64,000 bases of DNA from Desulfovibrio legallii. Its GTDB lineage: Bacteria; Desulfobacterota; Desulfovibrionia; Desulfovibrionales; Desulfovibrionaceae. The notes beneath the pieces were generated by a model that made no database searches, was not told where the DNA came from, and saw only the letters and a list, made by a program, of their open reading frames with translations. The first letter of the stretch is position 1, and each line of letters starts with the position of its first letter. Both the position numbers and the translations under genes were made by a program. Below are positions 1 through 64,000 of the stretch, piece by piece. The stretch lies in assembly GCF_004309735.1 (NCBI RefSeq), contig NZ_SIXC01000009.1:15683-79682 (forward strand), read 5' to 3'.

Positions 1-687
1 CACGGGGAAATTGGTCGGCAGGGGCGGCGCGCCGGGCGGAAATTCCGAAACCAGCAGCCCTTCGCGCTCCATAGCCGCAAACACGCCCGCATTGCACGCA
101 GGATAGCGCACGTCAATGCCCGTGCCCAGCACGCCTATGCTGCGTCCCACCCGACCGAGGGCCGCCTCGTGGGCCACGCAGTCAATGCCCTGCGCCATGC
201 CCGAAACGATGGTCACCCCGCAGGCGGAAAGGCAACGCGCCATATAGGCCGCCACAGCCTTGCCCTGGGCCGTGGCCCGACGCGACCCCACCACGGCAAA
301 GGCGGGCGCGCGCAGCAGGCTGCCGTCGCCCCGGCAGTAGAGCAGCGCGGGCGCGTCCGGAAGCTGCCGCAACAGAGACGGATAGGCGGGATCCGCCCAG
401 AGCAGGATGCGCGCCGCCAGGTTACGGGCGCTGTCCCATTCTTTCCTGGCTTCCGTCCGCCACGCGCCGGCGGCAAAGTCCCGGCCTGCGGGCCCCAGCC
501 CCGCTGCACCCCAGCGCGACCGGGCCTCCACCGCGCCGTAGGCGCTGCCAAAGGTCCGCAACAGTTTAACCAGCGACCGCGCGCCCAGCCCTTTGCTGTG
601 GCGCAGGGCCAGGGTAGCCCAGTATTCCTTGCGGGCGGCCTCGTCCATATCCCGCCAGGAACAGCCCGCGTGCGTCGTCACGGCCAT
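1..687 (-). CDS. dprA: DNA-processing protein DprA (N-terminal part, cut by window edge)
   Basis: DprA loads RecA on incoming single-stranded DNA in transformation. The 229 visible residues start at ATG 687-685 and run off the left edge. An N-terminal helical segment is followed by the Rossmann-like DprA fold: VGSRRAT (about 133-139), SGMAQGID (162-169), GTGID (188-192) and the SEFPPGAPP stretch (about 214-222), all hallmarks of the family's nucleotide-binding-like core. The gene starts 12 bp after the cpoB stop on the same strand, so the two are probably cotranscribed. The C-terminal winged-helix region lies outside the window. The identification is firm from these motifs. Confidence 0.93.
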   Translation of the reverse strand, partial: MAVTTHAGCSWRDMDEAARKEYWATLALRHSKGLGARSLVKLLRTFGSAYGAVEARSRWGAAGLGPAGRDFAAGAWRTEARKEWDSARNLAARILLWADPAYPSLLRQLPDAPALLYCRGDGSLLRAPAFAVVGSRRATAQGKAVAAYMARCLSACGVTIVSGMAQGIDCVAHEAALGRVGRSIGVLGTGIDVRYPACNAGVFAAMEREGLLVSEFPPGAPPLPTNFPV

Positions 688-699
688 GCGTCACTGCCC

Positions 700-2058
700 T
701 CAGCGGGCCAGCCCCCGCGCGCGCACCAAGCCCGCCGCCTCGGAATGCGGAAACCGCCGCAGCACCTCCCCGTAAACTTTGGCCGCGCCCTGACGGTCGC
801 CCATACGGCTCAAGCTCATGCCGGTTTTGAGCAGGGCGTCGGCATTTTTGTGGTGTCGGGGCCAACCAGCCTCCACCTTACGAAACTGTTCCAGGGCTTC
901 GGCGTAGCGGCCCTGGGCGTACAGCCCCTCCCCGATCCAGTAGACGGCGTTGGGGGCATAACGGCCCTGCGGGTAGGACTGCAAAAAAGCCTGAAAGCGT
1001 GCAATGCTCTCGGCGCTTTTGCCGGACATGGCCAGGCGCAGCGCGGCCTTGTAGGCGGCGTCTTCCCCCTGGGGCGCGGCCTGTCCGGCCGCGGCGGCAG
1101 GGGACGGTGCGGCAGGCGAAGGCGGCACGGCGGATGTCGCCGGAGCCCGCCCGGCGCGCTGGTCGTGGGCGGCCAACCGAGGACTGCCCGCCGTGGATGC
1201 GGTTTCGGCCGCGCCTTCCAGAGGCGGCAGCCCCAGACCGGCGGGTTCCGGCGGCAAGGAAAGTTCCGTGCGCGGCAGAGCGGGCACGGGTACGGCAGGG
1301 TTGCCCCCCGCACCAGCGGCCGCCCGGCTTACAGCGCCCGCGCCGACGGCGGTCGCGCCGCCCTGGACCGGGTTGCCGGCAACAGACGCCTGCGGCAGAG
1401 GTTGTGACGGCAGGCTTTCGGGCGGCAGACCAAGAACGCCCGGCGTTGTTCCGGAGTTTGCCGGGAGCGCGTCCGTCGCAGGTGCGGCGGGCCTGACGGG
1501 TGCGCGGGAAGCGGCGGCAGACGCCCCCGCGGGGGGCTGCGGCGCCGTCGTGTCCGCCTTTTGCGCGGGGAAAGGACGGGGCGGGGCGGCAGGATCAATG
1601 CGCACCCCTTGCGGCCCGGAGGCTGGCGGCGTTTTGCCGGCTGAAGCAGACGCGGACGCCGCCCCCCCGGCAGACCTGACCACAGGGACCGCTGCGGACG
1701 GCGCGGCAGGCGCGGCCGTTACCGCCGGGGAGGCCTGGGGCGTCACGGCCTGGGCAGACTGCGGGGCTGGCGGCGTTGCGGCGGCGGACAGCGACTGCGC
1801 CGACTGGGGGGGCAGGATGGGCACCACACGGTAGCCGGTTTTGCGGCCGCCCGCCGTGCGGACTTCATACACCCTGTTGTTGAGCCGGGCCGTCTGACTG
1901 TTCAGCGCGCCCACGCTCTGCTCCAGGGCTGTCAGCCGCCTGTCCATGGTCTGGAGGCGTTTTTCCTGCTCGTCCTGCGCCGCTGTACGCGCCTTTCCGG
2001 CGCAGCCGACCAAGGCAAGCAAGCCGACCAGGACCGCGGCCAAAGAAAAATATTTCAT
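700..2058 (-). CDS. cpoB: CpoB/YbgF-like periplasmic TPR lipoprotein
   Basis: This 452-residue exported protein begins MKYFSLAAVLVGLLALVGC, a signal peptide with lipobox LVGC, so it is a predicted lipoprotein. A short heptad-like coiled coil (about 25-70) is followed by about 250 residues of Pro/Ala/Ser-rich linker. Three TPR-like repeats close the protein, beginning with AAYKAALRLAMSGKSAES. That order (coiled coil, linker, C-terminal TPR) is the YbgF/CpoB architecture, which in proteobacteria links Tol-Pal function to cell-wall synthesis. The linker is much longer than in E. coli CpoB (about 260 residues). No tol or pal gene lies nearby. An in-frame extension upstream of 2058 was rejected because it precedes the signal peptide. 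Confidence 0.82.
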   Translation of the reverse strand: MKYFSLAAVLVGLLALVGCAGKARTAAQDEQEKRLQTMDRRLTALEQSVGALNSQTARLNNRVYEVRTAGGRKTGYRVVPILPPQSAQSLSAAATPPAPQSAQAVTPQASPAVTAAPAAPSAAVPVVRSAGGAASASASAGKTPPASGPQGVRIDPAAPPRPFPAQKADTTAPQPPAGASAAASRAPVRPAAPATDALPANSGTTPGVLGLPPESLPSQPLPQASVAGNPVQGGATAVGAGAVSRAAAGAGGNPAVPVPALPRTELSLPPEPAGLGLPPLEGAAETASTAGSPRLAAHDQRAGRAPATSAVPPSPAAPSPAAAAGQAAPQGEDAAYKAALRLAMSGKSAESIARFQAFLQSYPQGRYAPNAVYWIGEGLYAQGRYAEALEQFRKVEAGWPRHHKNADALLKTGMSLSRMGDRQGAAKVYGEVLRRFPHSEAAGLVRARGLAR

Positions 2059-2248
2059 ACCCGAAAGTCTCCGCAAAAAGTTGCGCCGCCCGCGTGACCA
2101 CGCCAGTACGCCCGCCAGGCGGCCCCGTATGGCGCTTCCGCGCGCCCGGCCCTTGCGGCCAGGGCAATTTTCAGGCAAAAACAGGCGTGTCCCTTTTTTT
2201 GAACATAGCGCACCAGCACTGACCAACGCAAGACCGTAAGGAGGAGGC

Positions 2249-2296
2249 ATGAGCATTTCCATCCCGGCGCGGGAACCTTCGGGCGGTGCCCGATGA
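2249..2296 (+). CDS. 15-codon leader ORF in front of the membrane protein
   Basis: A strong Shine-Dalgarno run, AAGGAGGAGG (2238-2247), sits just before an ATG that opens a 15-codon frame (MSISIPAREPSGGAR). Its TGA overlaps the ATG of the next gene (ATGA, 2293-2296). The downstream gene has no comparable ribosome-binding site, so translational coupling is plausible. The spacing from the SD run to this ATG is very short. A leader peptide is inferred from layout only; no function is known. Confidence 0.45.
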   Translation: MSISIPAREPSGGAR

Positions 2297-3297
2297 ACGT
2301 CTTTCAGGACATTCTGGCGGCGGGCGAAGTCTGGATGCAGGCCCTGCGCCAATTGCTGGCGGGGCATCCCCTGGTGCAGTCCGGCCTGGATGCCGTTGCC
2401 CTGGCGGCGGCCCTGACGGCCCTGGCGGCCTTTGCGGGCCTGGGTGTGATTTCCGGCACGGCGCGCCTGCTGGCGGTTACGCGGCGGCGCGCGTCCTATG
2501 AAAAATGCGCCCGGCAGCTGGCCCTGCTGGCCCTGGCGCTGGGCTGGCCCCTGCTGGTGGGCGGCCGCATCTGGCTTTTTTTTGCCCACGATTCCTACAC
2601 GCCCGACTCCCTGCCCGCCTTTATGGCGGAAATGGCCTGGATTCTGCTGGGGCTGTCCGTACTGGTAAGCAGCCTCTACTTCTCGCTCTGGAAGTTTCTG
2701 CCCAAGCTGCCCGTGCTCCACGCGGCCCTGGGCATTATCAGCGGTCTGCAGGGTTGGTTCGCCCTGGCAGCCACCCTGGCGGCCGCACGCCTGCAGGCGG
2801 CTTTTGTGCGGCCCGACGCGGCCAGCCTTACCCTGGGCGATATTTTTCTGCCGGGCTGGTTCTCCCCCTTCTGGTGCGCCTTGTATGCCAGCCTGCCCCT
2901 GATCCTGGGCCTGGCCGGCGGGGCGGGCGCGCTTTGGCTCGCCCTGCGCCGCCGGCGCGATGACTTTGGCCGGGACCACTACAATGTCATGATCCCCTGG
3001 TGCGCCGTGTGGGCCCGCCACGCCTGGGCGCTGTTCTGGCTTTTCCTGCTTTTTGCCGCCGGACTGACCATACAGGCGCACCGGCAGACCGGGGCCTTCA
3101 CCACCCTGGACGCCCTGTGGGAAAGCGGCCGTCTGCTGCTCTGGCTCGCGCCCGCGGCGCTCTGGACCGTGGTCAGCCGCAGCGCCGCGCCCCTGCGCCA
3201 CAAGCCCACGCTGATCCTGGCCCTGCTGCTGGCCATGACCTGCCTGCCCTTCTACTTTTTTACGGGCATCACCGCCATCACTCTGGTCCGGCCCTGA
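2293..3297 (+). CDS. Polytopic inner-membrane protein of unknown function
   Basis: The 334-residue product is strongly hydrophobic, with about eight predicted membrane spans separated by short basic loops such as RRRAS and RRRRDD. No catalytic or transport motif was recognised. It is divergent from cpoB; the 190-bp gap between them must hold both promoters. The start overlaps the end of a 15-codon leader ORF. The next transcription unit begins with its own promoter and riboswitch, so this gene is probably monocistronic. It is a real gene judging by its strong GC3 bias and membrane topology, but I do not recognise the family. Confidence 0.75.
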   Translation: MNVFQDILAAGEVWMQALRQLLAGHPLVQSGLDAVALAAALTALAAFAGLGVISGTARLLAVTRRRASYEKCARQLALLALALGWPLLVGGRIWLFFAHDSYTPDSLPAFMAEMAWILLGLSVLVSSLYFSLWKFLPKLPVLHAALGIISGLQGWFALAATLAAARLQAAFVRPDAASLTLGDIFLPGWFSPFWCALYASLPLILGLAGGAGALWLALRRRRDDFGRDHYNVMIPWCAVWARHAWALFWLFLLFAAGLTIQAHRQTGAFTTLDALWESGRLLLWLAPAALWTVVSRSAAPLRHKPTLILALLLAMTCLPFYFFTGITAITLVRP

Positions 3298-3352
3298 TCC
3301 GGAAACGTCGGGCCCCCGGCCGAAGGGATAGGGAAGCGCCGCGCCCACGGCA

Positions 3353-3381
3353 TTGACAGCCCCCTGCCCCGCGCCTACAGT
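3353..3381 (+). promoter_or_regulatory. Sigma70-type promoter of the corrinoid uptake operon
   Basis: A perfect -35 TTGACA (3353-3358), a 17-bp spacer and a -10-like TACAGT (3376-3381) place a start site near 3388, immediately before the riboswitch P1 stem. Spacing and position fit a housekeeping promoter. Confidence 0.65.
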
Positions 3382-3389
3382 GACCACGG

Positions 3390-3543
3390 TTACGGTAGCC
3401 GGGTTTTGCCCGGCTTGAAAAGGGAATCCCGTGCAAAACGGGAGCGGACCCGCCGCCGTAAGGCCCGTATACCGCGCTTCTTCATGTGCCACTGGCAACG
3501 GGAAGGCCGAAGCGCGGGGGCCAAGCCGGAAGACCTGCCGTAG
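3390..3543 (+). promoter_or_regulatory. Cobalamin riboswitch (upstream of btuCDF-cbiL)
   Basis: The region carries the conserved cobalamin aptamer blocks in order: GGGAATCCCGTG, GAGCGGACCCGCCGCCGTAA, the B12-box core GCCACTGG, GGGAAGGCCG, and AAGCCGGAAGACCTGCC. A P1 helix can form between TACGG (3391-3395) and CCGTA (3538-3542). It lies between a promoter and a terminator and precedes corrinoid transport genes, the standard context for B12 repression. Confidence 0.95.
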
Positions 3544-3630
3544 CCCGGACCGTGCCGTACGTCACGGCCCGGTGGGCGGCGCAGGCCGCCGCGGCAACGG
3601 GTTTTTGCCGGCAGGAAAGAGGAAATACGG

Positions 3631-3673
3631 GCCTCTTCCCTCTGCGTGCGCGCGGACGGAAGAGGCTTTTTTT
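3631..3673 (+). terminator. Riboswitch-linked intrinsic terminator
   Basis: A 9-bp perfect stem, GCCTCTTCC (3631-3639) with GGAAGAGGC (3658-3666), is followed by seven T residues. It sits about 90 nt after the aptamer and before the first structural gene, so it is the likely expression platform. The 3' arm (GGAAGAGG) is also the only Shine-Dalgarno-like sequence for the ATG at 3674. Confidence 0.85.
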
Positions 3674-3709
3674 ATGACCGCACGGGCGGCCTTCAGAGCA
3701 GCGCCATGA
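3674..3709 (+). CDS. 11-codon leader ORF after the riboswitch terminator
   Basis: ATG 3674 opens MTARAAFRAAP, whose TGA overlaps the btuC start (ATGA, 3706-3709). Its ribosome-binding site would be the GGAAGAGG in the 3' arm of the terminator hairpin, with 8-9 nt spacing. The first 12 bases (ATGACCGCACGG) are repeated exactly at the btuC start, so it looks like a duplicated start region. Translation is not proven. Confidence 0.4.
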   Translation: MTARAAFRAAP

Positions 3710-4773
3710 CCGCACGGCACACATCCTCCGTACCTTCCGCCAAACACCGCCTCCGCTGGACGGCCTTTGCCCTCCTGACGGGCCTCTGGCTTTGTTCCCT
3801 GCCCTTGGCCTGCCTGCCGGGGCCCGCCCCCTATGCGGCGCGGGAAGTGCTGTCCGCCTTGGCGGGCGCGCTGGGGCTCGGCCCCTTGCCCCCCGACAGC
3901 GCCCTCAACCTGGTGGTGGGCGACATCCGCCTGGCGCGGGTGGTGCTGGCAGCCCTCTGCGGCGGGGCTCTGGCTGTGGCCGGCGTGGCCCTGCAGGGAG
4001 TGTTGCGCAATCCCCTGGCCGACCCCTTTACCCTGGGGGTTTCCGCCGGGGCGGCCTTCGGGGCCAGCCTGGCCATCGCCCTGGGCGGCCGACTGACGGA
4101 TTTTTTCCCCGCCCTGGGGCCACACCCGGCGGCCCTGGTGGCTCCGGCGGCCTTGGCCGGCGCGCTTCTGGCCCTGGCCGGAGCGCTCTGGCTGGGACGT
4201 GGACGCGGGGGCTGGCGCAAAGAAAGCGTAGTGCTGGCGGGCATTGCCGTGGCCGCCTTTCTGGGCGCGCTGGTGGCCCTGGTCAAGGCCCTTAATGAGG
4301 AATCCGTCACCAGCATCGTCTTCTGGATTATGGGTTCCCTGCAAGGTCGGGGCTGGGACAGCCTGCCCTTGCTGCTCGCCACCCTGCTGCCGGGCCTGCT
4401 GGCCGTCGGCCTGGGCTGGAGGGCGCTGGACGTGCTGGCGCTCGGCGACGAGCAGGCCGCGCAGCTGGGTCTGGCCGTGGCCCGCGCGCGCTTCTGGCTT
4501 TTGGCCGGAGCCAGCTGCATGACGGCGGGCTGCGTGGCCGTGGCCGGAGTTATCGGTTTTGTGGGCCTGGTGGTGCCGCATGTGCTGCGGCTTTTGCTGG
4601 GCGGCGGGCACGGCCCGCTGCTGGTCGGAGCCTTTCTGGGCGGCGGCGTGCTGCTGGTCTGGGCCGACGTGCTGGCCCGCTGCGTGCTGGACGGCGGGCA
4701 GGAACTGCCCGTGGGCGTGGTCACGGCCCTGCTGGGCGGGCCCTTTTTCGCCCTGCTGGTGCGGGGGCGCTGA
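3706..4773 (+). CDS. btuC: BtuC/FecCD-type corrinoid ABC permease
   Basis: The 355-residue protein is an inner-membrane permease of the FecCD family, with about ten hydrophobic spans. Family features include the GVALQGVLRNPLADPFTLGV segment (about 89-108), typical of BtuC and FhuB proteins, and the C-terminal GFVGLVVPHVLRLLLG block that contacts the ATPase. ATG 3706 was chosen over an upstream GTG frame that begins inside the terminator stem. It lies under a cobalamin riboswitch and overlaps the ATPase gene by one base (TGATG), which supports a corrinoid rather than siderophore substrate. Length matches the family (330-360). Confidence 0.9.
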   Translation: MTARHTSSVPSAKHRLRWTAFALLTGLWLCSLPLACLPGPAPYAAREVLSALAGALGLGPLPPDSALNLVVGDIRLARVVLAALCGGALAVAGVALQGVLRNPLADPFTLGVSAGAAFGASLAIALGGRLTDFFPALGPHPAALVAPAALAGALLALAGALWLGRGRGGWRKESVVLAGIAVAAFLGALVALVKALNEESVTSIVFWIMGSLQGRGWDSLPLLLATLLPGLLAVGLGWRALDVLALGDEQAAQLGLAVARARFWLLAGASCMTAGCVAVAGVIGFVGLVVPHVLRLLLGGGHGPLLVGAFLGGGVLLVWADVLARCVLDGGQELPVGVVTALLGGPFFALLVRGR

Positions 4774-5795
4774 TGTACGGCCCCACTGCCCCCGCGCGGG
4801 ACGCCGCCGGAGACGCCCTGCGCCGTGACGCCCAGGACGCCCCCCTGCTGGCCGTGACGGATCTTGTGGCGGGCTACGGCCGCCGTCCTGTGCTGCAGGG
4901 CCTGACCTTTTGCCTGCGGGCCGGAGAATGCGCGGCCCTGCTGGGTCCCAACGGCAGCGGCAAGACCACGCTGCTGCGCGCGCTTTCAGGCGTGCTGGCC
5001 CCCTGGAGCGGGGAGGTGCGTCTGGCCGACCGGCCCCTGGCAAGCCTGCGGCCCCGGGAACGGGCCCGGCGGGTGGCCGTGGTGCCGCAGCGCGGCCCTT
5101 GCCCGGAGGATCTGACGGCACGGGAAATGGTCCTCCTGGGGCGCTACGCCCATCTTTCCCCCTGGGGCTGGTATGGCCCCGGGGACCACAGGGCTGCGGA
5201 CTGCGCCCTGGCCGCCACGGACACGACAGGGCTGGCCCACCGCCGGCTGCATGAGCTTTCTGGCGGCGAACTGCAAAGGGTGCTGTTGGCCAGAGCCCTG
5301 GCGCAGGAAAGCCCTCTGCTGCTGCTGGACGAGCTGGCCGCCGGTCTGGACCTGGCCCGCATGACCGGACTGTTTGACTTGCTGGAACGCCGCCGCGCCG
5401 CCGGAGCCTGCGTGCTCATGGCCGTGCACGACTGCAACCTGGCCGCCCTGTACGCCACGCGGCTGCTGGGCCTGCGGGAAGGCCGCCTAGCCTTTGACGG
5501 CCCCGTGCGGCAGGTTTTTACCGAGGAGAACCTCAGTGCGCTGTACCAAACGCCCGTTACCGTGCTGCCCCACCCCCTGTGGGGCCTGCCCCAGGCCCTG
5601 TCCGCCCGCGCACGCGGGCCGTGGGCCGCGCCCCACGCCGCCGCCCCTGCTGCGGCCGCATCTGTTGACACTGCTCCTGCCGGCAGCGCTGCTGACGCTT
5701 CTGCTCTGCGCTCCCACCGGCCCGGCCCTGGCGGCGGACGCGACCCCCACGCCACAAACGTCCCCGGCAACAACACCCGCTTCGCCAAAAACTGA
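4773..5795 (+). CDS. btuD: BtuD/FecE-type corrinoid ABC transporter ATPase
   Basis: This ATPase energises the BtuC permease. Walker A GPNGSGKTT (about 58-66), signature LSGGELQR, Walker B LLLLDELAAGLD and the switch histidine in MAVHDCNLAAL are present. Typical family members end at about 255-275 residues. Here the frame stays open to 340, and the last 70 residues (Ala/Pro/Ser-rich, ending NTRFAKN) lie over the signal peptide of the next gene in another frame. The tail is therefore suspect: either a natural long overlap or the result of an indel that removed the original stop. Confidence 0.88.
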   Translation: MYGPTAPARDAAGDALRRDAQDAPLLAVTDLVAGYGRRPVLQGLTFCLRAGECAALLGPNGSGKTTLLRALSGVLAPWSGEVRLADRPLASLRPRERARRVAVVPQRGPCPEDLTAREMVLLGRYAHLSPWGWYGPGDHRAADCALAATDTTGLAHRRLHELSGGELQRVLLARALAQESPLLLLDELAAGLDLARMTGLFDLLERRRAAGACVLMAVHDCNLAALYATRLLGLREGRLAFDGPVRQVFTEENLSALYQTPVTVLPHPLWGLPQALSARARGPWAAPHAAAPAAAASVDTAPAGSAADASALRSHRPGPGGGRDPHATNVPGNNTRFAKN

Positions 5796-6636
5796 AGTCG
5801 GCACAACGGCCGCCGCGCCCATTGAGATTACGGACCACACGGGCCATGTGCTGCGCCTGGAGCATCCGGCCCGGCGCATCATCGCCCTGTACGGGGCGTA
5901 CAACGAACTGCTGCTGGCCCTGGGCGCGGGCGACCGCATTGTGGCCCGCACCGCGGCCGACGCCGCCCTGCCGGAGCTGGCGGCCCTGCCGGCCATCGGC
6001 ACACACATGCGCCCCAATGCCGAACTTGTTCTGACGCAGAAGCCGGATCTGGTGCTGCAGATGTCCGGGCGGGAAGAGGCGCAGGTCTTTACGGAAAACC
6101 TCCGCAGCCTGGGCCTGCCCGTGCTTACCTTTCAGATGGATTCCTTTGCAGACATGCTTGCGGTGACGCAGGCCCTGGGCCGCCTTACGGGCCTGGAAGA
6201 CCGGGCCGCCGCCCTGGTGCGCGGCTGGCGGGCGCGGCTGGAGGCCTTGCGCCGGTCCACGGCCGGGCGTGCGCCGCTGCGGGTGTTCTACGAGGTGCGC
6301 TATCCCAACCTGCTGGGCGCGGGGCAAAAGGGCATTACCAACGAAATCATCGCCTGCGCGGGAGGCGAAAACGTCCTGCACGAGGCCAAAAAACTGGTCC
6401 GCTGCAATGAAGAAACCCTCATCGCGGCAGATCCGGACGTCTATCTTGTACAGCGCGGCCCCATGAATCCGGACCCGGAACCTCCGGCTCGTCGACCGCA
6501 CTTCGCGGGCCTGCGCGCCGTGCGTGAAGGCCGGGTGCTGCTGGTGGACGAAGCCCGCTACGCCAGGCCCGGCCCCCGCGCCGTGGACGCGGCGGAAGAA
6601 CTGGCGCACTGGCTGCACGCCGCCCCCCGGCCCTGA
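5665..6636 (+). CDS. btuF: BtuF-like corrinoid-binding periplasmic protein (start uncertain)
   Basis: The mature part is a helical-backbone substrate-binding protein: ITDHTGHVLRLEHPARRIIA, then NELLLALGAGDRIVART, PNAELVLTQKPDLVLQ and the C-terminal GLRAVREGRVLLVDEARYA block. A signal peptide with core LTLLLPAALLTLLLCAPTG ends in PALA before the mature chain. No ATG or GTG lies in frame near it. The nearest legal start is TTG 5665; the frame is open back to TTG 5494, but that stretch is the shadow of the ATPase gene. CTG 5647 would add a basic n-region. The product delivers corrinoid to the BtuCD pair. Confidence 0.8.
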   Translation: MTLLLPAALLTLLLCAPTGPALAADATPTPQTSPATTPASPKTEVGTTAAAPIEITDHTGHVLRLEHPARRIIALYGAYNELLLALGAGDRIVARTAADAALPELAALPAIGTHMRPNAELVLTQKPDLVLQMSGREEAQVFTENLRSLGLPVLTFQMDSFADMLAVTQALGRLTGLEDRAAALVRGWRARLEALRRSTAGRAPLRVFYEVRYPNLLGAGQKGITNEIIACAGGENVLHEAKKLVRCNEETLIAADPDVYLVQRGPMNPDPEPPARRPHFAGLRAVREGRVLLVDEARYARPGPRAVDAAEELAHWLHAAPRP

Positions 6637-6674
6637 AGGCCGCAACATTTCTACCATACATGACGGAATATTAC

Positions 6675-7391
6675 ATGACCGGAACCCTTTACGGCCTGGG
6701 CGTGGGCCCCGGCGCACCGGATTTGCTAACCCTGCGGGCCGTTAACGTGCTGCGCAACGTGGACGTTATTCTGGCCGCGGCCTCGCCGCGCAACGACTAT
6801 TCCGCCGCGCTGGAAACCGCCCGCCCCCATCTGCGGCCCGACGTGCGCCTGCTGCGGCTGGAATTTCCCATGACCCGCGACGCGGCCGCGTTGCGCACAG
6901 CCTGGGAAACCGCCGCCCGCACCACCAGAGACGTGCTGGAAAGCGGCGCGGACGCGGCCTTTCTGACCATCGGCGACCCCCTGGTTTACAGCACTTTCGG
7001 CTATCTGCTGCGCACCCTGCGGACGCTGGCCCCGCACCTGCCCGTGGAGATTGTGCCCGGCGTCACCTCCATCCAGGCCGCCGCCGCCCGCGCGCAAGTG
7101 GTGCTCTGCGAAAATGGCGAAACCCTGCGCCTCATCCCCGGCATCAACCGCCAGGACGACCTGACGGCGGCCCTCAAGGACGCGGACACGGCGGTGATCC
7201 TCAAGGCCTACCGCAACCTGCCAGCCATCCGCGAGGCCCTGCGCCGCACAGGCCGCCTGAAGGACTGTGTGCTGGCCAGCCTGGTGGAACGGCCGGGCGA
7301 ACACATCCGCACCGGCCTGCCGGAAAATGACGCCACCCCGCCCTACATGTCCCTGATCCTGAGCCGCAAACCCACGGATGCAGAGGGCTGA
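6675..7391 (+). CDS. cbiL: Precorrin-2 C20-methyltransferase CbiL/CobI
   Basis: This SAM-dependent tetrapyrrole methylase of the corrin ring pathway has 238 residues. Motifs are GLGVGPGAPDLLTLRA at the N-terminus (the SAM-site glycine loop), FLTIGDPLVYSTFGYLL, the EIVPGVTSIQAAAA segment and CENGETLRLIPG, all characteristic of the C20 methylase branch. ATG 6675 is preferred to ATG 6660 because it has an SD-like ACGGA and begins at MTGTLYGLGVGPG. It lies 38 bp after btuF in the riboswitch operon, so uptake and synthesis of the cofactor are repressed together. Other cbi genes are not in the window. Confidence 0.9.
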   Translation: MTGTLYGLGVGPGAPDLLTLRAVNVLRNVDVILAAASPRNDYSAALETARPHLRPDVRLLRLEFPMTRDAAALRTAWETAARTTRDVLESGADAAFLTIGDPLVYSTFGYLLRTLRTLAPHLPVEIVPGVTSIQAAAARAQVVLCENGETLRLIPGINRQDDLTAALKDADTAVILKAYRNLPAIREALRRTGRLKDCVLASLVERPGEHIRTGLPENDATPPYMSLILSRKPTDAEG

Positions 7392-7415
7392 TGGCCCGGA
7401 GCAGCGCCCCGACTT

Positions 7416-7542
7416 TAGAGCAGTTAGCGAATGAAATGAGCTAACTGCTCTGCAAGGATTTTCTTGAAAATCCTTGCCACGAAATGCGAGAAGGCAGGTT
7501 TTTGCCTGCCGTAAGCGAGCATTTCAAGTGTTAAATGCTCTA
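7416..7542 (+). repeat. R1 repeat, copy 1 (127 bp)
   Basis: First of five copies of a 127-bp element. In this orientation it contains an 11-bp stem (GAGCAGTTAGC with GCTAACTGCTC), a 12-bp stem (GCAAGGATTTTC with GAAAATCCTTGC), a GGCAGG/CCTGCC stem and a terminal stem (GAGCATTT with AAATGCTC). Ends are TAGAGCA and TGCTCTA. It begins 25 bp after the cbiL stop. Confidence 0.9.
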
Positions 7543-7588
7543 AAGCGCTGCGGAACAGCGTCGGCAAGGGCGCAGCCTGAGGCATTAC

Positions 7589-7686
7589 GGCCAGGGCATG
7601 CAACTTTGCAATGCCCTGGCCGTTGTGCAAACAGCCGCCCGCCGTGGAGGCCAAGCGCAGGTTATTTGCACGGGTAAGCGCCGGAA
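7589..7686 (-). repeat. R2 repeat, copy B, next to R1 copy 1
   Basis: Read on the minus strand it runs TTCCGGCGCTTACCCG, GCAAATAA, GGCCTCCACGGCGG and ends in GCCAGGGC, matching 29462-29537 and in part 49524-49580. Its outer end is an 11-bp perfect inverted repeat (GGCCAGGGCAT, 7589-7599, with ATGCCCTGGCC, 7611-7621). Confidence 0.7.
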
Positions 7687-7747
7687 CAGGCAGGTCGTAA
7701 ACGTTGAAGATGCAGAGCCGCAAAAGTACGTTGCTCAGGGGGTAGGG

Positions 7748-7799
7748 ACGCGATCTGCGCGCAGCCCTGCCCCCTGCGCGGGCGACGCAAGGCGCTGCC
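7748..7799 (+). repeat. Direct repeat flanking the restriction operon, left copy
   Basis: The core GCAGCCCTGCCCC, followed by TGCGCGGGCG and GCGCTGCC, recurs with mismatches and a small gap in the same orientation at 14562-14610. The two copies lie just outside the two ends of hsdM-fic-hsdS-hsdR. Confidence 0.55.
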
Positions 7800-10700
7800 T
7801 TACGTCAACCTGCCAACACCCTTAAACTTTTCAACAAAATCGACGATTTTTTGAAAAACTCCCTGCTTTTTTTTCAGGTACTGCGGGTTTAGCGGGCTCA
7901 TCCGTGGCAGAACGTCATTGAGTTCCGTACCGTTTTCACTGGCGAATTCCCGCTTCAGTGAGGCGCTGAGATAGCGCCTGGCTTCCTCCGCATTCAGATT
8001 TTCGCTACGGATAAGTTCTTGCGCCTCACGTTGCTGTTCCGCCCTGGCAAAGGTGAAGAAAGCCTCTATCACGCCGGCCTTGTCGCCAAGCTGGTCCAGG
8101 TCTGTCTGATTAATAAAATCGACCAGCAAGCTCTCCTTGGCGCGGTTGCCGAGGCTGGCGCGGATCAGGCGGCGCACGTCTTCCACCAGTGCGGTTTTGT
8201 CCTTAGTTTTTTTGTTGTTCTCAAAGATCAATTCAAGAATGTAGTCCAGATTGATTTCCTGCGATTTCAGCAAGTCCACTTCAAAGACCACGTCATCCCA
8301 GTCAATGGCCGATTTTTCTTTAGCAGCATCCGTTTGTTGCCGACGCTGCCATTCTCTGATGTCATTGTACGCCGAACGATAGTCCTGCAATTTACGTTCA
8401 GGCACCACTTTGACGGCCCGTAAGGCGTGCAACTGCGCATCACTTAAATAGTACTTTGCTTTAAATGCCTCCACAGCCGCCGCATTGTTCATATCAACGT
8501 ATTGCAGGGCCTGCAGAACGGCAAATTCATCGTAGTTTTGCAGGATGTTTTCAACCCGCAGATACTCGCCGAACAGTTTGACAAAAGCCTTTTTGTCTGC
8601 CTCTTTTTCAATGGCGTCGGGGTGGGGAAAGTGCTGCTCCAATTCCCGCACCACAGCCACAAAACCACGTCGCGCCTCACCAGTGAGCGCATCGGTAAAG
8701 CCCTCCATATATTCCTTGTAGCTTTTTTCCAGCACCACATTTCTGGTGTTGCTGTCGCCGAACAGGGTGATGGCGTCAATGGTGGCCTGCTCCAGATTGC
8801 GGAAGGTGACGATATTGCCAAAGGTTTTGGTGGCGTCAAAAATGCGGTTGGTGCGCGAATAGGCTTGCAGCAGGCCGTGGTATCGCAGATTTTTGTCGAC
8901 AAACAAAGTATTCAGCGTGGGGGCGTCAAAGCCGGTCAGAAACATGCCCACAACAATCAGCAAATCTACTTCCTGATTCTTCACCCGCAAGGCAAGGTCG
9001 CGGTAGTAGTTTTGGAAGGCATTGCTCTCCACACTGAAACTCGTTTTGAACAGCGCGTTATAGTCCGCAATGGCCGCACTCAAAAATTCTTTGGCGCTAC
9101 TGTTCATGGCTGTAACGTCAAAACTTTCATCCGCAATATCACCAATGGCGTCCTGCGCTCCATTGGCTGCGAACGAAAAGATAGTGACCACCTTGAGCGG
9201 CTTGTCGCTGTCTTTTTGCAAAACTTTGAAGGAGTTATAATACAGCTTGGCGGCGTCCACGCTGCTTACGGCAAACAGGGCGTTAAAGCCCTTGGCGCCC
9301 GGCTGCAGCCGCCGGGTCTTTTGCCGGAAATTGTTCAGAATGTACTGGGTAATTTCACAAATGCGCTCGGGGTGCAGCAGGGCCTGCGCGGTTTCCGCCG
9401 CGCCAAGTTTTTTTTCATCCTGTTCGCATTCAATATTCTTGAAGCGCGGGCGCACATCGTTGTAGTCCACCTTGAACTTCAACACCTTTTCATCACGAAT
9501 AGCGTCGGTGATGACATAAGAATGCAGCTCATGGCCAAAGACGCTGGCGGTGGTTGCCGCGCCCAAAGCATTTTGCGGGAAAATCGGCGTACCCGTAAAG
9601 CCAAACTGCATATAAAGTTTAAATTTCTTTTTCAGGTTCTTTTGCGCTTCACCAAACTGACTGCGGTGGCATTCGTCAAAAATGAACACCACCCGCTTGT
9701 TATAGACCGGCAGGTCCGCTTCGCATTTCATCAGTTTGTTCAGCTTTTGGATGGTGGTGACGATAATTTTATTGTCGTCTTTATCCAAATTGCGCTTGAG
9801 TCCGGCGGTGCTTTCCGAACCATTGACGCTGTCTGGCGAAAAGCGCTGGTATTCCCGCATGGTCTGATAATCAAGGTCCTTGCGGTCCACCACAAAAAAA
9901 ACCTTGTCGATGAAGTCCAGCTCGGTCGCCAGGCGGGCCGCCTTGAAGCTGGTCAGGGTTTTGCCCGAGCCCGTGGTGTGCCAAATATAGCCGCCCCCCT
10001 CGGGTTTACGCCACTGCTTCATCTGGCAGGTGCTGTTGATTTTCCACAAAATGCGTTCTGTGGCCGCGATTTGGTAGGGGCGCATAACCAGCAGGGTGTT
10101 GTTCACGTCAAACACGGAATAGCGCAGCAGCACGCTGAGCAAGGTATTTTTTTGGAAAAAAGTGGCGGTAAAGTCCTTCAGGTCTTTGATCAGACTGTTG
10201 TCGGCCTTTGCCCAGTTCATGGTAAAGTCAAAGCTGTTTTTGTCGCGCCTGGTGGTATTGGCGAAGTAGCGGGTATCCGTGCCGTTGGAGATGACAAAGA
10301 TCTGCAGATATTTGAACAGGGAATGCTCGCTGTTGAAGCTCTCCTTGCTGTAACGATGCACCTGATTGAAGGCCTCGCGGATGGCCACGCCGCGTTTTTT
10401 GAGCTCTACCTGCACCAGGGGCAGGCCGTTGACCAGGATGGTCACGTCATAACGGTTGGCGTGCGACCCGGTTTGTTCAAACTGGTTGATGACCTGTACC
10501 GAGTTGCGGGCAACGTTCTTTTTGTCAAAGAGGCAGATATTCTGGATGTGGCCGTCGTCAAAAACAAAGTCATAGATGTAATCGTCATGAACCTTGCGGG
10601 CTTTGTCCACAAGACCGTCGCCGGGCTTGTCCAGCCAGGTTTCCACAAAGCGTTCCCACTCGCCATCCGAAAATTGCACGGTGTTCAAGATTTGCAGCTG

Positions 10701-10898
10701 CGTGCGCACGTTGGCCAGCAGTTTTTCCGGCGAGTTGAAGCCCGCAGCGTACTCGTAGCCCTGATTTTGCAGATCCTGAACAAGCTCCCGCTCCAGGTCG
10801 CTTTCAGTCTGGTAGCTTTCAACAGCCTGCCAGTCGCTTACGTACGTATCGAGAACGATGAAGTTGTTGGATTCGGCTATGGCCTTGAAGTCGTGCAT
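7800..10898 (-). CDS. hsdR: Type I restriction enzyme endonuclease/translocase subunit HsdR
   Basis: The 1032-residue motor subunit cleaves DNA remote from the recognition site. An N-terminal PD-(D/E)xK nuclease region is visible as D151 in [11 protein letters not shown] with E165-x-K167 in [10 protein letters not shown] superfamily 2 helicase follows: Walker A TTGSGKT (about 308-314), DECH (408-411), FTGTPIF and a later helicase lobe with a [16 protein letters not shown] segment. The C-terminal helical region would bind the HsdM/HsdS core. It is the last gene of the operon, 35 bp after hsdS. No internal stop or frameshift was seen, so the enzyme looks intact. Confidence 0.95.
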
Positions 10899-10933
10899 TG
10901 CAACCTCGTGGAGATTTGGCCTTTCGAGATGTG

Positions 10934-12139
10934 TTATCCTGCTGCCTTTTTTGACTTGGGAAAATTGAACAGCATGTCACGATAATATGCGTACTGCTTT
11001 TGGCGCAGCTCGATTTCGCGCGGCAGCCCTTCGCTGATGGAGTTGGTGAGGGCGTCGAATTTGTCCAGAATGGCGACGATACGGGCTTGATCGGGGAGTG
11101 ATGGGAATGGCAAACGCATATTTTCAAAGGTTCCCATGTTGATATTGTCTTGCGCACTGCCAGTACTTTGTGATTGCAACTTATGTTTGAAAGAAGACAA
11201 AATATATTCAACATAACTCGAACTGGTTTGCTTCGTATCAGCAATAAATCCTATAACGCTGTCTGGAAAACACGCATCAAAACCAAGAATAGCAGTTTCT
11301 GCAATGTTTGCGGCTATTGTTATGCAAAGCGTACCTGTTGGCCATAATTTGCTTTGCTCCAATCCAAAATTGCTATATGTTTGTGTATACTTTGTAATAA
11401 TATGCGGAGCATTTTTGATATCACCTGTTTGAATAAAAGGGATATTTCCACCATATAGTTTAGGATCGTTTCGTGGACGATGTCTTGATTTCCCACGCCC
11501 AAACTCAAGAGCCACCTCCCCCAACGTCTTCCACTCCACTTCTCCTTTTTCAAAACGCAGCAACCGGTCGCGGTAGTAGTTGTACTGCTTTTGGCGGGCG
11601 GCCAGCTCGGCGGTCAACTTGGCGGTCAACTCGGCAAAGGTGTCCAGAATACGAACTAGTTCAGACTGGATCGCAAGTGATTTTTGGGGGTTGTCTGGGC
11701 AGGGGATGGGAATTTTTTTATTGGAAAAACTGCCTATCCATTGCCGTTTGTGGTCTTTGTCAAGTAATTCGCAGGGGATTGTATTGAGCCAATAGTAGAC
11801 ATATTTAAGCAAAACTTTGCTGTCATCCTTTGATGTAATCATCTTCATGGCAGAAGATTTTGCTTTGAAGTCAAAGTCAACCCATTTGTTCGCAGTCGTA
11901 AAATCATCAAATATTATTACTGGTCTTTCAGATGCTTTATAGATGCCACTTTTTTCATCAGTGTAGCCGAGAATAAACGTCTTCCCTGCGGTAAGCACTG
12001 GAGTTTTAAAATTATCATGATAAATTTTTGAATTTACTAGGTACTTAGTCGGTTGCTCATATTGCGTAACTTCCCCCAGCGGCTTCCACTCCACCTCTGC
12101 TCCATCCAGCAGATTTTCTAAAAAATTCGCACCAACCAT
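10934..12139 (-). CDS. hsdS: Type I restriction-modification specificity subunit HsdS
   Basis: HsdS sets the target sequence for methylation and cleavage. The 401-residue protein has the usual two-half layout: a variable target-recognition domain (about 15-150), a central conserved helix with [20 protein letters not shown], a second variable domain (about 210-340), and a C-terminal copy of the helix with [17 protein letters not shown]. The two helices act as the spacer that fixes the gap in the bipartite target. ATG 12139 ([13 protein letters not shown]) was chosen; a further upstream start would run into fic. Only one base separates the fic stop from this ATG. The variable domains have lower GC than the window, as is usual for exchanged recognition domains. 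Confidence 0.93.
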
Positions 12140-12140
12140 A

Positions 12141-12746
12141 CTACAGTTCCTCGATCTTGAAGGTGCTATAGCCTTCATAGTGATAGCTCACGTCAATCCC
12201 CTTCATGAACAAGGCGCGGTCATCAATCTGGTCGGTGAGGGCATGTTTCAATAGGTGCTTAATTTCAATGTCTTTCACCACGCTGCGCTGCATGGCGGAC
12301 AGGTATTCTTCTTTATCGACCCGATTCCAATCCACCACCTGTTTGATTTCTTTTTTAAGCATCAGGTCAAGCCAGATCCGGGTGGCGCGGCCATTACCTT
12401 CGCGAAATGGATGGGCAATATTCATCTCAACATATTTTTCGATAATTTCGTCAAAATTACTGTGCGGCATGTTGTCGATATGCTGTAGCGCGGCATCCAG
12501 ATATATCAGCGGCGCAAAACGGAAATTACCTTTGGCGATATTCACCTTACGAACTTTGCCCGCGAACGCATAGATATCCTTAAACAGCCGGACATGAATA
12601 AAGGCAAGTCCTGCAAACGTACCAACTTCAATGGCATCAATCTCGCCAGAGTCGAACAGTTTTCTGGCGTTCTGCTTGCTTATTCTTTCTTCAGCTTTTG
12701 CCAGTTCAACCTGATTGGTAATGCCGAGCCTGTTTTCCAGAATCAT
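12141..12746 (-). CDS. Fic-domain protein inside the restriction operon
   Basis: Fic proteins transfer AMP or other nucleotide moieties to target proteins. The complete active motif HPFREGNGRATR (112-123) contains the catalytic His, the anion-binding GNG and the distal Arg. The 201-residue protein has only the Fic core plus short flanks. I found no [ST]xxxE[GN] inhibitory helix at either end and no small antitoxin gene beside it. It starts 3 bp after hsdM and ends 1 bp before hsdS, so it is cotranslated with both. Fic genes between hsdM and hsdS are known from other genomes, but their role in the complex is unsettled. The target is unknown. Confidence 0.9.
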   Translation of the reverse strand: MILENRLGITNQVELAKAEERISKQNARKLFDSGEIDAIEVGTFAGLAFIHVRLFKDIYAFAGKVRKVNIAKGNFRFAPLIYLDAALQHIDNMPHSNFDEIIEKYVEMNIAHPFREGNGRATRIWLDLMLKKEIKQVVDWNRVDKEEYLSAMQRSVVKDIEIKHLLKHALTDQIDDRALFMKGIDVSYHYEGYSTFKIEEL

Positions 12747-12749
12747 GCC

Positions 12750-14315
12750 TCATCCCCTTCCGGTCTGCGTTCCCTCAATTTCCGCCACAATGGCGTCAAT
12801 CTCCGCCCGCAGTTGGTCAATCCGGACGACGGTAGTTTTCAGTTCGGCGTTGAGCTTTGCAATATCCACCACTTCGCGATTGTCCTTGGCTTGCACATAG
12901 CTGCTGACAGACAGGTTATAGTCGTGATCCTTGTCTGCAACAACTTCATACGGCACGGATTGGGCAAAGTGCTCCACATCCTCTTTGCTGTCAAAAACCT
13001 GCATGATCTGCGCAATATGCGCATCCAGCAGCACGTTGTGGTTCGTTTCTTTTTTGAACAGGCCGCCGGCGTCAATGAACTGGATTTTGGTGTTCCTCTT
13101 GTGCTTGGAAAGCACCAGAATATTTACGGCAATGGTGGTGCCGTAAAACAAATTGGGGGCCAGGGCGATGACGGTTTCCACATAGTTGTTGTCTACCAGA
13201 TACTTGCGGATTTTCCGCTCGGCCCCGCCGCGGTAAAAAATGCCGGGAAAGCAGACAATGGCGGCCCGGCCCTTGCCGGAAAGGTAGCTGAGGGCGTGCA
13301 GCACAAAGGCAAAGTCGGCCTTGGACTTGGGGGCCAGCACCCCGGCCGGGGCAAAGCGTTCGTCGTTGATAAGGGTGGGGTCGTCCGCGCTTATCCACTT
13401 CACTGAATAGGGCGGGTTGGAAACAATGGCGTCAAAGGGCTTTGCATCACCAAAATGCGGCGTGGTCAGGGTGTCGCCCAGCTGAATGTTGAATTTGTCA
13501 TAGTTGATGTTGTGCAGAAACATGTTCATCCGCGCCAGGTTGTAAGTGGTGTGGTTGATCTCCTGGCCGAAAAAACCGTCTTCAATAATGTGTTCGTCAA
13601 ACTGCTTTTTGGCCTGCAACAACAAAGAACCGGAACCGCAGGCCGGGTCATAGATCTTATTGATGGCGGTTTGTTTGTGCATGGCGAGCTGCGCGATGAG
13701 CCTTGACACATGCTGCGGAGTAAAAAATTCGCCGCCGGATTTACCGGCGTTGGCGGCGTAGTTGGAGATCAGAAATTCATAGGCGTCGCCGAACAGGTCA
13801 ATGCGGTTGTCTGCAAAATCGCCAAAATCCAAACCGGCTACGCCGCCCAACACGGCGGCCAGGCGCGCGTTCTTTTCCTTGACCGTGGAGCCAAGGCGGT
13901 TGCTGGTGGTGTCAAAATCAGCAAACAGCCCCTTGATATCCTGCTCCGAAGGATAGCCGAGGGCGGAGCCTTCAATGGCGGCAAAGATGGCGGCCAGATC
14001 GGTGTTCAGGCTCTCATTGGTCTTGGCGTCGGCGACCACATTGGCAAACAACTGGCTGGGATAGATGAAGTAGCCCTTGGATTTGACGGCATCGTCCTTG
14101 ATTTCCGGAGTGATGATAGCGTCGTCCAGCGTGGCGTAGTTGACGCTTGCGTCGCCAGCTTCCATGTAGCCGATAAAATGCTCGCTGATAAAGCGGTAAA
14201 ACAAAGCCCCAAGCACATATTGCTTGAAGTCCCAGCCGTCCACAGCGCCACGGACATCATTGGCTATTTTCCAGATTTGGCGTTGCAGGGCATCGCGTTG
14301 TTGGGAGCTGGTCAT
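12750..14315 (-). CDS. hsdM: Type I DNA adenine methyltransferase subunit HsdM
   Basis: The 521-residue N6-adenine methylase has an N-terminal helical domain ([20 protein letters not shown]), SAM motif I DPACGSGS (223-230) and catalytic motif IV NPPYS (300-304). The segment [16 protein letters not shown] just before motif I is typical of HsdM. The C-terminus is a coiled helix (about 490-521) expected to meet HsdS. ATG 14315 ([13 protein letters not shown]) matches the usual family N-terminus; ATG 14363 would add 16 residues and cannot be excluded. It is the first gene of the minus-strand hsdM-fic-hsdS-hsdR operon. Confidence 0.94.
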
Positions 14316-14561
14316 ATGCTGCAGTCCATCCTGCTGTATCCGTTTTGCGGCGTTTTTTGTCATCCGCAATCGTGACGTAATGAAGTTGAAGGCGCTAAGG
14401 CCCAAGAGCCTGTCAGCCCCGCAAGCCTGAGGCAACCTGGCACTGGCGCGCAGCAGCCCCGAAAGTGCAGCCCCGGCGACTGCGGGCCTGCAGCTGCTGA
14501 CCGCGCGACCGCCGCCAAGGAACCGGGCCGCACGAGTATAGCGACTAACCCGCGGCAACTC

Positions 14562-14610
14562 AACGCCGTATGCAGTGCAGCCCTGCCCCATGTGCGGGCG
14601 GCGCGCTGCC
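14562..14610 (+). repeat. Direct repeat flanking the restriction operon, right copy
   Basis: Counterpart of 7748-7799: GCAGCCCTGCCCC, then TGTGCGGGCGGCGC and GCTGCC. The remainder of the 414-bp gap between hsdM and the next gene holds no ORF I can support. Confidence 0.55.
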
Positions 14611-14621
14611 ACAAAAAACCT

Positions 14622-14648
14622 GCCCGGTTTTGGACGGGCCTATTTTTT
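14622..14648. terminator. Possible bidirectional terminator hairpin
   Basis: GCCCG (14622-14626) pairs with CGGGC (14635-14639); seven T residues follow on the plus strand after CTA, and a six-base A run precedes the hairpin (a T run on the minus strand). It lies in the gap between divergent genes, so its purpose is unclear. Confidence 0.4.
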
Positions 14649-14729
14649 TGGAAAAGCGTGCCAAATGTTACAGACGTCCCCTTGCCCCTGCGTATAGCCT
14701 GCAAGAAAAGTTATACGGAGGTGGTGATT

Positions 14730-16205
14730 ATGGAACTCTCCAAGGACACAAAAATCTTTGCCCTGACGGAAAAATATCCCTTTCTGGTCGATGCCCTGGC
14801 GGACCACAACAGCGCTTTTGCCAAGCTGAAAAATCCCCTGCTGCGCCAGACCCTGGGGCGCGTCGCCTCAGTGGAAAAAGCCGCGGGCCTGGGCAATGAA
14901 AGCGTGCTTGCGCTCCTGCTTTTTATCGCGGGCGCCATCATGGCCGCCACCGGCCAGGCCGTGACTCTTGTCCCCCCCGCCGGAGCAGCGGACACAGCGC
15001 CCACCACCGGCCTCTCGCGGGAAGAACGCCTGGAAAAACTCAAAGAAATCATCGGGGATCTGCACAACGGCGTCGCCTTTGCCGACGTGCAGGCAAAATT
15101 CAACGCCACGGTGGGCGACATTGCCCCGGAGGAAATCGCCACCCTGGAGCAGACCTTGGTCCGGGAAGGCCTGCCGGAATCGGAAATCAAGCGCATGTGC
15201 CATCTGCACGCCGCCCTGTTCCACGGGGCGCTGGAAAAGCGGCCGCCCCTTCCCGTGCGGCCGGGGCACCCCCTGCATACCTATATGGAAGAAAATCTGC
15301 GGGCCAAAAAGCTGCTGGTCGAAATCCGCGAGGCGGCCGCCCAGGCCGAAGGCACATCGGGCGACGCCGCCTGGCCCTTTGTGCATGGCCGTCTGGTCTT
15401 TTTGCTGCAGCAGCTGGAGGACATCAAAACGCACTATATCCGCAAGGAAAATCAGCTCTTTCCCCTGCTGGAACAGCACGGCCTGAGCGCGCCGGGCAAG
15501 GTAATGTGGGCAGTGCACGACGATATCCGCAGCGCCTTCCGCACCACCATGGCCCTGCTGGCCCAAAAGGAACGCGCCTCAAGTCTTGCCGCCCTGGCCG
15601 GCCTGCTCGCTGAAATTGAAGAAATGTTCCGCAAGGAAGAAAACATCCTCTTCCCCATGACCCTCGAACTGCTCACCGCCGAAGACTGGAACCGCTGCCG
15701 CCTGGGCGACGACGAAGTGGGCTACGCCTTTGGCGTAACCCCCGGCACGGAGTGGACCGCCGGCCCTGTCCGCAGCCCTGCGCCCGCCGGGGCAACGGCT
15801 TTGCTGTCGCTTTCCACCGGGCAGCTCGCCCCGGAGGTGGTCAACGCCATACTCCGCAATCTGCCCGTGGACATCAGTTTTGTGGGCCCGGACGACAGGG
15901 TGGCCTACTATTCCGACGGCGAAAGCCGCATCTTCCCCCGCAGCGCCGCCGTCATCGGCCGGGAGGTCAAAAACTGCCACCCGCCCAAATCCGTACACAT
16001 GGTCACGGAAATTCTGGAAGCCTTTAAAAGCGGAAAGCGGGACAAGGCCGAATTCTGGCTGGAACTGGGCGGCAGGTTTATCCACATCCAGTACCTGGCC
16101 CTCCGGGACGCCCACGGCAAGTACCTGGGCTGCCTTGAAGTGGGCCAGGACGCAACCCGCCTGCGCGCCCTCACCGGCCAGCGCCGCCTGCTTGAATGGG
16201 AATGA
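14730..16205 (+). CDS. DUF1858/DUF438/hemerythrin/PAS multidomain protein
   Basis: The 491-residue soluble protein has four parts: an N-terminal DUF1858-like segment (about 1-60, LTEKYPFLVDALADHN), a DUF438 region (about 95-175), a hemerythrin-like four-helix bundle with candidate iron ligands H235, E240, H263 and E304 (in HYIRKEN, HDDIR and RKEENILF), and a C-terminal PAS domain (about 375-480, NLPVDISFVGPDDRVAYYSD). The order is typical of anaerobe proteins thought to sense O2 or NO or to store diiron centres. SD GGAGGT stands 7 bp before the ATG. It appears monocistronic, with a hairpin at 16237. The exact role is unknown. Confidence 0.88.
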   Translation: MELSKDTKIFALTEKYPFLVDALADHNSAFAKLKNPLLRQTLGRVASVEKAAGLGNESVLALLLFIAGAIMAATGQAVTLVPPAGAADTAPTTGLSREERLEKLKEIIGDLHNGVAFADVQAKFNATVGDIAPEEIATLEQTLVREGLPESEIKRMCHLHAALFHGALEKRPPLPVRPGHPLHTYMEENLRAKKLLVEIREAAAQAEGTSGDAAWPFVHGRLVFLLQQLEDIKTHYIRKENQLFPLLEQHGLSAPGKVMWAVHDDIRSAFRTTMALLAQKERASSLAALAGLLAEIEEMFRKEENILFPMTLELLTAEDWNRCRLGDDEVGYAFGVTPGTEWTAGPVRSPAPAGATALLSLSTGQLAPEVVNAILRNLPVDISFVGPDDRVAYYSDGESRIFPRSAAVIGREVKNCHPPKSVHMVTEILEAFKSGKRDKAEFWLELGGRFIHIQYLALRDAHGKYLGCLEVGQDATRLRALTGQRRLLEWE

Positions 16206-16236
16206 CCTGCACGGCCCGCCCCGCCGGACAAACTCT

Positions 16237-16268
16237 GCCCCCTGTTGCCGCCGGCAGCAGGGGGCTTT
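16237..16268 (+). terminator. Hairpin after the hemerythrin/PAS gene
   Basis: GCCCCCTGTTGCC (16237-16249) pairs with GGCAGCAGGGGGC (16253-16265), with one wobble pair, followed by a short TTT. A second possible hairpin, TGTGCCC (16331-16337) with GGGCACA (16379-16385), ends in six T residues. Confidence 0.55.
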
Positions 16269-16443
16269 GTGCAAGGGGCCGCGCGCCGTAATTGCGCGTT
16301 GCCCGCGCCCGACGCGGTAACCTGGCCCACTGTGCCCCCCTGACTGGCGGTAGGGTCCGCCCGAACCAGGGCTGCGGCGGGCACATTTTTTGTAAAAAAT
16401 AAAAACATATAATTCCGCTCTGTTGCAGGCCCCCTCAAGCCCC

Positions 16444-16469
16444 GCAAGCCGGGATTCGGCTTGCTTTTT
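16444..16469 (+). terminator. Intrinsic terminator
   Basis: GCAAGCCG (16444-16451) and CGGCTTGC (16457-16464) form a perfect 8-bp stem with a 5-nt loop and a TTTTT tail. It lies 132 bp before the next gene, so it either ends upstream transcripts or acts as an attenuator in that gene's leader. Confidence 0.7.
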
Positions 16470-16601
16470 GGATGCAGCGGGTATAAAATTATAGATATCA
16501 AACTATTATCCATAGCTTGCCGGCAACCCCGCCAAGCGGGCTGGGTCTTTGCCGCCCTCGCGGGCCGGCGGCATGGCACGCACCTGATGCTGGAGTGTTC
16601 T

Positions 16602-17624
16602 ATGAAAGAAATACGCCAAAAGGCCAAGGAACTGATGCGGGGGGCCTGTCGACTGTGCCCCGTTTGCGACGGGCGAGCCTGTGCGGGCGAGGTGCCCGGT
16701 ATGGGCGGGCTGGGCAGCGCCGCCGCCTTCAAGGACAACGTCAAGGCCCTGGCGGAAACAGCCCTGAACATGCGCCTCATCCATGAAGCCGACGCGCCGG
16801 ACACCTCCTGTACCGGCCTGGGGCTGCACCTGGCCATGCCGGTGGTGGCCGCGCCCATAGGCGGCATGTTCAACTTCAATGACGCCGTTACGGAAGAAGA
16901 CTACGTGACGGCCGTGGTGCAAGGCTGCAAAGAGGCCGGCGTCATCGGCTGTACCGGCGACGGCGTCCCCCCGGTCATTACCCAGTCCGCCTTTGCCGCC
17001 ATCAGCGCGGCCAATGGCCACGGCATTCCCTTCATCAAACCCTGGGAAAGCGCGGAACTCGACGCAAAACTTGAGCGCTGCTACGCCACCGGCTGTAAAA
17101 TCGTGGGCATGGATATCGACGCCGCCGGGCTGATTACCCTGCGCAAGATGGGGCACCCCGTGGGGCCCAAATCCCTCAAGGAACTGACCGCCATTGTTGC
17201 CAAAATCCATCAGGCCGGATGCAAATTCATCCTTAAGGGCATCATGACCGTGGCCGACGCCAGGGCGGCTGTGGCGGCCGGGGCGGACTGCATTGTGGTT
17301 TCCAACCACGGCGGCCGGGTCATGGAATACGCGCCGGGTACGGCACGGGTGCTGCCCGCCATTGCCGCGGCCGTCAAGGGGCAGATAACCGTCATGGTGG
17401 ACGGCGGCGTGCGCAGCGGGGCCGACGTGTTCAAGATGCTGGCCCTGGGGGCCGACCTGGTCGGCATCGGCCGCCCCATTGTCTGGGCCGCCATCGGCGG
17501 CGGCGCGGCCGGCGTGAGCAAATACCTGACCCAGCTCAAAGGCGAACTGGTGCAGACTATGGTCCTCACGGGCTGCCAGGACATTGCCGCCATCACTGGG
17601 GACGCCCTGTTCGCGCAACATTGA
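16602..17624 (+). CDS. FMN-dependent alpha-hydroxy-acid dehydrogenase with N-terminal cysteine cluster
   Basis: The 340-residue protein has the TIM-barrel fold of the lactate/glycolate oxidase family: AAPIGGMFN, GVIGCTGDG, the conserved lysine in LKGIMT (about 211-216), the active-site SNHGGR (234-239, His236) and the phosphate-binding MVDGGVRSGADVFKMLALGA and GIGRP. Unusually, the first 30 residues hold C16-x2-C19-x2-C22-x4-C27, which could ligate an iron-sulfur cluster or zinc; classical FMN oxidases lack it. That suggests transfer of electrons to a carrier rather than O2, which is inference. ATG 16602 has GGAG upstream. No partner gene adjoins it. Confidence 0.85.
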   Translation: MKEIRQKAKELMRGACRLCPVCDGRACAGEVPGMGGLGSAAAFKDNVKALAETALNMRLIHEADAPDTSCTGLGLHLAMPVVAAPIGGMFNFNDAVTEEDYVTAVVQGCKEAGVIGCTGDGVPPVITQSAFAAISAANGHGIPFIKPWESAELDAKLERCYATGCKIVGMDIDAAGLITLRKMGHPVGPKSLKELTAIVAKIHQAGCKFILKGIMTVADARAAVAAGADCIVVSNHGGRVMEYAPGTARVLPAIAAAVKGQITVMVDGGVRSGADVFKMLALGADLVGIGRPIVWAAIGGGAAGVSKYLTQLKGELVQTMVLTGCQDIAAITGDALFAQH

Positions 17625-17693
17625 CGGACTGCACGAAAAAACTGACGCATCCCGGAAAAGCGGAACCGTGCAACGCTTCCTGCTTCCCTGCGT

Positions 17694-17745
17694 AAGAGCC
17701 CGCCCGGCGGTACGGTTTGGCCCTGCCAAGCCCCCCCGGGACGGG
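17694..17745 (+). terminator. Long GC-rich hairpin after the FMN dehydrogenase
   Basis: AAGAGCCCG near 17694 pairs with CGGGCTCTT near 17737, with further CCGG pairing inside. No strong T run follows, so it may stabilise or partially terminate the transcript. Confidence 0.45.
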
Positions 17746-17820
17746 CTCTTGCTGTTGTGCCGCCGCAAAAATCTTCGCCAGTCTCGCCCGCCTGATAAAA
17801 ACCGTTGCCCTCTCCCCATC

Positions 17821-17947
17821 TAGAGTATTTAACACTTGAAATGCTCGCTTACGGCAGGCAAAAGCCTGCCTTCTCGCATTTCGTGGCAAGGATTTTCAAG
17901 AAAATCCTTGCAGAGCAATTAACGCATTTCATTCGTAAACTGCTCTA
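17821..17947 (-). repeat. R1 repeat, copy 2 (127 bp, inverted)
   Basis: Same element as 7416-7542 in opposite orientation, with a few substitutions (for example TAGAGTATTT at the left end, GAGCAATTAACG near the right end). Both hairpin ends and the TA borders are kept. Confidence 0.9.
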
Positions 17948-18044
17948 TCCGCAGATACGCCACCTGTTCGTCCCCCAAGGGCAAAGGCAGACGGTTTTTT
18001 TCTGTCTGCACGGCTTCCTGAAAACCGCGCGGCCACGCTACTTT

Positions 18045-18120
18045 TTGATTTTATCGCATAATATATATTGACATATAAAAAAATTTATATAAAAATCTTA
18101 ATCACAAATTTATATAAATA
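18045..18120 (+). promoter_or_regulatory. AT-rich promoter region of the envelope-protein locus
   Basis: A sharply AT-rich stretch contains TTGACA (18068-18073) and two exact copies of AAATTTATATAAA (18081-18093 and 18106-18118), 25 bp apart, each holding the palindrome TTTATATAAA. The only nearby -10-like TATAAA gives a short 14-bp spacer, so the exact start site is uncertain. The repeats look like a tandem operator for the gene at 18146. Confidence 0.45.
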
Positions 18121-18145
18121 ATACCACTGCATTGGAGAAATATCC

Positions 18146-18538
18146 ATGAACCCAGCGGAGCGCAAGCCAACCACCGGGAACCTCTTTACACATGTGTATG
18201 AGCAGCCTCGCCCGCAACGGGTGGGGGTATTCAGGGCAAGTCTTCTTTTGTGGGCTTGTTTTTTTTGTACCTGTAGTCTGTTCCTCCCCACACAAGCCCT
18301 GGCCGACAACGAGCGCTACAAGGCCATTCCCCTGGCTGCCGGTGGCTATGTCTTTATTCTGGATACGCAGGAAGGACACGCCTGGACCTGGAGCAACGCC
18401 GGTCCGGGGCAGGCTTCGCCTTCCGGCAGCAATCCGCGCATCGTCTATCAAGGCAATGTACGTCGCAATATGACGCCCCCCAAGGGCGCTCCCAATGTGC
18501 CGGCCCCCACGCCGACACAGCAGCAGGAACGTTTCTGA
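18146..18538 (+). CDS. Small secreted protein, first gene of the envelope locus
   Basis: A 130-residue protein with a longish n-region, a hydrophobic core (ASLLLWACFFCTCSLFLP) and a cleavage site near QALAD. The mature part is about 75 residues: an aromatic, mixed-charge segment (YKAIPLAAGGYVFILD) followed by a Pro/Gln-rich tail. SD GGAG lies 8 bp before the ATG. It follows an AT-rich promoter region and opens the run of eleven co-oriented genes to 29412. No family is recognised. Confidence 0.7.
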   Translation: MNPAERKPTTGNLFTHVYEQPRPQRVGVFRASLLLWACFFCTCSLFLPTQALADNERYKAIPLAAGGYVFILDTQEGHAWTWSNAGPGQASPSGSNPRIVYQGNVRRNMTPPKGAPNVPAPTPTQQQERF

Positions 18539-18646
18539 GGCCACGGTGGGGCTGCGGCGCCGCGCCTCCCCAACGCGCCGCACCCCGCCAACCTTATACA
18601 ACCGCACACGACAAAGGCCTGTGTCTGTGACAACCGGAGGTTCTTT

Positions 18647-18958
18647 ATGAAGCGCATACTTGTTCTGTTTGTGGCGGCCATACTCTACACCACCCCTGCC
18701 TTTGCCGCCGGCGCCGCGCACAACGCCACTCAAGGAGGCGGCAGCAAGGGGGGCGAACAAAGCAAAGTTGTCAATGTGACCACGGTTAAAAATGCCGCCG
18801 TTATTGCCAGCGGCAAAAACTCCGAGGCCAATATCGGCAACGTCACCAACGAAGGTGGCAAACAAAGCGACGTGGTCAATGTGACCACCCTCAAAAATGC
18901 CGCCGTCATTGCCAACGACGGCGGCAAAACAAACATTGGCAACGTTACGAACAAGTAG
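18647..18958 (+). CDS. Secreted protein with two curlin-like repeats
   Basis: The 103-residue protein has a clean signal peptide (MKRILVLFVAAILYTTPAFA). The mature part is rich in Gly, Asn, Val and Thr and carries two copies of a roughly 30-residue unit: VVNVTTVKNAAVIASG then ANIGNVTNE, and VVNVTTLKNAAVIAND then TNIGNVTNK. Alternating small/beta-branched residues with regularly placed Asn are typical of curlin- and Fap-type amyloid repeats, but the consensus Gln positions of CsgA are absent. A perfect 13-bp hairpin follows the stop. An amyloid or fibre role is inferred from composition and from the nearby CsgG-like lipoprotein. Confidence 0.72.
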   Translation: MKRILVLFVAAILYTTPAFAAGAAHNATQGGGSKGGEQSKVVNVTTVKNAAVIASGKNSEANIGNVTNEGGKQSDVVNVTTLKNAAVIANDGGKTNIGNVTNK

Positions 18959-18965
18959 CTGCAAC

Positions 18966-19003
18966 GGATTCCATCAGCTGCACATATTGCGCTGATGGAA
19001 TCC
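18966..19003 (+). promoter_or_regulatory. Intercistronic 13-bp perfect hairpin
   Basis: GGATTCCATCAGC (18966-18978) and GCTGATGGAATCC (18991-19003) are perfectly complementary around a 12-nt loop. There is no T run; the next SD (AGGAGG) follows 8 bp later. It could protect the 3' end of the upstream repeat-protein message or limit read-through. Confidence 0.6.
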
Positions 19004-19019
19004 ATTACAGGAGGCCGCG

Positions 19020-19367
19020 ATGCGCACTACGAATAACGTATTATTTACAATAATATTTATTTACATATTTTCAACAGCCTGTGCAACAGAATCGTTGTCT
19101 TCTGAAATAGTTGTATCTGGAAAAGATGTAAAAATAAAAACAGACGATGGTGAAGTAATAGACACATCAAAATTGCCTGAATCCTCTGATATAGAAATAG
19201 ATAATAATACTGTTTCCATTGGCGATGTAAAAAATAATGGCAAAGATAATAAAAATATAAATAAAAAAACAAGTATTGAAAATGTAATTATAGTCAAAGA
19301 TGGAAAAACCACCTCCATAAAAAAGCTCGAAACTGGAAACATGCGTCACGGCACGGAGAAAAAATGA
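19020..19367 (+). CDS. Small low-GC exported protein
   Basis: The 115-residue product begins with a signal-like segment (VLFTIIFIYIFSTACA). The mature part is hydrophilic, rich in Lys, Asp, Asn and Ile, with beta-strand-like runs (EIVVSGKDVKIKTDDGEVID and SIENVIIVKDGKTTSIKKLE). The gene is strikingly AT-rich compared with its neighbours. SD AGGAGG precedes the ATG; its end overlaps the next start by 4 bp (ATGA). No homology is recognised. Position suggests a partner of the adjacent secreted proteins. Confidence 0.68.
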   Translation: MRTTNNVLFTIIFIYIFSTACATESLSSEIVVSGKDVKIKTDDGEVIDTSKLPESSDIEIDNNTVSIGDVKNNGKDNKNINKKTSIENVIIVKDGKTTSIKKLETGNMRHGTEKK

Positions 19368-19714
19368 AATATATCACTATATTATTATTTGTCGTGGTGC
19401 AAACGGTCTTTCCCCTTGCCGCCAACGCGGAAGAAGACATCTTCGCGGACTACAATAAAGATATGAGCAAGCCTGCGGATGCCAATGTGGTTGGCGTGTA
19501 CGACGCCTGGGGGAACAACATGGCCCACCGCATCAAGAACGGCTACAGCGAAGGCGTGGTCATTGACGGCGCAGGCGATTACGCCGATGGCAAGGTCCAT
19601 GTCGACGGGATGGGAAATGTAGTCATTGACAAGAATGCCAACGTAGGCCCTGTTATAAACCAGACCGATCTGAATAATTCAACAGTAATAATACAACAAA
19701 AAAAGCGGTTCTGA
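19364..19714 (+). CDS. Small secreted protein with repetitive Gly/Asn/Val C-terminus
   Basis: A 116-residue protein with signal peptide ending AANAEED. The mature part has VVGVYDAWGNNMAHRIKNG, then GVVIDGAGDYADGKVHVDGM and VVIDKNANVGPVINQTDLNN, a series of short beta-strand-like units separated by Gly, Asn or Asp. The last residues (STVIIQQKKRF) are basic. This pattern resembles minor subunits or nucleators of fibre systems, but no family is certain. It overlaps the preceding gene by 4 bp and ends 1 bp before the CsgG-like lipoprotein gene, so it is translationally linked to both. Confidence 0.68.
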   Translation: MKYITILLFVVVQTVFPLAANAEEDIFADYNKDMSKPADANVVGVYDAWGNNMAHRIKNGYSEGVVIDGAGDYADGKVHVDGMGNVVIDKNANVGPVINQTDLNNSTVIIQQKKRF

Positions 19715-19715
19715 A

Positions 19716-21020
19716 ATGCCTGTGAAACATGTTCTGCATCGACTTTTTTTGGCAGTGCTCTGCACTGCGGCCGCCTGCGTTTTGCCAGGCTGCAAAGCCG
19801 CCGTCCCCAACCTGCCCCCCATGCAGGCCAACGCTCCGGTGCATACCAGCTATTCGGGCGCGCTGGCCGACCTCAATACAGTGCTGGAAGTCTACCTTCC
19901 GCCGGACTACCCGGATACCTTTTTCTTTGTGAAGCCCATCGTAGACGCCACAGGCCTTTCACAGACCGGAGAAATCCCGCTGGACATTACGGCGCTGGTT
20001 CGCGACGCCGTGGCCCAAGTTTATTACAAGGTGCGCTATGTGGAGCAATACGATCAGACAGATATTGTGCAGATTCAGGCAGAGCTGCTCAAGTTGCAGA
20101 CCAGCAAGCTGCAGGGCCTGGCCGTCAAGCCGGCCCAGCGCCCGGCCGTGGATTTTACCATTGCCGGCCGTATTTCTCAGTTTGACCGCAACCTGGAGTC
20201 GCAGTCCGACAAGGCCCGGGCCATGGCCAATTTTGGCGAAGGCCTTTCCCGTACGGATATAAACGCTTCGGCCGAAGCCTCCTCCCGCCTTTCCCGCCTG
20301 AGCGTTTCCTTCAGCGTTTTCAACCCCAACGGTATTGCCCTGCCGGGAAAGTTCGGCGCCAGTATGGAAGTCCGGTACGCCAAAAACGGCATGGACTTCG
20401 GCTTTGCCATCTTCGGCAACGGGCTGGGCTTCGGCTCCGAAGCCACGGCCATGCACGGCCGTCACCTCGCCCTGCAGATGATGACGGAATTCAGCGTGGT
20501 GCAGATTATCGGCAGAGCCCTGAACGTCCCTTACTGGCGCGTGGGCGCGACGCAAAACATCTTTACGCCAGACAGACTTGTAACCTCTGAATGGCAACGA
20601 CAGTACGCCAGCATGGGGCCTTTGCTCATCCCCTTCATGCAGTCGCAGTGCATTGCCTGCGGGGACAGCTCCGTCATGGTAACCGGACAGATGGACGCCC
20701 AGACCCAGGCCGCTCTGGACCGCTTTGCCGACAAATTCGGCGTTAAAAACCGCAGTTATCCCAACTATGAAATGTTTAAGGCCTTGGAAATGCACCGGCT
20801 TCTTGACCGCGGCGCGGCCTCTGCCGCCTGGGCGGCCTACGGCGCGTACAAGGGCGGCTCCCGCCCTGTGGCCATGCCGCAAGCGGCCAGGCCCGCTGCT
20901 CCGCCCGCTGCTCCGCGTCCGGAACCCCGCAGCGCGCCGTCCTCCCCCGCAAATGGCGGCCCAGCCGCCACGCCCACCGCACAGCCAGACGTCGCCAAGC
21001 CGCTGGAAGGCTTGCTGTAA
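19716..21020 (+). CDS. Outer-membrane lipoprotein with CsgG/HfaB-like features
   Basis: The 434-residue protein has a lipobox LPGC (Cys26). Residues about 40-270 are laid out like CsgG-family pores: an opening strand with FFFVKPIVDATGLSQTGEIP, a helix leading to YYKVRYVEQYD, DFTIAGRISQFDRNL, a strand run (SVSFSVFNPNGIALPG) and the terminal helical segment QMMTEFSVVQIIGRALNVPY. Around residue 330, VTGQMDAQTQAALDRFADK resembles a peptidoglycan-binding helix. A Pro/Ala-rich tail closes it. The CsgG relation is a judgement by pattern, not a database match. It sits between small secreted proteins and the vWA protein, as an exporter or anchor would. Confidence 0.6.
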   Translation: MPVKHVLHRLFLAVLCTAAACVLPGCKAAVPNLPPMQANAPVHTSYSGALADLNTVLEVYLPPDYPDTFFFVKPIVDATGLSQTGEIPLDITALVRDAVAQVYYKVRYVEQYDQTDIVQIQAELLKLQTSKLQGLAVKPAQRPAVDFTIAGRISQFDRNLESQSDKARAMANFGEGLSRTDINASAEASSRLSRLSVSFSVFNPNGIALPGKFGASMEVRYAKNGMDFGFAIFGNGLGFGSEATAMHGRHLALQMMTEFSVVQIIGRALNVPYWRVGATQNIFTPDRLVTSEWQRQYASMGPLLIPFMQSQCIACGDSSVMVTGQMDAQTQAALDRFADKFGVKNRSYPNYEMFKALEMHRLLDRGAASAAWAAYGAYKGGSRPVAMPQAARPAAPPAAPRPEPRSAPSSPANGGPAATPTAQPDVAKPLEGLL

Positions 21021-21037
21021 GGCAGGGAGGATAAGAT

Positions 21038-23218
21038 ATGTCCATACTTCCATGCATGTTGCCGTTGCGCCCTATCCTGGTCATGCTCCTGACCATATGC
21101 TGCAGCATGGGCGTGGGGAGCCTGTGCCGCGCCGCCGATGCCAACGACGCGGCCGACATCCGCACGCCACTGCTGCAAGAGGGCAAGCGCACCCTCTACC
21201 AACGGGTGATCAGCCATCCGGGGGCCAGGCTGGCCGACGCGCCCGCCGGAGCTGGGGCCGAGCCCCTGCGCGGCTTTACGCCCCTGTACGTTTACGGACG
21301 CCAGAATGTCCAGGGCGCGGACTGGCTGGAAGTTTCGCCGAGCGTAAAGGCCACGCGGACCCGCTGGATCAGATCCGACGCCTGCTCGCCCTGGGACAAG
21401 GCTCTGACGCTGCTGTTCGCGGACCGCATGAGCCGGGATCCCGTTCTGTTTTTCCGCAATTTTGACGCCCTGAACGCCCTGGTGCGCGCCACGGACATGC
21501 GCGCCGCGCTGGACGGCCTGCTCCGCGCGCCGACTTCACCGCAAAGCCCCTTGCTGGCCGTTGAGCCCAGGGAGGCCTCCGTCCCGCGCAAGCAGTTCTA
21601 CCTGATACCCATCTTTGACTATTCCGACGAATATGAACAGCACAACCTGCGCCTGCTCAAAATCGGCGTGGTGGACCCCGGCGTTCTGCCCACCGCCGCA
21701 CCCCACCCCGCCCCCGCGCCCGTCACCGCTTTAGCGCCTGTACCCGCACCCGCGCCTGTACCCGCACCCGCGCCTGTACCCGCACCCCAGGCCGCCGCCC
21801 CGGAACCGCACTTTTCCGCCGGCATAGCCTTTATTGTGGATACGACCATCTCCATGGGGCCCTATATCGAACAGACCAAAAATTTCATTCACAGCACCTA
21901 CAACGCCCTGGAAAAAAGCTCCATCGCCGAAGATGTGGCGCTTGCCGTGGTGGCCTACCGTAACAGCACCAAGCATAACGCCAAACTGGAATACGTGTCT
22001 TCCGTGGTTGCCCCTTTTACCCGTGCAGGCTCCCGCGCGCAGGCCGAACCGCGCGTGCAGGGCATGGACGAGGCCGCGGTTTCCACCCACGCCTTCAATG
22101 AAGACGCCTTTGCGGGCATCAAGGCGGCCATAGACGGGCTGGACTGGTCGCCCTACGCCGTGAAACTGGCGGTAATGGTCACGGATGCGGGCGCTATCCG
22201 CAATGACGACCCCCTCTCCAGCACGGGCCTTACCGAAAAGGAAATGGGCGACCTGCTGGCGCAAAAGGGTATCCGCCTGGTGGTCGTCCACCTGCATACC
22301 AAGGCGGGCCAGCGGCACAACCTGGCGGGCACGGTGCAGCAGTACCGGCAACTGACCGCCGTGCGGGACGGCAACGTCAAAAGCGCCTATGTGGCCCTTC
22401 CCGTCAGCGACCCCCAGACCGCCAGTCGACAGTTCAGCCGCATCGCCGCCAAACTCGTCGACGTGCTGCAGCAACTGGTGGTCAAGGCCGCTCAGGGTGC
22501 GCCCATTGCCAAGCCTTCTTCGCCGCCCCCCGCCGCCCTGCCCGCTGCTGCGGCGGCGTCCCCAGCCGCCGTACCGGCCGCCGCAGTTGCGCCCGCCGCT
22601 CCCCAGGCTGTGGCCGCCGCGCCCGATCCGGAAGCCCTGGCCGCCTATATCGGCCAGGCCCTGGGCTACGCCGCCTATCTGGAGTTCGCCGGCGAGCGAC
22701 AAAAAGCCACCGCCCCGCGCCTGATGGAGGCCTGGGTAGCGGACAAAGACCTGGGCAGTCTGGTGGAAGGCAAATCTACCGACGCGCTCATGGCCGCCGT
22801 CCTGCTCAACAAAAACCAGCTCAATACCCTGGCCCGGCAGATCGGGTTGCTTATCGATGCCGCCCGCGCCTCGCGCATGACAGACAGCAGAGACCTTTTC
22901 CAGCGCGTCATTTCGCTTTCGTCGCAGACCCTGCGCGACCCGGAACGCCTGCAGCGCGCCGCAGACGACAACCTCTGCGCCCAGGGGTTGCTGCCGGAAT
23001 TTCTGACCGGACTGCCGTACAAAAGCCAGGTAATGAATCTGACTGAAGAACGCTGGCTGGCCATGAGCGCGCGTGAGCAGGACGAACTGATCTACTCGCT
23101 GGAGGCCAAGCTGCGCCTCTATGCGGAATACCACAACGACGCCGACAACTGGGTAACCTTTGGGTCCGCCGACCCCGCCGAGGCCCTGTACCGCGTGCCG
23201 CTGACCTCGTTACCCTAA
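21038..23218 (+). CDS. Periplasmic vWA-domain protein resembling the PpkA ectodomain
   Basis: The 726-residue exported protein has a signal peptide (about 1-32), an SH3-like region (about 45-120), a KQFYLIPIFDY segment, a Pro/Ala linker made of tandem 18-bp repeats, and a vWA domain from about residue 262 with MIDAS-type DTTISMG and the following GPYIEQT. A second Ala/Pro linker leads to a helical C-terminal domain (about 540-726). The DTTxSMGPYI pattern and preceding segments recall the periplasmic part of the type VI secretion kinase PpkA, but no kinase or transmembrane segment is present. It lies 17 bp after the CsgG-like gene and 15 bp before the ABC fusion. Function as a signal receiver or adhesin is inferred. 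Confidence 0.75.
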   Translation: MSILPCMLPLRPILVMLLTICCSMGVGSLCRAADANDAADIRTPLLQEGKRTLYQRVISHPGARLADAPAGAGAEPLRGFTPLYVYGRQNVQGADWLEVSPSVKATRTRWIRSDACSPWDKALTLLFADRMSRDPVLFFRNFDALNALVRATDMRAALDGLLRAPTSPQSPLLAVEPREASVPRKQFYLIPIFDYSDEYEQHNLRLLKIGVVDPGVLPTAAPHPAPAPVTALAPVPAPAPVPAPAPVPAPQAAAPEPHFSAGIAFIVDTTISMGPYIEQTKNFIHSTYNALEKSSIAEDVALAVVAYRNSTKHNAKLEYVSSVVAPFTRAGSRAQAEPRVQGMDEAAVSTHAFNEDAFAGIKAAIDGLDWSPYAVKLAVMVTDAGAIRNDDPLSSTGLTEKEMGDLLAQKGIRLVVVHLHTKAGQRHNLAGTVQQYRQLTAVRDGNVKSAYVALPVSDPQTASRQFSRIAAKLVDVLQQLVVKAAQGAPIAKPSSPPPAALPAAAAASPAAVPAAAVAPAAPQAVAAAPDPEALAAYIGQALGYAAYLEFAGERQKATAPRLMEAWVADKDLGSLVEGKSTDALMAAVLLNKNQLNTLARQIGLLIDAARASRMTDSRDLFQRVISLSSQTLRDPERLQRAADDNLCAQGLLPEFLTGLPYKSQVMNLTEERWLAMSAREQDELIYSLEAKLRLYAEYHNDADNWVTFGSADPAEALYRVPLTSLP
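21734..21787 (+). repeat. Three exact tandem 18-bp repeats in the vWA gene
   Basis: GCGCCTGTACCCGCACCC is repeated three times without mismatch, coding for APVPAP units in the linker before the vWA domain. Change in copy number would keep the frame and alter linker length. Confidence 0.9.
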
Positions 23219-23233
23219 AAATTGGGCTTTCGC

Positions 23234-25297
23234 ATGACGCCGCCGCTGCTGGAAATCCGCAATCTCTACAAGTGCCATACGGCCCGGCGGCCGGCCTTTT
23301 GCGCCGGCATCACACGCCTGGACATGGCCCCCGGCGAGGCTGCGGGCATAACCGGGCCCAGCGGCTGTGGCAAAAGCACCCTGCTGGAAATGCTGGCCCT
23401 GCTGACGCGCCCCTCCACCACCGAGCGCTTTGTGCTGCGCGCCGAAGACCGCGCCTGCGATCTGGCCGCCCTCTGGGCGCACAGCCCGCAACAGCTCTAC
23501 GCCCTCCGCCGCGCTTATCTGGGTTTTGTGCACCAGGCCGGCGGCCTGTACCCCTTTTTGACCGTGCAGGACAATATCGGCCTGCCGCTGCGCCTCACAG
23601 GGCAGACCTCTCAGGCGGAAACAGCCCGCCGCGTGGACGCCCTGCTGGAATTCCTCGGCCTGCGTCATGTGGCCCGAAGCCTGCCCGAAACCCTTTCGTA
23701 CGGAGAACGCCAGCGCACCGCCGTGGCCAGGGCCCTGGCCCACCGGCCACGGCTGATCCTGGCCGACGAACCCACCTCGGCTCTGGACCCAGAAGCCGCG
23801 CGGACAACCATGTCCCTGCTGCGGCAAGGCGCGCGCATGTCCGGGGCGGCCTTGCTGGTAGTCAGCCACGACCACGCCCTGCTCGCCGCCACGGGCATCC
23901 CCGCGTGCGCCATGCGGCAACAGCCCGCTGCCGCGCCCAAGGCTGTATCCGCCGCCGAATCCGAAAAAATCCACTACAGCCTTGACCTGCCGCCGCGGAA
24001 GGAAAATGCCGCAGCCCCGCAGGGCGCAGGCCCGCCCGCCGCAGCGGCGCAATCCGCCCCCCCGCCGCAGCGGCGCGTACCCCCACGCAAAGGGGCCGCC
24101 CTGCTCTGCGCCCTGGCCTGGCGAGACTTTCGCCACGAGCGTTCGCTCTCCATCTGCGCGGTACTGGCCTTTGCCGCCGCGCTCACGCCGCTGATCATCC
24201 TGAGCGGCCTGCGTACGGGAATCGTGGGCACCCTCTCGCAACGCTTGCTGGACAACCCCGCGGCCCTGGCCGTCAACCCCTACAGCAGCCAACGTTATAT
24301 GGAAGAAGACCTGGCCGCCTTGGCCGCCTTGCCCTCCGTGGCCTTTGTTGTGCCCCTCACCCGCACCCTGGCAAGCAGCGTGTTGATCGATCGCCCAGGG
24401 CACTCTCCGCTGGCGGCGGACGTCCTCCCCACCGCCAGGGGAGACCCCTTGCTGGAACGCTACGCCTCAACGCCGCCGGCGGACGGCGCGGTCATAACCA
24501 CAGAGCTGGCGCGCTCTTTGCCGGGCGTGACGCCGGGCCGCCGTCTGAACCTCCGCATCACCCGCCGCCAGGAAGGCCGCCTGCAGAGCGTGACGCTCCC
24601 GGTGCGCGTCCACGCCGTCCTGCCCGATGCCGCGGACTGGAAAAACCGCGTCTACCTGCCCTTGCCCCTGCTGCTGGATATGGAGCGCTACAGGGACGGC
24701 TTTGCCGTGCCCGCGCACGGCTGGCCGGGAAAAGCGCCCACGTCCGCCGCCCGCAGCTTTGCCGGTTTTCGCATGTACGTGGACAGCCTTGAGGCCGTCA
24801 TTCCCATACGCGACGCCCTCAAACGCCGGGGTATAGACGCCTATACCTGCGCCCGCGAAGTGGAGGCCATTCTGGATCTCAAGCAGGCGCTGACCCTCAC
24901 CGCCCTGCTTGTAGGCGGCGTTACGCTGGCAGGCATGGCCTTTTCTCTGGCCAGTCTCGCTGTGGCCAATGTGCGCCGCAAGGCCCTTTTTTTTGCCCAG
25001 GGCGCGCTTATGGGGCTCAGCCGCCGTGAGCTGCTGGCCCTGCCCTTGCTGCAGATGACCTTTACCGCGCTGCTGGCGGCTTCCTGCTCTCTGCTTTTCT
25101 ACGCGGCCGCCGCCGCGCTTCTGGATCTGGCCGCCGCCCCCTGGCTGGAATCCGGAGAAAGCGCCTGTGCCCTGCCTGGGGCGCAGGTGTTGCCGCTCTA
25201 CGCCGGTTCCCTTCTCCTGGCCTGCCTCTGCGGCGGAGTTGCCTGCCGCCAATTGCTCACGCTGCAGCCTGCGGAGGTCTTGCGCCGTGACGCCTGA
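23234..25297 (+). CDS. ABC ATPase fused to FtsX/LolC-type permease (TagT-TagS-like)
   Basis: The 687-residue fusion has an ATPase (about 1-225) of the LolD/MacB class: Walker A GPSGCGKS (41-48), signature SYGERQR, Walker B LILADEPTSALD. A Pro/Ala linker leads to a permease with a first span near 300 (SICAVLAFAAALTPLIILSG), a periplasmic domain of about 200 residues, and three C-terminal spans. This is the MacB-type topology, but the ATPase lies at the N-terminus of a four-span permease as if tagT and tagS were joined. ATG 23234 was chosen over a TTG 12 bp upstream. Neighbouring vWA and FGE-fold proteins point to a TagTS-like mechanotransmission role rather than drug export. Confidence 0.82.
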   Translation: MTPPLLEIRNLYKCHTARRPAFCAGITRLDMAPGEAAGITGPSGCGKSTLLEMLALLTRPSTTERFVLRAEDRACDLAALWAHSPQQLYALRRAYLGFVHQAGGLYPFLTVQDNIGLPLRLTGQTSQAETARRVDALLEFLGLRHVARSLPETLSYGERQRTAVARALAHRPRLILADEPTSALDPEAARTTMSLLRQGARMSGAALLVVSHDHALLAATGIPACAMRQQPAAAPKAVSAAESEKIHYSLDLPPRKENAAAPQGAGPPAAAAQSAPPPQRRVPPRKGAALLCALAWRDFRHERSLSICAVLAFAAALTPLIILSGLRTGIVGTLSQRLLDNPAALAVNPYSSQRYMEEDLAALAALPSVAFVVPLTRTLASSVLIDRPGHSPLAADVLPTARGDPLLERYASTPPADGAVITTELARSLPGVTPGRRLNLRITRRQEGRLQSVTLPVRVHAVLPDAADWKNRVYLPLPLLLDMERYRDGFAVPAHGWPGKAPTSAARSFAGFRMYVDSLEAVIPIRDALKRRGIDAYTCAREVEAILDLKQALTLTALLVGGVTLAGMAFSLASLAVANVRRKALFFAQGALMGLSRRELLALPLLQMTFTALLAASCSLLFYAAAAALLDLAAAPWLESGESACALPGAQVLPLYAGSLLLACLCGGVACRQLLTLQPAEVLRRDA

Positions 25298-27041
25298 TGC
25301 CGCCCGTTCCGCCCCCCTGGCCGTTCTGCTGGCTGCCCTGGGCCTGCTTCTTGCCCTGCCCCGGACGGGCCTGACCCTGCAGCTGACCGGTAAAAGCGAT
25401 TTGCCCAGCCTGGAACGGATTTCCAACCCCAGGCCGGCGCCCGGCGACATCGCGTTGCCCATGCCCGGTGGGCTGACCATGACGCTGCGCCCTGTATGCG
25501 TGCCCGCAGCTGGTTATCTGGATGACGTGCAACAGCCTTTTGGCATCACGGCGCAGACCGACGCGCCCGCAACGCCCGACGCGGCCTGGGCAGAACGGCG
25601 CTACACGGCCTCCGTCAACGCGCCCTTTGAGCTGGCCGACATCCCCGCCAGCTGGGGTAATACGCTGTCGGAATGGCTCCAGGCGGACCCGGCCAGCGCC
25701 GCTTCGGCCCAAAACGGCCTGCGGGCCTTCCTGTATTTTATTGGCAAATATGAGGTCACCAGGGGGCAGTGGCGGGCCGTTATGGAACAGGACGCGCCCT
25801 TTGCCGTCCAGGCGGGCGACGACAGGCCCGTAACGGATATTTCCTGGTTTGAGGCCCAGGATTTTTCCCGGCGCTACTCCGAATGGCTTATGAAAAACCA
25901 TCCGGAATTTCTGCCTTTTTTTGCGCAGGAAAAGCGCTCTTCCTACGTGCGCCTCCCCACGGAGGCGGAATGGGAATACGCCGCCCGGGGCGGGCACCGG
26001 GTCAGCCCGGCGGAGCGGGAACGCACCCGGCTGTACCCCGTGCCCCAAGGCACCGCCATGGGCGAATACATTATTGCCGCCCAGTACGACCCTACCCTTA
26101 CGGGCCTTGCCCCCATTGGCTCACGCAAGCCCAACCCTCTGGTACTTTACGATATGCTGGGGAACAGCGCAGAAATGGTCCAAACCCCCTTTCATCTGGT
26201 GGCGGCAGGCCGCCTGATGGGCAACCAGGGAGGCTTTGTGATCAAGGGGGGCAGTTGGCGGGCCTTTTCTGAAAACAGCCTGCACCCGGGCCGGCGGATT
26301 GAAGCCAGCTATTACATAGACGGCCGGGCCCAGCGCCGGGACGACCTGGGCTTTCGCATCAGTCTGGGCACCATACTTACCCCCAGGGACAGGCTGGCGG
26401 CTCTGCGCGCGGAATGGGAAAAACGCCGCGCCCCGCACGCCGCGCAGGCCACCCAGCGCCAGGACGTCCGGGTAATCATCCGCGAAGTCTATCGCGAGGT
26501 AGAAAACCCGGCACTGCGACGCCGCCTGGCGGAAGCGGAACAAGTCGCCGCGCTGTACCACGAGCAAGTTAATGCCAATGAAGAACGCATGATGCACGAA
26601 ATGTTGCTGGGCGCAACCTTTTCTCTGGAAACCATCGCCAATTACGCCGCGCGCTGCTACCAGCTCATCAAGCTGATGGACGCCTATGAATCCTTGTCGC
26701 CGCACAAAAAACAGGCCCAGGCAGCGGAGATGAACAATATGCGCCAACAGGTTACAGGCTTTGTCTTCGGCATCCAGGGGGCGCTTTTTTACTACAAAAA
26801 CATGCTTGCCGCATCTGGGGGCATGAACCTGCCGCGCCTGCTGCAACAGCTTGAAGCCCTGCGCATCCAATTCGCCCATGAGGACGGCTTCAGCAAAAAC
26901 ATGGGACGACGGCTCACCGTCTTGCAAAAACATATCCATGCCGGTCAGGACGACAGCCTGCAACGTTCCGACCGGCAAACCCTGCAGGACATCCTTCCCG
27001 CCTGGCTGCTGGACCGCTTGCTGCCCTATCTCAACACTTAG
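25287..27041 (+). CDS. FGE/SUMF1-fold protein lacking catalytic cysteines (TagR-like)
   Basis: The 584-residue protein has an N-terminal signal anchor (APLAVLLAALGLLLALP) and an FGE-sulfatase fold (about 130-370): YEVTRGQWRAVM, PVTDISWFEAQDFSRRYSEW, VRLPTEAEWEYAARGG, YDMLGNSAEMVQ, VIKGGSWRAF and DDLGFRIS. The usual GNVWEWC position has no Cys, so formylglycine-generating chemistry is unlikely. A long helical domain (about 400-584) follows. GTG 25287, inside the end of the ABC gene and preceded by GGAGGT, is the only good start; the overlap is 11 bp. In Pseudomonas, TagR is such a protein and works with the TagST transporter. The analogy is inference. Confidence 0.8.
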   Translation: MTPDAARSAPLAVLLAALGLLLALPRTGLTLQLTGKSDLPSLERISNPRPAPGDIALPMPGGLTMTLRPVCVPAAGYLDDVQQPFGITAQTDAPATPDAAWAERRYTASVNAPFELADIPASWGNTLSEWLQADPASAASAQNGLRAFLYFIGKYEVTRGQWRAVMEQDAPFAVQAGDDRPVTDISWFEAQDFSRRYSEWLMKNHPEFLPFFAQEKRSSYVRLPTEAEWEYAARGGHRVSPAERERTRLYPVPQGTAMGEYIIAAQYDPTLTGLAPIGSRKPNPLVLYDMLGNSAEMVQTPFHLVAAGRLMGNQGGFVIKGGSWRAFSENSLHPGRRIEASYYIDGRAQRRDDLGFRISLGTILTPRDRLAALRAEWEKRRAPHAAQATQRQDVRVIIREVYREVENPALRRRLAEAEQVAALYHEQVNANEERMMHEMLLGATFSLETIANYAARCYQLIKLMDAYESLSPHKKQAQAAEMNNMRQQVTGFVFGIQGALFYYKNMLAASGGMNLPRLLQQLEALRIQFAHEDGFSKNMGRRLTVLQKHIHAGQDDSLQRSDRQTLQDILPAWLLDRLLPYLNT

Positions 27042-27050
27042 GAGATTGTT

Positions 27051-28127
27051 ATGTCTGCCCTGCGCCTCCCTCTGACCCTTGCGCTGCTGTGCCTTTTCAT
27101 CCCAATCGTCGGCTGCGCGCCGCACACCGCCATGCCGAAGATAAACGCCGAGTACTACCCGCAGTGCTATGCGCCTTTCAAACAGCTGCACGACGCCGAA
27201 GTCTCGCTGCGCAACCGCACCGTGGGCTATACCGCGGGCGGCGCCATAGCCGGCGCGGCCGGGGGCGCGCTTCTGGGCTTTCTACTCTCCGGCGGCAAGT
27301 GGGAATACGCCCTGGCCGGCGGGGTGGCCGGCGGGCTTTCGGGCGCGGCCACCGGGTACACCATGGCGAAACTTCAGGGCATCAAGGACGACCAGAAGCG
27401 CTTGCTGGCCTATAAACGCAGCATGGATATAGATATGGCCAACGCCACGGAAGTGGAACTGGCCGCTCTGCAAAGCCTTAAATGCTATATCCAGGAATTT
27501 GAACAACTGCAGAAAGGTTTGGCGGAACAGACCGTAACCCGCGAGGAATACGCCAAACGCTATGCGGAAATCCGCACCGGCATTACAGAGCTGGGCAAAA
27601 TTACCGGCGATTCGCAACTGCTGCTTGCCCAGCGCGACGCCGAATTCCGCACGGCGCTCCAAGCTGAAGCCACCCAGCAAAACACGTCCTTAAAACCGCT
27701 CCCCACGGTGGATGAACGCCGCGCCCAACACCTGAAGCAACAAAAAAAGACCGCCGCAAAGGTGCGCAAACACCCCAAACAAAAACGCGGCAAGTCTGCC
27801 GCCCAGCCCGAAGCCAGCGCCTCGCTAGCCATCGCCGACCTCAAAAACGAAATCCAGGCGCTGGAAGAACAGGCCCAAAACGACCGGCAACGGTACCAGC
27901 CGCAAAAAGAAACGCCGACCCAGCCCGCCGCCACGGCCGTTGAGCCGACGCCCGCAACGCCCAAGGCCACACCGGCAGTGCTGCCGGTGTCCGTGGACCA
28001 GGTTGCGGAAACGTACGATGCATATCCCACCAAGGTTCTGCAGATGGAAGCCGTGGAGCGCCAACGCCAGCGCACGCTGGAAATCATGAGCGACGCCGCC
28101 GCAAAAACCGGCATAGATATGGTTTAG
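27051..28127 (+). CDS. Glycine-zipper lipoprotein (TagQ-like position)
   Basis: The 358-residue protein has lipobox IVGC (Cys22). A glycine-zipper hairpin (about 58-105, GGAIAGAAGGALLGFLLSGG and LAGGVAGGLSGAATG) could insert into or pack on the outer membrane. A charged helical region (about 110-220), a Lys-rich segment with KKTAAKVRKHPKQKRGK, and a Pro/Thr linker follow. SD AGGAGA stands 5-6 bp before the ATG, 10 bp after the TagR-like gene. In TagQRST loci the lipoprotein TagQ holds TagR at the outer membrane; the same arrangement is suggested here from position only. Confidence 0.72.
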   Translation: MSALRLPLTLALLCLFIPIVGCAPHTAMPKINAEYYPQCYAPFKQLHDAEVSLRNRTVGYTAGGAIAGAAGGALLGFLLSGGKWEYALAGGVAGGLSGAATGYTMAKLQGIKDDQKRLLAYKRSMDIDMANATEVELAALQSLKCYIQEFEQLQKGLAEQTVTREEYAKRYAEIRTGITELGKITGDSQLLLAQRDAEFRTALQAEATQQNTSLKPLPTVDERRAQHLKQQKKTAAKVRKHPKQKRGKSAAQPEASASLAIADLKNEIQALEEQAQNDRQRYQPQKETPTQPAATAVEPTPATPKATPAVLPVSVDQVAETYDAYPTKVLQMEAVERQRQRTLEIMSDAAAKTGIDMV

Positions 28128-28202
28128 CCCTCAAACGGACGGCGCGCGCCCAGGCTGGCCTGCGCGCCGTCCCCAACCCCTATCTTGCTGTGGAGACAAA
28201 CC

Positions 28203-28757
28203 ATGCGTTTCACACAACTCCTGCTTGGCATCATGACTGCACTGCTTGTGGCTGGCTGCATGGCAAAAACAACAGTACTGCTGGACAAAAATGCAAAAGA
28301 AAAAGTAGTGGCCCCTGCGTCATTTTATCTTTCTGTGGTGGGCAAAACGCTTTACGAGGACGCGGATTCCAAAGAAAAAATTGCAGTGGGGGAAATCTTT
28401 CAGGAAGAAGCGTCAAAAAAGCTAAAAGAGATAGGCGCCTTGGCGGAAGACGGCGATGGAAAGAACCACTATGTGATCTTGGTAAACATCCTTGGGTATG
28501 AGCCGGGGAATGCCGCCGGCAGATATTTTCTCGGACAGCTTACAAACTCGTTCGATGCGGCAATAGTAATAAACGCGCAATTATGCGCGGCCGTGAAAGA
28601 GGATGGCGGCGTAAAAGCCGGAGAAATTATTGCGCTGATTCCCACAGGTAAAGCGCTACATAAGGGGCTGTTTGGCGGAATCGGCGGATGGAAAACAATT
28701 ATCGTCGACGCTGCAAGAGACCTCATCACCACAGTAGAAAAAACTTTTTTGGATTAA
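28203..28757 (+). CDS. Lipoprotein of unknown function
   Basis: The 184-residue protein has lipobox VAGC (Cys19). The mature domain alternates strands and helices (KVVAPASFYLSVVGKTLY, YVILVNILGYEPG, AAIVINAQLCAAVKE) with a Gly-rich C-terminal part (KGLFGGIGGWKTIIVD), a pattern seen in small outer-membrane lipoproteins of the DUF4410/LPP20 kind. No firm family assignment. GGAG lies 10 bp before the start. It is separated by 75 bp from the glycine-zipper lipoprotein, the longest gap in the second half of the locus, so an internal promoter is possible. Confidence 0.68.
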   Translation: MRFTQLLLGIMTALLVAGCMAKTTVLLDKNAKEKVVAPASFYLSVVGKTLYEDADSKEKIAVGEIFQEEASKKLKEIGALAEDGDGKNHYVILVNILGYEPGNAAGRYFLGQLTNSFDAAIVINAQLCAAVKEDGGVKAGEIIALIPTGKALHKGLFGGIGGWKTIIVDAARDLITTVEKTFLD

Positions 28758-28770
28758 TTGAGGAGAAGAC

Positions 28771-29412
28771 ATGAAAACAGCCATAGCCGCATTTATTATA
28801 CTTATTGTTTCAGGATGTACTATTGGACCTTCAAAAATAGCTAAAACAATAGAACATGAATCTCGGGAAAGTATCAGCCAGTTTGCACAACCAGGAAAAA
28901 CCTCGAATATAGCCATACTAGAAAAATTCAAAAAACCCACAGCGAAATTAGTGCGTGACGATTCAAAATATACATATATGTATGCATATTGGGACAGAAA
29001 AACAAAAAGTTATGGATTTTTTTCCGGGGTTGCAGAGGTGCAAGTCGAGCAAAAAACAGCGAGCTTTGTTTTTAACAGCGATGGAATTTTAGAAAAATTC
29101 GAATTCAACGATGATTTTCCTTTTAAAACACAGATGAATAGAACTGGGAGCAATACACTAACATCAGAAAAAATAGTATATGAGTACTCAAAATTAAAAT
29201 ACGGCGAATCGCTGGATGAAGTATTAAAAAAACTTGGCGCTGCTACCGTTCATACAACACAAGGGGATAAACAAAATATTTCATATACAAGTTTTCCATT
29301 TCTCAGCGGTATTTGCCTTGAGTTTCAGGACAAAAAACTTTCCAGCAAATACTATTACACCACCGTGGAATTGAATGCAGAAGAAAAATCCATTTTGAAA
29401 AACGCCCCATAA
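28771..29412 (+). CDS. Low-GC lipoprotein, last gene of the envelope locus
   Basis: The 213-residue protein has lipobox VSGC (Cys16). The mature part contains TYMYAYWDRKTKSYGFFSG and ASFVFNSDGILEKFEF, resembling SmpA/OmlA (BamE-like) strands, and a second copy-like segment SKLKYGESLDEVLKKLGA, a BamE-type helix. A BamE-like fold is therefore possible but unproven. The gene is AT-rich like 19020-19367 and unlike the rest of the locus. SD GGAG precedes the ATG; 13 bp separate it from the previous stop. A repeat and a 700-bp non-coding stretch follow. Confidence 0.68.
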   Translation: MKTAIAAFIILIVSGCTIGPSKIAKTIEHESRESISQFAQPGKTSNIAILEKFKKPTAKLVRDDSKYTYMYAYWDRKTKSYGFFSGVAEVQVEQKTASFVFNSDGILEKFEFNDDFPFKTQMNRTGSNTLTSEKIVYEYSKLKYGESLDEVLKKLGAATVHTTQGDKQNISYTSFPFLSGICLEFQDKKLSSKYYYTTVELNAEEKSILKNAP

Positions 29413-29461
29413 CGCGGATTGCCTTTGAGAATATGCATTTTCAAAATTTAGGGCACCTTGC

Positions 29462-29537
29462 TTCCGGCGCTTACCCGCGCAAATAAATTTTGCTTGCGCC
29501 TCCACGGTGGACGTCTGCTTACACAACCGCCAGGGCA
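29462..29537 (+). repeat. R2 repeat, copy A
   Basis: TTCCGGCGCTTACCCG, GCAAATAA, GCGCCTCCACGGTGGACG, TCTGCTTACACAACCGCC and AGGGCAT. It matches the reverse complement of 7612-7686 at most positions and shares its right half with 49524-49566. The 713-bp gap from 29413 to rpoB holds this element, a long inverted repeat and a terminator but no supported ORF. Confidence 0.7.
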
Positions 29538-29618
29538 TGGCAACGTTGAAAAGCCTTAATCGCGGCAAGGGCTGCCGTTGGGCCACGCCAATCCCGGAGG
29601 CGGGGTCGTCCCCGTCAT

Positions 29619-29673
29619 GCGCTGCCCTTTGCGCCCAGGCCGGTTATGTCGGCCTGGGCGCAAAGGGCAGCGC
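29619..29673. repeat. Perfect 24-bp inverted repeat upstream of rpoB
   Basis: Arms 29619-29642 and 29650-29673 are exact reverse complements, GC-rich, with the 7-nt loop GTTATGT. No T run follows, so it is not a simple terminator. A 14-bp direct repeat, GACGCGGGCTGCAC, follows at 29709 and 29767. Confidence 0.9.
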
Positions 29674-29946
29674 AGCAGCCGACACCTGGCGACCGTCCTC
29701 AGCCTTACGACGCGGGCTGCACCTTTTGGCGGCACCCGCGGCACAGCCTATGGCCCATCATTTTTCGACGCGGGCTGCACAGCGGTTTGCGGCGGCACGC
29801 CCCGCCCCACAAAAAATATTTGCAAAAAAGACTTGCCAAGCGTAAATTTTCCGATTATGTATTCCCTTTCAATGACGATGCGGGAGGCTTCGTTTCTGAT
29901 TTTTTACAACACACTGCATCGGATTACACTTTAAGGCGAACGCCCC

Positions 29947-29985
29947 AACCCAAGCCCTGTTGCGCAGACAGGGATGGGTTTTTTT
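29947..29985 (+). terminator. Intrinsic terminator upstream of rpoB
   Basis: Nested stem AACCCA/TGGGTT and CCCTGT/ACAGGG around TGCGCAG, followed by TTTTTTT overlapping the stem end. It would end transcripts entering from the left, so rpoB needs a promoter within the 140 bp after it, or read-through past this site. Confidence 0.8.
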
Positions 29986-30126
29986 CGCCCTGCCGGTGCA
30001 AACTTTACTTCCACACCGTGCCCTTACGCTTTCAGGGTGTCGTAACCGCACGTTTTTTTTGCCCACCGGCGCGCCATGAGCGCAGATGCGCAGCCGGGGC
30101 GAACCGCCTACCTACTTGAGGTACCC

Positions 30127-34263
<4,137 letters not shown>

Positions 34264-34368
34264 GTTTTCGGCGCGGCGCGTTTTTCACGCGCCGCGCCCC
34301 TCCGGTTCCGGCCGATCCGGCAAGGCGTAAACGATTCCAACGAGCTTTTATCAAAGCAAGGTACTATA

Positions 34369-38541
<4,173 letters not shown>

Positions 38542-38570
38542 CCCCCAACGAGGGCTACACGGTTTCTCAA

Positions 38571-38615
38571 GCGCGAGGTCCGTAGCGAAAGCTCCGGACC
38601 TCGCGCGCATTTTTT
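38571..38615 (+). terminator. Intrinsic terminator after rpoC
   Basis: A perfect 12-bp stem, GCGCGAGGTCCG (38571-38582) with CGGACCTCGCGC (38595-38606), is followed by GCA and a T run. It ends the rpoBC transcript. Confidence 0.92.
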
Positions 38616-38699
38616 CTCGGGGCAATTTCACAGTGAATCTGCTTTGCCGCCGCGCCCGGCAAAACAGGGCCTGTGGCCGGGCAAAAAGGCCGTATAAAA

Positions 38700-38960
38700 A
38701 TTGTTTTCTCCCCTTGACATCCGTACAGGCTTGGCCTTGCGGGCTTTACAGCTCTGTCACAGAAAAATGGAGATTTAATGAGCTTTTTTGAGAAAAAACA
38801 ATTTGCTACTGTGCATATCTTTGGCACTTATCTGTGCATATAATGGTCATATACGGCAAAAGCCTTGTCGCTTAAGGCTTTGCAGCCCATGCCCGCAAGC
38901 TGGCTGAACAAAAAATAATAAATTATTTTTGCTTGTTATATGTTTAAGCCTTTGGGGAAA
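38700..38960 (+). promoter_or_regulatory. AT-rich upstream region of the dnaA-family gene with a 10-bp direct repeat
   Basis: The 420-bp gap before dnaA turns AT-rich from about 38750. It contains TTGACA (38714 region), TATAAT (38839-38844) and two copies of CTGTGCATAT (38809-38818 and 38832-38841), 23 bp apart and overlapping the TATAAT. The repeat could be an operator. I saw no cluster of TTATNCACA boxes, so an origin is not claimed. Confidence 0.4.
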
Positions 38961-39035
38961 GCGTTTTCCGTCTCTGCCGCAAACCCCAGCTAATCCTGCG
39001 TTGCCCTCGTCCTATCCTTTGGGCTACAAGGCGGC

Positions 39036-40472
39036 ATGCAAGAACAATGGGCAAAAATTTCCGAAAATCTCAAGAAAATGCTTGATTCCGGCGTTTTCAA
39101 GGTTTGGATTGCCCCTCTCCACGCCACCGTGGGGGTGGACAGTCTGCAGCTTACAGCGCCCAGCGCCTTTGTAGCCCACTGGCTGGAACACAAGATGCTC
39201 CCCGCCTTGCAGCAGGCGGCGGCCCCCGTACTGGGGCTGGACCCCGCAGCCATTGCCGTGAAGGTAGGGGTGGCGACGGACCGCCGCGCCCGCGAAGCCG
39301 ACCCGGCGCCCTCCCGCCCGGCAATTGTAACCGACGCCGGCGCTGCGCCGCGCCTCAAGGAAAGCGCTGCACCGACGGCGCGCGTGTCGCGCCGGGCAGA
39401 GCAGGCCCCCCTGCCCCTGCCCCTGCCCGCCTACCGCCCGGCTCCGGCGCTCTGGCGCTATTCTTTTGCAGATCTGGTGGTGGGCCCGCCCAACCACATG
39501 GCCGTGGCCGCTGCTCAGGACATGAGCCAGCGCGGCGGCTGTGTGCAGACCCTTTTTGTCAGCTCTGCTTCCGGCCTGGGCAAAACCCATCTGGCCCAGG
39601 CCGTGGGAAGGGCCATTGCAGACCAGGGCGAGGCCGCCAGGGTGGGGTATTTTACGGCCGAAGAATTTGCCACCCGTTTTGTTTGTTCGCTCAAATCCCA
39701 CGATGTGGAAGGCTTCAAATCCCGCTTTCGCAATCTGGATATGCTCCTGCTGGAGGACGTGCACTTTTTTCAGGGCAAGGAAAAAATGCAGGACATGGCC
39801 CTGGCCGTGGTCAAAAACCTGCAGGCCAGGGGCGGCCGCGTCATTTTCACCTCATCTTTTTCACCGCGCGAGCTGCAGCATGTGGACAGCCAGCTGGTCT
39901 CGCACTTCTGTTCCGGCATCCTTACTGACATGGGTCGCCCCACCGAGGAAATGCGTCGCCACATTCTGGAACGCAAGGCCCGCAGCTTTCAGGTGCTCTT
40001 GCCCGACCCGGTCTGCCAGCTTCTGGCCAGCCGTCTCAACGGCGACGTGCGTCAGCTGGAATCCTGCCTCAACAGCCTGGTTTTCAAGGCCCGTCTGCTC
40101 AATTGCGGCCTCAATGTAGACCTGGCTATGGAGGTGCTCAGCCAGTACGCCAGCGTGTGCTGTGAGCCGGATTTTCCCACCATTCTCCGTCTGGTCTGCC
40201 AGAGCTACGGCCTCAACGAACGCCAGCTGGCCTCGCGCTCCCGCCGCAAGGAATGCGTCCAGGGCCGCAACCTGGTCTATTATCTGGCCCGCAAGCACAC
40301 CAGCCTGACCCTGGAACAGATCGGCGAAAAATTTAATCGCCGCCACTCCACGGTCATCAAGGGCATTACCTCAGTGGAGCGTGAACTTTCCAAAGAAAGC
40401 TCCCTCGGCCGCCAGATGGCCCGCGCCGTGCAGCTTATTGAGCGCAACGCCGGTCTGTCCGCCGTGCAGTAG
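39036..40472 (+). CDS. dnaA: DnaA-family replication initiator (possibly a second paralogue)
   Basis: The 478-residue protein has the four DnaA domains: N-terminal domain (about 1-75, VWIAPLHATVGVDSLQLTAP), a Pro/Ala-rich linker, AAA+ domain with P-loop SASGLGKTHL (about 177-186), Walker B LLLEDVHFF, and a C-terminal DnaA-box-binding helix-turn-helix with GEKFNRRHSTVIKGI. Two oddities: the P-loop begins Ser instead of Gly, and the recognition motif reads RRHSTV where most DnaA have RDHTTV. dnaN, gyrB and recF are absent. ATG 39036 has AAGGCGG upstream. Whether this is the main initiator or a paralogue cannot be settled here. Confidence 0.85.
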   Translation: MQEQWAKISENLKKMLDSGVFKVWIAPLHATVGVDSLQLTAPSAFVAHWLEHKMLPALQQAAAPVLGLDPAAIAVKVGVATDRRAREADPAPSRPAIVTDAGAAPRLKESAAPTARVSRRAEQAPLPLPLPAYRPAPALWRYSFADLVVGPPNHMAVAAAQDMSQRGGCVQTLFVSSASGLGKTHLAQAVGRAIADQGEAARVGYFTAEEFATRFVCSLKSHDVEGFKSRFRNLDMLLLEDVHFFQGKEKMQDMALAVVKNLQARGGRVIFTSSFSPRELQHVDSQLVSHFCSGILTDMGRPTEEMRRHILERKARSFQVLLPDPVCQLLASRLNGDVRQLESCLNSLVFKARLLNCGLNVDLAMEVLSQYASVCCEPDFPTILRLVCQSYGLNERQLASRSRRKECVQGRNLVYYLARKHTSLTLEQIGEKFNRRHSTVIKGITSVERELSKESSLGRQMARAVQLIERNAGLSAVQ

Positions 40473-40676
40473 CGCCCTGTCGGCCTGCCAGAGGGTTTTA
40501 TGACAAGCGACAAGCCCCGCACGGCTCTTCTTCGACCCGGCAGGGGGCGTCTGCTTACGCCACTGCTAGATCATTGCAACGGTGAAGTGGCTCAAGCAGC
40601 ACGTTGCGTTGTGCTCGGCCTGCATTCCTCACAGTTCTTTGCAGACGCCACCCTGAAAAAAGTTTTTTGAAGGATG

Positions 40677-40732
40677 GGCTTGCGGGGGGAAGGGAACTTT
40701 TGTGGACAAAAGTTCCCTTCCCCCCGCAAGCC
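40677..40732. repeat. Perfect 25-bp inverted repeat after dnaA
   Basis: Arms 40677-40701 and 40708-40732 are exact reverse complements around the 6-nt loop GTGGAC. The stem includes GGCTTGC, a G6 run and GGGAACTTTT. A pyrimidine-rich stretch follows. It may end dnaA transcripts from either side. The rest of the 420-bp gap (40473-40893) has a weak R2-like fragment (GGCGTCTGCTTACGCC, from about 40545) and no supported gene. Confidence 0.88.
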
Positions 40733-40893
40733 TTCTTCATCCCCCCCACAATCTTTCCCCTTCCCCCTGCCCTGCAATCTCCCTGCTCTGCACGCTTTCA
40801 GACAAAAGCGTGTGCGCCTTGTGCGGTCACTAACCTCTGGATAATGTTATATAGCTTTGTAAATTCACGTACTGACATCCGGGGGGAACGCCC

Positions 40894-41658
40894 ATGCTGG
40901 AGGTGGATATCGCCAAAGCGCGGGAGGATTTTGCCCTGCGTCTGCGCTTCCGTGTGCCGCGCGGAGGGGTCTGCGTGGTCTTCGGCCCGTCCGGTTCGGG
41001 CAAGAGCACCCTCATCAACTGCATAGCCGGGCTGGAAACGCCAGATGCCGGGCGCATAGCCTGTGACAACAAAATTTTGTTTGACGCTGCGGCCGGGGTC
41101 AACCTGCCGCCCGAAGCCCGTGGCCTGGGCTATGTGTTTCAGGACGCCCGCCTTTTTCCGCATCTGAACGTGCGGGAGAACCTCTGTTTCGGCCTGCGCT
41201 ACCACCGCAATGTTGATGCAGGTCAAAGGCGACACGCGCCGGACCTGGAAAACGTGGCGCGCCTGCTGGACATCCTCCCCCTGCTGGAGCGCGCCCCGGC
41301 CACGCTTTCGGGCGGCGAACGGCAGCGCGTGGCCGTGGGCCGGGCCTTGCTCTGCCGCCCGCGGCTGCTGCTTATGGACGAACCTTTGGCGGCCCTGGAC
41401 ATGACTCTGAAACGCGATCTGCTCGCCTATCTGGCCCGGATTCCAGAGCACTGGGATCTGCCCGTGCTCTATGTGACCCACGCGCCGGGGGAGGCTCTGG
41501 CTCTGGGCTCCGCCATGCTGTTGTTGCAGGCGGGGCGGCTGGCGGCGCAGGGGCCGGTGGCCCCCACCCTGGCTGAAGCGCGGCGGCTGGGGCTCTTGCC
41601 CATGGACACTTTTTATCCCACAGGAGAGATTTTCCATGAAACATCGCATGTGGCCTGA
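40894..41658 (+). CDS. modC: Molybdate ABC transporter ATPase ModC (short form)
   Basis: The 254-residue ATPase has Walker A GPSGSGKST (about 31-39), the Q-loop VFQDARLFPHLNVRENL typical of ModC, signature LSGGERQR, Walker B LLLMDEPLAALD and switch VTHAPGEAL. The C-terminal Mop/TOBE regulatory domain of E. coli ModC (about 350 residues) is missing, so intracellular molybdate sensing must occur elsewhere. It is the first gene of modC-modA-modB. GTTATATA about 50 bp upstream resembles half of a ModE-type site, which is weak evidence. Confidence 0.88.
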   Translation: MLEVDIAKAREDFALRLRFRVPRGGVCVVFGPSGSGKSTLINCIAGLETPDAGRIACDNKILFDAAAGVNLPPEARGLGYVFQDARLFPHLNVRENLCFGLRYHRNVDAGQRRHAPDLENVARLLDILPLLERAPATLSGGERQRVAVGRALLCRPRLLLMDEPLAALDMTLKRDLLAYLARIPEHWDLPVLYVTHAPGEALALGSAMLLLQAGRLAAQGPVAPTLAEARRLGLLPMDTFYPTGEIFHETSHVA

Positions 41659-42433
41659 TTTTCGCTTTGGGGCAGCCCTGGCCCCGGCCCTGATGCTGCT
41701 GGCGCTGACGCTCGTTTCCGGCCCGACAGGACCGACCCCCTGCAGCGCTGCGGCAGGTGCGCCGGCCGTGACCACAGGCCTGGGCTATAAGGCCATGGTG
41801 CAGGATCTCTGCGCCCTCTACGCCCGGAAGACCGGGCAGCAGCCCGCGCAAATGTACAGCGGCAACATCGGCCAGATGCTGGAGCAGGTCAAAGCCGGCA
41901 GCGGCGCCACCATCGTCATTTCGGACAAGGTCAGCCTCAAGGCTTCGGATGTGCGCTTTGCGCGCTTTCAGCCCTTGGGCGAGGCCGTGCTGGTGCTGGC
42001 CTGGCGCAAGGGTCTGAGCTTGCACAGCCCACAGGATCTGCGCGGCGCGCAGGTGACCAAAATCGGCCATCCGGACGCCAAGGCCGCCATCTACGGCCGG
42101 GCCGCCGTGGCTTTTCTCAAAGGCAGCGGACTCATGCCCACGGTCAAGGACAAAGTGGCCATGTTCTCCACCGTGCCACAGGTCTTCTCCTATCTGGTTT
42201 CGGGTGATCTGGACGCGGGCTTTGTGAACGAGGCCATTGTACGCAAACAAGGCCAAAAGATCGGCGGCTGGATGGAGATCCGCAAGGATTATGAACCGCT
42301 GCTGCTGGTGGCCGGCGTGGTGCAGGGACAGGAAGACGCCCCAGGCGTGCGCGCCTTTATGGAATTTTTGGCCACGCCGGAGGCCCTGGCCGTCTGCCGC
42401 AAGCACGGCCTGCGGCCTGAAGCCCGCCCGTGA
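41636..42433 (+). CDS. modA: Molybdate-binding periplasmic protein ModA
   Basis: The 265-residue protein has a signal peptide with core ALAPALMLLALTLVS and cleavage near CSAAAGA. The mature chain shows ModA-like segments: QMYSGNIGQMLEQVKAGSGATIVISD, LGEAVLVLAWRKG, KIGHPDAKAAIYGRAA and VSGDLDAGFVNEA. The first oxyanion-loop motif (GxSG in E. coli ModA) is altered to YSGNIG, so tungstate or molybdate preference cannot be read from sequence. The start at 41636 has AGGAGAG upstream and overlaps modC by 23 bp. Confidence 0.85.
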   Translation: MKHRMWPDFRFGAALAPALMLLALTLVSGPTGPTPCSAAAGAPAVTTGLGYKAMVQDLCALYARKTGQQPAQMYSGNIGQMLEQVKAGSGATIVISDKVSLKASDVRFARFQPLGEAVLVLAWRKGLSLHSPQDLRGAQVTKIGHPDAKAAIYGRAAVAFLKGSGLMPTVKDKVAMFSTVPQVFSYLVSGDLDAGFVNEAIVRKQGQKIGGWMEIRKDYEPLLLVAGVVQGQEDAPGVRAFMEFLATPEALAVCRKHGLRPEARP

Positions 42434-43122
42434 ACGAAATCTGGGCTGTGCTCGGCACGCCGGAGGTCCGCTTCTCTCTGCTGCTGACCCTGCGCGTCTG
42501 CACGGCCTGTCTGCTTTTGCACGGCCTCACAGCCATCCCCCTGGCCGCCCTGGCCCAGAGCCCTAAGCCCGCTCTGCGCCGGGCGGTCAATTTTCTGGTG
42601 ACCCTGCCGCTGGTCTTTCCGCCCATGGCCATGGGCTTTTTGCTGCTCATGTTTCTGGGCCGCAACGGCTGGGGAGGACTGTTGCTGTGGAAGACCCTGG
42701 GCGTACGCCTGGTTTTTTCTGAAGGAGGCATCATTCTGGCCGCCTGGTTGGCTGGTCTGCCCCTGGTGGTCAAGCCAGTGCAAACGGCCCTGGGCCATCC
42801 GGAGCTGCAGCGCCTGCGCCAGGCCGCCCGCGTTTGCGGGGCCGGACCCGCCTCCTGTTTTTTCCGCGTCACCGTGCCCCTTATCCGGCACGGGCTGGGC
42901 GCGGGCCTGTTGCTGGGCCTCACCCGCGCCCTGGGTGAGGTGGGCATGAGCCTCATGCTGGGCGGCAATATTGCAGGCCGCACCAATACCTTGTCCCTGG
43001 AAGTGTTCAACGCCGTCTCCAGCGGCGAATTTGAACGCGCCGGGCTGCTCTGCGCCTTGCTGGCCGTGGTCAGCCTGCTGCTCTATCTGGGCATGGATTG
43101 GTGTCAGCGCCGGACCTTCTGA
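42430..43122 (+). CDS. modB: Molybdate ABC transporter permease ModB
   Basis: The 230-residue permease has about five to six spans and the BPD-transport EAA-type loop (LRQAARVCGAGPASCFFRVTVPLI, about 137-160). GLTRALGEVGMSLMLGGNIAGRT is the typical ModB/CysT C-terminal motif. It begins at GTG 42430, overlapping modA by 4 bp (GTGA). Gene order modC-modA-modB differs from the common modABC. R1 copy 3 and modD follow. Confidence 0.92.
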   Translation: MNEIWAVLGTPEVRFSLLLTLRVCTACLLLHGLTAIPLAALAQSPKPALRRAVNFLVTLPLVFPPMAMGFLLLMFLGRNGWGGLLLWKTLGVRLVFSEGGIILAAWLAGLPLVVKPVQTALGHPELQRLRQAARVCGAGPASCFFRVTVPLIRHGLGAGLLLGLTRALGEVGMSLMLGGNIAGRTNTLSLEVFNAVSSGEFERAGLLCALLAVVSLLLYLGMDWCQRRTF

Positions 43123-43234
43123 GGGCCTTGCAGCCCGACAGGCGCAAAGACCCCGCGCCGGACGCCCTTGACGCCCCAAAACCAGAGGCGCAAGCTGGAC
43201 TCCATCCAATGAAGGCGTCACGCGGCCACGGCCC

Positions 43235-43361
43235 TAGAGCAGTTAACGAATGAAATGAGCTAACTGCTCTGCAAGGATTTTCTTGAAAATCCTTGCCACA
43301 AAATGCGAGAAGGCAGGCTTTTGCCTGCCGTAAGCGAGCATTTCAAGTGTTAAATGCTCTA
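43235..43361 (+). repeat. R1 repeat, copy 3 (127 bp)
   Basis: Same orientation as copy 1 and nearly identical to it, bounded by CTAGAGCAGTTA and ATGCTCTAA. It lies between modB and modD. Confidence 0.92.
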
Positions 43362-43366
43362 ACGGA

Positions 43367-43491
43367 CGGCACGGCCTGCAACCGAAACTGTCCAGACTTT
43401 GGAACGCGCGACACGGGGGAAACAACGAACCCGGAGCAGACGCAGGTCTGCTCCGTGAGGACGCGGGGGCGCGTTGTCACGGCCGTGCCGA
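43367..43491 (+). ncRNA. Structured leader upstream of modD (candidate cis-regulatory RNA)
   Basis: CGGCACGGCC (from about 43368) can pair with GGCCGTGCCG (ending about 43491), closing a domain that contains a perfect 10-bp hairpin CGGAGCAGAC/GTCTGCTCCG and a possible ACAACG/CGTTGT helix between them. It does not match the Moco riboswitch pattern as I know it. About 60 nt separate it from the modD SD (AAAGGAG). Confidence 0.4.
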
Positions 43492-43555
43492 CGGCGGGTT
43501 CTGGAGGCGGTTTCCGCCATTTTACAACATCCACCGGTATTCAAAGGAGTTGTTT

Positions 43556-44422
43556 ATGTATCTGCCTCCCGATCCCCAATGGCTGCGGGCTCTGCTCAAC
43601 GAGGATTGTCCCGGTCTGGACCTGACCGTAGACCTCCTGCGCATAGGCGCACAGCGCGGGGTTATGACCTTTGCGCCCAAAGCGGACTGCGTGCTCGGCG
43701 GCGCGGACGAAGCGGCCTGGCTGCTCCGCGACCAGGGTCTGGCGGTCACGGCCACGGCCGGCAACGGCGCACGCCCGCGCGGCGGCGAAGTTTTTCTTAC
43801 GGCCCGCGGGGCCGCCGCCGATCTGCACCGCTGCTGGAAGGCCTGCCAGAGCCTCATGGAATATATGAGCGGCATTGCCGGACGCGCCGCCCTCATGGTG
43901 GAGCGGGCCCGGGCCGCCAACCCGCGCGTGCAGGTGGCCGTGACCCGCAAAAACCTGCCGGGGGCCAAGCGCGTCTGCCTGGAAGCCGCCTGCTGCGGCG
44001 GGGCCACGGTACACCGCCAGGGGCTTTCCGACTCCATCCTCATCTTTGCCCAGCACCGCGCCTTTCTGGCGGACGGCGGCGCCAAAGCTCTGGCAGCCCA
44101 CTGGGAACAATGGCGGCAGGCCATGCCCGAACGCAAAATCGCCGTGGAGGTGGACACGCCCGAAGAAGCCCTGCTGCTGGCCAGGGCCGGCGCGGACGTC
44201 ATCCAGTGCGAGAAATTCCCGCTGCCCGTACTGACGGAAACCGTGCGCGCCCTGCGGGCCGCAGCTCCGGCCATCACCATTCTGGCGGCGGGCGGCGTTA
44301 ACGGCGACAATGCCGCCGCCTATGCCGCCACGGGCGTGGACGTGCTGGTAACCACCTGGCCCTACTTCGGCCGACCTGCGGACATCAAGGTCGTCATGCG
44401 GGCTGCCTGCGGGGCAGAGTAG
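43556..44422 (+). CDS. modD: ModD, quinolinate-phosphoribosyltransferase-like protein
   Basis: The 288-residue protein has the NadC fold: DLTVDLLRIG, MEYMSGIAGRAALMVERARA, VAVTRKNLPGAKRVCLEA, HRQGLSDSILIFAQH, and a C-terminal barrel with KIAVEVDTPEEALLLARAGADVIQ and ILAAGGVNGDNAAAYAATGV. Replacement of NadC-type TRKTxPG by TRKNLPG and the modABC context mark it as ModD, a family of unknown chemistry tied to molybdate uptake. ATG 43556 follows AAAGGAG. It ends 18 bp from the convergent membrane-protein gene. Confidence 0.88.
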   Translation: MYLPPDPQWLRALLNEDCPGLDLTVDLLRIGAQRGVMTFAPKADCVLGGADEAAWLLRDQGLAVTATAGNGARPRGGEVFLTARGAAADLHRCWKACQSLMEYMSGIAGRAALMVERARAANPRVQVAVTRKNLPGAKRVCLEAACCGGATVHRQGLSDSILIFAQHRAFLADGGAKALAAHWEQWRQAMPERKIAVEVDTPEEALLLARAGADVIQCEKFPLPVLTETVRALRAAAPAITILAAGGVNGDNAAAYAATGVDVLVTTWPYFGRPADIKVVMRAACGAE

Positions 44423-44440
44423 CTTTAACGCGCCCTCGCC

Positions 44441-44743
44441 CTAATCCAGAAAACCACTCTGACGCACCAATTCCTGACCGTTGGCCAGAGAGGGAATCAG
44501 GGTGACGGCCATGACGGCATAGCGCACGACCGTGGGTTTCAGGCCATAGCGGGGCAGCACAAAAATAAAAATGAAACACAGCCCCGCTATGGCAAAAACC
44601 AGCACATTGGCCTGCTGCGAAGCCCAGGGAATGCCCGCCAGATAGATAAGGGCGTACATTCCCCAGGCGGCGGCCATAGCGCAGAGAAAACACATGTTGT
44701 ACGCCGGGTGCGCGTGCCAGCTTGCCCCGTAAGCGCCGGGCAT
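44441..44743 (-). CDS. Small three-span membrane protein
   Basis: The 100-residue product has about three hydrophobic spans (YNMCFLCAMAAAWGMYALIY, NVLVFAIAGLCFIFIFVLP, YAVMAVTLIPSLANG). It starts 1 bp after the glycerate kinase stop, so it is the third gene of the permease/kinase/membrane-protein operon. No family is recognised. The frame and hydrophobic pattern support a real gene. Confidence 0.65.
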   Translation of the reverse strand: MPGAYGASWHAHPAYNMCFLCAMAAAWGMYALIYLAGIPWASQQANVLVFAIAGLCFIFIFVLPRYGLKPTVVRYAVMAVTLIPSLANGQELVRQSGFLD

Positions 44744-44744
44744 G

Positions 44745-45899
44745 TCAGCGCGCCCTTCCGTTCAGTCCCAGGCCTACAGCGACCATAGAGGCGACATTAC
44801 GCGCGGCCATGCGCAGGTTTTCTCCGCCTTCGGCCAATGCTTCATCAATGCTGCAAGGGCGGTACAGCACGCTGGTAACGGCGTCGATGCCGTGCGCGAA
44901 AACAGCGCCCACGTCGCTTCGCAGTGAACCGCCGATGGCAATAACGGGCTTGTTATGGCGTTTGGCAACGCGGGCCACGCCCACAGGCGTTTTGCCAAAG
45001 GCCGTCTGCCCGTCGATGCGCCCTTCGCCGGTGATGACCAGATCCGCGTCGCTGACCGCAGCGTCAAGCCCCACGGCCTCGGTGACGATTTCGCTGCCGG
45101 GGCGCAGACGCCCGCCCAGAAAGGCGTATATGGCGGCGCCCATGCCTCCGGCGGCTCCCGCACCGGGCATGTCCGCCATATTTACGCCCAGGTCGCGGAG
45201 GGTTATGGCGGCAAAGTTCCGCAGATAGCCGTCCAGCCGCTCCACCAGATCCGGCGTGGCGCCCTTCTGGGGGCCGAAAATGGCCGAAGCCCCGCGCGGA
45301 CCGCACAGGGGGTTGTCCACATCACAGGCCACGTCGATCACGGCGTCTTGCAACCGGCTGTCAAAGTCGGACATATCAATGGCGGCCAGCTCACCCAAGC
45401 CTTGGCCAGTGGGCTCTATTTCCCGGCCGTCGGCCTTGAGCAGCCGCACGCCGAGCGCCTGCAGCATGCCGGCCCCACCCTCATTGGTGGCGCTACCGCC
45501 GATGCCGAGGATGAATTTGCGCGCTCCTGCGTCAAGGGCCGCGCGGATAAGCTGCCCCGTGCCGTAACTGGTGGTATAGAGCGGATTGCGCTTGGCAAGC
45601 GGCACAAGCCCAAGTCCGCTGGCGGCGGCCATTTCAATAACCGCCGTAGAGCCGTCGCCCGTCAGGCCGTAGCCGGCTTCGACGGGCGCCCCCAAGGGGC
45701 CCTTGACCGTCACGGTCTCGCGGCGGCCCTTGGTAGCCGCCACCATGGCGTCCACGGTGCCCTCCCCGCCGTCGGCCACGGGCACGGCAACAAAAACGGC
45801 GTCTGGAAAGATTTCACGGAAACCCTGTTCAATGGCCGCAGCCACTTGCACGGCTGACAGACATTCCTTGTACGAATCCGGCGCGATGACGATTTTCAT
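44745..45899 (-). CDS. garK: Glycerate 2-kinase (GarK/GlxK family)
   Basis: The 384-residue enzyme phosphorylates D-glycerate to 2-phosphoglycerate. Family motifs: MKIVIAPDSYKECLSA at the N-terminus, VPVADGGEGTVDAM, EMAAASGLGLVP, FILGIGGSATNEGGAGMLQA, and DLVITGEGRIDGQTAFGK near the C-terminus. Length equals GarK (about 380). It follows the remnant of a GntP-type permease that would have imported the substrate, separated by an 11-bp perfect hairpin. A frame extension beyond ATG 45899 was rejected. Confidence 0.95.
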   Translation of the reverse strand: MKIVIAPDSYKECLSAVQVAAAIEQGFREIFPDAVFVAVPVADGGEGTVDAMVAATKGRRETVTVKGPLGAPVEAGYGLTGDGSTAVIEMAAASGLGLVPLAKRNPLYTTSYGTGQLIRAALDAGARKFILGIGGSATNEGGAGMLQALGVRLLKADGREIEPTGQGLGELAAIDMSDFDSRLQDAVIDVACDVDNPLCGPRGASAIFGPQKGATPDLVERLDGYLRNFAAITLRDLGVNMADMPGAGAAGGMGAAIYAFLGGRLRPGSEIVTEAVGLDAAVSDADLVITGEGRIDGQTAFGKTPVGVARVAKRHNKPVIAIGGSLRSDVGAVFAHGIDAVTSVLYRPCSIDEALAEGGENLRMAARNVASMVAVGLGLNGRAR

Positions 45900-45949
45900 A
45901 TCTGTTCCTTGTGGAAAAGACAGATTGGCGGGAAGGGGCCCGTGCGTGT

Positions 45950-45980
45950 GTTTCCCGGTCCGGGGAGGAGACCGGGAAAC
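45950..45980. repeat. Intercistronic 11-bp perfect hairpin
   Basis: GTTTCCCGGTC (45950-45960) and GACCGGGAAAC (45970-45980) form a perfect stem between the permease remnant stop and garK. No T run on the minus strand; it may be a stability or attenuation element. Confidence 0.65.
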
Positions 45981-45984
45981 AGGC

Positions 45985-46191
45985 TTACAGGAACATGGAA
46001 AGCAGCAACGTGCCGATAAGACCAAGCACTGCCGCTATGGTCGTTCCGGCGGTATAGGTAGCGTACATGGAGCCCATGGGAATGCCAAGGGACTCCTTGA
46101 CGAACCAGAAGCCGGAATCTGTGACGTGTGAAGCGCCGATGGCCCCGGCGCCGATAACCAGCATAAGGGAAGCCAGGGGGGGCGTCTCTCC
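45985..46191 (-). pseudogene. C-terminal remnant of a GntP-family permease
   Basis: The minus-strand frame ending at TAA 45985 reads PPLASLMLVIGAGAIGASHV, TDSGFWFVKESLGIPMG, MYATYTAGTTIAAVLGLIG and TLLLSMFL. This is the last 70 or so residues of a gluconate/glycerate permease of the GntP family, including the SHVxDSGFW motif. The rest of the gene (normally about 430-460 residues) is missing: further upstream the frame loses similarity and meets the HerA-like gene that starts at 46269 on the other strand. The remnant directly precedes garK, as the intact transporter does elsewhere. Confidence 0.82.
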
Positions 46192-46268
46192 CCGGAAGGC
46201 CCCTTTGTCTTTGCGCCGATTTCTCGCTACAACAAGGCGGCACCCCTATGCCTTGACGGGAGGACGGC

Positions 46269-47813
46269 ATGCTGACCAGCGATAAAAAAATATGTGTGGC
46301 CATGGCGGCGGGACGGGAAATCTGCCTTACGCCGGGCATGGGCAACCGGCACGGCCTGGTGACCGGGGCTACCGGCACGGGCAAAACCGTCACCCTCCAG
46401 ACCCTGGCGGAAAATTTCAGCCTGCTGGGCACGCCTGTTTTTATGACTGACGTCAAAGGCGACCTGGGCGGCCTGAGCCAGGCCGGGCAGCCCACGGGCG
46501 GCATTGCCGCACGCGTGGCGGACCTGGGCCTGCGGGACAAGGGCTATGTCAACCAGGCCTATCCTGTCTGCTTCTGGGACGTGACCGGACAGCGCGGCCA
46601 CCCCCTGCGCGCCACAGTAAGCGATATGGGCCCCCTGCTGCTCAGCCGTCTGCTGGACTGCAGCCCCGTACAGGCCGATGTTCTGCACTTGGTCTTCCGC
46701 ATGGCCGATGACCAGGGCCTGCTGCTGCTGGATTTCAAAGATCTGCGCAGCATGGTGGCCTACGCCAGCGAAAACGCCGCTTCCTTCCGCAATACCTACG
46801 GCAATGTGAGCGCGGCCAGCATCGGGGCCATCCAGCGCGGCCTGCTGCGCCTGGAGGAAGAAGGCGGGGACAAATTCTTCGGCGAACCGGCCCTGCGCCT
46901 GGAAGACCTGCTGCTCCAGGATCTGCGGGGGCGCGGCCTGGTTCATATTCTGGACGCGCGGGAGCTCATGCAGCGGCCCCGCCTCTACGCCGCCGTGCTG
47001 CTCTGGCTGCTTTCAGAGCTGTTTGAGCAGCTGCCCGAAGTGGGCGACCCTGAAAGACCGCGCCTGGTACTGCTCTTTGACGAAGCCCATCTGCTGTTTG
47101 ACGACGCGCCCGAAGCCCTGCTGGACAAAATGGCGCAGGTGGTACGGCTTATCCGCTCCAAGGGCGTGGGGGTCTATTTCAGCACCCAGAACCCTCTGGA
47201 CGTGCCGGGCGCAGTGCTGGCCCAACTGGGCAACCGGGTGCAGCACGCCCTGCGCGCCTACACGCCGCAGGAACAGAAGGCCCTGCGCGCCGCAGCCCGG
47301 AGCTTTCGGGAAAATCCGGCCCTGGACCCCGAAGCGGTCATCCCGCAACTGGGCACGGGCGAAGCTCTGGTTTCCTTCCTAGACCCCAGGGGCAAGCCCG
47401 GCATGACGGAGCGGGCCCTCATTCTCCCGCCCGAAAGCCGGGTGGGGGCCGTTACGGACGCGGAACGGGAAGCAGTACTGCGGACCTCGCGTCTGGCAGG
47501 CCGCTATGATGCGCCCCTGGACCGGGAATCGGCCTACGAACGGCTGGAGGCCCACTTCCGACAAAAAGAGGCGGCCGTCCGGCAGGCGCAAGCGGCCAAA
47601 GCGGCGGAAAAGCAGGCTAGGGAAACAGAAAAACAGGAGCGCGAAGCGGAACGCCGGGCCCGGCGCGAAGCCAGAGAAAACCCGGATCTGGGCGATGTGG
47701 TCAGCGATTTGTCCCTGCGCATGGCCCGCACGGTCAGTACCACCATCGGCCGGGAAATCGGCAGAAAAATTCTGCGCGGTCTCATGGGCGGCATTCTGGG
47801 CTCGCGCCGCTGA
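46269..47813 (+). CDS. HerA/YjgR-like ATPase (DUF853)
   Basis: The 514-residue protein has Walker A GATGTGKT (33-40), Walker B LVLLFDEAHLLF, the conserved VFMTDVKGDLGGLSQAG block and VYFSTQNPLDVPGAVLAQLG, diagnostic of the DUF853 branch of HerA/FtsK-type ATPases (E. coli YjgR). A basic/acidic coiled region (about 425-470) and a helical C-terminus follow. GGGAGGA precedes the ATG. R1 copy 4 begins 13 bp after the stop. The biological role of this family is not established. Confidence 0.9.
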   Translation: MLTSDKKICVAMAAGREICLTPGMGNRHGLVTGATGTGKTVTLQTLAENFSLLGTPVFMTDVKGDLGGLSQAGQPTGGIAARVADLGLRDKGYVNQAYPVCFWDVTGQRGHPLRATVSDMGPLLLSRLLDCSPVQADVLHLVFRMADDQGLLLLDFKDLRSMVAYASENAASFRNTYGNVSAASIGAIQRGLLRLEEEGGDKFFGEPALRLEDLLLQDLRGRGLVHILDARELMQRPRLYAAVLLWLLSELFEQLPEVGDPERPRLVLLFDEAHLLFDDAPEALLDKMAQVVRLIRSKGVGVYFSTQNPLDVPGAVLAQLGNRVQHALRAYTPQEQKALRAAARSFRENPALDPEAVIPQLGTGEALVSFLDPRGKPGMTERALILPPESRVGAVTDAEREAVLRTSRLAGRYDAPLDRESAYERLEAHFRQKEAAVRQAQAAKAAEKQARETEKQEREAERRARREARENPDLGDVVSDLSLRMARTVSTTIGREIGRKILRGLMGGILGSRR

Positions 47814-47825
47814 AGCGCGCGCCCC

Positions 47826-47952
47826 TAGAGCATTTAACACTTGAAATGCTCGCTTACGGCAGGCAAAAGCCTGCCTTCTCGCATTTCGTGGCAAGGATTT
47901 TCAAGAAAATCCTTGCAGAGCAGTTAGCTCATTTCATTCGCTAACTGCTCTA
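47826..47952 (-). repeat. R1 repeat, copy 4 (127 bp, inverted)
   Basis: Reverse-complement orientation, nearly identical to copies 1 and 3, bounded by CCTAGAGCATTT and CTGCTCTAAC. It starts 13 bp after the stop of the ATPase gene. Confidence 0.92.
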
Positions 47953-48003
47953 ACGTCCGTCGGCCCTCAGACGCATAGGGGCAGCACGTCCCTGGCTGTT
48001 GGC

Positions 48004-48026
48004 GGCAGTCAGCATACTGCCTTTTT
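48004..48026 (+). terminator. Intrinsic terminator
   Basis: GGCAGT and ACTGCC form a 6-bp stem with loop CAGCAT followed by TTTTT. It probably ends the ATPase transcript after R1 copy 4. The rest of the gap to 48203 is AT-rich and without a gene. Confidence 0.65.
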
Positions 48027-48202
48027 GTCCTGCGCAGTTGCTTGTAATTTTTTTAACAACCCCGTTATACATATAACAAAATAAAATTATTACCTTATTC
48101 CCATCCATCTTCCCCTTTTGCGCCTATAGCCCCCACCACAGCCCTTTACTCCCCCGCACGGCAGGCGTATTTTTTTCTTGTGAAAAAAATATCAATTCAT
48201 CA

Positions 48203-48239
48203 GGCGCCCAGGATCTGCCCTGCGCATATCCTGGACGCC
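48203..48239 (+). promoter_or_regulatory. Hairpin in the leader of the alcohol dehydrogenase gene
   Basis: GGCG-C-CCAGGAT (48203-48214) pairs with ATCCTGG-A-CGCC (48228-48239), a stem of 4 + 7 bp with one mismatch. The SD AGGAGG follows about 10 bp later, so the hairpin is well placed to influence ribosome loading. Confidence 0.45.
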
Positions 48240-48260
48240 CGGTGAAATAAGGAGGAAACC

Positions 48261-49472
48261 ATGTGGGATGAGGCTTGCGACTACAATGCGGTACGGGAAC
48301 TGCGCGTCAAGACTACAGCATACCTGGGCGTGGGCGCCATTGACAAGCTCGACGACATTCTGGCCCAATTCCGCCAGGAGGGCATCAACGCCCTGCTCTG
48401 CGTCACGGGCGGGCATGCCTACAAGGTCACGGGCGCCTGGGACAAGCTGGAGGCAGCGGCTTCCCGTCAGGGTATGGCCTTGGCCCTGTACAATAAGGTG
48501 ACGCCCAACCCCACTACCGACAGCGTGGACGAGGCCACGGCCCTGGGCCGCGCACGGGGCGTGGGAGCGGTCCTGGCCATCGGCGGCGGCAGCCCCATCG
48601 ACTGCGCCAAGAGCGCCGCCATTATGCTGGCCTATCCGGACAAGACCGCCGAAGACCTCTACTGCTTCCGCTTTACGCCTGAAAAGGCCCTGCCCATCGT
48701 GGCCGTCAACCTGACCCACGGCACGGGCAGTGAGGTCAACCGCTTTGCCGTGGCCACGGTGACGAAGCTCAATTATAAGCCCGCCATTGCCTACGACTGC
48801 ATCTACCCGCGCTACGCCATCGACGATCCGGCCCTCATGGCGGCCCTGGCCCCAGACCAGACCCGCTATGTTTCCATTGACGCCGTCAATCATGTGATAG
48901 AGGCGGCCACCAGCACGGTCTCCAACCCTCTGGCCGTGCTGCTGGCGCGCGAAACCATCCGCCTGGTGCACACCTGGCTGCCCAAGGCGCTGGAAAATCC
49001 GGCCAACCTCAGGGCGCGCTACGAGTTGTGCTTTGCCGCCCTGCAGGCGGGCGTAGCCTTTGACAACGGCCTGCTGCACTTTACTCATGCCCTGGAGCAC
49101 CCGCTGAGCGCCGTCTGCCCGCAGTTGGCCCACGGTCTGGGCCTGGCCGTACTGCTGCCCGCCGTGATTCTGGAATGTTACCCGGCCCGCCCCGGCCTGC
49201 TGGCCCATATCCTGCAGCCCTTGGCCCCCGACCTCCAGGGCGTGCCCGCAGAGGCCCACGAAGCCGCCCGTGCCGTGGAAGCCTGGCTCGCGGCCGTGGG
49301 CGTACCTCAGAAGCTGGAGGACATAGGCGTGCAGGAAACAGACGTGCCCCGCTTCTGCGACCTGGTGGAACAGACCCCGTCGCTGAGCCTGCTGCTCTCC
49401 GTGGCTCCGGTCAAGGCCTCCAGGGAGCGCGTGGCCCGCATCTACACCACCTCGCTGCGTCCACTGGCCTGA
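48261..49472 (+). CDS. Iron-containing (group III) alcohol dehydrogenase
   Basis: The 403-residue enzyme has the dinucleotide-binding N-terminal domain with GGGSPIDCAKSAAI (the GGGSxxD loop) and the Fe-ADH segment LTHGTGSEVNRFAV. The metal-binding part holds DAVNHVIEA and HALEHPLSAVCPQLAHGLG (three His plus Asp). Members reduce or oxidise short alcohols, aldehydes or diols; substrate cannot be read from sequence. SD AGGAGG precedes ATG 48261. It is probably monocistronic, with a terminator-like hairpin downstream. Confidence 0.92.
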   Translation: MWDEACDYNAVRELRVKTTAYLGVGAIDKLDDILAQFRQEGINALLCVTGGHAYKVTGAWDKLEAAASRQGMALALYNKVTPNPTTDSVDEATALGRARGVGAVLAIGGGSPIDCAKSAAIMLAYPDKTAEDLYCFRFTPEKALPIVAVNLTHGTGSEVNRFAVATVTKLNYKPAIAYDCIYPRYAIDDPALMAALAPDQTRYVSIDAVNHVIEAATSTVSNPLAVLLARETIRLVHTWLPKALENPANLRARYELCFAALQAGVAFDNGLLHFTHALEHPLSAVCPQLAHGLGLAVLLPAVILECYPARPGLLAHILQPLAPDLQGVPAEAHEAARAVEAWLAAVGVPQKLEDIGVQETDVPRFCDLVEQTPSLSLLLSVAPVKASRERVARIYTTSLRPLA

Positions 49473-49499
49473 CAGCCCGGAGGCGCGCAGCATGACAAA

Positions 49500-49519
49500 G
49501 GGGGCCGAAAGGCCCCCTT
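49500..49519. terminator. Terminator-like hairpin after the alcohol dehydrogenase
   Basis: GGGGGCC and GGCCCCC form a 7-bp stem with a GAAA tetraloop, flanked by AAA on the left and TT on the right, so it may act in both directions. Confidence 0.6.
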
Positions 49520-49523
49520 GCAC

Positions 49524-49580
49524 TTGCGCCTCCACGGTGGGCGTCTGCGTAGGCAACCGCCAGGGCTTTTCAAAATTGAA
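49524..49580 (+). repeat. R2 repeat, copy C (right half)
   Basis: TTGCGCCTCCACGGTGGGCG, TCTGCGTAGGCAACCGCC, AGGGC, then a hairpin made by TTTTCAA and TTGAAA. It matches the right half of copies A and B and directly adjoins R1 copy 5. Confidence 0.65.
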
Positions 49581-49586
49581 ATGCCC

Positions 49587-49713
49587 TAGAGTAGTTAACA
49601 CTTGAAATGCTCGCTTACGGCAGGCAAAAGCCTGCCTTCTCGCATTTCGTGGCAAGGATTTTCAAGAAAATCCTTGCAGAGCAATTAACTCATTTCATTT
49701 GTAAACTGCTCTA
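49587..49713 (-). repeat. R1 repeat, copy 5 (127 bp, inverted)
   Basis: Same element, reverse orientation, with several substitutions (TAGAGTAGTTA at the left end, GAGCAATTAACTC). Its last three bases, CTA (49711-49713), are the stop codon (TAG) of the minus-strand glycosyltransferase gene. Confidence 0.9.
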
Positions 49714-50988
49714 GCGCCTGTACTGCTTGCGCCACTCATCCAAAAAAAGCAGGCCGGCTTCGGCTTCGTTCAGTACGCCGCTGCGGGCCCGCAGGGCGGC
49801 CACCACATCGGCAAAGCCCGCGTGGGGGCCCAGGCCCAGGCTGTGCACCATATTTTGCAGCCCTGCCGCTAGGTCTGGCGGCAGGGCTGCAGCGCCGCAG
49901 TCCGCCGCCTTTGGGGCCTCCGCCTCCGGCCAGGGGCCCAGGCAATCCGCCACAGCCGCAAGCAGGGTTTCCATGCGGCGGGCGTAGGTGTGCTCCGCCA
50001 GCACGCGCTCCCGGCCGCGCTGGGCTATGGCCCGGCGTTCTTCGGGGTGGGCCAGGTAATAATCAATGCCCAGCAGCATTTCCGGCAGGGAGGTGAAAGT
50101 GGCCAGCTCTCCGGGGGCGAACAATTCCGGCAAAAGAGCGCGCGCGTCCACCAGCTGAAAGGCCCCGGCGGCGGCCAGCTCAAAGGTGCGCGGATTGACA
50201 AAGTCACCCTGGGCGACCACATCCGCATCGCTCACGCTGGAATGCAGATTGAGGTTCACGCGGGTGGCGTTGTAGATTTTGACGCACTCCTCCTCCCCGA
50301 TACGCGCGCCCTGGCGCTGCAAGTGCGGGGCAAGCAAGGGCTCGTTCTCCCAATCCGACCCCCAGATCCTGAAATCCCGCCCCACCAGGCTGCGGAAGGC
50401 CCGCCGCCGGTTGGGGTACCCCGCGCCCAGAAAGCCGATGTCCGCGCCGTATTCCCGCTGTTCCTCCGGGCTGAGTTCCTGGGGACGATGAAACTCCGGC
50501 AGAGCCGCCAGGGGCAGGTACAGGGCATTGGGCTGCCCCGCCCCGGCCAGCAGGGAGAAAAAAGGCGCCTTCTGGATGACCGCAAACAGGTCGTAAAGGG
50601 GAGCAAAGGCCCGCCAGTACTCAAAGACCTTGTAGTCCTCCACAAACCACATGGCCGTGCGCACCCCGGCCCGGCGCAGGCGCTGCAGCAGCCCGCGCCC
50701 CAGCGGGGCCTGGGCCAGAGCCAGCACCAGATGGGGTTCCTGCTCCCGCACCATAGCCCAGACGGCTTGCGAAACGAACTGCAGAAAGGCGTTTTCCAGC
50801 TGTCCGGCCGGGGCCGGGGCCAGCCCCAGACCGCGCACGCCGGTAAAGGCCGGGTACAGCAGCGGCGCGTCAAATACGCGCACCTGATGCCCCAGACCGC
50901 GCAGAGCGGCGGCGCAGTAGCGCCCGATGGGCAGAGATCCTCCGTACATGGGCAGCACCACAAGAATGCGCAACGACGTGGCGGACAT
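49711..50988 (-). CDS. CgeB-type glycosyltransferase
   Basis: The 425-residue protein has two Rossmann-like halves. The N-terminal half starts LRILVVLPMYGGSLPIGRY and includes RTAMWFVEDYKVFEYW, a CgeB/DUF3880 hallmark. The C-terminal half has DIGFLGAGYPNRRRAF, KIYNATRVNLNLHSS, VNPRTFELAAAGAFQLVD and HPEERRAIAQRGRERVL, the GT4-like nucleotide-sugar region. It overlaps the GT9 gene by one base (TGATG). Such pairs in Desulfovibrio-type genomes act in flagellin or surface glycan decoration, which is inference. Its stop codon comes from R1 copy 5, so the original C-terminus may have been altered. Confidence 0.82.
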   Translation of the reverse strand: MSATSLRILVVLPMYGGSLPIGRYCAAALRGLGHQVRVFDAPLLYPAFTGVRGLGLAPAPAGQLENAFLQFVSQAVWAMVREQEPHLVLALAQAPLGRGLLQRLRRAGVRTAMWFVEDYKVFEYWRAFAPLYDLFAVIQKAPFFSLLAGAGQPNALYLPLAALPEFHRPQELSPEEQREYGADIGFLGAGYPNRRRAFRSLVGRDFRIWGSDWENEPLLAPHLQRQGARIGEEECVKIYNATRVNLNLHSSVSDADVVAQGDFVNPRTFELAAAGAFQLVDARALLPELFAPGELATFTSLPEMLLGIDYYLAHPEERRAIAQRGRERVLAEHTYARRMETLLAAVADCLGPWPEAEAPKAADCGAAALPPDLAAGLQNMVHSLGLGPHAGFADVVAALRARSGVLNEAEAGLLFLDEWRKQYRR

Positions 50989-52217
50989 CAGCAATACCTC
51001 CCTGGCGGCAACATCCAGCCCGCATCCGGGGCAAACCATTCCGGCGCGGGCGTATTCCCCTGTTCCGACGCATCCGGCAGCCGCAGACGCCGGAACAGCA
51101 AGGCCCGCCAGTGCGCCCGCGCTGCCGCGTGGGCGTCCTCACCGGCCAGCAGATCCAGACGGCCGCCCAGAACGTCCAGCCCTGTGCGCCAGACCTGCAG
51201 CCCCGGCGGCGGGGGCGGCACGGGCCCGCCCCGCAGCACAGCGGCCACGGAGCGCAGCACGTCCGCCGACGCCAAAGGTTTGCCGCAGGCCGTGCCCCTG
51301 GGACAGGGCGCGGACTCCAGACACGGCGCGCAGGGCAAAGCCGCCTGCCAGACATGGTGCCCCGGACCGTAGGGGCCGGTTTCGTGCGCCCAGGCCGAGG
51401 AGAGAAAAAAGGCCAGCACCGGCACGCCAAGGCGCGCGGCCAAATGCATGGTGCCCGTGTCTGGCGTGAGCAGCAGGTCCAGGCCAGTCAGCGCCGCCGT
51501 CAGCCCCGGCCAGTCCGTTTTGCCGCACAGGTCCCGGACGCGCTCCTGCACCTGCGTCGGCAACAGACGCCGCAGCCGCCGGGCGGCGGGCTGTTCCGCC
51601 GCCGTGCCCAGCAAGAACACCGCAGGGCCGCCCAACAGGCGAAAAACCGCCGGCAGCAGCTGGGTCAGCATCGGCAAAGACAGGGAACGGCGGGCTTCCC
51701 GCCCTGCCAGCACTACCCCGATGCCGCCGCCCCCCGGCAGGGGCCGGGGATTGACGGCTGCGGGCAAGGCCGGCTCCGCGCAGAAATGGCCCCAGAAGTC
51801 CACCAGGTTGAGGGGCGTTTCCGCCCGCCGGGCGCTCAGCCCGAAACCCAGGGCGGCCCAAGGCGAACGCAGCAGGCCGCCCGGCGTGGGCCGGTAGCCG
51901 TGTACCTGCTCCGGCGCGAAAACCCGACAGAGCGCCGCCGTCAACCCGGAATAATTGCAGTTGTAAACCGCCGCATAGTCCTGCCGCCGCCACTGGGCCA
52001 AAACTTCTCGATTGCGCGCCAGGGCCGCGCCCGTGGGCCGCCCGTGCAGGGCCAATTCCCAGACCTGGGCAAAGGGATAGAGCAGCCGGGCCAGAGGGGC
52101 CAAGCCCGCGTCCACGGCCAAGTGTGTTTCTCCCTGCGCCTGCAACCCGCGCAACAGCCGCCCGCTCTGAACCAGATCGCCGAAGCGCGCCGCCTGCAAT
52201 ACCAAAAATGCCGCCAT
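50988..52217 (-). CDS. Glycosyltransferase family 9 (heptosyltransferase-like)
   Basis: The 409-residue protein starts MAAFLVLQAARFGDLVQSGR, the typical GT9 opening for ADP-heptose transferases. The C-terminal half has GIGVVLAGREARRSL, AVFLLGTAAEQPAARRL and LLLTPDTGTMHLAARLGVPV, the GT9 donor-site motif. A Cys-rich stretch, CAPCLESAPCPRGTACGK, is also common in this branch. It lies directly upstream of the CgeB-type gene. The 200 bp before it carry a GGGGCG/CGCCCC hairpin and no gene. Confidence 0.88.
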   Translation of the reverse strand: MAAFLVLQAARFGDLVQSGRLLRGLQAQGETHLAVDAGLAPLARLLYPFAQVWELALHGRPTGAALARNREVLAQWRRQDYAAVYNCNYSGLTAALCRVFAPEQVHGYRPTPGGLLRSPWAALGFGLSARRAETPLNLVDFWGHFCAEPALPAAVNPRPLPGGGGIGVVLAGREARRSLSLPMLTQLLPAVFRLLGGPAVFLLGTAAEQPAARRLRRLLPTQVQERVRDLCGKTDWPGLTAALTGLDLLLTPDTGTMHLAARLGVPVLAFFLSSAWAHETGPYGPGHHVWQAALPCAPCLESAPCPRGTACGKPLASADVLRSVAAVLRGGPVPPPPPGLQVWRTGLDVLGGRLDLLAGEDAHAAARAHWRALLFRRLRLPDASEQGNTPAPEWFAPDAGWMLPPGRYC

Positions 52218-52417
52218 GTCGCCCCACCATGGAACAGGTTGGAGGAGTTGCTTTTGCTGCGGAAAGGGGCGGCAAAAGCGCCCCACCTCCGCAACTTCTT
52301 TTATTTTCTGAGCACAGGCCGGGCATCCCCGGTCCGGAAACGCCCGGAAGAACGCGGCCCGTTCACGCTTGCCGGGCGCAACGCCTTTTGCACAAAAGAA
52401 CTCTGCGCTGCGCGACT

Positions 52418-52819
52418 TCAGGGCAAGGCCGCGCCGTGGGCGGCAACCTGGTCGCCGCCGCGTTCCTGCAGATAGCGCCGCAGGGCCACGGCATTGTTGC
52501 ACTCCACATCCTTGGCCGCATACAGCAGGACCAGCGCGGCGTGCCGGGCCAGCAGCCCCCGCAGTTCTTCCAGGGCCGCGCGGGCTGGGGCGTCGGCGTC
52601 CAGCTCCTGAAAATACCGCTCCTGGAAGGGCTCCCACCGGGCCCGGTCGTGGGCGAACCACTGCCGCAGGGCCGTAGAAGGGGCCAGCTCCTTGAGCCAC
52701 ACGTCCCAGGGCGCGCCGACGCGGGCCACTCCGCGCGGCCAGACCCTGTCCACCAGGACGCGAAAGCCCGCTTCTGGACCGGGCCGGTCGTACACGCGGG
52801 CAAGGGTTATCTGCACCAT
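52418..52819 (-). CDS. DUF488 family protein (YeaO-like)
   Basis: The 133-residue protein has the full DUF488 pattern: RVLVDRVWPRGVARVGAPWD, WLKELAPSTALRQWFAHD, RWEPFQERYFQEL and LLYAAKDVECNNAVALRRYL. The conserved D-R-WPRG and Cys-Asn-Ala segments suggest a small nucleotide- or nucleic-acid-related enzyme, but the function is unknown. GGAGG precedes ATG 52819 closely. It is co-oriented with neighbours on both sides, about 90 bp from the HAD phosphatase. Confidence 0.88.
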   Translation of the reverse strand: MVQITLARVYDRPGPEAGFRVLVDRVWPRGVARVGAPWDVWLKELAPSTALRQWFAHDRARWEPFQERYFQELDADAPARAALEELRGLLARHAALVLLYAAKDVECNNAVALRRYLQERGGDQVAAHGAALP

Positions 52820-52909
52820 GCATTCCTCCGGGCAGGGATCCTGCCATTTTCTGCCGCCCGCGTCCGGGCGCTCGGAACCGGGGCCGCGCTCCCCACCACG
52901 CCTCCGGCC

Positions 52910-53593
52910 TCAGCGCCCCAGCACCAGCTCACGCAGACAGGCCGGGTCCGGGCAAAGCCAGTCCGCGCCGGCTTCCTGCAGCTCTTCACGGCTGCCGTAG
53001 CCGTAGAGCACGCCCGCACAGGCCAGGCCCACGCTGTGCGCACCCGCCACATCATATTTGCGGTCGCCCACCATAAGACCCGTGGCCGGGTCCGTCATGC
53101 CGCAAAGGGCGGCGGCGTAACGCAGCACCTCCGTCTTGCCCGTGCGGCGGCCGTCCAGCTCCGCGCCCGCCACCTGGCTGAAATAACCGTCCAGGCCGAA
53201 ATGCTGCAGAATGCGACGGGCGAAAGGCTCCGGCTTGGAGGTGGCCAGGCAGAGCATGCGTCCGGCTTCCTGCAAGGTGCGCAGCAGGTCCTCCACGCCG
53301 TCATAGACTTTATTTTCGTAAATACCCGTAACCGTGTAATATTCCCGATACAGGCGGGTGGCCTCCCGCGCCAGGTCCGGATCCCCGCCCAACAGCTTGC
53401 CGAAGGATTCCTGCAAAGGCGGGCCGATGAGCGGCATAAGGGCTTCCGCTTCCGGCACGGGACGCCCCATCTGCCGCAAGGCGTACTGCACGGAGCGGAT
53501 GATGCCCATGTGGGAGGCGGTGACGGTGCCGTCCAGATCAAAAAAAACATACTGCCACAAGGATTCCGGGCCGGAGGTCGCAAGGTTGCGCAC
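52910..53593 (-). CDS. HAD phosphatase, phosphoglycolate-phosphatase-like
   Basis: The 227-residue enzyme has HAD motif I FFDLDGTVTAS, a C1 helical cap (about 30-95), motif II LATSKPEPF, motif III lysine in RRTGKTEVL and motif IV GLMVGDRKYDVAGA. This is the Gph/PpaX branch. GTG 53593 is chosen because it follows AGGAGA and puts the DLDGT motif near the usual position; the open frame extends further but with Arg/Pro-rich sequence. Substrate may be phosphoglycolate or pyrophosphate. Confidence 0.88.
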   Translation of the reverse strand: MRNLATSGPESLWQYVFFDLDGTVTASHMGIIRSVQYALRQMGRPVPEAEALMPLIGPPLQESFGKLLGGDPDLAREATRLYREYYTVTGIYENKVYDGVEDLLRTLQEAGRMLCLATSKPEPFARRILQHFGLDGYFSQVAGAELDGRRTGKTEVLRYAAALCGMTDPATGLMVGDRKYDVAGAHSVGLACAGVLYGYGSREELQEAGADWLCPDPACLRELVLGR

Positions 53594-53711
53594 AATGTTC
53601 TCCTGATGCGGCAGGATGGGCCGGAGGACCGCGCCGCAAGAGGGGCGCGCCCGCCGGGACCGGGCCGCAGAAATTGGGCCGAGGAATTGGGGGCTGCACG
53701 CCCCGGCCGCC

Positions 53712-54749
53712 TCAACGTCCGGTAAAGGGCGTGTGCCGCCCTGTGCCGTCCACGCCGAAGCGTCCATCCAGGGCGTGATTATCCCCCGGCACGGTAAAAT
53801 AGCCGTCCGTGGTGCGCCGGGGCTCGCCCATGCGCAGCAGTCGGCTCACGGTCACAAAGCTGTAGCCCTGTGCTCGCAGGGCAGCCACCACGCCCCGCAG
53901 CAGCGCGGCCGAACCGTGGGGCACACGGTTGGCATGGAACAGCAGGATAGACCCCGGACGCACCCGCCGGGCCACTTCCAGCGCCTGCTTTGGCGCGCTG
54001 TTGTCCCCACCCCCTTCGGCCACCACATCCCACTGTACCACGGTCAGCCCCAGCCCGGCCAGCAGGTCCAGCGCCTGCGGCGAACAGCGGCCATAGGGCA
54101 GCCGAAAGAGCACGGGCACGGGCGGGATGGAAGGCTGCGGGCCGCCGACGGCCCGCGCCGCCGCCAGCGCGTCTTCGCGCAAAAGCTCGTACTGCGCCTG
54201 GGTCCAGAGCACCTGCGCCCGCATGCCCTCCGGCGAAAGCAGGGCAAAATTGCCGTGGCTCCAGGCATGGTTGCCCACCTCAAACAAGGGCTCCGTCAGC
54301 ACTTGCCGCACCCGCGCGGCGTGGGTGCGCATCCATTTGCCGCCCATAAACAATGTGGCGGGCAGCTTTTCGGCCCGCAAAAAGTTGATAATGGCCGCGT
54401 TGTAGCCCGTGGTGACGGTGTCCAGCTCGCAAAGGTCGAAGGTCAGGGCCGCCACCTTGGGCCCGTCCGGCAAGGCCACCCGCCGGACCATGCCCACGGC
54501 GGCGGGGTCCGTGGGCAGGGGCGGCAGCATGTGCAAAGGCTCGCGCCGCTTCGGCGGACGGCTGTCATTGGGCAGGGCCCGACGCTGATCCCAGGGCTGT
54601 TCCGCCCAGGGGTCAACAACGACGGGCGCGGCAGGGGACGCCGCCACGGGCGCTCCGGCCGTTGCGGCAGAGGCGACAGGGGCAGCCCCCGCCGCAACGG
54701 ACCAGAAGAACGTGCACAGGACCGCCGCCACGGCCCCCAGCGCCTTCAT
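53712..54749 (-). CDS. Exported polysaccharide deacetylase
   Basis: The 345-residue protein has a signal peptide (about 1-23, ending AAGAAP), a Pro/Ala linker and a NodB-type domain. Motif 1 reads ALTFDLCELD instead of TFDDG, keeping the first Asp; motif 2 GNHAWSH supplies the two His ligands; RLPYGRCSPQAL and VQWDVVAEGG correspond to motifs 3 and 4; ILLFHANR is motif 5. The chemistry is removal of N- or O-acetyl groups from a cell-wall or surface glycan. It starts 10 bp after the DUF4139 gene. Confidence 0.86.
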   Translation of the reverse strand: MKALGAVAAVLCTFFWSVAAGAAPVASAATAGAPVAASPAAPVVVDPWAEQPWDQRRALPNDSRPPKRREPLHMLPPLPTDPAAVGMVRRVALPDGPKVAALTFDLCELDTVTTGYNAAIINFLRAEKLPATLFMGGKWMRTHAARVRQVLTEPLFEVGNHAWSHGNFALLSPEGMRAQVLWTQAQYELLREDALAAARAVGGPQPSIPPVPVLFRLPYGRCSPQALDLLAGLGLTVVQWDVVAEGGGDNSAPKQALEVARRVRPGSILLFHANRVPHGSAALLRGVVAALRAQGYSFVTVSRLLRMGEPRRTTDGYFTVPGDNHALDGRFGVDGTGRHTPFTGR

Positions 54750-54758
54750 GGACGTCGC

Positions 54759-56327
54759 CTACGGGGCCACCGGCGCGAGGGGCATATCCGCCGGGGCGCT
54801 CAGGGTCAGTTCGTGCCGCACTGTGGCCTTGCCCCCGGCAGGGGCTTCCAGCTCCCAGACCAGCCGGTGTTCAGCGGGTTCTTCCTTGGCCTGGGGGGTG
54901 TTTTTGGTGTTCAGGCGCACGTCCTTGTCCACAATTTCGGGCAAGGGGCGTTCCAGCCGCACGGGCACGGCCTGTTTACGCGCGTTGATGATTTCGTAGG
55001 TCCAGGCCCAGGTCCAGGTACGGGTCTTGCCCACAAAGCCGCTTTCGCCGCGGCCCCGGCTGTCTGCCGTCACGCGCAGGCTGACGCGCGGGTCCGGGCC
55101 GAAAAAGAGTTCTGTGGTTGCGCCGCGCGGCTGGAACAGGCCGGAGCCCACCCGCTGCCCGTCCATGAAAAATTCCGCCGCGCCGTCGGGCCAGGCCGTG
55201 CCCGCAGGGGGCGTGGCCTGCGCCCGCAGCCAGACCAGGCCCTGCCCGCCGGTAGGCCGGGCCACCCACTGCAGGGGCGTCTTCCAGACGTCCTCCGCCA
55301 GCAGCAGGCGCGTCTTGCCCTGGTCCAGGCCGGGGGTTTTGGGCGTCCAGACGGCATAAACCCCGCCCGCGTCGTGGCGCACAGGGGCGGCGTCCGCCTT
55401 GGCGGCCCCCACCACCGGAAAGCTCAGCGTCTCACCCGTGCGGAGCGCGGCCAAAGGCTGGGGCTGGGGCCGGGCCTCCACTACCCAGCGCGGCAGGGGC
55501 GCGGGTTCGCGCGGGCCGGCAGCGCCATTGGCCAGGGTCAGCCGGGCTTTGCTCCAGTCCATGCCGGAATACTGCCAAACTTCGGCCAGCAGACGCACCT
55601 TTGTCTTGGCGTCCCTGACCGCGTCTGGCGTGGCTTCAAAGGTATACACGGGCCGCCAGCCGCAATTGGGAAGGCTGTAGCTGTAGCGCACGGGCAGGGC
55701 CGTTTCGCTCACCGGCGACTGCAGGACCACGGACACCAGCTGCCCCAGATCCGGAGCCTGGGGCAGTTGCTTAAGAGCCTCTTGCGCCAGGGTCAGACGG
55801 TATTCCAGATCGGCCTTTTCATAAGACAGGTTGGGCAGGGTATCACTCAGGCGCTTGTCGCGTTCGGCCAATTCCTGCACGGAAAGGCCGCGCGTGTCGC
55901 CCTGCCAGAGGGCCAGCCGAGCCTTGACGGCCTCCAGCTTGCCGGCCAGCGCGCGCACGCCGTGTTCCAGTTCCGCCCGCTGTTTGCCCAGCGCGCCGCC
56001 GGTCGCCAGCGGCAAGGGGCTCGTACTCCAGCTGGTCAGCACCTGCCCAGGCACGCGCACGTCCAGATCCCGCGCGCCACCGGGCAGGACGAACTGCAGC
56101 ACGCTGCGGCCATTCTCTGTAAGGACGGGGGCCGTATGCGCCACCTCCAGCAGTGCGCCGGAAGGCGACAACAGCACGCTGGCGGGCGGCGTGGGGGCCG
56201 TGGGGCTTTCCACGGCAAAGGCGGGTGCGGCCCAGAGGAGCAGCGCGGCCAGGCCGCACGCAATGCGGCCCAGCGGGGAGCGGGCGCGACCGTTGCCGGG
56301 CCTTTGTGAGGGGAACAGGTGGGTCAT
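54759..56327 (-). CDS. Exported DUF4139 domain protein
   Basis: The 522-residue protein has a signal peptide (core GLAALLLWAAPAFAVE), an N-terminal DUF4140-like region, a coiled coil (about 110-185, LEHGVRALAGKLEAVKARLA) and the C-terminal DUF4139 beta domain with YSYSLPNCGWRPVYTFEA, VRLLAEVWQYSGMDWSKARL, RTWTWAWTYEIINARK and HRLVWELEAPAGGKATVRHE. Proteins of this kind are annotated as mucoidy-inhibitor-A-like, with no settled function. The gene is between ettA and the deacetylase and could be cotranscribed with the latter. Confidence 0.85.
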   Translation of the reverse strand: MTHLFPSQRPGNGRARSPLGRIACGLAALLLWAAPAFAVESPTAPTPPASVLLSPSGALLEVAHTAPVLTENGRSVLQFVLPGGARDLDVRVPGQVLTSWSTSPLPLATGGALGKQRAELEHGVRALAGKLEAVKARLALWQGDTRGLSVQELAERDKRLSDTLPNLSYEKADLEYRLTLAQEALKQLPQAPDLGQLVSVVLQSPVSETALPVRYSYSLPNCGWRPVYTFEATPDAVRDAKTKVRLLAEVWQYSGMDWSKARLTLANGAAGPREPAPLPRWVVEARPQPQPLAALRTGETLSFPVVGAAKADAAPVRHDAGGVYAVWTPKTPGLDQGKTRLLLAEDVWKTPLQWVARPTGGQGLVWLRAQATPPAGTAWPDGAAEFFMDGQRVGSGLFQPRGATTELFFGPDPRVSLRVTADSRGRGESGFVGKTRTWTWAWTYEIINARKQAVPVRLERPLPEIVDKDVRLNTKNTPQAKEEPAEHRLVWELEAPAGGKATVRHELTLSAPADMPLAPVAP

Positions 56328-56370
56328 GACGTTTCTCCTGTACGCCGCCGGTCCGGGCCGCGCCCGAAGC

Positions 56371-58053
56371 TCAGCGGGTCAGCTTGCGGAACTTGGGACG
56401 GTGGGGCGTGTCCGCTTCCTTACCAAGGCGCTTACGCCGGTCGTCCTCATAGTCCGTGTAGTTGCCTTCAAAAAAGACTACTTCGGCATTATCTTCAAAG
56501 GCCATGATGTGCGTGGCCACGCGGTCCAGGAACCAGCGGTCGTGGCTGATGACCAGCACGCAGCCCGCGAAGTTGTCCAGGGCGTCTTCCAGGGCGCGCA
56601 TGGTGTTCACGTCAATATCATTGGTGGGTTCGTCCAGCAGCAGCACGTTGGCCCCGGATTTGAGCATGCGCGCCAGGTGCAGACGGTTGCGCTCTCCGCC
56701 GGAGAGCACGTCCACCTTTTTCTGCTGGTCCGCGCCGTGGAAGTTGAAGCGCGTGCAATAAGCCCTGGCGTTGACCTCGCGGCCGCCCAGGGTCACGGTT
56801 TCGCGGCCTTCACTGATGAGCTCGTACACGGTCTTGCCGGGGGTAAGGGATTCCCGTCCCTGGTCCACATAGGCGAAGCGCACGCTTTCGCCCACGCGCA
56901 ACGTGCCGGCATCGGGCTGTTCCCGTCCGGCCAGCATGTTGAAAAGCGTGGTCTTGCCCGCGCCGTTGGGCCCCACAATGCCCACAATGGCTCCCGGCGG
57001 GATGACGGCCGTAAGCCCGTCCATAAGCACCCGGTCGCCCAGACTTTTACGCACGCCATCCAGCTCAATGACGCTCTTGCCCAGGCGCGGTCCCGGCGGA
57101 ATGTAAATTTCAAGGTCGGGCGCGCGGCGTTCGCTTTCGTGGGAGAGCATAGCCTCGTAGGCATTGAGCCGGGCCTTGCCCTTGGCGTGCCGCCCCTTGG
57201 GCGACATGCGCACCCATTCCAGTTCGCGCTGCAGCGTTTTCTGGCGCTGGGCCTCGGTTTTGTCCTCATTGGCCAGGCGCTTCTGCTTCTGCTCCAGCCA
57301 TGAGGAATAGTTGCCCTTCCAGGGGATGCCCCGGCCCCGGTCCAGCTCCAGAATCCAGCCCGCCACGTTGTCCAGAAAATACCGGTCGTGGGTCACGGCA
57401 ATGACCGTGCCGGGGAAGGACGAAAGGTAGCGCTCCAGCCAGGCCACCGAGGCCGCGTCCAGGTGGTTGGTGGGTTCGTCCAGCAGCAAAATGTCGGGGT
57501 TCTGCAGCAGCAGCCGGCAAAGGGCTACGCGACGGCGCTCGCCGCCGGAGATGCGGTCCACGGGCATATCGCCGGGGGGGCAGCGCAGGGCGTCCATGGC
57601 CATTTCCAGCCGGGAATCCAGATCCCAGACGTTTTTGGCGTCCATGAGCTCCTGCACCTGCGCCTGACGGGCGATGAGGGCGTCCATTTCCTCCGGTTCC
57701 ATAGGTTCGGCGAAACGAGCATTGATTTCTTCAAATTCGCGGGCAATGGCTACCAGGTCGGCCGCGCCCTCTTCCACCACTGCGCGCACGGTGCGCGTTT
57801 CACCGGCCAGAGGTTCCTGCTCCAGGTAGCCCAGGCTGTAGCCCGGGGCCAGCACGGTCTTGCCCTCAAAGGCCTGGTCCACCCCCGCCAGAATTTTCAG
57901 CAGGCTGGATTTGCCCGCTCCGTTGAGCCCCAGCACGCCGATCTTGGCCCCGTAGAAGTAGGAAAGGGAAATATCCTTCAATACTTCGCGTTGGCCGTGG
58001 CGTTTGCTGACGCGGATCATGGAATAGATGATCTTGTCCGGTTCGTTGCTCAT
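56371..58053 (-). CDS. ettA: Energy-dependent translational throttle protein EttA (ABC-F)
   Basis: The 560-residue protein has two ABC domains with no membrane segment: Walker A GLNGAGKSS and GPNGAGKTT, signatures ISGGERRRVA and LSGGERNRLH, Walker B LLLDEPTNHLD and LLLDEPTNDID. The segment between them carries the P-site-tRNA-interacting motif (about 240-310, LEQKQKRLANEDKTEAQRQK). Length and the N-terminal IIYSMIRVSKRHG match EttA, which binds the ribosomal E site and gates elongation by energy status. A 222-bp gap to ridA holds the divergent promoters. Confidence 0.95.
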   Translation of the reverse strand: MSNEPDKIIYSMIRVSKRHGQREVLKDISLSYFYGAKIGVLGLNGAGKSSLLKILAGVDQAFEGKTVLAPGYSLGYLEQEPLAGETRTVRAVVEEGAADLVAIAREFEEINARFAEPMEPEEMDALIARQAQVQELMDAKNVWDLDSRLEMAMDALRCPPGDMPVDRISGGERRRVALCRLLLQNPDILLLDEPTNHLDAASVAWLERYLSSFPGTVIAVTHDRYFLDNVAGWILELDRGRGIPWKGNYSSWLEQKQKRLANEDKTEAQRQKTLQRELEWVRMSPKGRHAKGKARLNAYEAMLSHESERRAPDLEIYIPPGPRLGKSVIELDGVRKSLGDRVLMDGLTAVIPPGAIVGIVGPNGAGKTTLFNMLAGREQPDAGTLRVGESVRFAYVDQGRESLTPGKTVYELISEGRETVTLGGREVNARAYCTRFNFHGADQQKKVDVLSGGERNRLHLARMLKSGANVLLLDEPTNDIDVNTMRALEDALDNFAGCVLVISHDRWFLDRVATHIMAFEDNAEVVFFEGNYTDYEDDRRKRLGKEADTPHRPKFRKLTR

Positions 58054-58275
58054 GATGCTCCCTGTTTTCCGTCATCCGCCGTCCGCACGGGCGCGGCAGC
58101 GGTTTTGCCGACCATAGCCGCAGGCGCGCGCTTTTTCAAGGCCGCCGGAGCTTTGACTCCCGCGCCGGGCTGTGCGACTCTTGGGCGATGGCGGGCCGTG
58201 GCGACCCGACCCCATCGGGCCGAAGCGCGTTGGCAGCGCCCGCAGGACATACCCTTTTGCAGCAAGGAGCACACT

Positions 58276-58656
58276 ATGAATAAGGAAGTGGTCAGCACCG
58301 CCGCAGCCCCCGCCGCCGTGGGGCCGTACAGTCAGGCCGTCTGCGCGGGCGGACTGATGTTTCTTTCGGGCCAGATCCCCCTGGACCCCGCCACCGGCAA
58401 ACTGGCGGAAGGCGACGTGGCCGCCCAGACGGCCCAGGCCTGCAAAAACGTCATGGCCCTGCTCAAGGCGCGCGGGCTCGACGCCGCCCAGGTGGTCAAA
58501 ACCACGGTGTTCATTACAGATATGAAGGACTTTTGCGCTGTTAACGAAGTCTACAAGCAATATTTCACCGCGCCCTGCCCGGCCCGCTCCTGCGTGCAGG
58601 TGGCCGCCCTGCCCCTGGGCGCACAGGTAGAAATAGAGGCCGTGGCCGCTCTGTAG
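58276..58656 (+). CDS. ridA: RidA family enamine/imine deaminase
   Basis: The 126-residue protein has the complete Rid pattern: AAPAAVGPYSQAVCAGGLMF, LSGQIPLDPATGKLA, NVMALLKARGLDAAQVVKTT, YFTAPCPARSCVQVAALPLG and the terminal EIEAVA. The catalytic Arg (in PARSCVQV) and Glu near the C-terminus are kept, so it should hydrolyse 2-aminoacrylate-type enamines. AAGGAG precedes ATG 58276. Confidence 0.95.
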   Translation: MNKEVVSTAAAPAAVGPYSQAVCAGGLMFLSGQIPLDPATGKLAEGDVAAQTAQACKNVMALLKARGLDAAQVVKTTVFITDMKDFCAVNEVYKQYFTAPCPARSCVQVAALPLGAQVEIEAVAAL

Positions 58657-58749
58657 GGGGCTCTGCGGCCGCGCGCGGGGCTTGCCATTTGGCCCCGCGT
58701 GCCCCATACTACGGCAGTATGGCCTACAGGGACCAGCAAGGCGGCAGCG

Positions 58750-59514
58750 ATGAAATCTTTGGACGCAGCGCCCGCGCGCGGCTTTGTGCGCAACGCCCAG
58801 AAAGACCTTCTCCAGCACAGTCTGGCCGTCTGGCCACGCCGGGAACACCAGCTGCTGGAGGTCAACTGCGGCGACGGCGTTTTTTTGCCCCTGCTCTGGA
58901 ACTGCGGCTTTGACGTCACCGCCACAGAACGCGCCCCGGAACTGCGGGCTGCGGCCTGCGCCCGCCTGGGCCCGCGTGTGGAAGTGCTGGCCGCCGCCGC
59001 CGACCACCTGCCCTTTGAGAACGACGCTTTCCACTGGTGCGTACTGCACCTGGACGCGGCAGCCCTGGCCGACACGGCCCCAATGCTGGCCGAAGCCCTG
59101 CGCGTCACGGCCCGCGGGCTGGCCGTAACCTTCTGGAATGCAGCCTCACCGGCCTACGCCGTGCACCGTCTTACGGGACGCAAACAGCCCTGGCCCGGCA
59201 CGGCCCGCTGCTGGTGGTCGCTGTGGCGCCAGATGCGCAGGCTGGCTGCGGGGCGCCTGCACGGCGGCAGCGCCCTGGTCCTGCCGCGCGGCTTCTGGCG
59301 AGGGGGCTGCTGCGAGGCCGTACAACGCGGCTCTGGCCCACGCTGGCTGCCCCTGGGGGCCTGGGGCGTCATCCGCCTGGACCTGGCCCCGCCCGGCCGC
59401 GTCACGCCTCTGCCTTTGCGGCTCAAGCCCGGCCGCCTGCCCAGGCCGGAACCGGTTATGGAATATGGCCCCCGCACGTCCCTGCCCTCCAACCCCCGGA
59501 CGCGCACACCATGA
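58750..59514 (+). CDS. Class I SAM-dependent methyltransferase
   Basis: The 254-residue protein has SAM motif I LLEVNCGDGVFLPLLWNCGF, the acidic strand-2 end TATERAPEL, DHLPFENDAFHWCVLH (motif II region) and a motif III-like ALRVTARGLAVTFW. The C-terminal third is Arg/Pro-rich. ATG 58750 (MKSLDAAPARGF) was taken because upstream codons lack an SD and family-like sequence. It overlaps the next gene by 4 bp (ATGA). Substrate unknown. Confidence 0.82.
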   Translation: MKSLDAAPARGFVRNAQKDLLQHSLAVWPRREHQLLEVNCGDGVFLPLLWNCGFDVTATERAPELRAAACARLGPRVEVLAAAADHLPFENDAFHWCVLHLDAAALADTAPMLAEALRVTARGLAVTFWNAASPAYAVHRLTGRKQPWPGTARCWWSLWRQMRRLAAGRLHGGSALVLPRGFWRGGCCEAVQRGSGPRWLPLGAWGVIRLDLAPPGRVTPLPLRLKPGRLPRPEPVMEYGPRTSLPSNPRTRTP

Positions 59515-60590
59515 AGCTGCCCCACCTGTCGCCTCCGGCTTTTGTCCACGATGCCGCCGCCGTTGTGCGGCGGCACCTTCTGCCCCTGACCATTGCGCTT
59601 ACGGTGCTGGTGACGGCCCTGGGCGGCTATATCGGTTGGAATTACTGGCAGTTCCGTCAGACGGCCGCGCATGCCTTTGAAGAATTAAAGGGCGCCCTGC
59701 ACCCGGCAGACCTGTCGGCCCTGGCCAACCTGGTGGATTTCAACGCTCTGGGCAACCAGCTGGCCGTGGTGGCGGCGCAGAGCTATCCCTTCGCGCGGCC
59801 GGGGCCGGCACAGATCACCGACCTGAGCGACCTGATCCAGACGGCGCTGCTCCGCCAGGCCCGGATCAAGGAAGAGCCCCTAAAGGAAACTCCGGACCTG
59901 GCCCAGCGGCTGAAAACGCCGCTCTATGTGCTGCCGCAGGACTTTTACACCCAGCTGGCCGCGAGCTGCAGCCTGCAGACAGCAGGCGATACCGTCGCCC
60001 TGGTGCGGGCCACCGTGCACCACCCTCTGCTGGACCGCACGTTTACCCTGCTTATGGAACTGGAGCGCACCCCTGTGGAGAGCTGGAAAATCCGCCGTAT
60101 TGTCAACAGCGCTCAACTGGTGCGGGAGTTCCGCGCCGCGCAGCTGGAACGCATGGCGGCCCGGCGCAAGAAGGTGGAGGAAAAAAACGCCGCCGTTACC
60201 GCGCGTTTTTACCAGGATTTTCCTATTCAGGACTGCACGGCCGAGGCGGGTACGCTTTCGGACGGCAAGACGCTGCTGCTGGTGCTGCACCTGCGGGCCC
60301 GCAACAACGGCGCCACGCGCGTCAACAACATGAATTTTGAGGCTGCGGTGCTGGATCTGGACGGGCGGGAACTGCTGCGCCGCCAGTGCAACGTCGTACA
60401 GCCCACCCCCCCCGGCGAAGCCCTGGACCACCGCTGGACCATAGAACTGGACGCCGCAAGCCCCACGGGGCAGAACGTGCGCGCGGCGGGCGCACTGACC
60501 TGCAGGCCTATCTGGAAGACCTTAGGCCTGGCCAACGGCGAGGTGCTGCATATCACGGATCTGCCGGACCAGGAGGAAGAACTGCGCTGA
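59511..60590 (+). CDS. Membrane-anchored protein, DUF2939-like N-terminal domain
   Basis: The 359-residue product has one N-terminal span (LLPLTIALTVLVTALGGYIG, about 24-43) followed by a region resembling DUF2939 (HAFEELKGALHPADLSALAN, LVDFNALGNQLA). A helical stretch with RMAARRKKVEEKNAAVT (about 225-245) and a C-terminal beta-sandwich-like domain (LLLVLHLRARNNGATRVNN, DGRELLRRQCNV) follow, the last resembling extracytoplasmic immunoglobulin-like domains. Most of the protein should lie in the periplasm. Translational coupling with the methyltransferase gene is suggested by the 4-bp overlap. Function unknown. Confidence 0.75.
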   Translation: MKLPHLSPPAFVHDAAAVVRRHLLPLTIALTVLVTALGGYIGWNYWQFRQTAAHAFEELKGALHPADLSALANLVDFNALGNQLAVVAAQSYPFARPGPAQITDLSDLIQTALLRQARIKEEPLKETPDLAQRLKTPLYVLPQDFYTQLAASCSLQTAGDTVALVRATVHHPLLDRTFTLLMELERTPVESWKIRRIVNSAQLVREFRAAQLERMAARRKKVEEKNAAVTARFYQDFPIQDCTAEAGTLSDGKTLLLVLHLRARNNGATRVNNMNFEAAVLDLDGRELLRRQCNVVQPTPPGEALDHRWTIELDAASPTGQNVRAAGALTCRPIWKTLGLANGEVLHITDLPDQEEELR

Positions 60591-60820
60591 TCGCGGGTGC
60601 GCGTCGCCCCATTGCCGCAGAGAGGACGCCGGCCCGTCACCGGGGCGGGCCACCCTGACGGAGCGGACGGAACGCGGCTTTTATTTTTAAAGGCGGGGCA
60701 GCGCGACTTTCCTCCCGCTGGCTTCTGTGCCATACTCCATGCCGCCCGGCGCGCCGGGCCCTTACCGCCGCCGCGCAGGAAAGCCCCCGGCAACAATCAA
60801 ATTTTCAAGGAGCTGTCAAC

Positions 60821-61567
60821 ATGTCGGGCCTCAGCCGTTCCATCCACCTGACGGTGCACATCCATAAAGACCCGGCCGCCATGGCCGAACGCGCGGCCCA
60901 CATTCTGGCCGCAGCCTGCGAAGAAGCCGTGGCCGAGCGGGGCGTGTTCAAAATCGCCCTTTCGGGCGGGCAGACGCCCATCCCCCTCTTTCGCCTGCTT
61001 TCAGGCCGGGACTGGGCCGACCGCCTGCCCTGGGACAAAATGACCTTCTTCTGGGTGGACGAACGCTGCGTCAGCCCCGAACACCAGGACAGCAACTATG
61101 GCCTGGCCCGCCGCGAACTGCTGGGGCATGTGCCCGCCACCCACTTTTTCCGCATGCGCGGCGAAGAAGATCCCGTGGAGGCCGCCCGCAAATACGAACA
61201 GCTGCTGCGCACGGACTTCAGCCTGGGCCCGCAGGATCTGCCCCGCTTTGACTTCATGCTGCTGGGCATGGGCGAAGACGGGCACACGGGCTCCATCTTC
61301 CCCAACTCTCCGGCGCTGGCCGAACGCAAGCGCCTGGTCATTGACCAGTATGTGCCGGAACGCAAGGCCGACCGGCTCACCCTGACCCTGCCGGTCATCA
61401 ACAATGCCCGCTGCTGCATGTTCCTGGTTACGGGCGGCGAAAAACACGACGTGCTCTCCCGCGCCCTCAACCTGCTGGCCCAGCCCACGCTGCCCGCCCA
61501 GATGGTCCGGCCAGGCTTCGGCGACCTGATCTGGGTTGTGGACGAAGCGGCCGCCACGGGCGCGTAG
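60821..61567 (+). CDS. pgl: 6-phosphogluconolactonase
   Basis: The 248-residue enzyme hydrolyses 6-phosphogluconolactone in the oxidative pentose phosphate pathway. Motifs are FKIALSGGQTPIPLFRLL (phosphate loop), TFFWVDERCVSPEHQDSN, and FDFMLLGMGEDGHTGSIFP with the conserved Gly-Asp-Gly-His-Thr. CAAGGAG precedes the ATG. The 230 bp upstream contain a GGCCCG/CGGGCC hairpin near 60640 that may end the previous transcript. A stem GGGGCCG/CGGCCCC at 61595-61612 follows the stop. zwf and gnd are not in the window. Confidence 0.93.
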   Translation: MSGLSRSIHLTVHIHKDPAAMAERAAHILAAACEEAVAERGVFKIALSGGQTPIPLFRLLSGRDWADRLPWDKMTFFWVDERCVSPEHQDSNYGLARRELLGHVPATHFFRMRGEEDPVEAARKYEQLLRTDFSLGPQDLPRFDFMLLGMGEDGHTGSIFPNSPALAERKRLVIDQYVPERKADRLTLTLPVINNARCCMFLVTGGEKHDVLSRALNLLAQPTLPAQMVRPGFGDLIWVVDEAAATGA

Positions 61568-61919
61568 CCTCATTGCCGCACAAAAATAACGGATGGGGCC
61601 GCAACCGGCCCCTTCCGGCCCCCACCCTCGCGCAACCCTTCTGGCCAACCTCCCTGGCCAACCCCTTTGGACCTGTCGCCTCTTACGGCCCCACCGCCGG
61701 TGCCGGTCAGTGCCGTCCCGTACAACGGAACCGGGCCGGAAGGCTGCTTCCGGCCGCCACGCAACGCCCGCCGGGCTTGCAGAGCCCCCATACACAGACC
61801 GCCCAACAAGACCTTGGCGGACGCACCGCCTTCCAGATTCAAAAAAAATAATCAAATATTTCCCATATATTACTGAAGAAGTTGGCGCGGGGCGCGGGTT
61901 TGCCGCACATGCCGCAGCC

Positions 61920-61948
61920 TTGAAAAACCCGCTCCGTCGCGCTATGGT
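61920..61948 (+). promoter_or_regulatory. Promoter-like sequence of the candidate small RNA
   Basis: TTGAAA (61920-61925), a 17-bp spacer and TATGGT (61943-61948) form a good sigma70-type match in a gene-free region. Confidence 0.45.
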
Positions 61949-62030
61949 GCTCCCTGTCAAAAGGATTTTTGCCTGCGGCCCCAAAACAACCGCAGACACA
62001 GGGGCGGTCCCCAAACCCGCCCCGTTTTTT
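61949..62030 (+). ncRNA. Candidate small RNA of about 80 nt
   Basis: Between a promoter-like sequence and a strong terminator lies a gene-free segment that can fold into an outer CCCTGT/ACAGGG stem enclosing CTGCGG/CCGCAG, followed by the terminator stem GGGGCGG (62001-62007) with CCGCCCC (62017-62023) and six T residues. The terminator is 434 bp beyond the pgl stop, too far to be its natural end, which favours an independent RNA. It matches no RNA family I know. The preceding 350 bp hold hairpins (for example GGCCGGAAG/CTTCCGGCC at 61734) but no supported gene. Confidence 0.4.
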
Positions 62031-62094
62031 GTGCAAGAACGAACAAGACTATGGACGCAAAAAAAATTATCAAAGAAACAACACTGTTCCTTTG

Positions 62095-62113
62095 AGCCTT
62101 GGAAGGCTTTTTT
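62095..62113 (+). terminator. Short terminator-like hairpin
   Basis: AGCC and GGCT around TTGGAA, followed by a T run. It lies just before a TTGACA (62125-62130) that may be the -35 of the nrdD riboswitch transcript; no good -10 was found. Confidence 0.45.
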
Positions 62114-62160
62114 GCGGACCTGCATTGACAGAACGGTATTCTTTTGAAACTTTCTAGACA

Positions 62161-62315
62161 TTGAAAGCGCTCGTGAGCTTAATAGGGAATCCCGTGTAAA
62201 GCGGGAGCGGACCCGCCGCCGTAAGCCGCTGTAAACGCCGCCTTTCCTCGTGCGCCACTGGATTTTTTCCGGGAAGGCCGAAGGGCGGCCGGCAAGCCGG
62301 AAGACCTGCTTTCAA
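62161..62315 (+). promoter_or_regulatory. Cobalamin riboswitch upstream of nrdD
   Basis: A perfect 8-bp P1 helix, TTGAAAGC (62161-62168) with GCTTTCAA (62308-62315), encloses the conserved blocks GGGAATCCCGTG, GAGCGGACCCGCCGCCGTAA, GCCACTGG, GGGAAGGCCG and AAGCCGGAAGACCTGC. Unlike the copy at 3390, no clear stem plus immediate T run separates it from the gene. A GGCGGG/CCCGCC hairpin (about 62374-62396) and the SD GGGAG (62434-62438) follow, so control may be translational. Confidence 0.95.
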
Positions 62316-62445
62316 CCCACTATCCCCCCTGGCAACGGGCCTTTGCCAGAGGCGAAGAAGAGCCGTCACGGCGGGGAGCTCTTCCTCCCGCCCGCACCAT
62401 GCGGACCGGACTTTTTTCATGGCTCATTCATTTGGGAGCGTGTGC

Positions 62446-64000
62446 ATGCCCGCCTGCATCATCAAACGTGACGGCACGGAAGTGCCGTTTGATTCGGTCA
62501 AAATTCTTAACGCCATTACCAAAGCCAACAAGGCCGTGGGCGGGGAGGACATGTCCCCCACGGACCTGCTTTTCGTGACGGAAAAGGTCTGCAAAAAACT
62601 GGAAGACCGCGACCTCAAACATGTGGAAGAAATCCAGGACGTGGTGGAAGAAAGCCTCATTCAGTACGACTACGCCAAAACCGCCAAGGCCTACATCCTC
62701 TACCGCGCCGAGCATACGAAAATCCGCAATGCGGAAACGTATCTCATGGACATCTATAAAAAGCTGACCTATTCCCCGGCCCTCAAAGAGGACATCAAGC
62801 GCGAAAACGCCAATATCGACGGCGACACGGCCATGGGCACCATGCTCAAGTACGGCTCCGAGGGCTCCAAATTCTTTATCGACAACTACATCCTGCCCAA
62901 GGACGCCTCGGCCGCCCACATCAACGGCGATATCCACATCCATGACAAAGATTTTTACATGCTCACGGAAACGTGCTGCCAGATAGACCTCATCCCCCTG
63001 TTCAAAAACGGCTTTTCCACAGGGCACGGCTACCTGCGCGAGCCCAATTCCATTGAAAGCTACTCAGCCCTGGCCTGCATCGCCATCCAGGCCAACCAGA
63101 ACGAAATGCACGGCGGCCAGAGCGTGCCCCACTTCGACTTTGCCATGGCTGGCGGCATTATCAAAACCTTTCGCAAGGAATACAGCCGCGCCCTGCGCGC
63201 CTATGTGCGCATTGCCGCCGGGCTGGACGCCGAAGCGGCCCGCGAGCTGGTGGAGACCCTCCAGACCGGGCTGGGCGAAGGCCCCCGCATGGGCTCCATT
63301 GAGGACTACGGCCGCCGCATGGCCGCGGCTGCGCCGGACCAGGCCGAAATGCTGGCCAAGGCCCACGCCTACGCCGCACAAGAGGCCCTGCGCTATACCG
63401 ACCGCCGCACCTACCAGGCCATGGAAGCCCTCATCCACAACCTCAACACCATGAACTCCCGCGCCGGCGCGCAGGTGCCCTTCAGTTCCATCAACTACGG
63501 CACCGACGTTTCCGCCGAAGGCCGCATGACCACCAGAAACCTGCTGCTGGCCACCAAGGCGGGCCTCGGCAACGGCGAAACCTCCATCTTCCCCGTGCAG
63601 ATCTTCAAGGTCAAGGAAGGCGTCAACTATAATCCGCAAGACCCCAACTACGATCTTTTCAAGCTGGCCATGGAGGTTTCCGCCCTGCGACTCTTCCCCA
63701 ACTTCAGTTTTCTGGACGCGCCCTACAACCTGCAGTACTACAAAGCGGGCGACTACAACACCGAAGTAGCCTACATGGGCTGCCGCACCCGCGTGCTCGG
63801 CAACGTGCACGACAAAAATCGCCAGACCACCTGCGGCCGCGGCAACCTCAGCTTCACTTCCGTCAACCTGCCCCGTCTGGGCCTCGAAGCCCACGGCGAT
63901 GTGGACCGCTTCTTCGCCCTGCTGGATGACAAAATCGACCTGGTCTTCCGCCAACTGCTGCACCGCTTCAAAATCCAGTGCGCCAAAAAAGTCCGCAACT
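62446..64000 (+). CDS. nrdD: Anaerobic (class III) ribonucleoside-triphosphate reductase, N-terminal part
   Basis: The visible 518 residues begin with an ATP-cone (IIKRDGTEVPFDSVKILNAI, about 4-95), the allosteric domain that sets overall activity, then the class III catalytic barrel: INGDIHIHDKDFYMLTETCC, NEMHGGQSVPHFDFAMAGG, MNSRAGAQVPFSSINYG, TSIFPVQIFKVKEGVN and GCRTRV. The glycyl-radical C-terminus is outside the window. ATG 62446 follows GGGAG; ATG 62419 in the same frame has no SD. It stands under a B12 riboswitch, which suggests repression of this B12-independent enzyme when cobalamin for a class II reductase is available. That second enzyme is not in the window. Confidence 0.95.
   Translation, partial: MPACIIKRDGTEVPFDSVKILNAITKANKAVGGEDMSPTDLLFVTEKVCKKLEDRDLKHVEEIQDVVEESLIQYDYAKTAKAYILYRAEHTKIRNAETYLMDIYKKLTYSPALKEDIKRENANIDGDTAMGTMLKYGSEGSKFFIDNYILPKDASAAHINGDIHIHDKDFYMLTETCCQIDLIPLFKNGFSTGHGYLREPNSIESYSALACIAIQANQNEMHGGQSVPHFDFAMAGGIIKTFRKEYSRALRAYVRIAAGLDAEAARELVETLQTGLGEGPRMGSIEDYGRRMAAAAPDQAEMLAKAHAYAAQEALRYTDRRTYQAMEALIHNLNTMNSRAGAQVPFSSINYGTDVSAEGRMTTRNLLLATKAGLGNGETSIFPVQIFKVKEGVNYNPQDPNYDLFKLAMEVSALRLFPNFSFLDAPYNLQYYKAGDYNTEVAYMGCRTRVLGNVHDKNRQTTCGRGNLSFTSVNLPRLGLEAHGDVDRFFALLDDKIDLVFRQLLHRFKIQCAKKVRN

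Follow-up and report, generated by a model that had tools for sequence, protein, structure and literature searches.

Eleven open reading frames, all on the + strand, lie at positions 18146-29412 of the window, the 64,000-nucleotide stretch of Desulfovibrio legallii DNA that we analyzed. The ORF listing recovered every gene in the order given by the initial annotation, which had described a co-oriented, tightly packed set. The predicted products are secreted or lipidated envelope proteins together with a single ABC ATPase-permease fusion:

g1, 18146..18538, + strand: small secreted protein, 130 aa as listed
g2, 18647..18958, + strand: secreted protein with two ~35-residue repeats, candidate fiber subunit
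g3, 19020..19367, + strand: small secreted protein, possible lipobox, GC 0.30
g4, 19364..19714, + strand: small secreted protein
g5, 19716..21020, + strand: CsgG-fold outer-membrane lipoprotein with a peptidoglycan-binding-like tail, predicted secretion pore
g6, 21038..23218, + strand: periplasmic vWA protein with an intact MIDAS (DTTIS) and a signal peptide
g7, 23234..25297, + strand: ABC ATPase fused to an FtsX/MacB-type permease (TagT+TagS-like)
g8, 25287..27041, + strand: periplasmic FGE-fold protein without the catalytic Cys (TagR-like), with a C-terminal extension
g9, 27051..28127, + strand: TagQ-like lipoprotein with a glycine zipper
g10, 28203..28757, + strand: lipoprotein, with weak DUF4410 similarity if read from 28185
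g11, 28771..29412, + strand: lipoprotein without family assignment, GC 0.35

The g3/g4 and g7/g8 pairs overlap by 4 bp and 11 bp, respectively, and gaps of 1 bp (g4-g5), 17 bp (g5-g6), 3-15 bp (g6-g7), 9 bp (g8-g9) and 13 bp (g10-g11) separate most of the other genes. Looser gaps are found only at g1-g2 (108 bp), g2-g3 (61 bp) and g9-g10 (57-75 bp). The starts of g7 (ATG 23234), g8 (GTG 25287) and g10 (ATG 28203) are refined predictions read off the sequence; g8 most likely begins at GTG 25287 rather than at 25167. The host genome (G000; 2.68 Mb, 35 contigs, rated 100% complete), that of a gut bacterium of Desulfovibrio type, carries the locus on contig C9.

Could this be a chance neighborhood of unrelated envelope genes? 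A mosaic GC content (0.30 in g3, 0.35 in g11, 0.69 in g7) would fit such an origin, but gene order is kept at only ~50-70% protein identity and the locus occupies different chromosomal places in different carriers, which makes the idea hardly credible. The full or contig-truncated set is present in five further genomes, and the carriers known by name comprise Desulfovibrio sp. ZJ369 together with Desulfovibrionaceae assemblies, of which one is from goat rumen. The order g1 to g8, followed by TagQ-like and g11-like genes, recurs at 88% to about 50% protein identity. Because gene order recurs in other genomes, the locus is not a chance array; conserved synteny refutes that explanation.

The product of the gene at 19716 (g5) had been proposed to be CsgG-like. 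An AF2 model of g5 (50-row alignment, pLDDT 81, pTM 0.71) contains four long strands, matching the expectation for two membrane hairpins, and a Foldseek comparison of this model with the PDB gave a CsgG chain for each of the best 25 matches (E 7e-12 to 5e-7; probability 1.00; TM, by target, of 0.70 at most). CsgG chains also ranked first in a g5 profile search of the PDB (E 0.006). While g5 itself gave no Pfam match, Pfam CsgG was found in 10/50 of its homologues and PG_binding_1 in 25/50. The alternative considered at the outset, a product outside the CsgG fold, was checked on the structure model and is not the case: tested in this way, g5 is predicted to have the CsgG fold, which it combines with a lipobox as the CsgG family does. 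We predict that g5 is an oligomeric outer-membrane secretion pore.

What would pass through such a pore? g2 is a member of a widespread family built on 36-residue repeats, and its AF2 model is a two-coil β-solenoid with four strands per coil (pLDDT ~82-89 in residues 41-103). Foldseek returned no significant PDB match for this model; the non-significant list (E 5-8) includes β-helices, HET-s amyloid and the CsgA fibril. None of g1-g4 matched the Pfam curlin family at E up to 1. The early description of the small proteins as curlin-like is not borne out by Pfam. Upstream of CsgG-like genes, homologues of g2 with many repeats are encoded in Desulfobacterota, Nitrospirota, a Scalindua and one Methylococcales assembly. 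The distance is about 1-2 kb (Desulfobacterota, Nitrospirota and other groups), and another short secreted protein is usually encoded between the repeat gene and the CsgG-like gene. Thus, pore and repeat protein form a conserved pair. A g1-like short secreted protein also accompanies CsgG-like genes elsewhere (outside the family, this link was judged by eye), and g4 is present in duplicate in genomes G087 and G510. That g1-g4 form a surface fiber can fairly be inferred.

The second half of the locus (g6-g9) resembles genes linked to type VI secretion. In P. aeruginosa, TagQ and TagR are required for TssK assembly, with contributions from TagS and TagT (PMC6657622), and PpkA contains an extracytoplasmic vWA domain (PMC3224232). 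The vWA protein g6 retains an intact MIDAS and has a signal peptide only, with no later TM segment, and so has no cytoplasmic part of its own. In Pfam, g7 matched ABC_tran (4e-25) with traces of FtsX/MacB_PCD; its ATPase motifs are intact and it has four to five hydrophobic segments. g8 matched FGE-sulfatase (7e-28) and contains only two Cys, none within the FGE active-site motif, in agreement with its initial description as an FGE fold lacking the catalytic Cys. g9 fit the TagQ model NF041250 with an E-value of 1.8e-25 and 89.9 bits, under the equivalog cut-off of 300. A tblastn search of plasmids with g9 found no match, and direct BLAST of g9 against a Klebsiella glycine-zipper protein gave a 15-residue match only; both proteins fit the TagQ profile.

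A counterpart lies on Tistrella mobilis pTM1, in a type VI cluster. There, vWA, ABC, FtsX permease and SUMF1-type genes, which g6, g7 and g8 match in order, come directly after PP2C and kinase genes; identity is 30.7% over 84% of g6, 33% for the permease and 31% for the FGE-fold protein. By homology to this type VI-linked set, the locus holds a vWA protein, a TagT/TagS ABC, a TagR FGE-fold protein and a TagQ lipoprotein. The TagQ/TagR/TagS-type identities first suggested are borne out by the TagQ profile match and the 31-33% identity to the Tistrella genes, and the vWA protein, which had been likened to PpkA, belongs to a group that adjoins a kinase within a type VI cluster. The vWA matches in Azospirillum and Hyphomicrobiales were examined for a PpkA-type fusion; both genes are separate from any kinase, with the Azospirillum gene in an arrangement like L125-L133 and the Hyphomicrobiales gene adjoining srf genes. 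A PDB profile search using the vWA family gave no match. We regard the gene identities as well supported.

Does the locus serve type VI secretion? The window had been reported to hold no kinase, Fha or type VI gene, and a stand-alone machine had been proposed. Our searches extend this absence to the whole genome: profiles for TssC and TssK found nothing in G000, nor did Pkinase PF00069 and FHA PF00498. A full type VI cluster elsewhere that might own these genes was looked for, and TssC and TssK are absent, so stand-alone status is right for this genome and well supported. Because the genome lacks TssC, TssK, Pkinase and FHA, the known threonine-phosphorylation route is closed.

A locus left behind as the accessory of a type VI system that the lineage has lost would look similar, and in a first family sample all four of the other close carriers have TssC (4/4). 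Genus-wide, however, g5 is carried by 4/79 genomes and TssC by 30/79, and TssC occurs in 2/4 carriers versus 28/75 others (Fisher P = 0.63); locus and type VI are therefore not associated in the genus. The closest relative, G493 (g5 88% identical), also lacks TssC; carriers with both have the locus and the type VI genes on separate contigs, and the type VI stretches read in such carriers contain no g6-g9 relatives. Descent from a lost system is, on this evidence, very unlikely. Type VI ownership of the locus was rejected on the genus-wide counts.

G000 has a second homologous TagQ/vWA/ABC-permease/FGE set next to srfB and srfC, where a trypsin-like protein is also encoded, so that the locus is not alone in having a TagQRST-like module free of type VI. 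Indeed, tagQRST/ppkA-like genes near srfABC in host-associated Deltaproteobacteria were reported in 2013 (PMC3608642), and TagQRST-like genes without type VI are already known rather than new. We found srf-type vWA relatives in the other genus members checked, the srf-type arrangement also on Klebsiella plasmids, and a third arrangement consisting of vWA, ABC, long permease and FGE genes followed by two lipoproteins. A small tree of vWA proteins sets the locus type apart as a separate clade whose sister is the srf type of Desulfovibrionaceae; their union has a support of 1.0.

The fiber cassette and the module can be separated. Genome G086 (96% complete) keeps g1, g2, g4 and g5 and has no g6 relative anywhere, and the CsgG/repeat cassette occurs alone in several phyla, where the distant cassettes, generic ABC matches aside, lack relatives of g6-g8. 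Thus, the cassette and its secretion do not require the g6-g8 module. The lack of this module in G086 and in the distant cassettes counts against viewing the locus as one unit, as do the lack of a curlin or significant PDB match for g2 and the general view that CsgG-mediated curli secretion needs no ATPase; a shared operon, moreover, is no proof of contact.

These observations bear on a different view of the control half, as a stand-alone sensor with its output elsewhere (e.g., srfABC) that merely shares an operon with a fiber cassette. The second set beside srfABC, the sister relationship of the two vWA clades and the occurrence of cassette and module each without the other all agree with it. 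Yet the srf locus has a complete set of its own and needs no second copy, only 17 bp separate the halves at the g5-g6 border, the join recurs in other genomes, and in Desulfobulbaceae-type loci this cassette has been joined by an unrelated set of vWA, ABC and kinase genes. We consider a separate sensor unlikely.

The last of these points comes from 11 loci of Desulfobulbus and other Desulfobulbaceae assemblies, mostly annotated as Desulfobulbaceae (L065, L074, L076, L089, L091, L092, L093, L096, L105, L109 and L111), in which genes for a secreted VWA_2 protein and an FHA-ABC2 transporter come after a CsgG-like gene. The transporter combines FHA domains, an ABC ATPase and an ABC2 membrane domain, and is of another class than g7; Pfam domains were confirmed on members from L074, L089, L096 and L109. 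Within the sequence available, a Ser/Thr kinase is encoded in 10/11 of these loci, a small lipoprotein in 8/11 and a PP2C in 6/11, with several contigs ending early. By BLAST, the L074 vWA protein shows no similarity to g6. Our reading is that one fiber cassette has recruited vWA-plus-ABC control on two separate occasions; the two vWA parts may share a very distant ancestor.

Alternatively, g7 could act in MacB-like export, pushing Sec-exported periplasmic cargo through a CsgG-like pore that replaces TolC, with the vWA and FGE proteins as adaptor. The MacB_PCD and FtsX similarity of g7, its intact ATPase motifs and the joint encoding of a CsgG-type pore with secreted proteins would suit such a scheme. 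Against this, the homologous type VI and srf sets have no CsgG-like relative alongside, implying that the general role of the module is not export, and cassettes without a g7-type ABC protein exist; we think this scheme distinctly improbable.

How, then, might the two halves work together? We favor the view that the locus is one trans-envelope unit for sensor-controlled secretion of a surface fiber via a CsgG-type pore, and assign it a probability of roughly 0.55. In the output half, the peptidoglycan-anchored outer-membrane pore g5 would release the small secreted proteins g1-g4, chiefly the β-solenoid-like g2, which would build a surface fiber or coat. The control half would comprise the outer-membrane lipoprotein g9, the inactive FGE-fold protein g8, the vWA protein g6 and the MacB/FtsX-type ABC ATPase-permease g7; its equivalent in type VI bacteria senses envelope events and turns on a cytoplasmic kinase. 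Because the genome has no such kinase, the signal would most likely travel directly between ABC transporter and pore complex, by way of the vWA and FGE proteins, and so gate or power secretion. A single machine, with direct ABC-vWA-FGE control of the CsgG pore, is likely in view of linkage, recurrence and the convergent pairing. More tentatively, and as a possibility of lower probability, ATP hydrolysis by the ABC ATPase may gate or power the CsgG-type pore without a kinase, via a vWA/FGE bridge; the repeat-fiber cassette would then have recruited vWA-plus-ABC envelope signaling independently two or more times.

Secretion via CsgG-type pores is generally taken to need no energy source and to be governed mainly by transcription. 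If the one-unit view is true, surface-fiber secretion could be switched at the protein level by cell-envelope events, a suggestion that rests on the conserved pore-sensor locus and on the second, unrelated pairing with kinase, phosphatase and FHA genes. The TagQRST/vWA module would then be an envelope device of general use, serving several clients (type VI, SrfBC, fiber pore), and its signal could be studied in systems without an attached weapon. The pairing of a TagQRST-like module with a CsgG/repeat-protein cassette appears to be new: a literature search of partial coverage found no paper joining CsgG with vWA/ABC/FGE or FHA-ABC parts.

Compared with TagQRST-PpkA (P. aeruginosa H1, and Tistrella mobilis pTM1 with its split kinase and vWA), the locus shares the order of vWA, permease and FGE genes and a TagQ-like lipoprotein. 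It differs in that its genome lacks kinase, FHA and type VI markers, its ATPase and permease are fused, its partner is a CsgG/repeat cassette and its g9 scores below the TagQ equivalog cut-off. The srfABC neighborhood (PMC3608642; Klebsiella plasmids) likewise has TagQ-like, vWA, ABC, permease and FGE genes without type VI, but its partners are SrfB/SrfC and a trypsin-like protein instead of a CsgG pore and repeat proteins, and its ATPase and permease are separate genes, whereas g7 is a fusion. With curli (CsgG, CsgA), the locus has in common the CsgG fold and genes for small secreted repeat proteins next to that of the pore. The holdfast anchor HfaABD is grouped with curli as a close known system. 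In contrast to curli, the locus has no Pfam curlin match; its repeats are of ~35 residues, its pore carries a peptidoglycan-binding-like tail, and an envelope ABC/vWA module is attached to it.

In D. legallii the envelope locus precedes rpoB, with the junction at window positions 29413-30118. In four relatives that were checked (G493, the closest, and G087, G126 and G137), rpoB is preceded by nusG and ribosomal-protein genes, and in genome G040 by unrelated genes. The D. legallii junction possibly reflects an insertion, a rearrangement beside rpoB or a misjoin. Upstream of the locus, the window holds type I restriction genes (HsdR and HsdS) with a Fic-domain gene (7800-12746); two cobalamin riboswitches lie at 3376-3556 and 62148-62327.

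Parts of the locus recur in other arrangements:

L074, L089, L109 and related loci, Desulfobulbaceae-type genomes: CsgG/repeat cassette, then genes for a secreted vWA protein, an FHA-ABC2 transporter, a Ser/Thr kinase, a lipoprotein and a PP2C.
L038 and L170, D. legallii contig C3, a second set: TagQ, trypsin-like, SrfA, SrfB, SrfC, vWA, ABC, permease, FGE.
L172, plasmid NZ_CP102995.1, 93366-121101: srfABC with a TagQ/vWA/ABC/FGE set.
L125-L133, a third arrangement: vWA, ABC, long permease and FGE, then two lipoproteins, the first with a glycine zipper and the second with 'DPxxGGLFxYSP'.

On contig C3, the TagQ gene lies upstream of the srf genes. The vWA gene of the plasmid set has matches in 114 Klebsiella plasmid records. 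The third arrangement occurs both in genomes without TssC, the type VI secretion sheath marker, and in genomes that bear it.
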